A DNA stretch of 45,404 nt from Acidithiobacillus sp. (lineage in GTDB: Bacteria; Pseudomonadota; Gammaproteobacteria; Acidithiobacillales; Acidithiobacillaceae): assembly GCA_028697715.1 (NCBI GenBank), contig JAQVDS010000020.1:1-45404 (forward strand), written 5' to 3'. The position numbers and the translations under genes were made by a program. This document shows positions 1-45,404 of this stretch, in pieces. The notes under the pieces are model-generated. The model made no database searches, was not told the DNA's origin, and saw only the letters and a list, made by a program, of their open reading frames with translations. Numbering within the stretch: position 1 is the stretch's first letter; every line of letters starts with the position of its first letter.

Positions 1-92
1 ATCAGTCGTTGCCAGTCGCTCTGGCTGCGTCGCGGGTTCATATCGCACTCCTGCTCAGTGAAAACAAAAGCAGGTTAGAGCTCGCCAGCCAG

Positions 93-790
93 CCCGGAAA
101 GTACGGTGCCGTTTGAGCGGTTACGTTGCACCGGCCCCTGCATCGGGGAGAGTTTCGACGCCTTGTGCAGGAACTGGCCGAGCGCCACTATGAGATTCCC
201 GGCTCCCGCCGGACCTGCCTCAGCGCCAAGACCATTGCTGCCTGGTATTACGCCTATCGGGACCACGGGATCGATGGCCTGGTACCGCGTCCGCGTCGGG
301 ACCGCGGCCAATCCCAGATCGCCGCCGAAGTGCAAGAACAAATCCTGGCATACAAGCAGGAGAATCCGAGTCGTTCCCTACGACAGATTCAGTCTCTCCT
401 GGAAGCCGGCGGGCCAGTGGCGCAGGGGAGCGTGTCGCGCTCGGCCATCCACCGCCTGTTGCAACGTCACGGCCTGTCCCGGCCCGGCACCCAGGCGCCC
501 GAGGAAAAGCGCAGCTTCGTCGTCGCTCATGCCAGAGATCTCTGGTATGGCGATGTGCTGCATGGCCCCGGATCTCCCTCCATGGGAAACAGCGCCAGGT
601 CTATTGGGTCTCGCTGATGGACGATGCCTCCCGGCTCCTCACCCACAGCGCTTTCTGCTTGGGCGAGACGGCCCTCGATATCGAAGGCGGCCTCAAACAG
701 GCTTTGCTCAAGCGGGGCGTGCCCCGGAAACTGGTGGTGGATAATGGTACCGCCTACCGCTCGGGCTCTCTGCAAGGCATCTGTTGCATA
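93..790 (+). pseudogene. Broken DDE-type transposase
   Basis: Remnant of an insertion-sequence transposase. Reading from about 96, an in-frame TGA at 114-116 interrupts the N-terminus. The reading frame then runs through a helix-turn-helix-like stretch (TAAWYYAYRDHGIDGLVPRPR-like region near 225-300) to about 590, where a frameshift occurs. It resumes in another frame from about 600 with the DDE-domain segments MDDASR and VDNGTAYRSGSLQGI, then stops matching near 783. The element therefore carries a nonsense codon, a frameshift and a 3' truncation, and cannot make an active transposase. The catalytic-domain segments resemble integrase-core (rve) transposases; the exact IS family was not determined. 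Confidence 0.75.
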
Positions 791-799
791 TTCTGGACC

Positions 800-860
800 A
801 TCGTGGGCACCGATTCTGATGCATCGTGGGCGGTCATTCTGATCGATCGTGGGCACCCAT
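800..860. repeat. 23-bp tandem repeats, probable IS end
   Basis: Three head-to-tail units begin at 800, 823 and 846, each starting ATCGTGGGC. The first two are full 23-bp units sharing the ATTCTGAT core, and the third is partial. Multiple short terminal repeats are typical of IS21-family ends, so this is probably one end of a second, otherwise deleted element abutting the transposase remnant. The rest of 861-1007 shows no gene. Confidence 0.5.
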
Positions 861-1007
861 CGCCGCTTCTATCCACAACCATAATGTGCACGAATCGGCG
901 CCACTGCAAAAGCCTTATCCATGGGAGATTCCGCTGGTCACTCTTAGACACCATCTTAGACAGCAAGAAAAAGGCGCCCAAGAATTTCCCTAAGTTGCTG
1001 TTTTATT

Positions 1008-1083
1008 TGGTGCCGGCAACAAGAATCGAACTCGTGACCTTCTGATTACAAATCAGCTGCTCTACCTGCTGAGCTATGCCGGC
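1008..1083 (-). tRNA. tRNA-Thr (anticodon UGU)
   Basis: The minus strand folds into a standard 76-nt cloverleaf. It has a 7-bp acceptor stem (GCCGGCA paired with the 3' TGCCGGC), the D-arm AGCTCAGCAGGTAGAGC, an anticodon loop TTTGTAA giving UGU, the T-loop GTTCGATTC, and an encoded CCA at 1008-1010. It closely resembles the enterobacterial tRNA-Thr(UGU). A sigma70-like promoter lies just upstream at 1096-1124. IS debris begins only about 150 nt downstream. Confidence 0.95.
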
Positions 1084-1095
1084 ATTCGAAGATGC

Positions 1096-1124
1096 ATTAT
1101 AGGGGGTTGTTGCAGATTCACCAA
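1096..1124 (-). promoter_or_regulatory. Sigma70-like promoter of tRNA-Thr
   Basis: On the minus strand, TTGGTG (1119-1124) is followed by a 17-nt spacer and a perfect TATAAT (1096-1101). The predicted start is a few bases before the mature tRNA 5' end at 1083. Position, spacing and the consensus -10 make this a strong candidate. Confidence 0.7.
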
Positions 1125-1144
1125 GTCAGGCTTGCAGCTCAGGA

Positions 1145-1309
1145 TCACTTGGTCAGGGGTTCGCTGATTTGGACGTCGTGAGGTGTTTCGCGCGTCTCCC
1201 GATCCTGGTCGAGCTTCAGGAGGCGGCGGAGGATGATCATTCCTGCCACGAGAGCGAAAACAAAGAGCGCCAACAAAACGGCGAGACCGATTGTGATTTC
1301 TGGGCTCAT
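1145..1309 (-). CDS. 54-residue single-span membrane protein after cyoD
   Basis: Short reading frame 61 nt downstream of cyoD on the same strand. It begins MSPEITIG, has one hydrophobic helix at about residues 7-27, then a basic patch (RRLLK) and a polar tail rich in Asp, Glu and Arg. The topology is probably N-out/C-in by the positive-inside rule. A strong ribosome site, GGAGG (1316-1320), sits 6 nt before the ATG, which supports real translation. Position at the end of the quinol oxidase operon suggests a small accessory subunit comparable in size to CcoQ or CydX-type peptides, but I recognise no family and function is inferred only from context. Confidence 0.6.
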   Translation of the reverse strand: MSPEITIGLAVLLALFVFALVAGMIILRRLLKLDQDRETRETPHDVQISEPLTK

Positions 1310-1370
1310 ACTCTGCCTCCGCTTTGAAGTAGGGGCACCCGCAATACGAGAGCCCCGACTGCGTTTTTGC

Positions 1371-1736
1371 TCAGTGCATTCCTGGCATGCCCGGAATCAT
1401 GGGCATGGTGCGCATGTACAATTGTGAGAACATCCACCAAGTGAGACCAATCGTGATGATGAACAACGGAATGAACATTACCAAGGCTACGGTGTTCCAG
1501 ATGTTGTGTTCAGAGATATCGATATGCAGCAGGAAATAGACTTGGGCAATGATGGCAATACCCGCGCAACCAATAATGGCTAACAGTAGACCGAAAGATG
1601 GCAGAATATGGCCGTCTACCAGAATCGTGGCGGCGAGCATCAGTAGAGAGGAAACCACGAATCCCGTGATATAATTACGGTTCGTAGCCATCTGCACCTC
1701 AGGATGGTGAATGGGATCGCTGTGTCCATGACTCAT
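1371..1736 (-). CDS. cyoD: Cytochrome bo3 quinol oxidase subunit IV
   Basis: Small membrane subunit of the terminal quinol oxidase, which assists assembly of the CuB/heme centre in subunit I. The 121-residue product starts MSHGHSDP, at an ATG overlapping the cyoC stop (ATGA), so a longer in-frame extension upstream is not used. It has three predicted membrane helices (about residues 23-45, 50-70 and 85-107), and the loop motif FLLHIDISEHNIWN matches the CyoD/COX4_pro family. The C-terminus is Met- and Pro-rich (MRTMPMIPGMPGMH), which is unusual and could bind metal. It is the last large gene of the cyoABCD operon. Confidence 0.9.
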   Translation of the reverse strand: MSHGHSDPIHHPEVQMATNRNYITGFVVSSLLMLAATILVDGHILPSFGLLLAIIGCAGIAIIAQVYFLLHIDISEHNIWNTVALVMFIPLFIITIGLTWWMFSQLYMRTMPMIPGMPGMH

Positions 1737-2368
1737 GACATATACCCCCAGAGATAAACAAATATATAAATGAACACCCACATGACGGCCTGGAATTGCC
1801 AGAACATGCGCAGACTGATGAGACGACCTACGGTATCCTCCGTGAAACCCTGGCGCATGATTTGGTAAAGCATGACGAGCATCCAGATCAGACCGATAAA
1901 AATGTGTGCCGCATGCACCTGAGTCAGGGCGTAAAAGGCGGATAATCCGCCACTGGTCTCTGGCGTGACGCCGATACTAATCATGCGCAGCACGTCATGT
2001 ATGTTCAAGCCCAGAAATACCCCGCCCAGCAGTATGGAGGCAATTATACCGTTTACTACGCCGGCTTTGCTGCCACTTTTGAGTGCGGTCATCGCAAAAC
2101 CATAGGCCAGAACACTCAGAAACAGCGCCATGGTTTGGATGAAAGTATACCAGGGGGCGACAAACTGTGCCGGAGTGGGACCAGTGTAATAGCTATGGCT
2201 GTAGCTGAGAACGCCGTAGGCGGCAAAAAGAGTGGCAAACAGCATGCCATCACTCAGTACATACATCCAAAAGCCGAAAGTTCTGGTGGAAATGACGTCG
2301 TGCCCTTCGTAGTCGTCAGACCACAGCACTACCTCATTGGGATCCACCACCTTGTCTTGAGCATGCAT
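1733..2368 (-). CDS. cyoC: Cytochrome bo3 quinol oxidase subunit III
   Basis: Subunit III of the heme-copper quinol oxidase, 211 residues, close to the usual CyoC length. Five hydrophobic helices are visible. Family landmarks include FGFWMYVLSDGMLFATLFAAY near the N-terminus, LTQVHAAHIFIGLIWM in the fourth helix and a C-terminal FWQFQAVMWVFIYIFVYL helix. It stabilises subunit I and supports proton uptake. The stop overlaps the cyoD start by 4 nt, and it follows cyoB after 64 nt. Confidence 0.93.
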   Translation of the reverse strand: MHAQDKVVDPNEVVLWSDDYEGHDVISTRTFGFWMYVLSDGMLFATLFAAYGVLSYSHSYYTGPTPAQFVAPWYTFIQTMALFLSVLAYGFAMTALKSGSKAGVVNGIIASILLGGVFLGLNIHDVLRMISIGVTPETSGGLSAFYALTQVHAAHIFIGLIWMLVMLYQIMRQGFTEDTVGRLISLRMFWQFQAVMWVFIYIFVYLWGYMS

Positions 2369-2432
2369 AAAAACTCCTTAGTATTCGAAACCGAGGCCGA
2401 AGGCGAATTTTGCGATCAGCCCCAAGTGGTGC

Positions 2433-4586
2433 TTACAGATGTCGGGAATCGTTCGGTGGAGTCAGCGATCCGGAGGCATCGCGATCGAGCGCCGTATACG
2501 CAGTCACCGTACCGCCAGAGAAGCCGCCACCGTGCGGAACCTGGTGACTATCGTCACTCAGCATGCGCGCTTTGGATTCCCGATCCATTTCCTCCATTTT
2601 CTCGGCAGGAATGATGTAGCCGGGATCGCCTTTGTTGGAGCGATAAATCATGAGAATGACCGCAAGAATCAAAGACGCGAGGGTCAGCCACCAAACACGC
2701 CAGGTGAGCCCAAAGCCTACCAAGAAAGTCAACGCACCAATGTACAACGCGATAGGGGTGTTGTTCGGCATGTGGATCGCCTTGAAGTGATCTGGCTTCT
2801 TATCCATGAAGCCATGTTCACGACGCCATGCGACTTCATCCAACGCATTGATATGCGGCACCATGGCAAAGTTATAGAAAGGCACCGGTGTGTCGGTTAA
2901 CCATTCCAGGCTGCGGGAAGTACCCCAAGCATCGGCGGTATGTACGCGATTGGCGTGACGATCGCGAATACTCACATACAACATCCAGAGGAACGCAAGG
3001 ACCGATAGTATATAGACAAAGATGCCAATTTCCTGCACATCAAACCAGGGACCCCACTGGGGATTGAATGGCCAGTCCAGACGCCGCGTTTCGCCCATGA
3101 AGCCCAGCATGAACATCGGGAAAAAGACCAGGAAGGTTCCAGCGGAAAAGAGCCAGAACATGATCTTTCCCCAGGCCTCATTGAGTTTGAAGCCATAGAT
3201 CTTGGGGAACCAGAAAATGATTGCGCTAAATACCGCGTAGACGATACACAGCAGCATCATGTGGAAGTGCGCGACAACAAAGACGCTGTTGTGCACCATG
3301 TAGTTGATGGCTGGAATGGCCAGCATCATACCGGTCAGGCCGCCGATGAGCAGCAGGAAAAGTGCACCTATAGACCACAACATGGCAGCCGAGAAAGTCA
3401 GGCGCCCGCGATATAGAGTAAAAGCCCAGTTGAAGACTTTGACGCCCGTGGGTATGCCCACAAGCATGGTTGCGATACTGAATTCTGTACTGACATATGG
3501 ACCCATTCCCATGGTAAAGAAATGGTGCAACCAAACAATCCATGATACGCCTGCGATGGCAAAGGAAGCCAACACCATAGTGATGTAGCCAAATATAGGC
3601 TTCTCGGAAAATGCCGGAATTACCTCGGAGAGCATGCCGAAGGCGGGAAGGATAACGAAATAGACTTCTGGATGCCCCCAGAGCCAAAACAGATTGGTAT
3701 AGAGCATCAGATTGCCACCGAATCCAGCGGTAAAGAAGTGGGTGCCCAGATAGCGATCGGCGCCCACCAAGGCCAGGGCCACCTGCAGACAGGGAAAGGA
3801 GGTCAGAGCGATGATGTTTGCAGAAACCGCTGTCCAGGTGAATACCGGTAAGCGGCCCCAGGTCATTCCCGGCGCCCGCATTTTCACCACCGTAGCGAGA
3901 AAGTTGATGCTTCCTAGCGTGGTCCCGAGGGCAACCAACTCCAAAGTCCAGATCCAGTAATCCACCCCAACGCCCGGGCTGTACGCAAGTTCAAAGATAG
4001 GGGCATAACCGAACCAGCCGTTATGCGAAAAATCGCCCACGAAGAGTGAGATCATGATCAGAAAAACCGCCGCGGTGGTGATCCAAAGGCCCAGGGCATT
4101 TAGGTACGGATAGGCCATATCGCGGGCGCCGATCTGTAGCGGCACGATGATATTCATGAGACCCACCAACAGTGGGGTTGCCGCCAATAGAATCATGATC
4201 AACCCGTGGGCACTGTAGATCTGGCCAAAATGAAACGGTGCCAGATAGCCATGAATTGCCCCCATGACCTTCATGCCATTATCGCCGGGGCCATCACCGA
4301 GGGCTTGCTGGGTGCGCATCATCAACCCGTCGATGAAGCCGCGAAACAGCATGATAAGCCCCAGGATGATATACATGATGCCGAGTTTTTTATGGTCGAC
4401 GGTGGTGAACCATTCTTTCCACAAATAGCCCCACTTACCGTAATACGTGACTCCAGCAATCAAGACAATGCCGGCGAGCACAATCACTATAAAGAGTGGT
4501 GCCAGGATGGGATTAGTGTAGGGGATTTCGGATAGTGCCAAGCGCCCTAATAACGGACTCCAAGGTCCCGGTACGTTAACCAACAT
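2433..4586 (-). CDS. cyoB: Cytochrome bo3 quinol oxidase subunit I
   Basis: Catalytic subunit that oxidises ubiquinol, reduces O2 to water and pumps protons across the inner membrane. The 717-residue protein shows every expected site: the low-spin heme ligand H127 (YSAHGLIM) and H442; the WGHPEVY motif with CuB ligand H305, E307 and cross-linked Y309; CuB ligands H354 and H355 (WLHHFFTMG); high-spin heme ligand H440; D-channel D156 (IGARD); and K-channel K383 (IPTGVK). Residues matching the E. coli quinol site (R82, D86, H119, Q122) are present, marking it as a quinol oxidase and not a cytochrome c oxidase. The loop before H119 is about ten residues longer than in E. coli CyoB. Confidence 0.96.
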   Translation of the reverse strand: MLVNVPGPWSPLLGRLALSEIPYTNPILAPLFIVIVLAGIVLIAGVTYYGKWGYLWKEWFTTVDHKKLGIMYIILGLIMLFRGFIDGLMMRTQQALGDGPGDNGMKVMGAIHGYLAPFHFGQIYSAHGLIMILLAATPLLVGLMNIIVPLQIGARDMAYPYLNALGLWITTAAVFLIMISLFVGDFSHNGWFGYAPIFELAYSPGVGVDYWIWTLELVALGTTLGSINFLATVVKMRAPGMTWGRLPVFTWTAVSANIIALTSFPCLQVALALVGADRYLGTHFFTAGFGGNLMLYTNLFWLWGHPEVYFVILPAFGMLSEVIPAFSEKPIFGYITMVLASFAIAGVSWIVWLHHFFTMGMGPYVSTEFSIATMLVGIPTGVKVFNWAFTLYRGRLTFSAAMLWSIGALFLLLIGGLTGMMLAIPAINYMVHNSVFVVAHFHMMLLCIVYAVFSAIIFWFPKIYGFKLNEAWGKIMFWLFSAGTFLVFFPMFMLGFMGETRRLDWPFNPQWGPWFDVQEIGIFVYILSVLAFLWMLYVSIRDRHANRVHTADAWGTSRSLEWLTDTPVPFYNFAMVPHINALDEVAWRREHGFMDKKPDHFKAIHMPNNTPIALYIGALTFLVGFGLTWRVWWLTLASLILAVILMIYRSNKGDPGYIIPAEKMEEMDRESKARMLSDDSHQVPHGGGFSGGTVTAYTALDRDASGSLTPPNDSRHL

Positions 4587-4611
4587 AGCGAATCTCCATG
4601 CTGTCTGCGAC

Positions 4612-5580
4612 TTATGCGCGATGTTCTGCGGCTTGAATTTTCAGATAATGAAACATGTTTTCGGTCATGAACATCGGCAGCGGCCACTTCTTGCCATTCA
4701 TGACCTCCAGCATCACATGATCAAATAAGCCAGGTTCTACGTGACCCCATGCCGGTGTTTTATCATGCACGTTGATATAGGGTTCGGCAAAACGGTTGAA
4801 TTGCTGGTAGTCCATGGTATCCGGATTGCTTTCCATCATTTGGGTCCAGCGATCAAAATCCGTCTTTCTGACCACGTGTGTTTTGAAGAGCATCCACGAC
4901 ATGCCTGCACCACAGTAATCGGCGGCGATCCCTTGATAGGTGCCCAGGTGGTCGCTCATCAAGGCGTCTTTGGTGCGCATGCCGGGCATTACGTCGATCA
5001 TTCCCACGAGTTGAGGGACGAAGAAATCCGTCGTAACGGCGGTTGATGTCAGGCGGAAAAACACCGGAGTATGGGCGGGAATTACCAGCTTGTTGGCAAT
5101 GGCTATGTGATGATACTGCGGATAAATGAAAAGCCACTGCCAGTCGGTGGCTATGACGTCGATGTCGATGGGATCACCATTGGGTTTCAGATGTTTGGTG
5201 ATCGCCGTGGGATTGTAGGGGTTGACGGCAAAGCTGCCATTGACTGAAACCGCCCAGGCGAGAAAGCCCACGGCGATGATGGGAATGCCCCAAAAGGCGA
5301 CTTCCAGTGTATTGGAATGCGCCCATTTGCCGTCGTAGGCGCCCCGATTGCTGCCTTTACGGTACTTCCACATGAACCAGACGATTGCCAGGGCAGTAGC
5401 GCCAACAATCGCCAGCATCACTCCCACATCAATCATCATATAGATGAAGCTGGCATGTGCTCCGACGCCTTTCGGGTCGAAGATCCACCAGGGTGAACCT
5501 TTGGCACAGCCGGCCAACGGTAGGATAAGTGCGGGGGTCAGCACAAATTTCCCCCTTCGAATGAATTTGTGGAATGGCAT
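4612..5580 (-). CDS. cyoA: Cytochrome bo3 quinol oxidase subunit II
   Basis: Subunit II, 322 residues. The N-terminus is a lipoprotein signal peptide with lipobox LAGC and lipidated C25, followed by two membrane helices (about 44-70 and 90-112) and a periplasmic cupredoxin domain containing DVIATDWQWLFIYP and the VPQLVGMIDVMPGM stretch. The CuA ligand cluster of cytochrome c oxidases is not formed: the equivalent loop reads YCGAGMSWM with a single Cys, consistent with quinol oxidase. First gene of cyoABCD, with AGGAG placed 7 nt before the ATG. The residual Cys in the former CuA loop differs from E. coli CyoA. Confidence 0.95.
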   Translation of the reverse strand: MPFHKFIRRGKFVLTPALILPLAGCAKGSPWWIFDPKGVGAHASFIYMMIDVGVMLAIVGATALAIVWFMWKYRKGSNRGAYDGKWAHSNTLEVAFWGIPIIAVGFLAWAVSVNGSFAVNPYNPTAITKHLKPNGDPIDIDVIATDWQWLFIYPQYHHIAIANKLVIPAHTPVFFRLTSTAVTTDFFVPQLVGMIDVMPGMRTKDALMSDHLGTYQGIAADYCGAGMSWMLFKTHVVRKTDFDRWTQMMESNPDTMDYQQFNRFAEPYINVHDKTPAWGHVEPGLFDHVMLEVMNGKKWPLPMFMTENMFHYLKIQAAEHRA

Positions 5581-5628
5581 GTAATTTCTCCTAGCGTATC
5601 CAGAGATAACCTAGTCTGAACATCAATC

Positions 5629-5658
5629 TTTATAGCTTACATCCAACTATATATACAA
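5629..5658 (-). promoter_or_regulatory. Candidate promoter of the cyo operon
   Basis: On the minus strand, TTGTAT (5653-5658), an 18-nt spacer and TATAAA (5629-5634) lie about 50 nt before cyoA, in the AT-rich 245-bp gap between sqdB and cyoA. Other -10-like hexamers are possible in so AT-rich a region, so the exact promoter is uncertain. Confidence 0.35.
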
Positions 5659-5712
5659 CGTCGAATTTTCTATGATTTGTTTGTGCGGATATATAAAAAA
5701 ATGGAATTATAT

Positions 5713-5760
5713 TGATGTATTATAATATTATATTTTATTATAAGCTTAAAATATACATCA
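5713..5760. promoter_or_regulatory. AT-rich inverted repeat upstream of cyo
   Basis: TGATGTAT (5713-5720) and ATACATCA (5753-5760) form a perfect 8-bp inverted repeat separated by 32 almost purely A/T bases. It lies about 60-100 bp upstream of the candidate cyo promoter, where an operator pair or UP-element region would be expected. No regulator can be named. Confidence 0.35.
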
Positions 5761-5825
5761 TTATATTTAATAGAAGTAAGTAGGTTATTTCCTGTTGGGT
5801 GCACGGGTACGTGATTCTGGATGCT

Positions 5826-7025
5826 CTATCGAACGTGATTTTTTATGCGCCAGCGGGAACGTGCTGGAATTTTGCTACTTTGACAGCGATGCTGATATTT
5901 GTCAGCAACTTCAGACACTTCAGCCAAAAGCCCAGCAGAAAGGGTAATGGGCTGTAACCCCAGGTTTTGCAACCCCTGGTTTTCCACTTGGAGCTCATTT
6001 TCTACCTGTTCATTGCGGGGGTTGTCAACGAATTGCATTTCCGCGCCGGTGAGTTCATGAATCAGTCGGGCCAGGTCGCGCACGCGATGGGTTTCCGTGG
6101 TTTGGTTAAATACCCGAACGCGCTCTCCGGTCGCGGGTGGGTGCTCGATTGCCAAGCGAATGCATTGTACGGTATCGCGAATGTGAATAAAGGCGCGAGT
6201 CTGGCCCCCGGTCCCGTGCACCGTAAGGGGGTGGCCAACCGCCGCTTGCAGAATGAAGCGATTGAGAACGGTGCCAAAATCGCCATCGTAGTCAAAGCGA
6301 TTGATCAAACGCTCGTCGCGCAGAGTCTCAGTAGTCTCCGTACCCCAGACAATCCCCTGATGCAGATCAGTAATCCGCAGCCCGTCGTTCTTGTTGTAGT
6401 AATAGAAAAATAATTGATCCTGGGTCTTGGTCATGTGGTAAATAGATCCGGGATCTGGCGGATAGAGAATTTCCGTCTCTTCTCCTTCTTCCTGATTTTC
6501 GTGGGACAAAATCCGTACGCGCTGATATCCCTCCGGTAATTTGAATCGCGAAGTTTTGTAGCCATATACCCCCATCGTTCCTAAATGAACCAAGTGGGTA
6601 TGCTCCTCTAGACCATTTTCGACAATGGCACAGAGGACATTATGGGTGGCATTTAGATTGTTATCTACAGTAAAGCGTTTGTGCCAGGAAGACTTCATGG
6701 AATAGGGTGCCGATCGTTGTTCGGCAAAATGGACAATGGCATCCGGGCGCCACTGCCCGATCAGTTTCTTGAGTTCAGCGTAATCGCGAGCGATGTCCAG
6801 CGTGCTGAGGCCCAGATCGCGTCCGCTGACTTCGCGCCAGGCTTCGATGCGCTCCGAAAGCGGGCGGATCGGCGTCAGCGACTGCACGCCCAGTTCCTCG
6901 TCCTGGCGACGGCGCACAAAATTATCGACGATATGTAGCTCGTGGCCTCGGGCTGAGAGGTGCAGGGTCGTCGGCCAACCACAAAAACCATCACCACCCA
7001 ATACCAGAATTCGTTTTTGCATCAT
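5826..7025 (-). CDS. sqdB: UDP-sulfoquinovose synthase
   Basis: Makes UDP-sulfoquinovose from UDP-glucose and sulfite, the head-group donor for the phosphorus-free membrane lipid SQDG. The 399-residue protein is an extended short-chain dehydrogenase. It has the SQD1/SqdB-specific NAD-binding motif GGDGFCGW (10-17), the DNFVRRR segment, catalytic T150 (LGTMGVYG) and the Y196-x3-K200 pair (YHMTK). These match plant SQD1 and separate it from ordinary sugar epimerases. It is transcribed alone, divergently from the MFS gene, with a two-unit Pho box upstream (7102-7123), so induction by phosphate starvation is expected. In a sulfur oxidiser sulfite would be readily available (inference). Confidence 0.93.
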   Translation of the reverse strand: MMQKRILVLGGDGFCGWPTTLHLSARGHELHIVDNFVRRRQDEELGVQSLTPIRPLSERIEAWREVSGRDLGLSTLDIARDYAELKKLIGQWRPDAIVHFAEQRSAPYSMKSSWHKRFTVDNNLNATHNVLCAIVENGLEEHTHLVHLGTMGVYGYKTSRFKLPEGYQRVRILSHENQEEGEETEILYPPDPGSIYHMTKTQDQLFFYYYNKNDGLRITDLHQGIVWGTETTETLRDERLINRFDYDGDFGTVLNRFILQAAVGHPLTVHGTGGQTRAFIHIRDTVQCIRLAIEHPPATGERVRVFNQTTETHRVRDLARLIHELTGAEMQFVDNPRNEQVENELQVENQGLQNLGLQPITLSAGLLAEVSEVADKYQHRCQSSKIPARSRWRIKNHVR

Positions 7026-7101
7026 GAGTCGTTCCTATTATTCCTTGTGGAAGAGTAGGCGAGAGTCGGGCATCATGGCAATGCTCAGCAGATTGGCAGG
7101 G

Positions 7102-7123
7102 AATATGACAAAATTATTACAAA
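7102..7123 (-). promoter_or_regulatory. Pho box of sqdB
   Basis: On the minus strand two adjacent 11-bp units, TTTGTAATAAT (7113-7123) and TTTGTCATATT (7102-7112), form the tandem arrangement bound by PhoB. A weak -10, CAATCT (7090-7095), follows at a distance consistent with PhoB replacing the -35 element. Confidence 0.6.
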
Positions 7124-7149
7124 TAGGGTGCGGCCCGCTGATCTGCCAC

Positions 7150-7171
7150 GTTCATAAAAGTGTCATAATAA
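7150..7171 (+). promoter_or_regulatory. Pho box of the MFS transporter gene
   Basis: Two adjacent 11-bp units, GTTCATAAAAG (7150-7160) and TGTCATAATAA (7161-7171), closely match the PhoB consensus CTGTCATAAAA. They are followed by -10 candidates TATGCT (7172-7177) or TACCCT (7177-7182). The gene starts at 7214. Confidence 0.7.
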
Positions 7172-7213
7172 TATGCTACCCTTTGACTTTCGTCAGAACA
7201 CGCAGGTACATTT

Positions 7214-8602
7214 ATGGATGCGATCAACGCTCTCGATCGGCAGGCGGTCACGCGGAAACATCGGCGCATATTGTGGGCCTCAGGTTTGGGCATTTTTCTC
7301 GATGGCTATGACCTCAGTATCATGGCGATCGCGCTGATTCTGCTCAAGGAGCAATGGCATCTGACGCCATCCGAATTAGGGGGGCTGGGTACGGCGGCGC
7401 TGGTCGGCGCGCTGGTCGGCGGATTATTCGGTGGACCGATTGCCGATCGCTGGGGGCGCAAAACGATCTACCTGATCGATATCGCCGCATTTTTCTTCGC
7501 GGCATTGCTCTCCGGCTTTGCCTGGGATGCCACATCACTGATCGTGTTGCGTTTTTTTCTGGGGCTCGGTGTGGGGGCAGACTACCCTCTGAGCTCCACC
7601 TACATGGCCGAATTCCTCCCTAAAAAATCACGTGGTGCGGCCATGATCTGGATTTTTGGGCTGTGGATGGGAGGGGCACTGGTATCGAGTATCGTTGGGC
7701 TTCTTCTTCTGCATACCGGTCCCGACGCCTGGCGATGGATGCTGGTTTCCGGCGCAGTACCGGCGGTGCTGGTGCTGTGGCTGCGGCGTAATTTGCCGGA
7801 GTCACCGCGTTGGTTCATCCGCCGTGGCCGTCTGCAGGAGGCCAGCGAAGTCGTCACTTGGCTCGCGCCGCAACTCAGTGAACCCGAACGGCACGTCGCG
7901 TTGCAGGAGCTGGCCGCCAGCATGGATGGGGCAAAGCAACACAATTGGTTCGATCTGTTCGGCAAAACCTATCTTCGCCGCACTCTCTATGCCGCCATCC
8001 CCTGGTTTCTGATGGACGTGATGGGATACGCCATGGCCATCTTCCTACCTATCATGCTGTTGCATCTGGGGCTACGCACGCAGGAGCAGGCGGTGATCGG
8101 GAATGCGCTTTTCACGGCAAGCTTTGTCTTCGGCTGGGTACCTCTGGCCCTGCTCATTGACCGAATCGGTCGGCGCAAGACGCAGATCTGGGGTTTTCTC
8201 GGGGATGCCGTCGGTCTGGCACTGGTTGGTGCCTTCGCCCTAACGGGGCAACCTCCCTTCACTATCGTCGCCGTGGGACTGATCCTTTTTCAGGTCGCCA
8301 ACAGTTTCGGGCCCGGCAACACTACTTGGATCATTCCCACCGAGCTCTACCCGACCGAGCTCCGCGCCAGCGGTCATGGTTTCAGTACGGCATTCAGTCG
8401 GGTCGGTGCTGCAACCAGTGTCTTTTTGTTGCCCATTCTCCAGGCACATTTAGGCATTGGTGGCTTGCTGCTCATCCTGGCTTCCGCGGGCCTGTTGGGG
8501 GCAGTGCTGACGCAGGTCCTGGGGGTAGAGATGGCGGGCGAGACCTTACCGGAGACGGGTGGCAAGCCGGATCCCGAGGTGATTGTCCGGGAAGCGGCCT
8601 GA
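7214..8602 (+). CDS. MFS transporter, PHS-like, probable phosphate or phosphoester uptake
   Basis: Twelve-helix major facilitator of 462 residues in the sugar-porter/PHS group. It shows the N-terminal FLDGYDLS helix, loop motif DRWGRK, the GVGADYPLSSTYMAEF segment near residue 122 that resembles the GGDYPLS signature of the phosphate:H+ symporter (PHS) family, and the second DRIGRRK loop at mid-protein. PHS members import inorganic phosphate or glycerophosphodiesters. A clear Pho box lies upstream and neighbours are phosphate-starvation genes, so phosphate or phosphoester import is the best inference. Other organic-acid MFS porters share much of this architecture. Its stop codon directly abuts the stop of the convergent glycosyltransferase gene. 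Confidence 0.75.
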   Translation: MDAINALDRQAVTRKHRRILWASGLGIFLDGYDLSIMAIALILLKEQWHLTPSELGGLGTAALVGALVGGLFGGPIADRWGRKTIYLIDIAAFFFAALLSGFAWDATSLIVLRFFLGLGVGADYPLSSTYMAEFLPKKSRGAAMIWIFGLWMGGALVSSIVGLLLLHTGPDAWRWMLVSGAVPAVLVLWLRRNLPESPRWFIRRGRLQEASEVVTWLAPQLSEPERHVALQELAASMDGAKQHNWFDLFGKTYLRRTLYAAIPWFLMDVMGYAMAIFLPIMLLHLGLRTQEQAVIGNALFTASFVFGWVPLALLIDRIGRRKTQIWGFLGDAVGLALVGAFALTGQPPFTIVAVGLILFQVANSFGPGNTTWIIPTELYPTELRASGHGFSTAFSRVGAATSVFLLPILQAHLGIGGLLLILASAGLLGAVLTQVLGVEMAGETLPETGGKPDPEVIVREAA

Positions 8603-9619
8603 CTACGTCCCCTGCGCCGGAACCAGGTGGCGGAGAAAATCCGCCGTGCATTTGTCCCAGCTATACTGCAGGGCGGCGTTGCGACAGTCGTCGCGGCGCA
8701 GGTCCAGCGCAAGAATGGCTGCCTCCCGCAGGTCATCACGCAGGAAGCCGTTGATGCCATCGACAATACTCGCTTGCGGACCTGTGACCGGGTAAGCCGC
8801 CACGGGTACGCCACAGGCATTCGCCTCGCGTACTACGAGACCGAGGGTGTCGGTGCGGCTGGGAAAGACCATGACATCGGCAGCTGCCACATGGCGGCTC
8901 AGCTCCTCGCCGTGCTGCATGCCATGCCAATGCACATCCGGGTATTGTTCACGCAACTCCGCAGCCTGCGGTCCGTCGCCAATGATGTGCTTGCTGCCCG
9001 GCAGTTCGAGGCGAAGAAAATCTTCCACATTCTTTTCGATGGCCACCCGACCAAAATACACGAAGGCTGGACGCTTTCCCGGAAGCAAGGCGGCCGAATC
9101 CTGATCTGGCCAGGGACGAAAGAGATCGCTATCGACGCCGCGGCTCCACTGCACCAGATTGCGGAAACCCCAGCCCCGCAATTCGTCGGCCAAAGCGACA
9201 TTGGACACCATGGTGCGCGCGGCACCATTATGGAACCAGCGCAGAAAAGCATAGCTCCAGGCGAGGGGTACGGGGGATCTGGCGGCTAGATATTCCGCAA
9301 ATCGAGTATGGAAGGACGTGGTGAACTGCCATTGGTGGCCTGCGCACCATAGCCGTGCGGCAAGGCCAAGTGGCCCTTCGGTAGCAATGTGTATGGCGTC
9401 TGGGCGGTATTCCTGGAAAGTCTGTCGGACCAGGGCGAAAGGCTGGGTAGCAAGAGGGATTTCTGGATAGCTGGGGCAGGGTATGGTGGCACCAGCACCG
9501 CTATGAAGCACCTGCACTTCGTGCCCAAGCCTTTGTAGTTCCTGTACCGTCGCCTGTAGGGCGCGGACGACTCCATTCACCTGGGGGGACCAGGCATCGG
9601 TAACCAAGGCGATTTTCAT
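8603..9619 (-). CDS. agt: Diacylglycerol glycosyltransferase, Agt/SqdX-like (GT4)
   Basis: GT-B glycosyltransferase of family 4, 338 residues. The N-terminus is MKIALVTDAWSPQVNGVV, followed by IHIATEGPLGLAARLWC, TTSFHTRFAEYL, WSRGVDSDLFRP and the nucleotide-sugar motif near TLGLVVREANACGVPVAAY. This pattern matches the Agt group that glycosylates diacylglycerol during phosphate starvation, and the related SqdX/SQD2 enzymes. It starts at an ATG inside the upstream phosphoesterase stop (ATGA). PlcP and Agt neighbour each other in other bacteria where PlcP makes diacylglycerol and Agt caps it with a sugar. Since sqdB has no separate partner in this window, Agt may also use UDP-sulfoquinovose; this is inference. 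Confidence 0.82.
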   Translation of the reverse strand: MKIALVTDAWSPQVNGVVRALQATVQELQRLGHEVQVLHSGAGATIPCPSYPEIPLATQPFALVRQTFQEYRPDAIHIATEGPLGLAARLWCAGHQWQFTTSFHTRFAEYLAARSPVPLAWSYAFLRWFHNGAARTMVSNVALADELRGWGFRNLVQWSRGVDSDLFRPWPDQDSAALLPGKRPAFVYFGRVAIEKNVEDFLRLELPGSKHIIGDGPQAAELREQYPDVHWHGMQHGEELSRHVAAADVMVFPSRTDTLGLVVREANACGVPVAAYPVTGPQASIVDGINGFLRDDLREAAILALDLRRDDCRNAALQYSWDKCTADFLRHLVPAQGT

Positions 9620-10425
9620 TCTGTCTCCAGATCTGGCCAACGAACCAGCCGTAGGGTGCCGTCAAAGTCCTCGACCAAGGCTGTGCAGCTCTCCACCCAG
9701 TCGCCATCGTTGTAGTATTCAATGCCGTTCATCCACTTGATTTCGGCGTGATGGATATGGCCGCAGACCACGCCGTCATAACCGCCCCGGCGGCATTCCC
9801 GGGCGACGAATTCCTCATACTGGCTGATGAACTGAACGGCACGCTTGATACGATGTTTAATAAAGGCGCTCAAGGACCAATGGCTGCGGATTCCCAGCAG
9901 TCGATTGAGGCGCTGATGCCATCGGTTTAGAGTCAGCAACAGGCTGTAGCCGCGGTCGCCCAGATGCGTGAGCCAGCGGGCATAGTGCATGCTGAGGTCG
10001 AATTGGTCGCCGTGGGTGATCCACAAGCGATGTCCGTCGGCGGTTTGGTGGACACAATCCGGAACAATCCGGATTTCTCCCACAGCGAGTCGGTGCTCGT
10101 CGCCTTCCAGAAAGGAGTCCAGCAGACCCAGAACGGGATCGTGATTGCCCTGTACGTAGGTGACCCGCACCCCTGCCCGGGCCTGACGCAGCACCTTCTG
10201 AATGACGGTGCTGTGGGCAACAGGCCAGTACCAGCGCCGTTTCAGGGCCCAGAAATCAATGATGTCGCCCACCAGATAGAGGTACTCGGCTTCGTAGTGG
10301 CGAAGAAAATCAAGTAATGCCTCGGCCTGACAGCCCTTGCTACCCAGGTGGATGTCGGAAACAAAGATCGCCCGGCAGTTGCCGCGCCAGGTCTTGGGGA
10401 GGGAGGCTTGCTGCAATTCGGTCAT
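9616..10425 (-). CDS. plcP: PlcP-type metallophosphoesterase (phospholipase C)
   Basis: Calcineurin-like phosphoesterase of 269 residues with the complete metal site: D24 and H26 (FVSDIHLG), D54 (LVGDIID), N94-H95 (QGNHD), H138 (THGD), H223 and H225 (CGHIHH). The family is often labelled UDP-2,3-diacylglucosamine hydrolase, but the LYLVGDIIDFW, WYWPVAH and NDGDWVESCTA segments are those of the PlcP group, which removes head groups from phosphatidylcholine-type lipids in phosphate-limited Sinorhizobium and marine bacteria. It overlaps the start of agt by 4 nt, the usual PlcP-Agt pairing. LpxH activity cannot be excluded from sequence alone. Confidence 0.82.
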   Translation of the reverse strand: MTELQQASLPKTWRGNCRAIFVSDIHLGSKGCQAEALLDFLRHYEAEYLYLVGDIIDFWALKRRWYWPVAHSTVIQKVLRQARAGVRVTYVQGNHDPVLGLLDSFLEGDEHRLAVGEIRIVPDCVHQTADGHRLWITHGDQFDLSMHYARWLTHLGDRGYSLLLTLNRWHQRLNRLLGIRSHWSLSAFIKHRIKRAVQFISQYEEFVARECRRGGYDGVVCGHIHHAEIKWMNGIEYYNDGDWVESCTALVEDFDGTLRLVRWPDLETE

Positions 10426-10455
10426 ACAGGATGTTTTGGCCGAGGATCTCCGCGG

Positions 10456-10485
10456 ATTATAGCCACGTCGTGAAAGCTTTGTCTC
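10456..10485 (-). promoter_or_regulatory. Sigma70-like promoter of plcP-agt
   Basis: On the minus strand GAGACA (10480-10485), an 18-nt spacer and TATAAT (10456-10461) precede plcP, predicting a leader of about 25 nt. No Pho box in minus orientation overlaps this promoter. The nearby repeats at 10519-10562 point the other way. Confidence 0.5.
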
Positions 10486-10518
10486 GTATTTTGGCGATAT
10501 TTTCCGTATTCAGAATAC

Positions 10519-10562
10519 TGTCATAAAAGTGTCATAAAAGATTCATAAAAACGTAACATAAA
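10519..10562 (+). promoter_or_regulatory. Four-unit Pho box array
   Basis: Two identical units TGTCATAAAAG (10519-10529 and 10530-10540) are followed by ATTCATAAAAA (10541-10551) and a degenerate CGTAACATAAA (10552-10562), all in exact 11-bp register. A -10-like TACACT (10568-10573) follows. This is the best Pho-box match in the window and stands before the PhoB-like regulator gene, with plcP-agt on the other side. Confidence 0.8.
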
Positions 10563-10622
10563 AACGTTACACTACTGCGTAAGAAAGTCTGATTTGTACG
10601 CAGAAACGCACAGGGGATCACC

Positions 10623-11408
10623 ATGATCTATGCCTTCATCGCTGGAAGTATGCATCACGCCATACACCTGCGTGATCTCTTGACCCTGCTTGCCGCCACC
10701 CGCTGGGAGGAGATCAATCCACTGTATCATGCACGCGTGATGCTGCATGGCGATGGACCCTTCACCGATTCTCTGGAAAAGCGGTTGCGTAGCCAGCGGG
10801 CCGTGCCCAGGCAGGTACAGAATGTTGCGGCGCTCGGTACACAGTTGCGGCAGTGGTCGCCGCAGCTGCTGATTTTCGCTGACTGGGGCAGCCAGCTGGC
10901 TGCCACCTTGCAGGAGAGTCAGGAACAACTTCTCCATTGTGGCACAGCGGTTATGGCGCTCGGTCCTGAGGGCGACGAGGAGGCGATGATCGCCCTCGAC
11001 GCCGGCGTCAATGTCTACGTGGGAACGCCTGCCAGCGAGGCACTGGTGCTGGCCCAAGCGAGTGCGCTGCTACGTCATGGGCACGCCTGGGAACAAGTGG
11101 CGATCGATATTCCGGGGATCCTGCGTATAGATCCGGAAAGTCGTCGTGTATATATCTTCGACCAAGAATTGCACCTGAGCAAACGGCTGTTCCACTTGTT
11201 TCACTACATGGCGCAGCAGTCGGAACGTGCCTTTTCGCCGATGGAGATCGCCCAGCACCTAGCGATGAGCAAGAGGCAGGTGCAGCAGAACACCGTTGCC
11301 GCGCAGATTCACCGTCTACGCAAGCGGATGGAGGAAGTCGGGGCCTCCAGCTGGTTGCAGACTGTGCACGGATTTGGCTATCGACTAAGCATTCCGCGTG
11401 CGAAATAA
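10623..11408 (+). CDS. Atypical PhoB/OmpR-like response regulator
   Basis: Protein of 261 residues. The C-terminal 95 or so residues form an OmpR/PhoB winged helix (RVYIFDQELHLSKRLFHLF through VHGFGYRLSIP). The N-terminal half resembles a receiver domain only loosely: it lacks the acidic pair after the first strand, the phospho-acceptor region reads LIFADWGSQ, and the TKP motif is replaced by VYVGTPAS, so the switch Lys is missing. AGGGG precedes the ATG by 7 nt. No histidine kinase is adjacent. With a four-unit Pho box upstream it is probably PhoB-induced and may fine-tune or extend the phosphate response without ordinary phosphorylation. It is unlikely to be the main PhoB. Confidence 0.75.
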   Translation: MIYAFIAGSMHHAIHLRDLLTLLAATRWEEINPLYHARVMLHGDGPFTDSLEKRLRSQRAVPRQVQNVAALGTQLRQWSPQLLIFADWGSQLAATLQESQEQLLHCGTAVMALGPEGDEEAMIALDAGVNVYVGTPASEALVLAQASALLRHGHAWEQVAIDIPGILRIDPESRRVYIFDQELHLSKRLFHLFHYMAQQSERAFSPMEIAQHLAMSKRQVQQNTVAAQIHRLRKRMEEVGASSWLQTVHGFGYRLSIPRAK

Positions 11409-11419
11409 GGCCTTTCAAG

Positions 11420-11463
11420 TGTCATATTTTTGTCATCCAGGCTTCATCATAGTGTCACATGAT
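11420..11463 (+). promoter_or_regulatory. Four-unit Pho box array of the exbB operon
   Basis: Units TGTCATATTTT (11420-11430), TGTCATCCAGG (11431-11441), CTTCATCATAG (11442-11452) and TGTCACATGAT (11453-11463) lie in 11-bp register, 42 nt before the exbB start. A weak -10 around GATACGCT (11467-11474) follows. Confidence 0.7.
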
Positions 11464-11504
11464 TCTGATACGCTGAGGCCTTCGCAAAACAGGAGAGTAT
11501 TTCC

Positions 11505-12191
11505 GTGAACATCGCTTACCTCGTACATCTGGCCAACTATTCCGATGGTATCCTATATGTCCTGATGGCTCTGTTACTGATCGAACTGGCCGTCATGGTC
11601 GACCGCTTCTGGTACCTGCGCCGCACCTTGGCGCGTGGCGACGCCATCGTCCATGAACTGGCCGATCACGGTCGCCTGGACCGTGCCATACTCGACCGTC
11701 TAGCCGAACAGGCCAGCGGTCTGCCGGAAGCGAGCCTGTTGCGCATGGCGGCCAGTCATGCCGGCCAGGTCAAGGGCGATGCCCTGGCCAACCGCCTGGA
11801 AGAAGCGGTGATCGTGCTCGCTCCCCAACTCGACCGCCGTCTCTGGTTGCTCGATACCATCATCACCTTGGCACCGCTGCTCGGCCTTTTTGGTACGATT
11901 ATCGGCATGTTCCACGCCTTCCATGTGTTGGCAGCGCCGGGCCACGCACCCACGGAAGTTACCGCGGGCGTCGCCGATGCCCTGGTGGCCACGGCCTCTG
12001 GTCTTTTTATTGCCATTTTGGGCCTGCTCACCTTCAACGCCTTCAACAATCAGGTACGCATGATCCTGTTGCAGCTCGATTCGGTGAAGACCATGTTGCT
12101 CAATCGCATGGATGGACAGCCCATGCTGCATCCCGATGCCGATCCCAGTGAATCTTCAGTGCAGCCAGTAGCCATGGCGAGGGCCGGCTGA
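11505..12191 (+). CDS. exbB: ExbB/TolQ-type proton channel subunit
   Basis: Inner-membrane MotA/TolQ/ExbB proton-channel protein, 228 residues. It has a first helix near 17-37 (DGILYVLMALLLIELAVMV), a cytoplasmic loop, and two C-terminal helices including LAPLLGLFGTIIGMFHAF and the VADALVATASGLFIAILGL segment, with the conserved Thr and Ser/Ala residues of the family. It uses the proton gradient to energise TonB with ExbD. It starts at GTG with AGGAG 9 nt upstream, and is the first gene of an operon with exbD, tonB, an RNase T2 and a Tat-exported phosphoesterase behind a Pho-box array. TolQ is less likely because tolAB are absent. Confidence 0.88.
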   Translation: MNIAYLVHLANYSDGILYVLMALLLIELAVMVDRFWYLRRTLARGDAIVHELADHGRLDRAILDRLAEQASGLPEASLLRMAASHAGQVKGDALANRLEEAVIVLAPQLDRRLWLLDTIITLAPLLGLFGTIIGMFHAFHVLAAPGHAPTEVTAGVADALVATASGLFIAILGLLTFNAFNNQVRMILLQLDSVKTMLLNRMDGQPMLHPDADPSESSVQPVAMARAG

Positions 12192-12589
12192 TGGAGCGGC
12201 GTTATTTCGAACGCAAGAAGGGGCGCGTCGAGATCATCCCGATGATTGACATCATGCTGTTTTTGCTGGTGTTCTTTATTATGATCACGATCCAGATGAT
12301 TCCGGACCAGGGCCTCAATCTGCAGCTGCCGCAGTCGAGCGAGGCGAAGCAGTTGCCACGCCCTCACATGACCATCAACATCCAAGAGGATGGTACGGTG
12401 GTGGTCAAAAATCAGCACTATGATCTGGCGGGCCTGGAGAGTCTTATCCGTGGAGACGGCGATCCGAGCAAAACTGTGATTACCATTGCCGCGGACAAGG
12501 CCGTGGCCTACCAGAAGTTCATCAACGTCATGGATACCTGCCAGAAGGCGGGTGCCAGCGATATCGGCCTGGCGGCCAAGGCGAGCTGA
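12191..12589 (+). CDS. exbD: ExbD/TolR-type energy-transducing protein
   Basis: Single-span ExbD/TolR protein of 132 residues. The helix MIDIMLFLLVFFIMI carries the essential membrane Asp at D20, equivalent to D25 of E. coli ExbD, and is followed by a periplasmic domain with the INIQEDGTVVV strand motif. Its ATG shares a base with the exbB stop (TGATG), so translation is coupled. It works with ExbB and the adjacent TonB to power transport across the outer membrane. Confidence 0.9.
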   Translation: MERRYFERKKGRVEIIPMIDIMLFLLVFFIMITIQMIPDQGLNLQLPQSSEAKQLPRPHMTINIQEDGTVVVKNQHYDLAGLESLIRGDGDPSKTVITIAADKAVAYQKFINVMDTCQKAGASDIGLAAKAS

Positions 12590-12590
12590 G

Positions 12591-13301
12591 ATGAGTGCTG
12601 TACTGTCTCCGCGTTCCTCGGCGTTCCGGCCCAAAGGGTATTTCGGTCGGGCGTTGATCATCGGTGCTGTCATCGAGCTTGCCCTGCTGGCAGGACTGAT
12701 CTGGGTCAGCAACCAGAAGAGTCCACCGCCACCGCCCAAGTCTAAGCGGATTGCCATTCATATGGTGCAGCCGCCCAAGCCCAAGCCGGTGCCGCCAACA
12801 CCCAAGCCGGTGGTGCACCCTAAACCGGTACCCAAGCCGATTCCGCATCCGGTACCGAAGCCGGTTCCGCACCCAATTCCACACCCGGTAGTGCATCACG
12901 CGCCAACGCCCAAACCTTTGATGGCCAAGACGCCCATGCCCACGGCACCCGTCGTGCCGCCAGCACCCCCGGTGACGCCGCCGCCAGCACCGAGTCCGGC
13001 CCTGGCAGAGGCCGCCATCGCCAGCTATGCGGCCTTGGTGCGCGCACAGGTGCAATCTGCTGCCCATGTACCGGAAGCGGTACGGCTGATGCACCTGAGC
13101 GGTACGGCGGTGATCAGCTTTGAGTTGACGCCCTCTGGGCGATTGCTTTGGGCGCGGCTGGCGCAATCAAGTGGAGTGGGCGCGATTGACCGCGCCGCCT
13201 TGCAGGCGGTCAAGAGCGGAACGTATCCGCCGTTTACCAAAGACATGCCCAAAAAGGCGACGGTATTTGATGTAGAAGTGCATTTGTCTGCTAAATCATA
13301 A
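12591..13301 (+). CDS. tonB: TonB-like periplasm-spanning protein, His/Pro-rich
   Basis: TonB-family protein of 236 residues, starting 1 nt after exbD ends; an open frame beginning 105 nt earlier is not the true start. It has a membrane anchor at about 17-40, a long Pro/Lys/His spacer at about 49-135 made of repeated HPxP and PKPV units, and a C-terminal TonB domain (from about 150) containing VRLMHLSGTAVISFELTPSGRL. The spacer holds at least six His residues, more than usual, which would be charged in an acidic periplasm. No TonB-dependent receptor is encoded nearby, so the partner receptor is elsewhere. Confidence 0.87.
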   Translation: MSAVLSPRSSAFRPKGYFGRALIIGAVIELALLAGLIWVSNQKSPPPPPKSKRIAIHMVQPPKPKPVPPTPKPVVHPKPVPKPIPHPVPKPVPHPIPHPVVHHAPTPKPLMAKTPMPTAPVVPPAPPVTPPPAPSPALAEAAIASYAALVRAQVQSAAHVPEAVRLMHLSGTAVISFELTPSGRLLWARLAQSSGVGAIDRAALQAVKSGTYPPFTKDMPKKATVFDVEVHLSAKS

Positions 13302-13341
13302 TATTGCCCAGGCACGAATAGCCGGCAATCAGGAGGGAGTT

Positions 13342-14142
13342 GTGAAAAAATTTGCGCTTGCGTGTTTGGCGCTGTTGAGTCTGTTTGTAGGGGGCGTCCA
13401 GGCCGAGACAGCCGTCGTCCCGGTTGTTCCGAACCTACGCTTTGCACACTACACCTTCGCCATGCTTTGGCAGCCTGGCGTTTGTGCCACCTGGACACGA
13501 ATAGGTGCCGCTTGTAACGATCTGACGCCTGCGTCGCGCGCCAGCCAGCAGTGGAGTCTGCACGGTCTCTGGGCTAGCCGCCCGCAACAGCTCATTGCAA
13601 GTGGAATGGAGCCCAAGACCTGGTGGCAGCACGGCTGTTTTTGGTTCCGGAATCAGAGTATGGCCCCCCACGACAGTTGTTCCTTGCCATCCCTCGAACT
13701 GTCGCCCGCAGTCAGCCGCGAGTTGACCGCCAATATGCCCATGCGCAAGGTCTGCCTGGATCGCCATGAATATTACAAACACGAGGCCTGCATCGGGGAA
13801 AAGCCCGATCCCTTTTTTCAGACGGCCCTGCGCTTGTTGGGGGACGTCAATGCCAGCAGTTTTACGGCATACGTGCGGGATCACCATGGGCAATGGGTCA
13901 AGCGCAACGATCTGTTGCGCGCTTATGGTACGGCATTTCATCTTCCCAATGCGAAGTCTCTCGAACTGCGTTGCGAGAGTAAGGACAACCATAGCGGCCA
14001 CGAGCTGCAGGGTGAGGGAAGCATCCTCACCGAGGCATGGATCACCATCCGTGCCGATGCCCTCCAGGAGTTTCCTCGCCCAGGCGCGTTTATGGCTGGA
14101 CGGAAGGGAAATTGCGCAAAACTCATCCACATTTTACCCTAA
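13342..14142 (+). CDS. Secreted ribonuclease T2
   Basis: RNase T2-family endoribonuclease of 266 residues, with a Sec signal peptide ending near AQA-like VQA at residue 21. Both active-site blocks are visible: CAS I WSLHGLW with H74, and a CAS II variant HEYYKHEAC with H142, E143, K146 and H147. Several Cys residues (C48, C58, C99, C112, C138, C150) could form disulfides. It starts at GTG after AGGAGGG. The enzyme would degrade periplasmic or extracellular RNA to nucleotides. Its place in a Pho-box operon followed by a phosphoesterase suggests phosphate scavenging from RNA. Confidence 0.85.
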   Translation: MKKFALACLALLSLFVGGVQAETAVVPVVPNLRFAHYTFAMLWQPGVCATWTRIGAACNDLTPASRASQQWSLHGLWASRPQQLIASGMEPKTWWQHGCFWFRNQSMAPHDSCSLPSLELSPAVSRELTANMPMRKVCLDRHEYYKHEACIGEKPDPFFQTALRLLGDVNASSFTAYVRDHHGQWVKRNDLLRAYGTAFHLPNAKSLELRCESKDNHSGHELQGEGSILTEAWITIRADALQEFPRPGAFMAGRKGNCAKLIHILP

Positions 14143-14145
14143 GAC

Positions 14146-14151
14146 AAGGAG
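14146..14151 (+). promoter_or_regulatory. Ribosome site favouring a TTG start
   Basis: AAGGAG lies 6 nt before TTG (14158) but 15 nt before the next in-frame ATG (14167). The spacing favours the TTG start for the phosphoesterase gene, adding three residues before the twin-arginine signal. Confidence 0.5.
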
Positions 14152-14157
14152 CGTATT

Positions 14158-15729
14158 TTGCAATCCATGAATCGTCGTTCATTTTTGAAGCATCTGGGTC
14201 TGGGTGCCGGTGCCGCCGTTGCTGGCCCGCATCTGTTGGGTGTGGCCCATGCGGCTGGCGTCAGCAGTGAGCAGATGCTGCGCAGCAAGATCGAGCATGT
14301 CGTAGTGATTTTTCAGGAAAACCGGAGTTTTGATCATTACTTCGGGACATTTCAGCCGCGCAATGGCCAAAAGGTGGTCAATCTTTTGGACGCTGCTGGA
14401 AAAATCGATCCGCGCTTTACTAACCTGCAAAAAAATCCTGCGGGCATCCCTTACGCCAATCTACCATTACCCACGGAAATTCCGGCTTTTACCCAGGCGA
14501 CCTTGCCGAACCAGCCATTTCATCTGGCGCCGTTCATCCCCGCCAAGGGTAACGTGCGCTGGGATCCCAAGCACCGTTTCTTCCGCATGATGGCAGAGGT
14601 CAACAACGGCAAGATGGATCTTTTCGTGGCGCTGGCGGGTGGTGCCCACAGGCACCTCAGTCGCGACGAGTTTCGCAAGATGACACCGGCGCAGATTGCC
14701 TTTGATCTGGCCCGGCCCAGCGGCCCGGTGCTGGGTTATTATGAGGCGGCGGACCTGCCGTTTTACCACCGCATGGCGCATGAATATGTGCTCTTTGATC
14801 ATTTCTATCAGGCCATGAGCGGCGGGAGCACGGGAAATGCGCTGTATCTGGCGGCGTGCCGCTCTTGCGTCAATCCCAGCGTCCCAGACGAAAATGTTGC
14901 ACCCTTCGATCCTCGTGAGGCGGGTCTGCAGCACGCCTTCTTCGACCTGCCTTACGACCATCGTCGCGTGATGGTGAACGACCTGCCACCGTTGCAGGGT
15001 CCGACCAACGCCGGTGAGCCGAAAATATTGAAGATCAGTCCGCCTCCCGCCGCTCAGACCTACGACAACATTGGCGATCGCCTCAACGCCGCCAAGGTCG
15101 ACTGGTCCTGGTATAACGAAAACTGGAATCGGGTAAAGCCCTGGGCCCTGAAAACCGCCTTTGGTCCAGGAGATGGCTCTGCTGTGGTGGAAACCTCACA
15201 GCTCTACGTCGCCCACCACAATCCGTTCCAATACTATCCGCGCTGGTTTGATTACGTTCGGGATGGGCACATGCGCGATGCCGACGATTTTCTGGAAGAT
15301 GCGCGGCAGGGGAAACTCCCCGGCGTATCCTTCATCAAGGCGAGTGCTGCGCATGACGAACATCCTGCCGATTCTGCTGCCGCAGTGGGGATGGAGTGGG
15401 TCGAGCGCTTGGTTCGTTCGGTAGGAGAGGGGCCAGCCTGGGAAAAGACTGCTATTTTCATCGCCTATGACGAGGGCGGCGGCTTCTGGGATTCGCTGCC
15501 ACCCAAGGTGGTAGATGAGTACGGTTTCGGTACCCGCGTTCCGGCACTGCTGATCAGTCCCTGGGCGCGTCAGGGTCTGGTGGACCACCATCTGGCAAGT
15601 ACGGCCAGTATCCTCAAGTTCATTGAAACCCGCTTTGGCTTGACGCCACTCAATCATCGCGACCGCGATGCCTACGACATGCTCGGAGCGTTCGACTGGG
15701 GGCAGCGCCCGCGCAGTTTTTCGCTGTGA
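14158..15729 (+). CDS. Tat-exported phospholipase C/acid phosphatase
   Basis: Phosphoesterase of the PF04185 family (phospholipase C/AcpA acid phosphatase), 523 residues. A Tat signal peptide begins NRRSFLKHLGLG, with R6-R7 counted from the TTG start, and ends near the AHA site around residue 36. The family active-site region FQENRSFDHYFGTF follows at about 52-65, with DHFYQAMSGGSTGN and AYDEGGGFWDSL downstream; the latter holds metal-binding residues of the fold. It would release phosphate or head groups from phosphoesters in the periplasm. It is last in the exbBD-tonB-RNase T2 operon. The substrate (lipid or small phosphoester) cannot be decided from sequence. Confidence 0.87.
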   Translation: MQSMNRRSFLKHLGLGAGAAVAGPHLLGVAHAAGVSSEQMLRSKIEHVVVIFQENRSFDHYFGTFQPRNGQKVVNLLDAAGKIDPRFTNLQKNPAGIPYANLPLPTEIPAFTQATLPNQPFHLAPFIPAKGNVRWDPKHRFFRMMAEVNNGKMDLFVALAGGAHRHLSRDEFRKMTPAQIAFDLARPSGPVLGYYEAADLPFYHRMAHEYVLFDHFYQAMSGGSTGNALYLAACRSCVNPSVPDENVAPFDPREAGLQHAFFDLPYDHRRVMVNDLPPLQGPTNAGEPKILKISPPPAAQTYDNIGDRLNAAKVDWSWYNENWNRVKPWALKTAFGPGDGSAVVETSQLYVAHHNPFQYYPRWFDYVRDGHMRDADDFLEDARQGKLPGVSFIKASAAHDEHPADSAAAVGMEWVERLVRSVGEGPAWEKTAIFIAYDEGGGFWDSLPPKVVDEYGFGTRVPALLISPWARQGLVDHHLASTASILKFIETRFGLTPLNHRDRDAYDMLGAFDWGQRPRSFSL

Positions 15730-15735
15730 TGATTC

Positions 15736-15759
15736 GGGGCCTGCCACCCGGCAGGTCCC
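15736..15759 (+). terminator. Strong hairpin after the phosphoesterase gene
   Basis: A 10-bp stem (15736-15745 with 15750-15759, one G-U pair) closes an ACCC tetraloop 6 nt after the stop codon. No U-tract follows, so it may end or stabilise the Pho operon transcript without being a classical intrinsic terminator. Confidence 0.5.
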
Positions 15760-15846
15760 GCTCAGGCGCTTCCGCTAGAGCACTCCCGCCGTTGCTTCCT
15801 GTCTGTGCTATTCTGAATTCTGGCTTATTGGCTGGGAGGCGGCGCT

Positions 15847-17100
15847 ATGGCAAAGTCCGTGATGGTGGCGGGTGCGGGGATTGTGGGTCTCTCGATAGCG
15901 CTACAGTTGCAGTTGCGTGGTTGGCAGGTGCAACTCTGGGATCGCCAGCCAGCGGGGGAGGGGACCTCTTATGGCAATGCCGGACTCATTCAACGTGAGG
16001 CGGTGTTCCCCCAGCCCTTTCCGCGGGATCTTCATGAACTTTGGCGTTACGCCGGCAATCGCAGCAGTCGTGCACAGTACCGGTTTCGCGCCTTGCCGCC
16101 ACTGGCACCCGCCTTTCTGCGCTACTGGCGCGCATCTCGTCCTGATCGTCTGCAACGCAGTGCCAAGGACTACGGTGCTCTCATTCGCCATTGCCTGGAG
16201 GACCACCTGGCGCTGGCAGCCGTGACCGATGCCAGCGAGTTGTATCGGTCGGGGGGCTGGGTACAAACCTTTCAGCAGCCGGAACATTTGGCGGCGGAGT
16301 CGGCGGCGGCCGCCTTTAAAAAGCTGCACTTTGATGTGGAATATGCCTTGTGGGACGAAAACGCGCTAAAACAGCACCTTCCCATGCTGCGCGCTGGTCT
16401 CGCTGGCGCCATTCACTGGACACAACCCTTGGCACTGATCGAACCGGTCGCGCTGTCCCAGGCCTATCTGCGGACCTTTCAACAACAGGGCGGCGAATTT
16501 GTCTTGGAGGGTATCAAAAAACTGGAAAAGACCGCGCACGGCTGGCGTATCCGCGGCGAGAAACAATCCGGGGAAGCTCCGTGGTTGGTACTCAGCATGG
16601 GCGCCTGGACGATAGATTGGGCCAAGCGCTTGGGATATCAGGCCCCGGTGTTCGTCAAACGCGGCTATCATCAACATTATTCCCAAAGCGCAGAGCCGGG
16701 ACTGCCGCTGCCGGTATTGGATAGCGAGGCAGGTTATGTACTCGCACCGATGCGCCACGGTCTGCGCCTGACCACCGGGGCCGAATTTGCCGGGCGGGAT
16801 GACCCGCCATCGTTGCGCCAGCTAAGCCTGGCGGAGGCGGCGGCGCGTAAGCTCTACCCGGGTCTGGGTCGTCCCCTGGACTCCGAGCCCTGGCTGGGAC
16901 ATCGTCCGTGTACGGGGGATATGCTACCTATCATCGGTCCGCTGCGGGAGCAGCCAGGCATCTTTCTAGCCTTTGGGCACTGCCACCAGGGCCTGACCAT
17001 GGGGCCGAGTACCGGCCGACTGGTGGCGCAGATGCTGGAGAATGACGCGCACCCCTTTGTGGATCCCTGGCCGTATCGTCCGGAGCGTTTCCAGGCGTAG
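15847..17100 (+). CDS. FAD-dependent amine oxidoreductase, DadA-like
   Basis: DAO-family flavoprotein of 417 residues. It has an N-terminal dinucleotide fold (VAGAGIVGLSIALQL, then an acidic residue in LWDRQ), the DadA-type GTSYGNAGLI flavin motif near residues 40-49, and a C-terminal FAD-contact region with GHRPCTGDMLPIIGP and FGHCHQGLTMGPSTGR. This fits D-amino-acid dehydrogenase or a related glycine/amine oxidase. It lies between the Pho operon and the phosphonate genes, and flavin oxidases of this family occur in some phosphonate clusters, so an aminophosphonate-derived substrate is possible but unproven. It is convergent with phnF, separated by 29 nt. Confidence 0.75.
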   Translation: MAKSVMVAGAGIVGLSIALQLQLRGWQVQLWDRQPAGEGTSYGNAGLIQREAVFPQPFPRDLHELWRYAGNRSSRAQYRFRALPPLAPAFLRYWRASRPDRLQRSAKDYGALIRHCLEDHLALAAVTDASELYRSGGWVQTFQQPEHLAAESAAAAFKKLHFDVEYALWDENALKQHLPMLRAGLAGAIHWTQPLALIEPVALSQAYLRTFQQQGGEFVLEGIKKLEKTAHGWRIRGEKQSGEAPWLVLSMGAWTIDWAKRLGYQAPVFVKRGYHQHYSQSAEPGLPLPVLDSEAGYVLAPMRHGLRLTTGAEFAGRDDPPSLRQLSLAEAAARKLYPGLGRPLDSEPWLGHRPCTGDMLPIIGPLREQPGIFLAFGHCHQGLTMGPSTGRLVAQMLENDAHPFVDPWPYRPERFQA

Positions 17101-17129
17101 ACGGTAGCGGCGATCGGTCTAGGCTTGAA

Positions 17130-17879
17130 TCAGCCGGGTTCGTAGACCAGCCGCACCCGGGAGGCAGGGTACAGCACGGTAGAAAACTCGATGCCGACCC
17201 CGGCAGGATCGACGTTGACGTTTTCACAAAGCAACAGACATTCGCCCTTTGCCAATTGCAGGAGCTCGCGCTCCGTGGCTTGCGCCAGAGATGACTGGAT
17301 GGTGGAGCGCATGCGGGTGTAATCCTGCACGCCACGCAGGCGCAGTGACTCGGTAATCCCGCGCCCGGCACGCAGGTCTTCCACCAGTGGCAGCAAGTGT
17401 TCACCAAAGAAGAGATGACGGGCGACGGAGATGGGTTCGTTGCCAACGAAGCCCAGGGTCTTGACCATGGCGACCCGCGGAAAATCCGGGAAAACACCAT
17501 AGGACTGGATACGGCGCAGTTCGGGCAAATCCGCTAGGTCCAGAATTTTTGCTTCCAGTATCTGATTGTGTCCAGGCTTCTGGTATTTCTTGACCCATTC
17601 AGAAAAGCGCGGACGCTGCATTAATTGGTAATCAAACTGGGGTTGGGTGACGAAGGTCCCAATGCCATGCCGGGTTTCTGCCACCCCCAAGTCGCAAAGC
17701 TGTTGCAATGCGCGGCGCAGGGTATGGCGATTGACGCCATATTCCTCGGCCAGAAACTGCTCGCTCGGCAAGCGCTCGCCGCTCGACCACTCCTTGGCCT
17801 CGATGCGTGCGTAAAGGTCTTCGGCAATCTGTTTCCAGATACTGATGCCGTTCTGAAAGTTGGTGATTTGTATGGGCAT
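17130..17879 (-). CDS. phnF: GntR/HutC-family regulator PhnF
   Basis: Transcription factor of 249 residues with an N-terminal GntR winged helix (SGERLPSEQFLAEEYGVNRHTLRRAL, residues ~33-58, then HGIGTFV wing) and a C-terminal UTRA effector domain. It matches PhnF, the repressor linked to phosphonate operons. A much longer open frame continues upstream, but it runs in the wrong frame across phnN and the 2H protein, so the ATG at 17879 is used. It follows phnN by 5 nt and is last in the phn operon. Confidence 0.87.
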   Translation of the reverse strand: MPIQITNFQNGISIWKQIAEDLYARIEAKEWSSGERLPSEQFLAEEYGVNRHTLRRALQQLCDLGVAETRHGIGTFVTQPQFDYQLMQRPRFSEWVKKYQKPGHNQILEAKILDLADLPELRRIQSYGVFPDFPRVAMVKTLGFVGNEPISVARHLFFGEHLLPLVEDLRAGRGITESLRLRGVQDYTRMRSTIQSSLAQATERELLQLAKGECLLLCENVNVDPAGVGIEFSTVLYPASRVRLVYEPG

Positions 17880-17884
17880 GGCAG

Positions 17885-18418
17885 TCAGTCTAGCAAATTC
17901 CGCAGGATCATGAGCAGATCCGTCAGCGCATCTTCCACGGCGCCGTTGTTGGAGATAGAAAAATCCACCACGTCTGGGCGAAGAGGGACTTGGCGCGCCA
18001 GGCGTTCGGAAATCGCGTTGGTAGATTCCCGATCCCGCGCCAGCAGGCGCGCGCGGCGAATCTGCGGGTCGGCATCGATGAGGATCGTGCTGCCCCCCAG
18101 AGTCTGGCGCAAGCTGGGCAGGGTCTGGCGCGATACACTGACCACTACCAGGCGACCATCCTGGGGCAATGCCGACCAGGGTAGCGCGTACTCCCAGCCA
18201 TGTGCCTGCCAGGAAAGGGCAAGCCAGCCCTGTTTTTCGAGGGCCGCGAGGTCCTCGGGTGATACGTATTCTTCTCCCCAGGCGGGCTGCGGCCGGGTCA
18301 CCAAGCGTCTGGCAAAATAAATGCGGGGATCGGCGCATAACGCCTCTTGGGCAAGGCGGAGCAGGGTGTCTTTCCCTGCCCCGGAGGGGCCGGCCACCCA
18401 GACGAAGGATGATTTCAT
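17885..18418 (-). CDS. phnN: Ribose 1,5-bisphosphate phosphokinase
   Basis: Guanylate-kinase-like enzyme of 177 residues that phosphorylates ribose 1,5-bisphosphate to PRPP, a late step of the C-P lyase route. The P-loop GPSGAGKDT is at residues 10-18, with RRLVTRP and the SVSRQTLP/DADPQIRRARLLARDRE lid region following. Its ATG overlaps the stop of the 2H-phosphoesterase gene. PRPP can also feed nucleotide and amino-acid synthesis, which may explain retention despite loss of the lyase genes from this locus. Confidence 0.9.
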   Translation of the reverse strand: MKSSFVWVAGPSGAGKDTLLRLAQEALCADPRIYFARRLVTRPQPAWGEEYVSPEDLAALEKQGWLALSWQAHGWEYALPWSALPQDGRLVVVSVSRQTLPSLRQTLGGSTILIDADPQIRRARLLARDRESTNAISERLARQVPLRPDVVDFSISNNGAVEDALTDLLMILRNLLD

Positions 18419-19071
18419 CCGCGGGTTCCCAGGGGAATTTCCGCGATGACCCGGAAGGGGCCTTCGGCATCGTCTTGCACCAAGAGCGCAAGGGAGCGCA
18501 AAAAACGGGGACGAAGGAGGACTTCTGAGAAAAACTCCTGTGCCTGCGGTAGCCAGGCATCGGGCTCGGGAAGTGCATCGCTCAGGGTCAGGTGAAAGAC
18601 AAAATCGGTAAAGATATGTGGATATCCCCAGTGCCGTAACTGCGCTCGCTGCCGCTCGCTGTAGCTGGCGCGGTCCCGGCGTCGAAGCTCGTCCTCATCG
18701 TAGGGACGACGGAAAGAATCCAGTTCCCGGACACAGGCATCGGCCAGGGCATGCAATTCCGGGCAGGGTTGCATCAAACGCAGGCTCAGGAAGGCATCAT
18801 CCAGCACCAGACGCAAATCCGGAAGGCGAAACGGCTCATGCTGCTGCAGCAGAGAGCGGGTCGCCGCTTCGAGATCTGCGAGAGTACCCTGGAGGGGCAT
18901 GGGCGCCTTGATGGTGGCGTGGAAGCCATAAGCTTGGGCGCGCCCCGCCGGTACCTGTGGATAGGGTCGGGAGACTGCGCACGCTGTGCGGCTGTCCCAG
19001 CCCAGCCAGCGACTTCCGCACTTCCACAGCGGATCATCGGCCGGCGGCAAATAGTAGAGAGCGACACGCAT
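18415..19071 (-). CDS. DUF1045 2H-phosphoesterase-like phosphonate protein
   Basis: Protein of 218 residues from ATG 19071; a TTG 9 nt earlier is possible. It belongs to DUF1045, found in phosphonate operons. Two HxT motifs typical of 2H phosphoesterases are visible, FHATIK and FHLTLS, supporting action on a cyclic phosphodiester. In C-P lyase pathways PhnP opens 5-phosphoribosyl 1,2-cyclic phosphate, and DUF1045 may fill that role (inference). It starts 5 nt after phnM and overlaps phnN. Confidence 0.83.
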   Translation of the reverse strand: MRVALYYLPPADDPLWKCGSRWLGWDSRTACAVSRPYPQVPAGRAQAYGFHATIKAPMPLQGTLADLEAATRSLLQQHEPFRLPDLRLVLDDAFLSLRLMQPCPELHALADACVRELDSFRRPYDEDELRRRDRASYSERQRAQLRHWGYPHIFTDFVFHLTLSDALPEPDAWLPQAQEFFSEVLLRPRFLRSLALLVQDDAEGPFRVIAEIPLGTRG

Positions 19072-19076
19072 GGTTC

Positions 19077-20216
19077 TCAACCGACGCGCTCGCCCGCACG
19101 CCAGACTCCGCGCAGGGTCACCAGCCCGTCCTGATAGCGCACGCGCAGCAGATCTGCGCGCTGTCCGGGGGTCAGACTTCCGCGATCTTCCAGACCCAAT
19201 AGCCTTGCTGGACTACTGGTGACCATGGCTATGGCCTGCGGAAGGGAGGCGAGCTTCCGCTCGGCCAGGAGGAAAGCCGCCTCCAGTAAGGAGCTCGGGT
19301 AGTAGTCAGAGGCCAGGGCACTGACTACGCCCTCCCGCACCAGATCAGCCACCGCCACATTGCCGGAGTGGGAGCCACCGCGGACCAGATTGGGGGCGCC
19401 GGCCACCGTCGCCATGCCCAGATCCACGGCGTGCCGAGCGGCGGCAAGAGTCACCGGAAACTCGCTGATACGAATGCCATCGTGTGCGTTGCGTTCGATT
19501 TCTTCTGGCGAGACGTCGTCGTGACTCGCTATCGGTAGGGGACCGTCGCGTAGCAGCTCGAGAATGAAGGCGCGATTTTGGGCGCTATAGCGATGGTGCC
19601 TTTCCTGTGATTCCGCAATGCGCTGCTCCAACTCCTCTTCGCTAAAGCCCTCCGCGCGGCGCCCCGAGCGGAATTTTTCGAGATTGGTGTGCTGTCCCAC
19701 CCCCGGAGTGTGATCCATCAGACTGAGCATCTGCACTGGTCCTGCGGCCAGGCTTTCCTGCAGTAGCTGCGGCAGATTGGCCACCGGTAATTCGCAACGG
19801 AGATGCAGGAAATGCTCGGCGCGCAGCTGATCGCCAGCGCGTAACTGTTGCAGGTCAACCAGGGCGTCACGTAAGGTCTGCACCCGTTGCGCCTCGAAGC
19901 CGGCGTCACCAACGCAGAGGGCGTCGGCAACGCTGGTGATTCCTGCTGCGATACATTGGGCATCGTGCGCCAGAAAGGCCGAGCGCGAGGGCCAGCGGGC
20001 CAGCGTCCGTGGCTGTACCTGCCGTTCCAGATTGTCCGTATGGATATCCACCAGGCCCGGAAGCAGGAAATCGCCAGCACAGTCGAGGAGTTCCGCGCTA
20101 CTCGATGATCCCTCGTCCAGGACCCGGATCTTGCCGTCATCATCCAGCAGTAGTGAACCCAGCACGACTTCATCGGGCAGAACCAGGCGGGCGTTGCGAA
20201 ATCCACGCATCTTCAT
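19077..20216 (-). CDS. phnM: Alkylphosphonate triphosphate diphosphatase PhnM
   Basis: Amidohydrolase-superfamily enzyme of 379 residues that removes pyrophosphate from ribosyl 1-phosphonate 5-triphosphate. The metal motif GLVDIHTDNLERQ, the SLMDHTPGVGQ stretch, the ASHDDVSPE segment and the GAPNLVRGGSHSGN loop all match PhnM. The start at 20216 overlaps the stop of a phnL remnant (TCATGA), preserving the ancestral gene junction; the in-frame extension upstream is not coding. First intact gene of the reduced phn operon. Confidence 0.92.
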   Translation of the reverse strand: MKMRGFRNARLVLPDEVVLGSLLLDDDGKIRVLDEGSSSSAELLDCAGDFLLPGLVDIHTDNLERQVQPRTLARWPSRSAFLAHDAQCIAAGITSVADALCVGDAGFEAQRVQTLRDALVDLQQLRAGDQLRAEHFLHLRCELPVANLPQLLQESLAAGPVQMLSLMDHTPGVGQHTNLEKFRSGRRAEGFSEEELEQRIAESQERHHRYSAQNRAFILELLRDGPLPIASHDDVSPEEIERNAHDGIRISEFPVTLAAARHAVDLGMATVAGAPNLVRGGSHSGNVAVADLVREGVVSALASDYYPSSLLEAAFLLAERKLASLPQAIAMVTSSPARLLGLEDRGSLTPGQRADLLRVRYQDGLVTLRGVWRAGERVG

Positions 20217-20374
20217 GAGTAGGCATCTCCAGCGGCAAGGGTAAGTTCGCGGTCGGCAAGCTTTCGAATCTGTTGCGGGTCGTGCAGGATGAGCAGAATG
20301 CCGCGACCATTCTCCTTGGCCCGCCGAATTTCGGTAAGAATCAGGGCGGAAAGAGGTTGCCAATCGTCCCGATC
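20213..20374 (-). pseudogene. phnL: C-terminal fragment of PhnL-like ABC ATPase
   Basis: From an in-frame TAA (20375-20377) to the stop at 20213, a 53-codon frame reads like the end of an ABC ATPase: PLSALILTEIRRAKENGRG, then ILLILHDPQQIRKLADREL, with the H-loop His after a hydrophobic strand. PhnL precedes phnM in C-P lyase operons, and here the fragment's stop overlaps phnM in the usual way. Walker A, signature and Walker B are all missing, so this is a deletion remnant. The 20375-20511 stretch upstream shows no recognisable gene. Confidence 0.7.
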
Positions 20375-20511
20375 TTATTGCGATCACTTACAAAACGACA
20401 TGCTGGCGATGCGCAAAACAATTCTACCGAGTGTCCGTGGATGAAGAGGTTGAGTACGGCGTCCGTTGCCGGATTGGGAGCAAAGTATGTCCAGGGCTGC
20501 CGAGCCAGAAG

Positions 20512-20937
20512 TTAATACCCCGGCTGATGTCGAGTCCACGGCGCCGCTCCCAACTGCATCAGCAGGGAAGGGTTGTCCCAGCCGGCTTGCCGATGCTCCA
20601 CCAGCACATCGGTGCTGATGCCACCGCGCACATACCAACGTCCCAGCAGGCGCAGGTAGCGGGGTTCCAGCAACTGCACCAGATCATCGGCGATGCGGTT
20701 GCTGAGGGCTTCATGGAAGGCACCCTCGTTGCGGTAGCTCCACAGATAGAGCTTGAGGGACTTCAACTCCACGTTGCGTTGGTCGGGAACGAAGTCGAGA
20801 AGAAAATGCGCGAAGTCCGGCTGGCCGGTCAGTGGGCAGAGGCAGGTAAACTCGGGTAGATCCATGTGCACCAGGTAATCGCGTTCCGGGCAAGGGTTGG
20901 GAAAGCTCTGTAAATCGCGGCTCGGTTGACTGGGCAT
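20512..20937 (-). CDS. queF: NADPH-dependent preQ0 reductase
   Basis: Reduces 7-cyano-7-deazaguanine to preQ1 in queuosine synthesis. The 141-residue protein is the short, unimodular QueF type. The motif EFTCLCPLTGQPDFA holds the catalytic Cys (C34 in the LCP context) and Asp41, and the SLKLYLWSYRNEGAFHEA segment carries the substrate-contact Glu. It starts at 20937; the open frame upstream is antisense to smc. It is divergent from smc across 55 bp. Confidence 0.93.
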   Translation of the reverse strand: MPSQPSRDLQSFPNPCPERDYLVHMDLPEFTCLCPLTGQPDFAHFLLDFVPDQRNVELKSLKLYLWSYRNEGAFHEALSNRIADDLVQLLEPRYLRLLGRWYVRGGISTDVLVEHRQAGWDNPSLLMQLGAAPWTRHQPGY

Positions 20938-20992
20938 CAAGTTCTCCTCAAGATAATGCGTTCGGCCACCATCATAGCAAAAACCGGCGCCC

Positions 20993-23900
20993 ATGCGTCT
21001 CTCCGCCATCCACCTACACGGATTCAAATCCTTCCGCAATGCCACCCGCATCGATGTGCAGCGCAACCCGCTGGTCATCGTCGGACCCAATGGCTGTGGC
21101 AAATCCAACATCATCGACGCCATTCGCTGGGTACTGGGCGAATCTTCGGCGCGGCAACTGCGCGGTGGCGCCATGGCCGATGTCATCTCCAATGGCTCCA
21201 CGAGCCGCGGGGCCGCGCAACAGGCCGTTGTCGAACTGCTTTTTGATAATTCCGCCGGCAAAGCCCCGGCGCCGTGGACGGCCACTGCAGAAATTCGTGT
21301 GCAGCGGCGGCTTTCCCGCGACGGCGATAGCCAATACCGCATCAATGACGCCCGCTGTCGTCGCCGGGATGTTGGTGACCTCTTTCTGGGCACCGGTCTG
21401 GGTGCCAGCAGCTACGCCATCATCGAACAGGGAACCATCGGGCGCATCATCGAAAGTCGGCCCGAGGATCTCCGCGCCATGCTCGAAGAGGCGGGCGGTA
21501 TCAGTCGCTACAAGGAGCGCCGCCGCGAAACGGAGCAGCGCATCGCCGAGACTCGCGAGCATTTGCAGCGCTTGCGCGACATTTACGGCGAAATGGAGCA
21601 GCAGTATCAGCGGCTGACCCGCCAGGCCGAGCAGGCGCGCAAATTGCGGGAACTGCGCCAGGAAGAACGGCGCTGGCAATGGTGGGAACTGGTCCTGCGT
21701 CTGGAGGTCGTTGCCGCAGAGCAAGCCCAGATGCAGGACGAGCTCGCCACAACTGCGGCCCTGTTACAGACCCTGCAAGAAGAGGAGCTACGAACGCATG
21801 TGGCTCTGGACGCCCGGCGTAACGAGCTGGCGCAGCAGGAAGAACAGTTGCGTGAAGCGCAGGCAGAGCAATATGCCGCACAGGCCGAGCAGACGATGGC
21901 CGAGCAGGACTGGCAACGCCTGCAAGAAGAAGGGAAACGTCTGGAGCGCAGGCAAAGCGAGGAGCGCGAACGGCACGCCCGTATCGAGGAAGAGAAAACA
22001 CGACGAGTGCGTCAGTTGCAGGAGGCGCAGAGCCGCTTACAGGGCCTGCAGGAGCGTGAGCGGGTCCGAAGCGCGGAAGAACAGCAGTTGCGCGTGGAGC
22101 GCGAGCGCCTGGATCGGGCAGTTCGCGATGCCGAACTTGCCCAGCAAGCCGTGCGCGACAAGTTGCAGGACTGGCGTCGCCAGGTGGAAGTACAGGAAGC
22201 GCAGTGGCGGGAATTGCAGCCGCGGATCGCGGAGATGGAGCAGCGCCGTGCTCGCTTGGGGAATCGCTCTGTCCCTGCTCCAGAGGAATTGGAGAAGCGC
22301 GAGGCGCAGGTGCAGGAGGCCACTGGCGAACGGGAACGGGTCGAGGCAGAGCTTGCGGCCAGGGAGCAGAGCCTGGCACGACTCGCGTCGACAATCGAGC
22401 AATCTCAGGAGGAATGGCAAAAATTGCGCGATGAGCTGCAGGGCCGCCGCGCGCAACGGGATGCCTTGGAACGCTTGGCGCGTGGCTTGCAGAAGAAGGG
22501 GGTGGGCGCTGCAGACCGGGCCCTCAGTGGCATATTAGTGGTAGATGCGGAATGGGAACGGGCTACCGAGTTGGTGCTGGGCGAACGCCTGCACGCCATA
22601 CTCAGCGAAACGAAGACCCTGCCATCCGGCTCGGGAAGCTGGTTATGGATTTCTCCGGTAAAGCCAGAAGCATCTTTGCCAGAAGATGCCCTGTGGCATC
22701 GGCTGCGTCTCGACGAGCCCTGGAAAGAAGCGCTTTTGCCCTGGCTCTGGGGCCTGCGCTGTTGCCGCGATTTGCACAGTGCCACGGCGCGTATCGCGGA
22801 GTTGCAAGTGGGCGAACATTGGCTGACCCCCAACGGCGAATTGCTCTGTGCCACAGGTTTGTGGCGTTTGGGGACAGAGGATGACACGACCAGTTGGCTG
22901 CGCGTGCGCCGTGAGCTGGAAGAAATCAGCACGCAACTGCCGGATTTGGAGCGCCGGGCGACCCAGGCAGAAACCGTACTGCGCAACTGCCGCGAGGAAT
23001 TGACACAGGCGCGTGGCCAGGGGCAGAGCCTGCGCCGGCAGGCGCAAGAGGTACAGACAAAACTGGCGCAAGCACGGGAAAAACTTGCCGAGTGGCAAAG
23101 CACCCTCGCGGCCGAAAAGCAGCGCGCAGCAGCCGAGCGGGAAGAATGTGAGCGTCTGGATGTGGAGCTTCAACAACTCAGACAGCGCCATGCAGGATTG
23201 GATGAAGAGCTGCGGCGGGAGCGCACGCGAGCGTCCGGGCTACGCCAACAGGAAGAAGAGGCGCGGCGCGGCCTCGAAGATCGTCGGCGCGAGCAGCAAG
23301 AGCAGCGGCAGCGTTTTGCCCGTATGCGCGATGAGGGACAGCGCGCGGCGCTGGCACAGCAACGCTTGGAAAATGAACAGCGGATGGCCGAGGAGCGCCT
23401 GCAAAGTCTGAGAGAGGAAGCCGAGCGCGCGACGCAGGCACTGGTCGAGCTCGAAGGCGCTCGAGGGCGTTGGCAGGCAGATCTCCCTGGCGCTGAGGAA
23501 CGCCGTAGCCTACAAACGGCCCGCCGTAGTGCTGCACAACAGCGGCTGGCACAAATACAGGAAGAGGGCGAACAGCTACGGCAGCAGCTTCGCGCTCTGG
23601 ATCAGCAACGCCAGGCTGGACAGCAGCAGCAACGGCAGACCGAGGTGCAACGGGCCAAACAGGAGGCCAAGCTTGCACATCTGGAGGAACGTCACCAGGA
23701 GCTTCTGCAGAAGGCGCAGGAACTGGCGGCGATTTTGGGCGAGAACCCCGGACCCATGCCCGCAAACAGCACCCCACAAAAGGAGTTGCAGCGTCTGCAG
23801 GCAGCCATCGCCCGGCTCGGCAACGTCAACCTTGCCGCCGAGGAGGAGCTTGCCGAGCTACAGGAGCGTCAAGGCGATTTAGCCGCGCAGGTGGTAGATG

Positions 23901-24433
23901 TCGAGCAAGCCCTGCTCAGCCTGGAGAGTGCCATGGCGGCCATGGACGCGGAAACCCTGGAGCGTTTTCAGCGTACTTTGGAGCAGGTGAATCGTGGGCT
24001 GCAAAAATATTTTGCCGAGCTCTTTGGCGGCGGTGTGGCGGCGCTGGAGGCTTGTGCCGGCGATCCGTTGGACGCCGGACTGGTCTTGCGGGCGCAGCCG
24101 CCGGGCAAGCGCAACAGCACCTTGCAGCAGCTCTCTGGCGGCGAAAAGGCATTGACTGCCATTGCCCTGGTTTTTGCCATCTTTGCCCTCAATCCGGCGC
24201 CGTTCTGCATCCTCGATGAGGTCGATGCGCCCCTCGATGACGCCAATATCGAGCGTTTTTGCCGATTACTGCGAGAGCTCGCAAAAGAAACCCAGTTTCT
24301 CCTGATCAGCCATCGGCAACTGACCCTGCAGGTAGCCGAGCAACTGGTCGGGGTGACAATGATCGAGCCCGGTATCTCTAGTATCGTGCCTGTGGATGTT
24401 GCCGCTTTGCTTGCCGAGGCCGAGATTACGTGA
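20993..24433 (+). CDS. smc: Chromosome segregation ATPase SMC
   Basis: Condensin ATPase of 1146 residues, normal for bacterial SMC. It has an N-terminal Walker A GPNGCGKSN (~31-39), two long coiled coils rich in Glu, Gln and Arg, a hinge region at about 500-640 beginning near KKGVGAADRALSGILV, and a C-terminal head with signature LSGGEKALTAIAL and Walker B FCILDEVDAPLDD. It compacts and separates chromosomes with ScpA/ScpB, which are not in the window. The 3' end overlaps the convergent HAD gene by 8 nt. Confidence 0.96.
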   Translation: MRLSAIHLHGFKSFRNATRIDVQRNPLVIVGPNGCGKSNIIDAIRWVLGESSARQLRGGAMADVISNGSTSRGAAQQAVVELLFDNSAGKAPAPWTATAEIRVQRRLSRDGDSQYRINDARCRRRDVGDLFLGTGLGASSYAIIEQGTIGRIIESRPEDLRAMLEEAGGISRYKERRRETEQRIAETREHLQRLRDIYGEMEQQYQRLTRQAEQARKLRELRQEERRWQWWELVLRLEVVAAEQAQMQDELATTAALLQTLQEEELRTHVALDARRNELAQQEEQLREAQAEQYAAQAEQTMAEQDWQRLQEEGKRLERRQSEERERHARIEEEKTRRVRQLQEAQSRLQGLQERERVRSAEEQQLRVERERLDRAVRDAELAQQAVRDKLQDWRRQVEVQEAQWRELQPRIAEMEQRRARLGNRSVPAPEELEKREAQVQEATGERERVEAELAAREQSLARLASTIEQSQEEWQKLRDELQGRRAQRDALERLARGLQKKGVGAADRALSGILVVDAEWERATELVLGERLHAILSETKTLPSGSGSWLWISPVKPEASLPEDALWHRLRLDEPWKEALLPWLWGLRCCRDLHSATARIAELQVGEHWLTPNGELLCATGLWRLGTEDDTTSWLRVRRELEEISTQLPDLERRATQAETVLRNCREELTQARGQGQSLRRQAQEVQTKLAQAREKLAEWQSTLAAEKQRAAAEREECERLDVELQQLRQRHAGLDEELRRERTRASGLRQQEEEARRGLEDRRREQQEQRQRFARMRDEGQRAALAQQRLENEQRMAEERLQSLREEAERATQALVELEGARGRWQADLPGAEERRSLQTARRSAAQQRLAQIQEEGEQLRQQLRALDQQRQAGQQQQRQTEVQRAKQEAKLAHLEERHQELLQKAQELAAILGENPGPMPANSTPQKELQRLQAAIARLGNVNLAAEEELAELQERQGDLAAQVVDVEQALLSLESAMAAMDAETLERFQRTLEQVNRGLQKYFAELFGGGVAALEACAGDPLDAGLVLRAQPPGKRNSTLQQLSGGEKALTAIALVFAIFALNPAPFCILDEVDAPLDDANIERFCRLLRELAKETQFLLISHRQLTLQVAEQLVGVTMIEPGISSIVPVDVAALLAEAEIT

Positions 24434-25115
24434 CCGGATGACAGGGCCCGTGCAAGCTGAGGACCGGCCAGCCCCGCTCCTGCGCGGTGGCCAACAGGAT
24501 CTTGTCCGGATCGACGGCGATGGGATTACCCACCAACTCGAGCAGTGGCAGATCATTGTGGGAGTCGCTGTAAAAATATGCCGTGGATAGACTGTCTTCC
24601 CACGGTAGGCCTTGGGCGCCCAGCCACTGGCGCAGACGCTCCACCTTGCCTTCCTGAAAGCACGGGATGCCGTAACTGCGCCCAGTAAACTCGCCGTTGT
24701 CATCACATTCCGCCTCGGTCGCCAGCAAGGTTGGAACTCCCAGCTCCACCGCAATGGGCGCGGTCACGAAACGATTCGTTGCGGTAATGATCAACAAGGT
24801 ATCGCCAGCGTCGGCGTGTTTGCGCACCAAGGCGCGGGAGGCATCCGTAATCATGGGCAAAACCCGCTCTTGCATGTACTGGCAGTGCCACGCATCCAAC
24901 TGTCGTCGTGGGTGCGCTGCCATGGGTGCCAACACAAAGCGGAGGAAATCGCCCATATCGAGCTCGCCATTCATATAGTCGCGATAATAGCGATCGTTGG
25001 CGCGACGCAATTCCTCGCCATCGACGATGCCCAGGGTGCTCAAAAACTCCAGCCAGGCGTGATCAGAGTCCCCGGCGAGCAGAGTGTTATCGAGATCGAA
25101 AATGGCCAGAGCCAT
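24426..25115 (-). CDS. HAD-IB family phosphatase, SerB-like
   Basis: HAD-superfamily hydrolase of 229 residues: motif I FDLDNTLL with nucleophile D7 and acid D9, motif II LLIITATNRF, the conserved Lys in QEGKVERLR, and motif III YFYSDSHNDLPLLE. It belongs to the HAD-IB (phosphoserine phosphatase-like) group; members act on phosphoserine, histidinol phosphate or lysophospholipids. The substrate is not evident here. It overlaps the end of smc tail-to-tail. Confidence 0.85.
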   Translation of the reverse strand: MALAIFDLDNTLLAGDSDHAWLEFLSTLGIVDGEELRRANDRYYRDYMNGELDMGDFLRFVLAPMAAHPRRQLDAWHCQYMQERVLPMITDASRALVRKHADAGDTLLIITATNRFVTAPIAVELGVPTLLATEAECDDNGEFTGRSYGIPCFQEGKVERLRQWLGAQGLPWEDSLSTAYFYSDSHNDLPLLELVGNPIAVDPDKILLATAQERGWPVLSLHGPCHPVT

Positions 25116-25154
25116 GGGTTCCTCACGTCAATTGCAAAAGCCCGGCGGAGTATA

Positions 25155-26360
25155 TCAGGCTTCTGGGCGATGCGGCAGGAAAGCGGCCAGAATACCCAGC
25201 AGAGGCAGGAACGAGCAGATCTGATACACGGTATCGATACCCCAGATATCCGCCAGTTGCCCGAGAACCGCTGCGCCAACGCCACCCAGACCAAAAGCCA
25301 ACCCGAAGAATAAACCAGAGATCGTCCCCACCTTTCCTGGCACCAGTTCTTGGGCATAGACGATTATGGCCGGAAAGGCAGAGGCAAGCAGGAAGCCAAT
25401 CACGATCGACAGCAGGGCGCTCAGCGTCAGGCCCACGTACGGTAGCGCGAGGGTAAAGGGGGCAATGCCCAGCAGTGATACCCAGATCACTCGCTTGCGG
25501 CCAACGCGGTCCCCAATCGGGCCGCCGAGCAGGGTGCCCGCCGCCACCGCCGCCAAGAAAATAAAAAGATGCAGCTGCGCCTCGCGTACGGGAATGGCGA
25601 AGTGATGCATCAGATAGAAGATCAGGTAGCTGCTGATGCTGGTCAGATAGATAAATTTGGAAAACATCAAGGCCACCAGAATGACCATACTTCGTCGTAC
25701 CAGCGCCTTGGGTAAAGGCACTCCCTCGGCTTGCTGCGCTTTCTTCGGCTGGCGGTGTTGATGCTGATACCAACGTCCAACAAAACTCAGAATGACAATG
25801 GCTGCCAGGGCGAAAAGCGAAAACCACGACAGGCTCTCTTGCCCGTTGGGCATCACGAGGAAAGCTGCGAGCAACGGACCCACAGCCGTGCCCACATTAC
25901 CACCTACCTGAAAGATCGACTGCGCGAGGCCAAAGCGTCCACCCGAGGCCATGCGTGCAACGCGCGAGGATTCCGGGTGAAATACCGAGGAACCAAGGCC
26001 CACCAGGGCCGCAGCCAGAAGTAAAACCAAGTAATTTGGTGCGATGGATAACAACAACAGCCCAGCAAAGGTCGAGACCATTCCCAAAGGCAAGGACCAC
26101 GGCAGCGGGTGACGATCGGTGTAGCGCCCTACCAGCGGCTGAATGATCGAGGCGGTTAATTGATAAGCTAAGGTAATGAGCCCGATCTGCGCAAAACTCA
26201 AATGAAAATTGCTGCGAAACAGGGGGTACACCGCCAGCATCAGCGACTGAATACTGTCATTCAGAAAATGAGACACACTGATAGCGCTCAGGATATCGAA
26301 GCGCGTGCCCCCCTGCGGTTGCCGACGGACTGCGGATTCCTGGCGGATGATGCTGGACAT
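25155..26360 (-). CDS. fsr: MFS exporter, fosmidomycin-resistance (Fsr) type
   Basis: Twelve-helix MFS protein of 401 residues, starting at MSSIIRQESA. Motifs of the Fsr family include SHFLNDSIQSLMLAVYPLFR in helix 1, GRYTDRHP in the loop between helices 2 and 3, SSVFHPESSRVARMASGGRFG, and GGPIGDRVGRK in the second half. Fsr exports fosmidomycin, a phosphonate inhibitor of Dxr. It is divergent from xseB-ispA-dxs, the isoprenoid precursor genes, so the neighbourhood links it to the MEP pathway. The natural substrate is unknown. Confidence 0.85.
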   Translation of the reverse strand: MSSIIRQESAVRRQPQGGTRFDILSAISVSHFLNDSIQSLMLAVYPLFRSNFHLSFAQIGLITLAYQLTASIIQPLVGRYTDRHPLPWSLPLGMVSTFAGLLLLSIAPNYLVLLLAAALVGLGSSVFHPESSRVARMASGGRFGLAQSIFQVGGNVGTAVGPLLAAFLVMPNGQESLSWFSLFALAAIVILSFVGRWYQHQHRQPKKAQQAEGVPLPKALVRRSMVILVALMFSKFIYLTSISSYLIFYLMHHFAIPVREAQLHLFIFLAAVAAGTLLGGPIGDRVGRKRVIWVSLLGIAPFTLALPYVGLTLSALLSIVIGFLLASAFPAIIVYAQELVPGKVGTISGLFFGLAFGLGGVGAAVLGQLADIWGIDTVYQICSFLPLLGILAAFLPHRPEA

Positions 26361-26481
26361 GCTGGCCTCAGAGAAAAAGGCGTAGTCTACGAGGAGGGAA
26401 GCATACCGTCTAGTAGGTATTTGCTCGCTGCGCTTCCTGGCGGCTTGCCCCAGGACCGGGGGCTGGTGTTTAATTGCGGCC

Positions 26482-26739
26482 ATGACCGACGTTAAAAATC
26501 CCTCCCAGCCAGATCAAGCTTCGCAGGAAATTTTTTCCGACACCCTGCACTCGTTAGAGAAGGTGGTCGATAAGATGGAAAGCGGGCAGTTGAGCCTGGA
26601 AGAGTCTGTTGCCCTGTTTCAACAGGGCATGGATCTGGCGCAGAGGGCAGAAAAGCAACTACGCGAGGCGCGCCAGAAAGTGGAAATCCTCCTCGGTTCT
26701 GAGGTGGCTCCCATGGTCAGCGATGCCGAAGAGGACTGA
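26482..26739 (+). CDS. xseB: Exodeoxyribonuclease VII small subunit
   Basis: XseB of 85 residues, the small subunit that coats XseA in the single-strand exonuclease VII. The core reads LHSLEKVVDKMESGQLSLEE then SVALFQQGMDLAQRAEKQL, typical of the family. It is the first gene of an xseB-ispA-dxs operon, a common arrangement in Proteobacteria, with the next start 3 nt after the stop. Confidence 0.95.
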   Translation: MTDVKNPSQPDQASQEIFSDTLHSLEKVVDKMESGQLSLEESVALFQQGMDLAQRAEKQLREARQKVEILLGSEVAPMVSDAEED

Positions 26740-26742
26740 AAC

Positions 26743-27644
<902 letters not shown>

Positions 27645-27648
<4 letters not shown>

Positions 27649-29513
27649 ATCCTCTATTGCAAAAAATTCCTGGTCCCGACACCTTGCGGGGGATGTCCCG
27701 CAGCGAACTCAAGCAGGTCGCCAAACATCTGCGCCAGTTTCTCATCGAAACCCTCAGTCAGACAGGTGGCCATTTGTCCTCCGGATTGGGGACGGTGGAG
27801 CTGTCGGTTGCTCTGCACGCCGTTTTCCATACGCCGGAGGATCGCCTGATCTGGGACGTCGGGCATCAGGCCTATCCTCACAAGGTGTTGACTGGACGTG
27901 GCACACAATTTCCGACCCTGCGCCAAAAAGGTGGCCTATCGGGTTTTCTCAAACGCGAGGAAAGTCCGTATGATGCCTTCGGCGCTGGGCATTCCAGTAC
28001 GTCGATCAGTGCGGGCTTGGGCATGGCGGTAGCCTCTGCACTCGACAATACCCACCGGCAGGTAGTGGCGATCATTGGCGACGGCGCTATGACCGCCGGC
28101 CTGGCCTACGAGGCGTTGAACAACGGCGGTGTCCTCGATGCCGATCTGCTGGTTGTGCTCAACGACAATGAGATGTCGATTTCCCCCAATGTGGGGGCGG
28201 TTTCCCAATACCTCACCCGACTCCTCTCCAATCCGGTGTACAACACCGTGCGCGAGGGTGCCGGGCAGGCCTTGAGTCTGGTGCCGCCGTTGCGCGAACT
28301 GGCAAAAAAGGCAGAAGAAGGCGTCAAAGGTCTGGTCTCCCCGGGCCTGCTTTTCGAGGAAATGGGCTTTAACTATTACGGACCCATCGATGGTCACGAT
28401 CTCGATACCTTGATTCCGACCCTGGAGAATCTGCGCAAGATCCGCGGTCCGCGCTTGCTGCACGTCATCACCAAGAAGGGCAAAGGCTATGCGCCGGCGG
28501 AGAAGGATCCGTGCACCTACCACGGCGTCACGCCGTTTGACCGGGACAGCGGTGCCATGCGCAAATCGTCGACGGTCAGTTACACGAAGATTTTTGGTGA
28601 CTGGCTCTGCGATAAGGCAGGCAAAGAAAGCAAGCTGGTTGCCATAACCCCTGCCATGCGCGAGGGTTCTGGTCTGGTGCGCTACGAACAGCTTTATCCC
28701 GAGCGCTACTTCGACGTGGGGATTGCCGAGCAACATGCGGTGACCTTTGCCGGGGGCCTGGCTTGCGAGGGCTTTCACCCCGTCGTGGCCATCTATTCGA
28801 CCTTTCTGCAGCGGGCCTACGATCAGCTATTGCACGACGTGGCGATTCAAAACCTGCCGGTCCTCTTTGCCGTTGACCGTGCTGGTCTGGTCGGCGCCGA
28901 CGGTGCCACGCATCAGGGTGCTTTCGATCTGGCCTACGCGCGCTGCATTCCCAATCTGGTCATTATGGCCCCCAAAGACGCCCAGGAAATGCGCGATATG
29001 CTCAACACCGGCTACGCCTATCCCGGTCCCGCCATTGTCCGCTATCCGCGTGGCGCCGCAGCGGGTGGGATCGGCGACGCAGACTTGCAGCGTCAGATCC
29101 CCATCGGCAAGGCTGAAATCCTGCGTGAGGGGAAAGGCTTGGCGATCCTTGCCTTTGGCACCCGTGCCGAAGCTGCTTTGCAAGCAGGACGGGAGCTGGA
29201 TGCCACGGTGGTCAATATGCGCTTCGTCAAACCGCTGGATCATGCCCTGCTCGACCGTCTTGCCGTCGATCATGAAGCCTTCCTGACGGTGGAGGAGGGG
29301 GTGCGCATGGGCGGAGCCGGCAGCGCAGTGGCGGAATACCTGCTCGACAAGGGGCAGCGGCCACAACTGAAGATTCTTGGCTTGCCCGATCAGTTCATCG
29401 AACACGGTGAGGCTTCTTTGTGGCTTGCGGAATTGGGCCTGGACGCCGATGGAATTCGTCGCGCTGGCGAGGAACTGCTCGCCCGCCTTGCTGGTAACGG
29501 CTGTGGCGCGTAA
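27645..29513 (+). CDS. dxs: 1-deoxy-D-xylulose-5-phosphate synthase
   Basis: Thiamine-diphosphate enzyme of 622 residues that condenses pyruvate and glyceraldehyde 3-phosphate, first step of the MEP isoprenoid pathway. Visible landmarks are GGHLSSGLG with the catalytic His near 42, the ThDP/Mg motif GDGAMTAG near 146, [16 protein letters not shown] with catalytic Glu near 362, and [15 protein letters not shown]. The ATG overlaps the ispA stop (ATGA). Confidence 0.97.
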
Positions 29514-29540
29514 TATCTGACCAAATCAGTCAAGCATTCG

Positions 29541-30350
29541 ATGAGGTTCAACGTAGTGAGAGATTGCGCTGCAGAAACGTTGGAAGATGTACAGGGGCGT
29601 GCCGACCCGCGTGCCATTGCCATTCAGCGAGTCGGCGTCAAGGCCGTTCGTCATCCCCTGCGCATCGTAGACCGGGCAGGCAAGCAGCAGCAGGTGGCGG
29701 CGTACTGCAATATGTATGTCGGCTTGCCAGCACATCTGAAAGGCACCCATATGTCGCGCTTTCTGCAGATATTGCAAGAGCAAGAGGAAGCTCTGCGGGT
29801 TGATGACCTCGATCGATTGCTCGTGCAGACCCAGGAGCGTTTGGAAGCCGAGAGCGCCCGCATTGAACTGCAATTCCCCTACTTCGTGCGGAAAAAAGCG
29901 CCAGTCTCTGGAGTGGAGAGCTATCTTGACTACGAAGTGGAGTGGAGTGGCGAAATCACGGGCGACGAGAGCCGCTCGCAACTTCTGGTGCATGTGCCGG
30001 TGACCAGCCTTTGTCCCTGCTCCAAGAGCATTTCCGAATATGGCGCACACAATCAGCGCTCGCGGGTCAGCGTACAGGTCGAGGCACGGAGCCCCTTATG
30101 GATCGAGGATCTGATCGATCTGGTGGAAAGCGAGGCCTCCTCGCAGCTCTACGGCGTTCTCAAGCGGCCCGATGAGAAATACGTTACCGAATATGCCTAC
30201 GATCACCCCAAGTTCGTCGAGGACATGGTGCGCGATGTCGCCCTGCGTTTGCAGCAGGACTCGCGGATCCGGCGCTATTCGGTAGCCTCGGAAAATTTCG
30301 AGTCGATCCACAATCACTCTGCCTATGCCTTCATCGAGGGGGAGAACTGA
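29541..30350 (+). CDS. folE2: GTP cyclohydrolase FolE2 (type IB)
   Basis: Zinc-independent GTP cyclohydrolase of 269 residues, converting GTP to dihydroneopterin triphosphate for folate and for deazaguanine synthesis. It shows DVQGRADPRAIAIQRVGVK, the catalytic Cys in SLCPCSKSISEYGAHNQRS (C158), and the C-terminal VASENFESIHNHSAYAFIE block. FolE2 can work with alternative divalent metals, useful in metal-variable acidic habitats (inference). Together with queF in this window it covers early and late steps of queuosine synthesis. Confidence 0.95.
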   Translation: MRFNVVRDCAAETLEDVQGRADPRAIAIQRVGVKAVRHPLRIVDRAGKQQQVAAYCNMYVGLPAHLKGTHMSRFLQILQEQEEALRVDDLDRLLVQTQERLEAESARIELQFPYFVRKKAPVSGVESYLDYEVEWSGEITGDESRSQLLVHVPVTSLCPCSKSISEYGAHNQRSRVSVQVEARSPLWIEDLIDLVESEASSQLYGVLKRPDEKYVTEYAYDHPKFVEDMVRDVALRLQQDSRIRRYSVASENFESIHNHSAYAFIEGEN

Positions 30351-30353
30351 TCC

Positions 30354-31451
30354 GTGGCGGGTAGCAGCATTGGTGAGCTGTTTCGCGTCAGCACCTTTGG
30401 CGAGAGTCATGGCCCGGCCATTGGCGCCGTCGTCGATGGCTGCCCGCCCGGGTTGGCTCTCACGGAGGCCGATATCCAGGTCGAACTCGACAGGCGTCGG
30501 CCTGGGCAGTCTCGCCACACCACGCAACGCCAGGAGGCGGATCAGGTCGAGATTCTCTCCGGTGTTTTTGAAGGCGTTACGACCGGCACGCCGATTGGCC
30601 TGTTGATTCGGAACACCGATCAACGGTCACAGGATTACAACAAGATCAAGGATAGTTTTCGTCCCGGGCATGCCGACTATACCTACCTACAAAAATTTGG
30701 TCTGCGCGACTACCGTGGTGGGGGGCGTTCTTCGGCGCGAGAGACCGCCACCCGCGTGGCCGCTGGCGCCATTGCCCGCAAATACCTGCGCGAACGTCTG
30801 GGTACTGAGATCCGCGCCTGGCTGGCGCAGATGGGGTCCATTCATGCGGTCCAGTTCGACGACGCCCAGATCGATCAGAACCCCTTTTTCTGTCCCGACG
30901 CGCAGGCGGCCCTGCGCATGGCGGAATATCTCGATGACTTGCGCAAGGCCGGGGACTCCATTGGCGCGCGGGTCGACGTGCAGGTCACGGGGATGCCCGT
31001 GGGCCTCGGTGAGCCGGTCTTCGATCGCCTGGAGGCGGATGTCGCCAGGGCCCTGATGAGCATCAATGCGGTGAAGGCAGTGGCGATTGGTGACGGTTTT
31101 GCCGTGGTCGAACAACGCGGCAGCGAACATGGCGATGCGCTGACCCCTGCGGGCTTTGCCAGCAATCATGCCGGTGGGGTTCTTGGCGGCATCTCCAGCG
31201 GCCAGGATCTGCGTGCCTCGGTCGCCATCAAACCAACCTCCAGCATTCGCATTCCCCGGCCCAGTATCAACCTGCAGGGTGAGGAAATCGAGATTGTCAC
31301 CACTGGCCGTCACGACCCCTGCGTGGGCATTCGTGCCGTGCCCATCGTCGAGGCGATGCTGGCCATTACCCTGATGGATCATTATCTGCGTCATCGAGCA
31401 CAAAATGCGGATGTCACGCCACCGGTAGCCCCCATCCCCAGACAATGCTGA
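30354..31451 (+). CDS. aroC: Chorismate synthase
   Basis: FMN-dependent enzyme of 365 residues that converts EPSP to chorismate. All three family signatures are present: GESHGPAIG near 16, the [19 protein letters not shown] segment near 124, and [17 protein letters not shown] near 320. The GTG start is 3 nt after folE2. The stop region overlaps the following MFS gene by 7 nt. Confidence 0.97.
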
Positions 31452-32614
31452 AGGCGCGGCACGAGGGGCAGGCCCTCGTCGCGTTCTATTTTTTCTATTT
31501 TTGCGCCCTCGGCGCCTTCATGCCCTACTGGGGGCCGTGGCTGCGTAGCGTGGGCCAAGGTGCCTTGGCAATCGGTCTCCTCACTGCGGCAGTACAGTTC
31601 AGCAAGGTGCTCGCCCCCAATGTCTGGGGCTGGCTCCTGCACCATACGTCGATGCGATGGTTGATTCGTGGCGGGGGCCTGGCTGCTGCCCTGAGTTTTC
31701 TGTTGCTGTTCTGGGCGGAGGGCCACTTTTGGGCTCTGCTCCTGATCACCCTGCTGTTTTCTTTCTTCTGGGCGGCCACCCTACCGCTGGTGGACAACAT
31801 CAGTATGGCGTGGGCGGAGCGGCAGGGGCGACGCTACGGACGCATTCGTCTCTGGGGATCCATCGGTTTTATCGTCCTGTCCCTTGGCATGGGTATCCTG
31901 GTGAGTCATTGGGGGCTGCGCAGTTTCTTGCCTGGCATCACCGTCTTTCTGTTCCTGACCTGGTGGGTCAGTCGTTTCCTGCCCTTTGCCAGCGATCCAC
32001 AGAGCACGACAGCGCAGAAACTACCATCTTTTTTGCCGGAACTGCGTGATTTCCGCCTGTGGTTCTTTCTCGCCGCCGGCACGCTCGAGCAGGCCAGTCA
32101 TGGGGTCTATTACGCCTTTTATTCCATCTACGTGGAGGCCCATGGCCACAACAGCAGCACCGTCGGTCTGCTCTGGGCCCTCGCAGTGGTCGCCGAGGTG
32201 TTGTTCTTCTGGTTTGGCGACCGAATCCTGCACCATTGGGGGACGATGACGGTATTTGTCAGTGCCTTTTTGCTCACCGCTCTGCGTTGGGTAGTGATCG
32301 CCCTGTGGCCAGGCTTCGTCTGGATCGTCCTCGTGCAGACACTGCACGCGGCCAGTTATGCCGCGTTTCATCTGGCTGCCATTCACTGGGTCTTTGCACG
32401 CTTCCCGCAGGCCCTGCGCGCGCGGGGTATGGCCCTCTACGCCAGCCTGGTATACGGGTTGGGAGGAGGGATCGGCGCCTTGGCGGCGGGCTGGGCCTGG
32501 CCTCAGATTGGTGGTAGCGCTACCTTTCTCGCCGCCGGCATTCTTGCTGCCCTGGCGACGCTCTTGTTACTGGGCATGTTTCGTCCCCGTCCCGCCCTTG
32601 AAAAGTTGGTCTGA
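31445..32614 (+). CDS. MFS transporter, HcaT-like (PPP) family
   Basis: Twelve-helix MFS protein of 389 residues. The N-terminus ([25 protein letters not shown]), the [15 protein letters not shown] motif and the [17 protein letters not shown] segment match the 3-phenylpropionate permease-like family. Substrates are usually unknown for such proteins. It overlaps aroC by 7 nt, suggesting cotranscription. Its last codons contain the likely heat-shock promoter of clpB. Confidence 0.82.
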
Positions 32615-32625
32615 AGCGCCCATCT
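32597..32625 (+). promoter_or_regulatory. Sigma32-like heat-shock promoter of clpB
   Basis: CCCGCCCTTGAAA (ending 32603) is followed after CTTGAA (32597-32602) by a 15-nt spacer and GCCCATCT (32618-32625), a close match to the RpoH consensus CTTGAA/CCCCATnT. It overlaps the end of the MFS gene and places transcription start about 25 nt before the clpB ATG. Confidence 0.7.
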
Positions 32626-32656
32626 CCCAGTCATCATCCGATATGGGAGTCGCCAG

Positions 32657-35260
32657 ATGCGCAGTGACAAACTCACCACCAAGTTTCAGCAAGCCCTACA
32701 AGAGGCGCAGAGCCTCGCCCTGGGCAACGATCAGCAGCAGGTAGAACCCGTTCACCTTCTCATCGCTTTCCTCGACCAGGACGGCGGTATCGCCCGTCCT
32801 CTGCTCAGCAAGGCGGGCGTGCGCGTCGATGCCCTGCGCAACGAACTCGGCCGTGCCCTCAACAATTTGCCGAAGGTCCATGGCGGGCAGCCCGGCGAAG
32901 TCCAGTTTGGCCGGGATCTCATCAACCTGCTCAATCTTGCCGACAAGACCGCGCAGCAGCGGGGCGATGGCTATATCTCCACGGAGCATTTTCTGCTCGC
33001 CCTGATGGAGGACAAGGGTGAGGCGGGTCGTCTGCTCAAGGAGAGCGGTGCTACCAGCAAGGACCTCGAAGCGGCAACCACAGCACTGCATGGCGGCGAA
33101 AAGATCAACGATGCCAATGCCGAGGAACAACGCCAAGCCCTGGAGAAGTATACCATCGACTACACCGAGCGGGCGGCGCAGGGCAAGCTGGACCCGGTGA
33201 TCGGCCGCGATGACGAAATTCGCCGCACCATCCAGGTGCTGTTGCGGCGCAGCAAGAACAATCCAGTGCTGATCGGTGAGCCGGGTGTCGGCAAGACCGC
33301 CATCGTCGAGGGCTTGGCGCAACGGATCATCAATGGTGAAGTGCCGGAATCCTTGCGTAACAAACGTCTGCTGGGGCTGGATCTGGGGGCGCTGATTGCC
33401 GGTGCGAAATTCCGCGGCGAGTTCGAGGAACGCTTGAAGGCCTTGCTCAACGATCTTGCCAAGAGTCAAGGGCAGATTCTTCTTTTTATTGATGAAATAC
33501 ACACCCTGGTGGGAGCGGGGAAGGCCGAGGGCGCGATGGATGCCGGCAACATGCTCAAACCCGCCTTGGCGCGGGGTGAGCTGCACTGTATTGGTGCCAC
33601 GACCCTGGATGAGTACCGCCAGTACATCGAAAAGGATGCTGCCCTGGAGCGTCGTTTCCAGCGTGTGCTCGTGGATGAACCCTCGGTGGAGGACACCATT
33701 GCTATTCTGCGCGGCCTTAAGGAGCGTTACGAGGCGCATCATGGCGTGCGCATCACCGACCCCGCCCTGGTTGCGGCAGCGCAACTCTCGCACCGCTACA
33801 TCAGCGACCGCAACTTGCCCGACAAGGCCATCGACCTGGTCGATGAAGCGGCCTCGCGGATCAAGATGGAGATCGACTCCAAGCCAGAAGCCCTGGATGA
33901 ACTGGAGCGGCGCCTGATTCAGCTTAACATCGAAAAGGTGGCCTTGGCCAAGGAGAAGGACGAGGCAAGCCGCAAGCGTCTGGAGATTCTGGAGGAGCAG
34001 ATCAACGAGTTGGAGCGTAAATTTCAGGAATTGGAGGAGGTCTGGAAGGCCGAGAAGCTGGCCATCGAAGGTACCTCGCAAATCCAGAAGGAGATTGATC
34101 GCCTGCGTGTGGAACTTGAAAATGCTCGCCGTGCTGCCGATTATGACCGCATGGCGCAGATCCAGTATGGTCTGATTCCCGAGCTCGAAGCCCGCTTGCA
34201 GAAGGCCGAGGAACAGGAGGAAGGTGCCGCACGTAAGGCGCCTACCTTGCTCCGCACGGAGGTACGAGAGGAGGAGATTGCCGAAGTCATCGCCCGCTGG
34301 ACCGGCATTCCAGTGGCCAAGATGCTGGAAGGGGAGAAGGAAAAACTCCTGAAGATGGAAGAGCGCTTGCAGGCCCGGGTGGTTGGCCAGAGCGAGGCGG
34401 TGCAGGCGGTCAGCAACGCCATCCGCCGCTCACGGGCGGGCCTCTCCGATCCGCGGCGGCCCAACGGTTCCTTCCTCTTTCTCGGTCCCACCGGTGTTGG
34501 TAAGACCGAACTCAGCAAGGCCTTGGCCGAGTTCCTCTTCGATAGCGAAGAACAGATGGTGCGCATCGACATGAGTGAATTCATGGAGAAGCATTCCGTG
34601 GCGCGCCTGATCGGTGCCCCTCCAGGATATGTAGGCTATGAAGAAGGCGGTTATCTTACCGAGGCGGTGCGGCGCAAGCCCTATTCCGTCGTACTTCTGG
34701 ATGAAGTGGAAAAGGCGCATCCGGAGGTCTTCAACATTCTCCTGCAGGTCTTGGACGACGGCCGTCTGACTGATGGCCAGGGGCGTACCGTGGATTTCCG
34801 GAACACAGTCATCATCATGACCTCGAACCTGGGCTCCGACCGTATTCAGGAATACAGTCGCTCTGGGGACGAGGATGCCATGCGCAGCGCGGTGATGGCG
34901 GTAGTGCAGGGGCACTTCCGTCCGGAGTTCCTGAATCGTATCGACGAAACCGTGATCTTCCATCCCCTGGATGCCCGGCAGGTGCGGGCGATCTGCGAAA
35001 TCCAGATGCAGGGCCTGCGGGCACGCCTGCGCGAGCGGGACATGGACATCGTGCTCAGCGATGCGGCCATCGACCGCCTGGCGGAGATCGGTTTTGATCC
35101 CGTCTATGGCGCCAGGCCCCTGAAACGTGCCATCCAGGCGGAGATCGAGAATCCGCTGGCGCAAAAGCTCCTGCGCGGCGAGTTTACGGGAGGCACGCTC
35201 TTACACGTCGATCTGGAGGAAGACGATTTTGTTTTTCGCGGCGAACCCCTGCCTGGATAA
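32657..35260 (+). CDS. clpB: ATP-dependent disaggregase ClpB
   Basis: Hsp100 chaperone of 867 residues that rescues aggregated proteins with DnaK. It has an N-domain (1-145) with two Clp repeats, NBD1 with Walker A GEPGVGKT (~205-212) and Walker [10 protein letters not shown], the coiled-coil M domain (~400-525) that distinguishes ClpB from ClpA/C, and NBD2 with GPTGVGKTE (~610-618) and [13 protein letters not shown]. Start ATG 32657 follows GGGAG. A sigma32-like promoter lies just upstream. Confidence 0.97.
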
Positions 35261-35277
35261 TAAGTCAGAAGTGCTGC

Positions 35278-35312
35278 AATTCACCCGAGACTGGCGTCAG
35301 TCCGGGCGAATT
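35278..35312 (+). terminator. Hairpin after clpB
   Basis: AATTC-A-CCCG-A-GACTG pairs with CAGTC-CGGG-C-GAATT around a GCGT loop, giving about 14 pairs with a bulge and one mismatch. It lies 18 nt after the clpB stop and before the next gene. No clear U-tract follows; termination or mRNA protection is likely. Confidence 0.5.
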
Positions 35313-35362
35313 GTTTACCATGGCCACTTGATGCGGTTTTTCTGTTGCCCAGGAGTGTTCTC

Positions 35363-36205
35363 ATGCGTTTTCGATTGCTGGTTCTTGCTGCTGCTCTTTT
35401 ACTTTCCGGTTGTGCGGGAAGTAATCCCGTTTCCGACAATGGTGGGCATGGCAAGGTGTTATCCAAAGACCGGGCGCAAGAGCTCGTTAGCAGCGTTACG
35501 CATGATCAGGGCCAGGTGACGAAGGTTCTCCCTGGGCCGGGAGGATTGACCGCACTCGTCATCGCCGATCAGGGACACAAAACGCTTGCCTATGCCAGCT
35601 CAGATGGAAAATATCTGATCCTGGCGCAGGCGATCATCAACAGCAAAGGTGAAAACGTCATCCGGCACGACGCCGAGGAGGCGGGTCTGCTGCCGAAACC
35701 CATGGATGCGGCACAACTCGCCGAGCGGGCTAGTCAGGCCAAGTCTTTTGTCTTGGGTACTAAGGGACCGGAGCTGATCGCCTTTGTTGATCCCAACTGC
35801 ATCTTCTGTCACAAGTTTTATGAGGACGCCAAGCCTCTGATCGCCGAAGGAAAGCTGCGTGTCCGCTATGTGGTTGCGGCATTTCTGAAGCCATCGAGTG
35901 CTGGGAAGGCGGCCGCCATTCTGTCGGCCAAAGATCCGGCAGCGGCGATGGCAAAGAATGAGAAGGGCTTCAATGAGGAAAGCGAGGAGGGCGGGATTTC
36001 CCCAGATGCCAACCCCAGTCCCGAAGTCATGGCAGAGGTGCAGAAAAACACCCAACTCCTGCAGGACAGTGGTGAGGTGGCAACGCCCACTATCGTCTAC
36101 TGTGACAAGGACGGCAAGGCGCAGATCAGCCATGGTATGCCGGAAAAGCTCGATACCTTTCTTTCCGGCATCACGTCGATGAATGCCGAGGGTAAATGTG
36201 AATGA
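35363..36205 (+). CDS. DsbC/DsbG-like periplasmic thioredoxin lipoprotein
   Basis: Thioredoxin-fold protein of 280 residues. The lipoprotein signal LLLSGC lipidates C17, the N-terminal region (~25-110) resembles a DsbC/G dimerisation domain, and the catalytic domain has FVDPNCIFCHKFY with C146-x2-C149 and cis-Pro in VATPTIVY. It probably isomerises or reduces disulfides of exported proteins. ATG 35363 is chosen because AGGAG lies 7 nt upstream and the lipobox follows at the right distance. Membrane anchoring is unusual for DsbG. The stop overlaps pepN. Confidence 0.83.
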   Translation: MRFRLLVLAAALLLSGCAGSNPVSDNGGHGKVLSKDRAQELVSSVTHDQGQVTKVLPGPGGLTALVIADQGHKTLAYASSDGKYLILAQAIINSKGENVIRHDAEEAGLLPKPMDAAQLAERASQAKSFVLGTKGPELIAFVDPNCIFCHKFYEDAKPLIAEGKLRVRYVVAAFLKPSSAGKAAAILSAKDPAAAMAKNEKGFNEESEEGGISPDANPSPEVMAEVQKNTQLLQDSGEVATPTIVYCDKDGKAQISHGMPEKLDTFLSGITSMNAEGKCE

Positions 36206-38820
36206 CGGCTGATAACACGGTACTCGTGCAGCGTCAAAACTATCGCAGTCCGGATTTTGCCATCGACACGGTGGACCTCGAAATCTTTCTTCGACCCCAA
36301 GACACTCAGGTGCGATCCCGGCTCACATTGCAGCGCCTGAACCCCAGTGCTAAAGATCTGCTACTCGATGGCGAGGGGCTGGAGCTCTTGTCTCTCTCCC
36401 TGGACGGCAAAGATCTATCCAGCGATCGCCATTCCCTCGAATCGAGAAAGCTACGAGTCAAAGACGTCCCTGAACGCTTTGTCCTGGAGTCCCTGGTACG
36501 TCTCCAGCCGGAAGCAAACACTGCCCTGTCCGGCCTCTACTATGCCGATGAGGTCTTTCTGACCCAGTGCGAGGCGGAGGGCTTTCGGCGCATCACTTGG
36601 TATCTGGACCGCCCTGACGTCCTGGCTCGCTTTACCGTCACCCTGCATGCCCCCAAGTCCTGTCCGATCCTTCTGTCCAACGGCAATTGTGTCGCAACTG
36701 GTGACGCAGATAACGGCTGGCACTGGGCACGCTGGGAAGACCCGTTTCCCAAGCCCTGTTATCTCTTCGCCGCCGTCGGTGGTAGTTTTCACGTGGCCAG
36801 GGATCGTTACCGTACCGGCTCTGGCCGGGAAATCGGCCTGGAATTGTACGTCGCAGAGCGGGATCGGGACGCCTGCGAGCAGGCCCTGCAGAGTCTGCAA
36901 AAGGCGATGGCTTGGGATGAAAAGGTCTACGGGCGGGAGTACGACCTCGATCGATATCTGATTGTCGCTACCGACAGCTTCAACATGGGGGCGATGGAAA
37001 ACAAGGGATTGAATATCTTCAATTCCAAGTATGTGCTGGCCAGCCCGGAAACTGCCACCGACGCCGATTATCAGGGAATCGAATCGGTAATCGCCCACGA
37101 ATATTTTCATAATTGGACTGGCAACCGCGTCACCCTGCGCGACTGGTTTCAGCTCAGTCTCAAGGAAGGACTGACGGTATTCCGTGACCAGGAATTTTCC
37201 GCCGACATGAACTCCCGCGGTGTGCAGCGCATAGCCGATGTCCGGCGCTTGCGCGCCGCCCAGTTTGCCGAGGATGCCAGTGCCCTGGCGCATCCCGTGC
37301 GCCCGGAATCCTATAAGGAGATCAATAACTTCTACACGGCGACGGTCTACGAGAAGGGTGCAGAAGTGATCCGTATGATGCACACCCTGCTCGGCGTGGA
37401 AGGATTCCGCGCCGGGACCGACCTCTATTTCCAACGCCACGATGGACAGGCGGTCCGTATCGAAGAACTGCTGGACGCACTGGCGATCGGCAGTGGTCGC
37501 GACCTCTCCGGCTTTCTGCGCTGGTATTCTCAGGCTGGCACACCACGCCTCAAGGCCGATGGACATTTTGCTGCACAGAGTGGTCGGTATCATTTGCGCT
37601 TGCAGCAGCACACGCCGGCAACGCCGGGCCAGGAAGAAAAGCTGCCGGTACCTATCCCGGTGCGTCTGGCCTTTTTCCACGAAGACGGTATTCCCGCGCG
37701 GCTACCCGACGGACAGGAAGAGACTGTTTTGCTGCTCGAAGAGGCGTCTGGCGAATGGACCTTCGGCCCCTTTGCCAAGCCGGTCATCCCGTCGCTGCTG
37801 CGGGGGTTTTCCGCGCCGGTACTGCTCGAACGTGGTGATGCCGAGGCAGCGGACCGCTTTCTTGCCCAATATGACGACGACCCCTTTAACCGCTGGGACA
37901 GCTTGCAACGTCTGGCGCAAAAGACCTTACTGGCGAGCATTGCCAATCCCGGGCGTAGCGTGCTCAGCCCAGAACTCCAGACCGCCTTCGCTGCGGCGCT
38001 CTCGTGGCCCCTCGATGATCCGGCATTTTCCGCCGAGCTCCTGAGCCTGCCCACAGAAGAATCCATCGGCCAGCAAATGGATCCCATCGACGTCGACGGC
38101 ATTCATACACAACGAGAGGCGCTGCGTCGCGCCCTGGGGGACACATTTGCCGAGAATTGGCGCCGCCTCTATCACGATCTGGCGGCTCCCTACCGCCGGG
38201 ATAGCCGGGCGATGGGCAGCCGTCGTCTGCGTAACCTTGCTCTGTACTATGGCATGGGCTCAGCGCAAGCGGAGGAGGCTCAAGGTTGGGCCGAGCGGCA
38301 ATATCGCAGTGCCGACAACATGACCGATCGTCTCGCAGCCTTGCAGCTCCTGGCCTTTTCCCCAGACTACGACGCGAACCTCTTGCTGTCCGAGTTCTAC
38401 CAGCGTTGGCAGTCTCATCCTCTCATCATCGATCGCTGGTTTTCCCTGCAGCTCGGACGAGCCGTACCTGAAACCCTGCAGCGGGCACAGGAGCTATTGC
38501 AGCATCCGGCATTTTCCTGGCGGGTTCCCAATCGCGTGCGTGCCGTGCTTTCCGCCTTTGCCGCAAATCTACCAGTCTTTCATGCGCGGGACGGCTCCGG
38601 TTATCATTTTTACGGCGAGCAGATCCGCCATCTGGATGATCTCAATCCACAGACCGCAGCACGTCTGGCAACGGTCTTCAGTCGCTGGACACGCTATGAC
38701 GAAGAGCGCCAGCGGCAAATGCGAACCGTCATGGAGGAATTGCTCGGCAAGGATAGGTTGTCTCGGGATTTGGGAGAAATTCTCGAGCGTTCGCTCGGGG
38801 TATCGGAAAAAAGGAGCTGA
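36202..38820 (+). CDS. pepN: Aminopeptidase N
   Basis: M1-family zinc aminopeptidase of 872 residues, nearly the length of E. coli PepN. The substrate motif GAMENKGLN (263-271) and zinc motif HEYFHNWTGNRV (H299, E300, H303) are intact, with the third ligand Glu in LKEGLTVFRDQEFS near 322. It trims N-terminal residues from peptides in the cytoplasm. The ATG overlaps the stop of the thioredoxin-like gene. Confidence 0.96.
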   Translation: MTADNTVLVQRQNYRSPDFAIDTVDLEIFLRPQDTQVRSRLTLQRLNPSAKDLLLDGEGLELLSLSLDGKDLSSDRHSLESRKLRVKDVPERFVLESLVRLQPEANTALSGLYYADEVFLTQCEAEGFRRITWYLDRPDVLARFTVTLHAPKSCPILLSNGNCVATGDADNGWHWARWEDPFPKPCYLFAAVGGSFHVARDRYRTGSGREIGLELYVAERDRDACEQALQSLQKAMAWDEKVYGREYDLDRYLIVATDSFNMGAMENKGLNIFNSKYVLASPETATDADYQGIESVIAHEYFHNWTGNRVTLRDWFQLSLKEGLTVFRDQEFSADMNSRGVQRIADVRRLRAAQFAEDASALAHPVRPESYKEINNFYTATVYEKGAEVIRMMHTLLGVEGFRAGTDLYFQRHDGQAVRIEELLDALAIGSGRDLSGFLRWYSQAGTPRLKADGHFAAQSGRYHLRLQQHTPATPGQEEKLPVPIPVRLAFFHEDGIPARLPDGQEETVLLLEEASGEWTFGPFAKPVIPSLLRGFSAPVLLERGDAEAADRFLAQYDDDPFNRWDSLQRLAQKTLLASIANPGRSVLSPELQTAFAAALSWPLDDPAFSAELLSLPTEESIGQQMDPIDVDGIHTQREALRRALGDTFAENWRRLYHDLAAPYRRDSRAMGSRRLRNLALYYGMGSAQAEEAQGWAERQYRSADNMTDRLAALQLLAFSPDYDANLLLSEFYQRWQSHPLIIDRWFSLQLGRAVPETLQRAQELLQHPAFSWRVPNRVRAVLSAFAANLPVFHARDGSGYHFYGEQIRHLDDLNPQTAARLATVFSRWTRYDEERQRQMRTVMEELLGKDRLSRDLGEILERSLGVSEKRS

Positions 38821-38822
38821 AG

Positions 38823-39125
38823 ATGGGTATCGAAGGGGACGAGTTGTTACAAAAAGCTTTGGCATTGAAAGAAGAAAAATGTCTGGATGCTGCCTATGCT
38901 GTCTTGGGTGAAGGCAACAAAAACGATCAAGTAGCGCAACTGGCGGGCTTTTTCTTTGATAGCAACAATTGTGAAGCGCTGCAGAAAATCTGCGCCAATC
39001 AGCAGGTCGATGCAGAACAAGCGCGGGAATGGGAAGTTAATGATGCGGAGTATTGCCTCGCACAGAAAATCGCCTTCCTGGCGCGGCGGGTGGAAAGGGT
39101 TCGGGAGGGGCTCGGCGACTGCTGA
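38823..39125 (+). CDS. Conserved-looking small protein of unknown function
   Basis: Protein of 100 residues, 2 nt after pepN, with AGGAG inside the pepN end 7 nt before its ATG, so translation is probably coupled. No signal peptide or membrane helix is visible. The sequence is helical and acidic, with five Cys residues at scattered positions (including the last residue) and a TPR-like start (DELLQKALALKEEKCLDAA). I do not recognise a family. Context suggests only cotranscription with pepN. Confidence 0.65.
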   Translation: MGIEGDELLQKALALKEEKCLDAAYAVLGEGNKNDQVAQLAGFFFDSNNCEALQKICANQQVDAEQAREWEVNDAEYCLAQKIAFLARRVERVREGLGDC

Positions 39126-39130
39126 GTAGT

Positions 39131-39158
39131 CCCTGGGTTTTCTGCTTCAGTCCCAGGG
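39131..39158. terminator. Possible bidirectional terminator
   Basis: CCCTGGG (39131-39137) and CCCAGGG (39152-39158) form a perfect 7-bp inverted repeat between the convergent small unknown gene and the CYTH-CHAD gene, overlapping the latter's last codons. The loop is 14 nt and carries a TTTT run on one side. Weak candidate. Confidence 0.35.
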
Positions 39159-40610
39159 GCGGGGGGCCTGACGGAAGCGCTCCCAGTGTTTGTAAAAGCG
39201 CTTGCTTTCCCGCTCCCTCTGCGCCTCCAGATAGCCAAGCAGGATCCCTGCATTGAAACCAAGGGCACTATAGTGGTCTCCCGGAGGAAAGAGCTGCGGC
39301 AAGTCCTGGTGGGCAACTTGTGCATCACGGATGATTCCGGCTGCATCCAATAAGGCATGTAACTGTTTGCTGAACGCCTTGCCATCTTTGCTTGGCCAGA
39401 GTTCGGAAACATGACGCAGGACATCACGCAGATTTTTGAGCGCAATGCGCAGCCGATGGAATTGTGCAATTTGCTTCGGCTCCACAAAAACCAAATGCTC
39501 ATCCATCCGCCGCAGGCGCTCCTCCACGTAGTTGCGCAAAGTCTGCTGGCTCTGCAGTGAGTTACGCAGTAGCTGTGACCACAAGGCGAGGAGTTCCGCG
39601 GCAAGCCGCGCCCGAGAATCGACACGGGGATCACGCGTCGTTTTGCGTGCATCGCGTAGAACCTCTTGCAACGGTGTCGCGGGCAGAGAAAAACGCGGGG
39701 CGATGCTTTGCCAATGCTCGGCGAGAGCGTCCAGATCCCGTTGCAGGCTCTGTTCGTGAAACCACACCGCCAGACCGTTGCGTACGCCACGCAGGTGATC
39801 TTCGGGATCTGTGCCCTTGCTGAAGCGCAACAATGCACGCAGCGCGCGAACCTCTTTGCGCAACTGGTGCAGGGCGTCGTGCTCGTCGAGCTGCAGCCAT
39901 GCCAAGCCACCGAGAATGGTCTGCGCGGAGTGGATGAGGAGGCGGCCAATAGCGTCCCCCGCATTGTCCCGCCCGCGAATGGTAGGTGGATTGGGTTTCG
40001 CTACGGGGATCTCTTTTCCGACCAGCGCACTGGCGCGTGCCAGCTTACTGGCATCATCCGGGCACAGGGGCAAACTGGCGCAAAGGGCGCTGGCCAGTTG
40101 CAGGAGATCGGCAAGCTCTCCCTCCTCCAGTTCCAGTTCGATCTCGTGAATCGCTCGTGTCTGGCCGGCAGCGCGAATCTCTCCCCAATCTGCAGCGAGT
40201 AAGATTCGGGCATCCTGATAGCAGATTTCGTGCTCCCGGCGCTGAAAAACGGTTTCGATGATCGGAGCGAGCGCCAGATTCAGGTGTGGCGCGAGCAGCG
40301 TGCGCAGGGTCTCGTCAGTCGCAAAGACGCCCAGATCCGGCTTCTTGCTGCGCACCGACAGATTCCACTCGGGACGCTGGTGCAGCCCTCCCTCGGCGCT
40401 CCCTGCAAGTTTGATGGTGGCAACCCAATCTCGGCCTTCTTTACGCACCCGATACGCGATTCCTGCCACGCGTAGGGCGCCATCCGCACTGTCATAGTAG
40501 ACGGCGTGCATCTCTTTAGCGGCTATGCTGCCACTGTCTACTAGGGGATGACGCAGGATTTCCTCCCACAGCTCCGGGTGCAATACCTCGAGCTTGACCT
40601 CACGCTCCAT
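39147..40610 (-). CDS. CYTH-CHAD protein (polyphosphate-associated)
   Basis: Two-domain protein of 487 residues. The N-terminal CYTH domain begins MEREVKLEV with the ExExK signature (E2, E4, K6) of triphosphate tunnel enzymes; the C-terminal CHAD domain (~220-487) has repeated His/Arg helices, including HQLRKEVRALRALLRF and HRLRIALKNLRDVL. CYTH enzymes hydrolyse inorganic triphosphate, and CHAD domains bind polyphosphate granules. It is the last gene of folD-ppk-parA-CHAD and overlaps parA by 11 nt, linking it directly to polyphosphate synthesis. Confidence 0.88.
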   Translation of the reverse strand: MEREVKLEVLHPELWEEILRHPLVDSGSIAAKEMHAVYYDSADGALRVAGIAYRVRKEGRDWVATIKLAGSAEGGLHQRPEWNLSVRSKKPDLGVFATDETLRTLLAPHLNLALAPIIETVFQRREHEICYQDARILLAADWGEIRAAGQTRAIHEIELELEEGELADLLQLASALCASLPLCPDDASKLARASALVGKEIPVAKPNPPTIRGRDNAGDAIGRLLIHSAQTILGGLAWLQLDEHDALHQLRKEVRALRALLRFSKGTDPEDHLRGVRNGLAVWFHEQSLQRDLDALAEHWQSIAPRFSLPATPLQEVLRDARKTTRDPRVDSRARLAAELLALWSQLLRNSLQSQQTLRNYVEERLRRMDEHLVFVEPKQIAQFHRLRIALKNLRDVLRHVSELWPSKDGKAFSKQLHALLDAAGIIRDAQVAHQDLPQLFPPGDHYSALGFNAGILLGYLEAQRERESKRFYKHWERFRQAPRPWD

Positions 40611-41247
40611 AGCGCTCCCCAGTTTCCACAAAGCGCAATATCCTTGCCCATTGGGGTAGCTCCTTACGTGCCTCGGCCGCCCGCAGATCCGCGAGTCCCA
40701 GTCCCTGCATGGCGGCACGAACATAAATCTGGCTATCGTGCAGAGTGCCCACCAGAGGCAGTTCCAATTCTTGCAGGAACTCCGTCAGGATCCGTTCCGC
40801 CTGGCTGCGCAGTTTGACGCGGTTGGCAATAACCCCAAGCCGTACCTTGCCCTTGCGAAACCGCTTGATTTCTTCCAGGCGTTGGAGATATTGCTGGCTG
40901 GCATCCATATCGAAGGGCGAGGGGGCGATGGGCACCAACAAGACCTCGACTTCGCCAAGCATGTCTTCCAGACGCCCGCGCTTGAGCCCGGCAGGTGCGT
41001 CAAAAACTACATAATCGCTCGGCGGATACCCACGAAAGTCGCGCTCGGGGTCATCGATTAGGTCAACATGCGGCAAATGTTCAGGTCTTCGCTTTCCCCA
41101 GCTCAGACTCGAGCCCTGGGGATCCAGGTCGGCCAGCAGAACCGATCCCCGTAGGGCGAGGAGGCTGGCAAGATTGGTCGAGATTGTGGTCTTTCCCGAT
41201 CCTCCCTTACTGTTCAGTACCAGCACGCGACATTGCGACTTAGTCAC
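40600..41247 (-). CDS. ParA/MinD-family positioning ATPase
   Basis: Small Walker-type ATPase of 215 residues from GTG 41247 (an ATG at 41265 would add six residues). The deviant Walker A KGGSGKTT (14-21) has the signature Lys, followed by LLADLDPQGSSLSW and VVFDAPAG. It lacks an N-terminal DNA-binding extension and no parB is nearby, so it resembles orphan ParA/McdA-type proteins that position cell cargo on the nucleoid. It is nested between ppk (8-nt overlap) and the CHAD gene (11-nt overlap), so polyphosphate granules are the obvious candidate cargo (inference). Confidence 0.83.
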   Translation of the reverse strand: MTKSQCRVLVLNSKGGSGKTTISTNLASLLALRGSVLLADLDPQGSSLSWGKRRPEHLPHVDLIDDPERDFRGYPPSDYVVFDAPAGLKRGRLEDMLGEVEVLLVPIAPSPFDMDASQQYLQRLEEIKRFRKGKVRLGVIANRVKLRSQAERILTEFLQELELPLVGTLHDSQIYVRAAMQGLGLADLRAAEARKELPQWARILRFVETGERYGA

Positions 41248-43324
41248 CGCTGCTGCCCCGCGCATATTGGTCAAGCAGGCTTTGCTGGGCACTGAAACAA
41301 GCGCCATCCATCTGGCGCAGCGAGCGGTAGCTGCCGTCTGCCTGCATCTCCCAGGCATTGCAGTGGTCTTGCAGGTAATAGTCCAGTGCCTCGCGGCGGA
41401 TGCGCTTTTTCAGATCGGGATCGCGAATGGGAACGGCGACTTCCAAACGCCGGAAGAGGTTACGTCCCATCCAGTCGGCACTGGAAATCCAGACCTCTGG
41501 GTTGCCATTTCCACCGAAGAAAAAGACGCGACTGTGTTCGAGGAAACGCCCGACAATGGAAACCACCCGGATGTTTTCCGAAACGTCGGGGATATCAGGG
41601 CGTAAGGCGCAGGCGCCGCGAACGATGAGGCTGACCTGTACCCCGGCCTGGGAGGCCTGATAGAGATCGCGGATCAGATCGGGGTCGATGAGGGCATTGA
41701 CGCGGATGATGATGCGCCCGCGCGGTCCAAGGGCAGTCTCGGCGGCGATACGCTCGCGCATTGCGCTGAACAGATTGAAGGGGCTCTGCAGCAGGTGCTT
41801 GAGGCGGGGCACCTGGCCAATGCCAGTGATGTGCATGAACAGGGCGTTCATGTCGGCGGTGATGCCGGGATCAGCGGTGAGCAGACTGAAGTCGGTATAA
41901 ATGCGCGCGTTGCGTGGATGATAGTTGCCGGTACCGAGATGCCCATAGAGGCGGATCCCATCCTCCTCGCGGCGCAGGACGAGGATCATCTTGGCGTGTA
42001 CCTTGTGCTTGACGACGCCGTATACCACCTGCACGCCAACACTTTCCAGTTCTTCAGCCAGGCGGATGTTGTTAGCTTCATCAAAGCGCGCCTTGAGTTC
42101 GATGACTGCCGTTACCTGCTTGCCAGCTACTGCCGCATCCATCAGTGCCTGGACGATGGCGGAATCGCTGGTGGTGCGATACAGGGTCTGTTTAATCCCC
42201 AGGACCTGCGGATCGGCGGCAGCCTGGCGCACGAAATCGACGACCGGGGTAAAGCTTTGATAAGGATGATGCAGGAGCAACGGACCCCGCCGCAGTTGGG
42301 CAAAGATCTCCTCACTGCGCAGGCAGCGATCGGGTAGGCCTGGTACGAAGGGAGAGTAAAGCAGGTCCGGACGCGGGACCATGTCGATGATTGCCGCCAT
42401 CCGCGACAGATTGACCGGTCCACTCAAGGTATAGAGGTTTTCCGCTGGCAGATCGAAATGGCGCAACAGATATTCGTAGACGTTTGCCGGGCAATTATTC
42501 GCCACCTCCAGGCGTACTGCCTCGCCAAACGGACGGGTGGTGAGTTCATCGACAATCGCATCGAGCAGATTGTCGACTTCTTCCTCGTCAACAAAGAGTT
42601 CACTGTTGCGGGTCACCCGGAACTGATAAAACCCCTTTACCTCCAGGCCGGGAAATAGCTGAGCGATATTTTCGTGAATTACCGAAGAGAGGAATACGAA
42701 ATCTGTCGGGCCGGCGATCTCTCTGGGTATCTGGATGATACGGGGGAGGATGCGTGGCGCCTGGACGATGGCGATGGGGCTGTGCCGCCCGTACGCATCA
42801 TCTCCTTCCAGGACAATCGCAAAATTCAGGCCCTTGTTCTGCACCTTGGGAAAGGGGTGGGCGGGATCGAGGCTGAGGGGGGTCAGCAAGGGCAAGACTT
42901 CATTGCGAAAATACTCCGCCACCCAACGCCTTTGCGCTGCCTTCCACTCTCGCCGCCGCAGTAAATGGATACGCTCTGCGGCCAGGGCAGGGATCAGGCG
43001 GTCATTGAGACAAGAGTATTGGGCGGCGATGATCTCGTGCGCAACCCGTGATACCGCCCGCATTTCTTCATCCGGGCCGAGACCATCGAGACCGAGAGGA
43101 CCGGCCCCATATTTGCGTCGCTGCATGACGCCGGCGAAGCGTACCTCGAAGAATTCATCCAGGTTGCTGGAAACGATGGTCAGGAAGCGCAAACGCTCCA
43201 GGAGAGGGACGCGCTCGTCGTCGGCCAGGGCCAGCACCCTCCGATTGAATTCGAGGATGCTGAGATCGCGATTGAAATACAGGCTGGGGTCGTTGAGCGC
43301 TGGAGGAGTAGCAAGGTCAGACAA
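41240..43324 (-). CDS. ppk: Polyphosphate kinase 1
   Basis: Makes polyphosphate reversibly from ATP. The 694-residue protein has the full PPK1 layout: N-terminal domain beginning [16 protein letters not shown], head domain, and two PLD-like catalytic domains. The phosphorylated His is H443 in [12 protein letters not shown], and the second His is H597 in [29 protein letters not shown] is also present. It overlaps folD by 8 nt upstream and parA downstream, so the four genes probably form one transcript. Confidence 0.96.
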
Positions 43325-44186
43325 GCTGGCGATCCTCCATACGTAGCAGTGCGGCGCGTAAGGTATTCTGGAGTAGTGTGGCCACCGTCATAGGACCGAC
43401 ACCGCCGGGAACCGGGGTAATCCATGCGGCACGTTCCGCCGCCGGAGCAAACTCCACATCGCCAGCGATACTGCCATCCTCCAGGCGATTGATGCCGACA
43501 TCGATCACTGCGGCACCCGGTTTGATCCACGTGCCGCGCACCAGGCCGGGTTTGCCCGCAGCGGCGACCAAAATGTCGGCGCGTGCCACATGCGCCTGCA
43601 AATCTTGAGTGAAGCGATGACAAACCGTCACGGTCGCGCCGGCGAGCAGCAGTTCGAGTGCCATGGGCCGACCAACAATGTTGGAGGCACCAACGATCAC
43701 CGCCTCCTTCCCTTTGATCGGGATTTCATATTCCTGCAGCAAGGTCATGATCCCGGCCGGTGTACACGAGCGCAGGGTAGGCACGCGTAGGGCCAGACGC
43801 CCGACATTGTAGGGATGAAAGCCATCCACGTCTTTGTCTACGGCGATAGCTTCGATCATGCTTTCCGCATCGAATTGATTGGGGAGCGGTAGCTGTACCA
43901 GGATGCCGTCGATCTGCTCATCGGCATTGCAGCGGGCGATTTCCTGCAGCAACTCCGCCGGGCTGCTGGTGGCCGCCAAGGTATGGGAGAACGACTGGAT
44001 GCCCACCTGCGCGCAGGCGTTTTTCTTGTGCTGTACGTAAATCTGCGAGGCTGGATCCTCGCCCACCAGGATGACTGCGAGTCCCGGAGCCCTGCCGTAC
44101 TGGCTCTGAAACGTCTGCACACCCCCACGCAGTTGCTCACGCAGTCGTCCTGCAACCGCTTTGCCATCGATCCGCAGCGCCGTCAT
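43317..44186 (-). CDS. folD: Methylenetetrahydrofolate dehydrogenase/cyclohydrolase
   Basis: Bifunctional one-carbon enzyme of 289 residues. It has [14 protein letters not shown] with catalytic Lys near 56, the QLPLPNQFD motif, the NAD(P) site [14 protein letters not shown], and the C-terminal [13 protein letters not shown] signature. First gene of the folD-ppk-parA-CHAD operon, with a TTGACA promoter about 90 nt upstream. Confidence 0.96.
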
Positions 44187-44284
44187 TTGCTAGCCTCCGC
44201 AATAGCGGATGGGGGCGGAGCAGGGAGACGGATTGGGGAGTCCATGGAGTCCTTCTATGGGTAAGATCTACAATATTGATAGAG

Positions 44285-44313
44285 ATTGTTCGGGGCCGAC
44301 TGCGCGTTGTCAA
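44285..44313 (-). promoter_or_regulatory. Sigma70-like promoter of folD-ppk-parA-CHAD
   Basis: On the minus strand a perfect TTGACA (44308-44313), a 17-nt spacer and AACAAT (44285-44290) precede folD by about 100 nt. No Pho box is visible here. Confidence 0.55.
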
Positions 44314-44325
44314 GCGCTGGCGATT

Positions 44326-45285
44326 TCATTCTTGATATGCCGCCGCATCGGTAAGATCTGCTGATGAATGGCGCCCAGTGGCGCGCAGCAGTAAAGTGAT
44401 GATGATGGCAAATAAAAAGTTGAGGAACAGGGCATACAAACCGATGTAGCCGGGGATGATCCAGCCAAAGAAATGAAGCGCATAACCAGATTGCTGGAAA
44501 CCCGTCAAGGATGCTGCCCAGATGGCCCAGCCTAAAGCAATGGCCCAGGCGATGAGTAGGGCGCGGGGATCAAACCAGCGCGTGTAGATACCGCTGACGA
44601 TGGCCGGCAGGGTTTGTAAAATCAGAATGCCGCCGAGGAGCTGTAGCTGGATGGCAAAATGGGTGGGCAGTAGCAGAATGAAGAGCAGGGCCCCAAATTT
44701 CACTACCAGCGATGCCAGCTTCGCCATTTGCGCCTCGCGCCTTGCATCGCAGTCGGGACGGAGGTAGGCGCGATAGATATTGCGGGTAAACAGATTGGCA
44801 GCGGCAATGGACATGATGGCTGCCGGAACCAGGGCGCCAATGGCTACCGCGGCAAAGCCGATCCCGACAAAATAATCTGGGAAATAGCGTAACAGCAGAC
44901 CGGGCATGGCGAACTGTGGCCCATATTGATGAAAGTAGGGCGCGAGCGCCGGATTGTCGGGTAAATTTGCTGCATAGGCCATGTAGCCGAGCAAAGCGAT
45001 CAGACCCAGCACAAACGAATAGGCCGGCAGAAAGATCCAGTTGCGGCGCAAGGTTTTGGGGCCTTTGGCAGAGAGCACGGCCGTGGTGGCATGCGGGTAG
45101 AGCATCAGCGCGAGGGCAGACCCCAGAGCCAAGGTCAGATAAAAGGACTGCGTGCCAAAATTCCCGGAGTGGATGGGCGGCAGATAGAGATGCTCGGCGG
45201 GGACCGCCGCAAAGATCTTGCCAAAGCCGCCCAGCTTCCACGGCACGACAATGATCAGAGCGAGCACGGTGATGTAGACCAGCTT
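44326..45285 (-). pseudogene. 5'-truncated sodium/solute symporter (SSS)
   Basis: C-terminal part of an SSS-family permease related to acetate or monocarboxylate carriers. About 320 residues remain, beginning at KLVYITVLALIIVVPWKLGGFGKIFAA, a mid-protein helix, and continuing through LMLYPHATTAVLSAK, GFAAVAIGALVPAAIMSIAAANLFTRNIY and further helices to AAAYQE. The family is usually over 500 residues, so the first five or so helices are missing. The frame upstream of 45285 no longer resembles the family and runs into structured DNA at the window edge, pointing to an insertion or deletion breakpoint. Confidence 0.7.
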
Positions 45286-45345
45286 GCGACAGGCTAAGCC
45301 CTGAAAAGGAGGATGGATGTAACGGAAACCTTTTATTGTGACCCA

Positions 45346-45389
45346 GAGGGTTCGACACCCTCCCGGCAAAGGCGGAGCCCGCCAGCCGG
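45346..45389. repeat. Adjacent palindromes at the symporter breakpoint
   Basis: A hairpin GAGGGT/ACCCTC (45346-45362, loop TCGAC, which also reads as a tRNA T-arm GAGGG-TTCGACA-CCCTC) directly abuts a nested palindrome: CCGGC (45363-45367) with GCCGG (45385-45389) enclosing GGCGG (45371-45375) with CCGCC (45379-45383). It could be an IS end, a REP-like repeat or a fragment of a structured RNA. Confidence 0.45.
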
Positions 45390-45404
45390 AAGCGAGTCTT
45401 GCAG

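Follow-up and report, generated by a model that had tools for sequence, protein, structure and literature searches.

Lipid remodelling by PlcP-Agt pairs and synthesis of the sulfolipid SQDG have so far been known as separate routes. The PlcP-Agt systems of Agrobacterium, SAR11, Erythrobacter and Pseudomonas aeruginosa (PA3219-PA3218) have three features that recur in the locus described here: an operon of plcP and a glycosyltransferase (GT) gene, a GT of family GT4, and nearby Pho-type boxes. The Agt-type enzyme of SAR11 accepts three donors, so that enzymes of this type can be promiscuous. SQDG is anionic and can substitute for phosphatidylglycerol. The SqdB-SqdX pair of cyanobacteria and the SQD1-SQD2 pair of plants likewise share with the present locus a UDP-sulfoquinovose synthase and a GT4 enzyme. 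In Sinorhizobium meliloti, which has an SqdB-SqdC-SqdD system, SQDG is made under phosphate limitation and sqdB belongs to the Pho regulon, as described in passages of PMC10315480.

The window, a stretch of 45,404 nucleotides from an Acidithiobacillus sp., holds sqdB, plcP and a GT gene in one locus. Judged from the sequence, PlcP, SqdB and the GT encoded with plcP probably constitute a phosphate-starvation lipid-remodelling locus that yields SQDG. PlcP would cut phospholipids to diacylglycerol (DAG), SqdB, drawing on sulfite that sulfur oxidation may provide, would supply UDP-sulfoquinovose, and the GT would move sulfoquinovose onto the PlcP-made DAG to give SQDG, with neither SqdX nor SqdD taking part. 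Once phosphate was exhausted, phosphorus lipids would be replaced by sulfur lipids. Among the literature matches listed, no title or abstract, and no passage of the cited papers, reports either SQDG in Acidithiobacillus or a linkage of sqdB to plcP-agt.

Gene layout and Pho-type boxes

The gene for a UDP-sulfoquinovose synthase of the Sinorhizobium type (sqdB, by homology) lies at 5826..7025 on the minus strand. Next to it, on the plus strand at 7214..8602, is a gene for an MFS transporter that resembles sugar porters and phosphate:H+ symporters (PF00083, 6e-65; TIGR00887, 162.6 bits, short of the cut-off of 610.3). The GT4 gene (8603..9619, minus strand; PF13439, PF13692 and trees) encodes 338 aa from an ATG at 9619, and its product is predicted to be a sulfoquinovosyltransferase. 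It is preceded by plcP, a metallophosphoesterase gene by homology and tree (9616..10425, minus strand), with an overlap of four bases at the GT start (ATGA, 9616-9619, read from the sequence); plcP and the GT gene therefore look like a single operon. The sequence-only reading had proposed sqdB, the GT gene and plcP as one set, and all three are where it put them, but it left out the MFS gene that lies between them on the opposite strand. Its view of the host as an acidophilic sulfur oxidiser is supported by SqdB, which shares 98 % identity with the SqdB of Acidithiobacillus sp. YTS05. On the plus strand, a gene for a PhoB-like winged-helix regulator (10623..11408; PF00486; TIGR02154, 79.7 bits), in which the Pfam scan gave PF00486 only and no receiver domain was found, is followed by exbB, exbD, tonB, a ribonuclease I/T2-like gene and a gene for a Tat-signal phosphoesterase of the PC-PLC/acid phosphatase family (11505..15729, domain scans), which are given as context.

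Pho-type direct repeats in three gaps suggest that the locus may be under PhoB control. The Pho box claimed earlier in front of sqdB was recovered by motif scan at 7105..7121 on the minus strand, with 11 of 12 core bases, and is also present in the two nearest relatives (L067 and L068). Another box points towards the MFS gene (7150..7166, plus strand, 10 of 12 core bases), an array of 11-bp half-site repeats points towards the regulator (10519..10546, plus strand), its first half-site pair, at 10519-10535, matching all 12 core bases, and further boxes stand before exbB (11420..11447, plus strand; 12 of 12 at 11420-11436). The tandem 11-bp PhoB half-sites by which Pho regulon genes are recognized are thus present upstream, as predicted sites. 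With at most two mismatches allowed, the window has seven matches vs 2.58 (sd 1.63) in shuffles, of which 1 of 100 reached seven, and six of the seven (some overlapping) fall in the three intergenic gaps. On another contig of this genome, the same 12/12 motif also occurs downstream of phoB and of a gene that by eye resembles a sensor kinase. The array that had been noted between plcP and the regulator does exist, but it lies on the plus strand of the divergent gap and is oriented to the regulator rather than to plcP. No site of at least 9/12 in the orientation of plcP was found within 300 nt upstream of that gene, and the array as driver of plcP is thus unsupported in the window. Two sqdB-linked loci (L074 and L226) have no Pho-type site with at least ten core bases.

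The glycosyltransferase and its association with sqdB

A phylogeny of Agt against SqdX had been called for, and in the trees the window GT sits with Agt-type, mostly plcP-paired GTs, the three SqdX-type rows forming the outgroup. Given that position and an identity of 32 % to an SqdX-type protein, membership of SqdX is rejected. The label 'SqdX-type' rests on adjacency to sqdB and on an N-terminal motif that we take to be a mark of SqdX; no NCBIfam model assigns the SqdX name to the protein, and a search for extra SqdX references gave no match in the plasmid collection and only eight weak matches among viral contigs. Nor is the SqdD class (glycosyltransferase family 8) matched, the window GT being GT4. 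The motifs for the catalytic Asp, His, Arg, Lys and Trp of the SAR11 enzyme GTcp are retained, these residues, from passages of PMC8231724, having been placed by motif and spacing with the GTcp sequence itself outside the alignment. The S. meliloti and P. aeruginosa reference sequences are records of the plasmid collection. The P. aeruginosa row (L334) was equated with PA3219-PA3218 by its plcP-GT-cyaB gene order, PA3217 presumably being cyaB.

The earlier description of the GT as a plain Agt neighbouring a sulfolipid gene gives way to another, as the enzyme falls in a subclade whose members tend to accompany sqdB. All but one of the 18 sqdB-linked GT rows (17/18) fall within one 19-row clade, with an SH-aLRT support of 89, of 95/78 in a careful tree that omits 16 of 80 rows (six long or outlying, ten near-copies), and of 97 in a tree of 205 rows; L071, whose GT is broken into two pieces, is represented by the longer one alone. 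The sqdB-linked GT of G279 branches outside this clade and carries Tyr at the donor-motif site. This site, the diagnostic residue of the motif D-T-[L/F]-G, is Leu259 in the window GT (codon 8843..8845, minus strand, from the alignment, with the position read from the sequence). Leu occupies it in 19/19 subclade GTs, and the 55 other relatives have Phe (48), Tyr (six) or Gln (one), a count that omits L270 (Tyr, sqdB-linked, outside the clade) and two Acidithiobacillus GTs of 34 % identity (L079 and L081). The Rhizobium leguminosarum row (L338) is also uncounted because of four stops, its Leu being a frame artefact. The Phe of the Agt-type D-T-F-G, which is Tyr in P. aeruginosa L334, is absent from the window GT. 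By motif spacing, Leu259 is equivalent to Phe258 of GTcp, which, according to passages of PMC8231724, lines the donor pocket and leaves the enzyme almost inactive when mutated to Ala. Phe is found at the same site in two of the three SqdX-type GTs (Chloroflexi L117 and L104) and in two database rows within the Leu clade (205-row tree), and Leu therefore marks the clade without being proven to specify the donor; the idea that it signals sulfoquinovose universally is unsupported.

The gene sqdB adjoins a subclade GT in five gammaproteobacterial families, at times far from plcP. Among 370 Gammaproteobacteria genomes, in each of which at most five candidates were scored, so that absences are soft, 16 carry the window type of SqdB, nine of them with the GT and seven without. 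In 9/9 GT-bearing genomes the GT is on the sqdB contig, within 3 kb in eight and at ~11 kb in G010. The cluster includes plcP in G000, G154, G253 and G279; in G043, G137 and G186 that gene is located elsewhere. G009 has it on a separate contig, and since plcP and the GT-sqdB pair are each close to a contig end there, they may adjoin. The pair without plcP also occurs in A. ferrianus, A. ferrivorans and one MAG. Across 29 genomes of the Acidithiobacillaceae, PlcP is present in 29, the GT in 14 (threshold at least 60 %), intact SqdB in 12 (at least 77 %), and both of the latter in 12; intact SqdB thus occurs in 12/14 genomes with the GT vs 0/15 without it (Fisher p 1.8e-6, kinship uncorrected). 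A broken sqdB (G020) and a distant one (G027) are both in genomes without the subclade GT. An SqdX-type GT adjoins the window type of SqdB in one cyanobacterium and two Chloroflexi.

That the GT subclade travels with sqdB makes one SQDG route likelier than two parallel glycolipid routes. The latter arrangement, implied in the sequence-only reading, is rather doubtful: PlcP and the GT would be a conventional Agt pair whose product is glucosyl- or glucuronosyl-DAG, and UDP-sulfoquinovose from SqdB would go to a different transferase elsewhere in the genome. It would fit a GT family that is mostly plcP-paired without sqdB (50/77 rows of the tree set), the 48 % identity of the window GT to the plcP-linked GT of P. 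aeruginosa, for which (as PAO1 Agt1) passages of PMC8528852 give UDP-glucose as the sole donor, and the clade GTs of G004 (91 % complete) and G005 (61 %), which sit with plcP in genomes where no sqdB was found. However, the subclade adjoins sqdB even when plcP is far off, the presence of the GT follows SqdB and not PlcP, and the donor-site residue is altered to Leu259. With the window GT as query, moreover, the rest of the genome gave no full-length SqdX-like GT but only two weak partial matches, which align to the SqdX-type protein over ~110 C-terminal residues only.

Identity of SqdB and PlcP

Window SqdB is 59 % identical to S. meliloti SqdB vs 46 % to plant SQD1, which it matches at 4.8e-93 (phmmer). 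Against NF041015 (cut-off 575), it scores 338.8 bits and S. meliloti SqdB 332.1, both below, and on these scores and identities it is filed as an SqdB of the S. meliloti type, outside NF041015 membership. This type, which by identity includes S. meliloti SqdB, is the sole family match at E of 1e-50 or less in 13 of 15 other genomes, including six cyanobacteria. The SQD1 triad of Thr and Tyr-x3-Lys is kept in full, as are the Agl3 residues His95, Arg101, Met145, Tyr182 and Lys186, all inactive as Ala mutants according to passages of PMC4388408, and SqdB is predicted to form UDP-sulfoquinovose from UDP-glucose and sulfite. The position of Agl3 Glu147, at which the same passages describe an impaired Ala mutant, is Val in both the window and the S. 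meliloti SqdB as well as throughout the 57 branch rows, so that Glu147 appears dispensable in the S. meliloti type.

Agl3 of Sulfolobus (PMC4388408, in part) also provides a precedent for UDP-sulfoquinovose destined for a surface glycan, in which case the linkage would reflect shared Pho control only. Two plasmids do carry the window type of SqdB beside other glycosyltransferases, one of them with a sulfotransferase as well, but no glycan genes are among the window ORFs scanned and the recurrent partner, in five families, is a DAG-type GT, which makes this use improbable.

That the 'plcP' gene encodes LpxH, an enzyme of lipid A synthesis, in a locus unrelated to lipid exchange has next to no likelihood and is rejected on sequence: database relatives do carry the name UDP-2,3-diacylglucosamine diphosphatase, but the window protein reaches 41.2 bits with the LpxH model (cut-off 190.35), a better candidate on another contig of the same genome reaches 162.9 bits (also under the cut-off), and in a tree the 25 PlcP rows are set apart from the 14 LpxH-like ones with a support of 100. 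The LpxH labels in that tree, other than for L046, come from weak matches and sequence motifs, and one of 15 stretches had no ORF. Since PlcP of S. meliloti and P. aeruginosa fall on its side, the window protein is a true PlcP, and the phylogeny proposed in the sequence-only reading upholds that identification.

Comparison with known systems

Returning to a single route from phospholipid to SQDG, we lean, with less assurance than for the locus as a whole, towards an Agt-type GT that was retuned by partnership with SqdB and by replacement of Phe with Leu in the donor pocket. Such an enzyme would add a third class of SQDG synthase to SqdX/SQD2 and SqdD, and its single phosphate-controlled locus would exchange phospholipid directly for sulfolipid, both in acidophiles that oxidise sulfur and in several other gammaproteobacterial families. 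If the GT does use UDP-sulfoquinovose, phospholipid-derived DAG would pass directly into an anionic sulfolipid, and non-photosynthetic Gammaproteobacteria would possess an unrecognised type of SQDG synthase. The Leu259 site would then offer a handle for testing donor choice in Agt enzymes, and bioleaching bacteria could spare phosphate through sulfur.

Compared with the PlcP-Agt pair of P. aeruginosa, the window proteins are 49 % (PlcP) and 48 % (GT) identical. Unlike the PlcP-Agt systems, the locus adds sqdB, its GT belongs to the sqdB-linked subclade with Leu in place of Phe or Tyr, and the donor is predicted to be UDP-sulfoquinovose. Unlike the SqdX-type protein, to which it is only 32 % identical, the GT takes its place in the tree with Agt-type enzymes. 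The S. meliloti system has an SqdB of the same branch (59 %), but there a GT8 protein (PF01501) adjoins sqdB and plcP is ~1 Mb off in the record, whereas in the window locus a GT4 enzyme is joined to plcP.

Locus layout and Pho-type sites

All three genes of the lipid-remodelling set proposed by the sequence-only reading were recovered by ORF and family searches: a UDP-sulfoquinovose synthase-like gene (sqdB; 5826-7025, minus strand), a GT4 glycosyltransferase gene (GT; 8603-9619, minus) and a gene for a PlcP-type metallophosphoesterase (9616-10425, minus), with plcP and GT overlapping by four bases. An MFS transporter gene with its own Pho-type box (7214-8602, plus), missing from that reading, separates sqdB from the GT-plcP pair; its product weakly resembles phosphate:H+ symporters. 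Since the closest named database match of the window SqdB is that of Acidithiobacillus sp. YTS05 (98 %), the host had been correctly read as an acidophilic sulfur oxidizer. Downstream of a 12-of-12 Pho-type box, exbB-exbD-tonB precede a ribonuclease I-like gene and one for a Tat-signal PLC/acid-phosphatase-like protein (11505-15729), an arrangement that recurs in loci L067-L071. The TonB system, ribonuclease and phosphoesterase suit a phosphorus-scavenging locus, one that looks directed at RNA and phospholipid. Phosphorus metabolism genes are abundant in the window; a PhnF-like regulator, a DUF1045 phosphonate protein and PhnM, as well as a polyphosphate kinase and a CYTH-CHAD protein, are encoded at 17130-20387 and 39147-43324.

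Tandem 11-bp repeats with a TGTCAT core lie in three gaps, namely sqdB/MFS, plcP/regulator and before exbB. Within the sqdB-MFS gap one site faces each gene, which bears out the Pho box earlier placed before sqdB. Sites of at least 10 of 12 occur in the plcP-regulator and regulator-exbB gaps of all seven nearest loci (L067-L073) and in the sqdB-MFS gap of four (L067, L068, L070, L071); L074 and L226, two of the sqdB-linked loci farther removed, have no site of that grade. Boxes of at least 9 of 12 in the gene's own orientation precede sqdB in 4/18 rows, one being that of the window and two those of its closest relatives, and plcP in 6/17, the window plcP having none, with a box background of 24/634 overlapping 300-nt stretches (window 13000-45000). 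Because of these box positions, Pho control of sqdB, the MFS gene, the regulator gene and exbB is likely, and that of plcP-GT possible. The regulator itself (10623-11408) is PhoB-like and winged-helix with an odd N-terminus, Pfam detecting its DNA-binding domain only, and is possibly a local, phosphorylation-independent regulator; a full PhoB is encoded on contig C56 of the same genome (303.8 bits).

Identity of SqdB and PlcP

The window SqdB scores 338.8 against the NCBIfam model, under the cut-off of 575, as does Sinorhizobium meliloti SqdB (332.1), to which it is 59 % identical; identity to Arabidopsis SQD1 is 46 % over the aligned part. It keeps the Tyr-x3-Lys motif and Thr, along with five residues (His, Arg, Met, Tyr, Lys) at which replacement by Ala inactivates Agl3, the Sulfolobus UDP-sulfoquinovose synthase (PMC4388408). 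The position of Agl3 Glu147 is Val in 57/57 rows of the window SqdB branch, including S. meliloti, a species that makes the sulfolipid SQDG under phosphate limitation and in which sqdB and plcP are Pho-controlled (PMC10315480). As a side observation, S. meliloti Ak57 record CP090106.1, labelled pSymB, is 3.7 Mb long and carries ruvAB and tol genes, and looks like a chromosome under the wrong label. Window-type SqdB is the sole family match at E<=1e-50 in 13 of 15 other genomes bearing it, several of the 15 being draft MAGs. The 13 include Xenococcus, Moorena and Pleurocapsa, cyanobacteria that are expected to contain SQDG. A SqdX-type glycosyltransferase adjoins window-type SqdB in one cyanobacterium and two Chloroflexi. 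On a distant SqdB branch, Pro replaces Arg101 in 16/16 rows (L278, second copy; L282-L293; L295; L310; L311), whereas SQD1 and the window branch have Arg; the Ala mutant of Agl3 Arg101 is inactive (PMC4388408), and these distant proteins may not be sulfoquinovose synthases.

Against the LpxH model the window PlcP scores 41.2 bits (cut-off 190.35), and a different protein of the same genome 162.9 bits, likewise below the cut-off. In a tree, the split between 25 PlcP rows, S. meliloti and Pseudomonas aeruginosa PlcP among them, and 14 LpxH-like rows has a support of 100; the window protein is 44.8 % identical to the former and 49 % to the latter of these two named proteins. Given the model score, tree and identities, it belongs on the PlcP side, as the sequence-only reading had it, and not with true LpxH enzymes. 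A plcP-glycosyltransferase pair resembling chromosomal lipid-remodelling genes was also seen on P. aeruginosa plasmid pHOU1-1 (L334); such a pair occurs on three P. aeruginosa plasmid records, with cyaB next in the one examined.

Linkage of GT with sqdB

The new element is the association of an Agt-family GT with sqdB; no title or abstract describing it was found in a literature coverage that leaves most subscription journals outside. Across 370 gammaproteobacterial genomes, with at most five candidates per genome scored for SqdB and GT, SqdB matches occurred in 29 (16 of window type, at least 58 % identity; 13 with the distant type only, 35-44 %), GT in 62 (E<=1e-60) and PlcP in 107 (E<=1e-30). 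GT was present in at least nine of the 16 window-type genomes (G000, G009, G010, G043, G137, G154, G186, G253, G279), on the same contig as sqdB in 9/9; it was not found in the other seven, absences that are soft because no more than five candidates per genome were scored. G154 and G253 carry GT, sqdB and plcP, in that order, as a single run, sqdB is divergent from plcP-GT in G279, and plcP lies about 29 kb off in G186 and on a separate contig in G043 and G137 (Thiohalorhabdus sp. Cl-TMA, whose GT is identical to database protein P0215). It is also on another contig in Acidithiobacillus sulfuriphilus (G009); since both contigs end close by, the pieces could adjoin. Among the best five candidates per genome, GT appeared in 1/13 distant-type genomes (G057), beside plcP on a contig other than that of sqdB.

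Within 29 Acidithiobacillaceae genomes, PlcP is found in all, GT (>=60 %) in 14, intact SqdB (>=77 %) in 12 and both GT and SqdB in 12 (Fisher p 1.8e-6, kinship ignored). The 15 genomes without GT include one with a distant 40 % sqdB (G027) and one with a broken copy (Acidithiobacillus ferruginosus, G020); in strain CF3 of the latter species (L135) sqdB is fragmented and incomplete and the sqdB-linked GT is missing, as if both were under joint loss. In G004 and G005 plcP-GT is present and sqdB was not found.

These two genomes supply the remaining rows of a 19-row GT clade that takes 17 of 18 sqdB-linked rows (SH-aLRT 89; 95/78 in a tree of 64/80 rows); the one sqdB-linked row outside it, from G279, has a long branch. 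A single position distinguishes the clade, residue 259, with Leu in 19/19 of its rows and Phe (48), Tyr (6) or Gln (1) in 55 others, a count leaving out L270, L079 and L081. It lies within D-T-[L/F]-G and, mapped by spacing, matches T257-F258-G259 of the SAR11 Agt enzyme GTcp, in which F258A is almost inactive (PMC8231724). Among 120 database relatives 14 have Leu and 106 Phe, and seven intact plasmid-record GTs include none with Leu. A 205-row tree gathers 33/33 non-SqdX Leu rows in one 35-row clade (support 97), which also holds the database proteins P0165 and P0183, with Phe; SqdX-type proteins have Leu in the cyanobacterial one and Phe in both from Chloroflexi. We take Leu259 to mark the clade at a donor-pocket site that may influence donor choice.

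Proposed route and known systems

Most likely, the three proteins form one route, whose chemistry and regulation we infer, the gene set, linkage, tree and residue being observed: PlcP would release diacylglycerol (DAG) from phospholipids during phosphate starvation, SqdB would supply UDP-sulfoquinovose, and GT would couple sulfoquinovose to DAG, yielding SQDG. In the chief alternative, the product of GT would be glucosyl- or glucuronosyl-DAG, as made by SAR11 Agt (PMC4796936; PMC8231724), and the sulfosugar would go to another enzyme; P. aeruginosa Agt1 used UDP-glucose as its only donor (PMC8528852). The window GT as query of the genome returned two weak partial glycosyltransferase matches and no others, a search whose scope is relatives of that GT and not SqdD-type proteins. 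As to family, tree position identifies the window GT as an Agt-family enzyme, in agreement with the sequence-only reading: it stands among mostly plcP-paired GTs (plcP within 3 kb in 61/77 rows), apart from three SqdX-type rows. Published plcP-GT pairs of this kind are those of SAR11 and P. aeruginosa; in the portion of PMC4796936 available, six arrangements around plcP are described, with sqdB named in the discussion and never as a neighbour.
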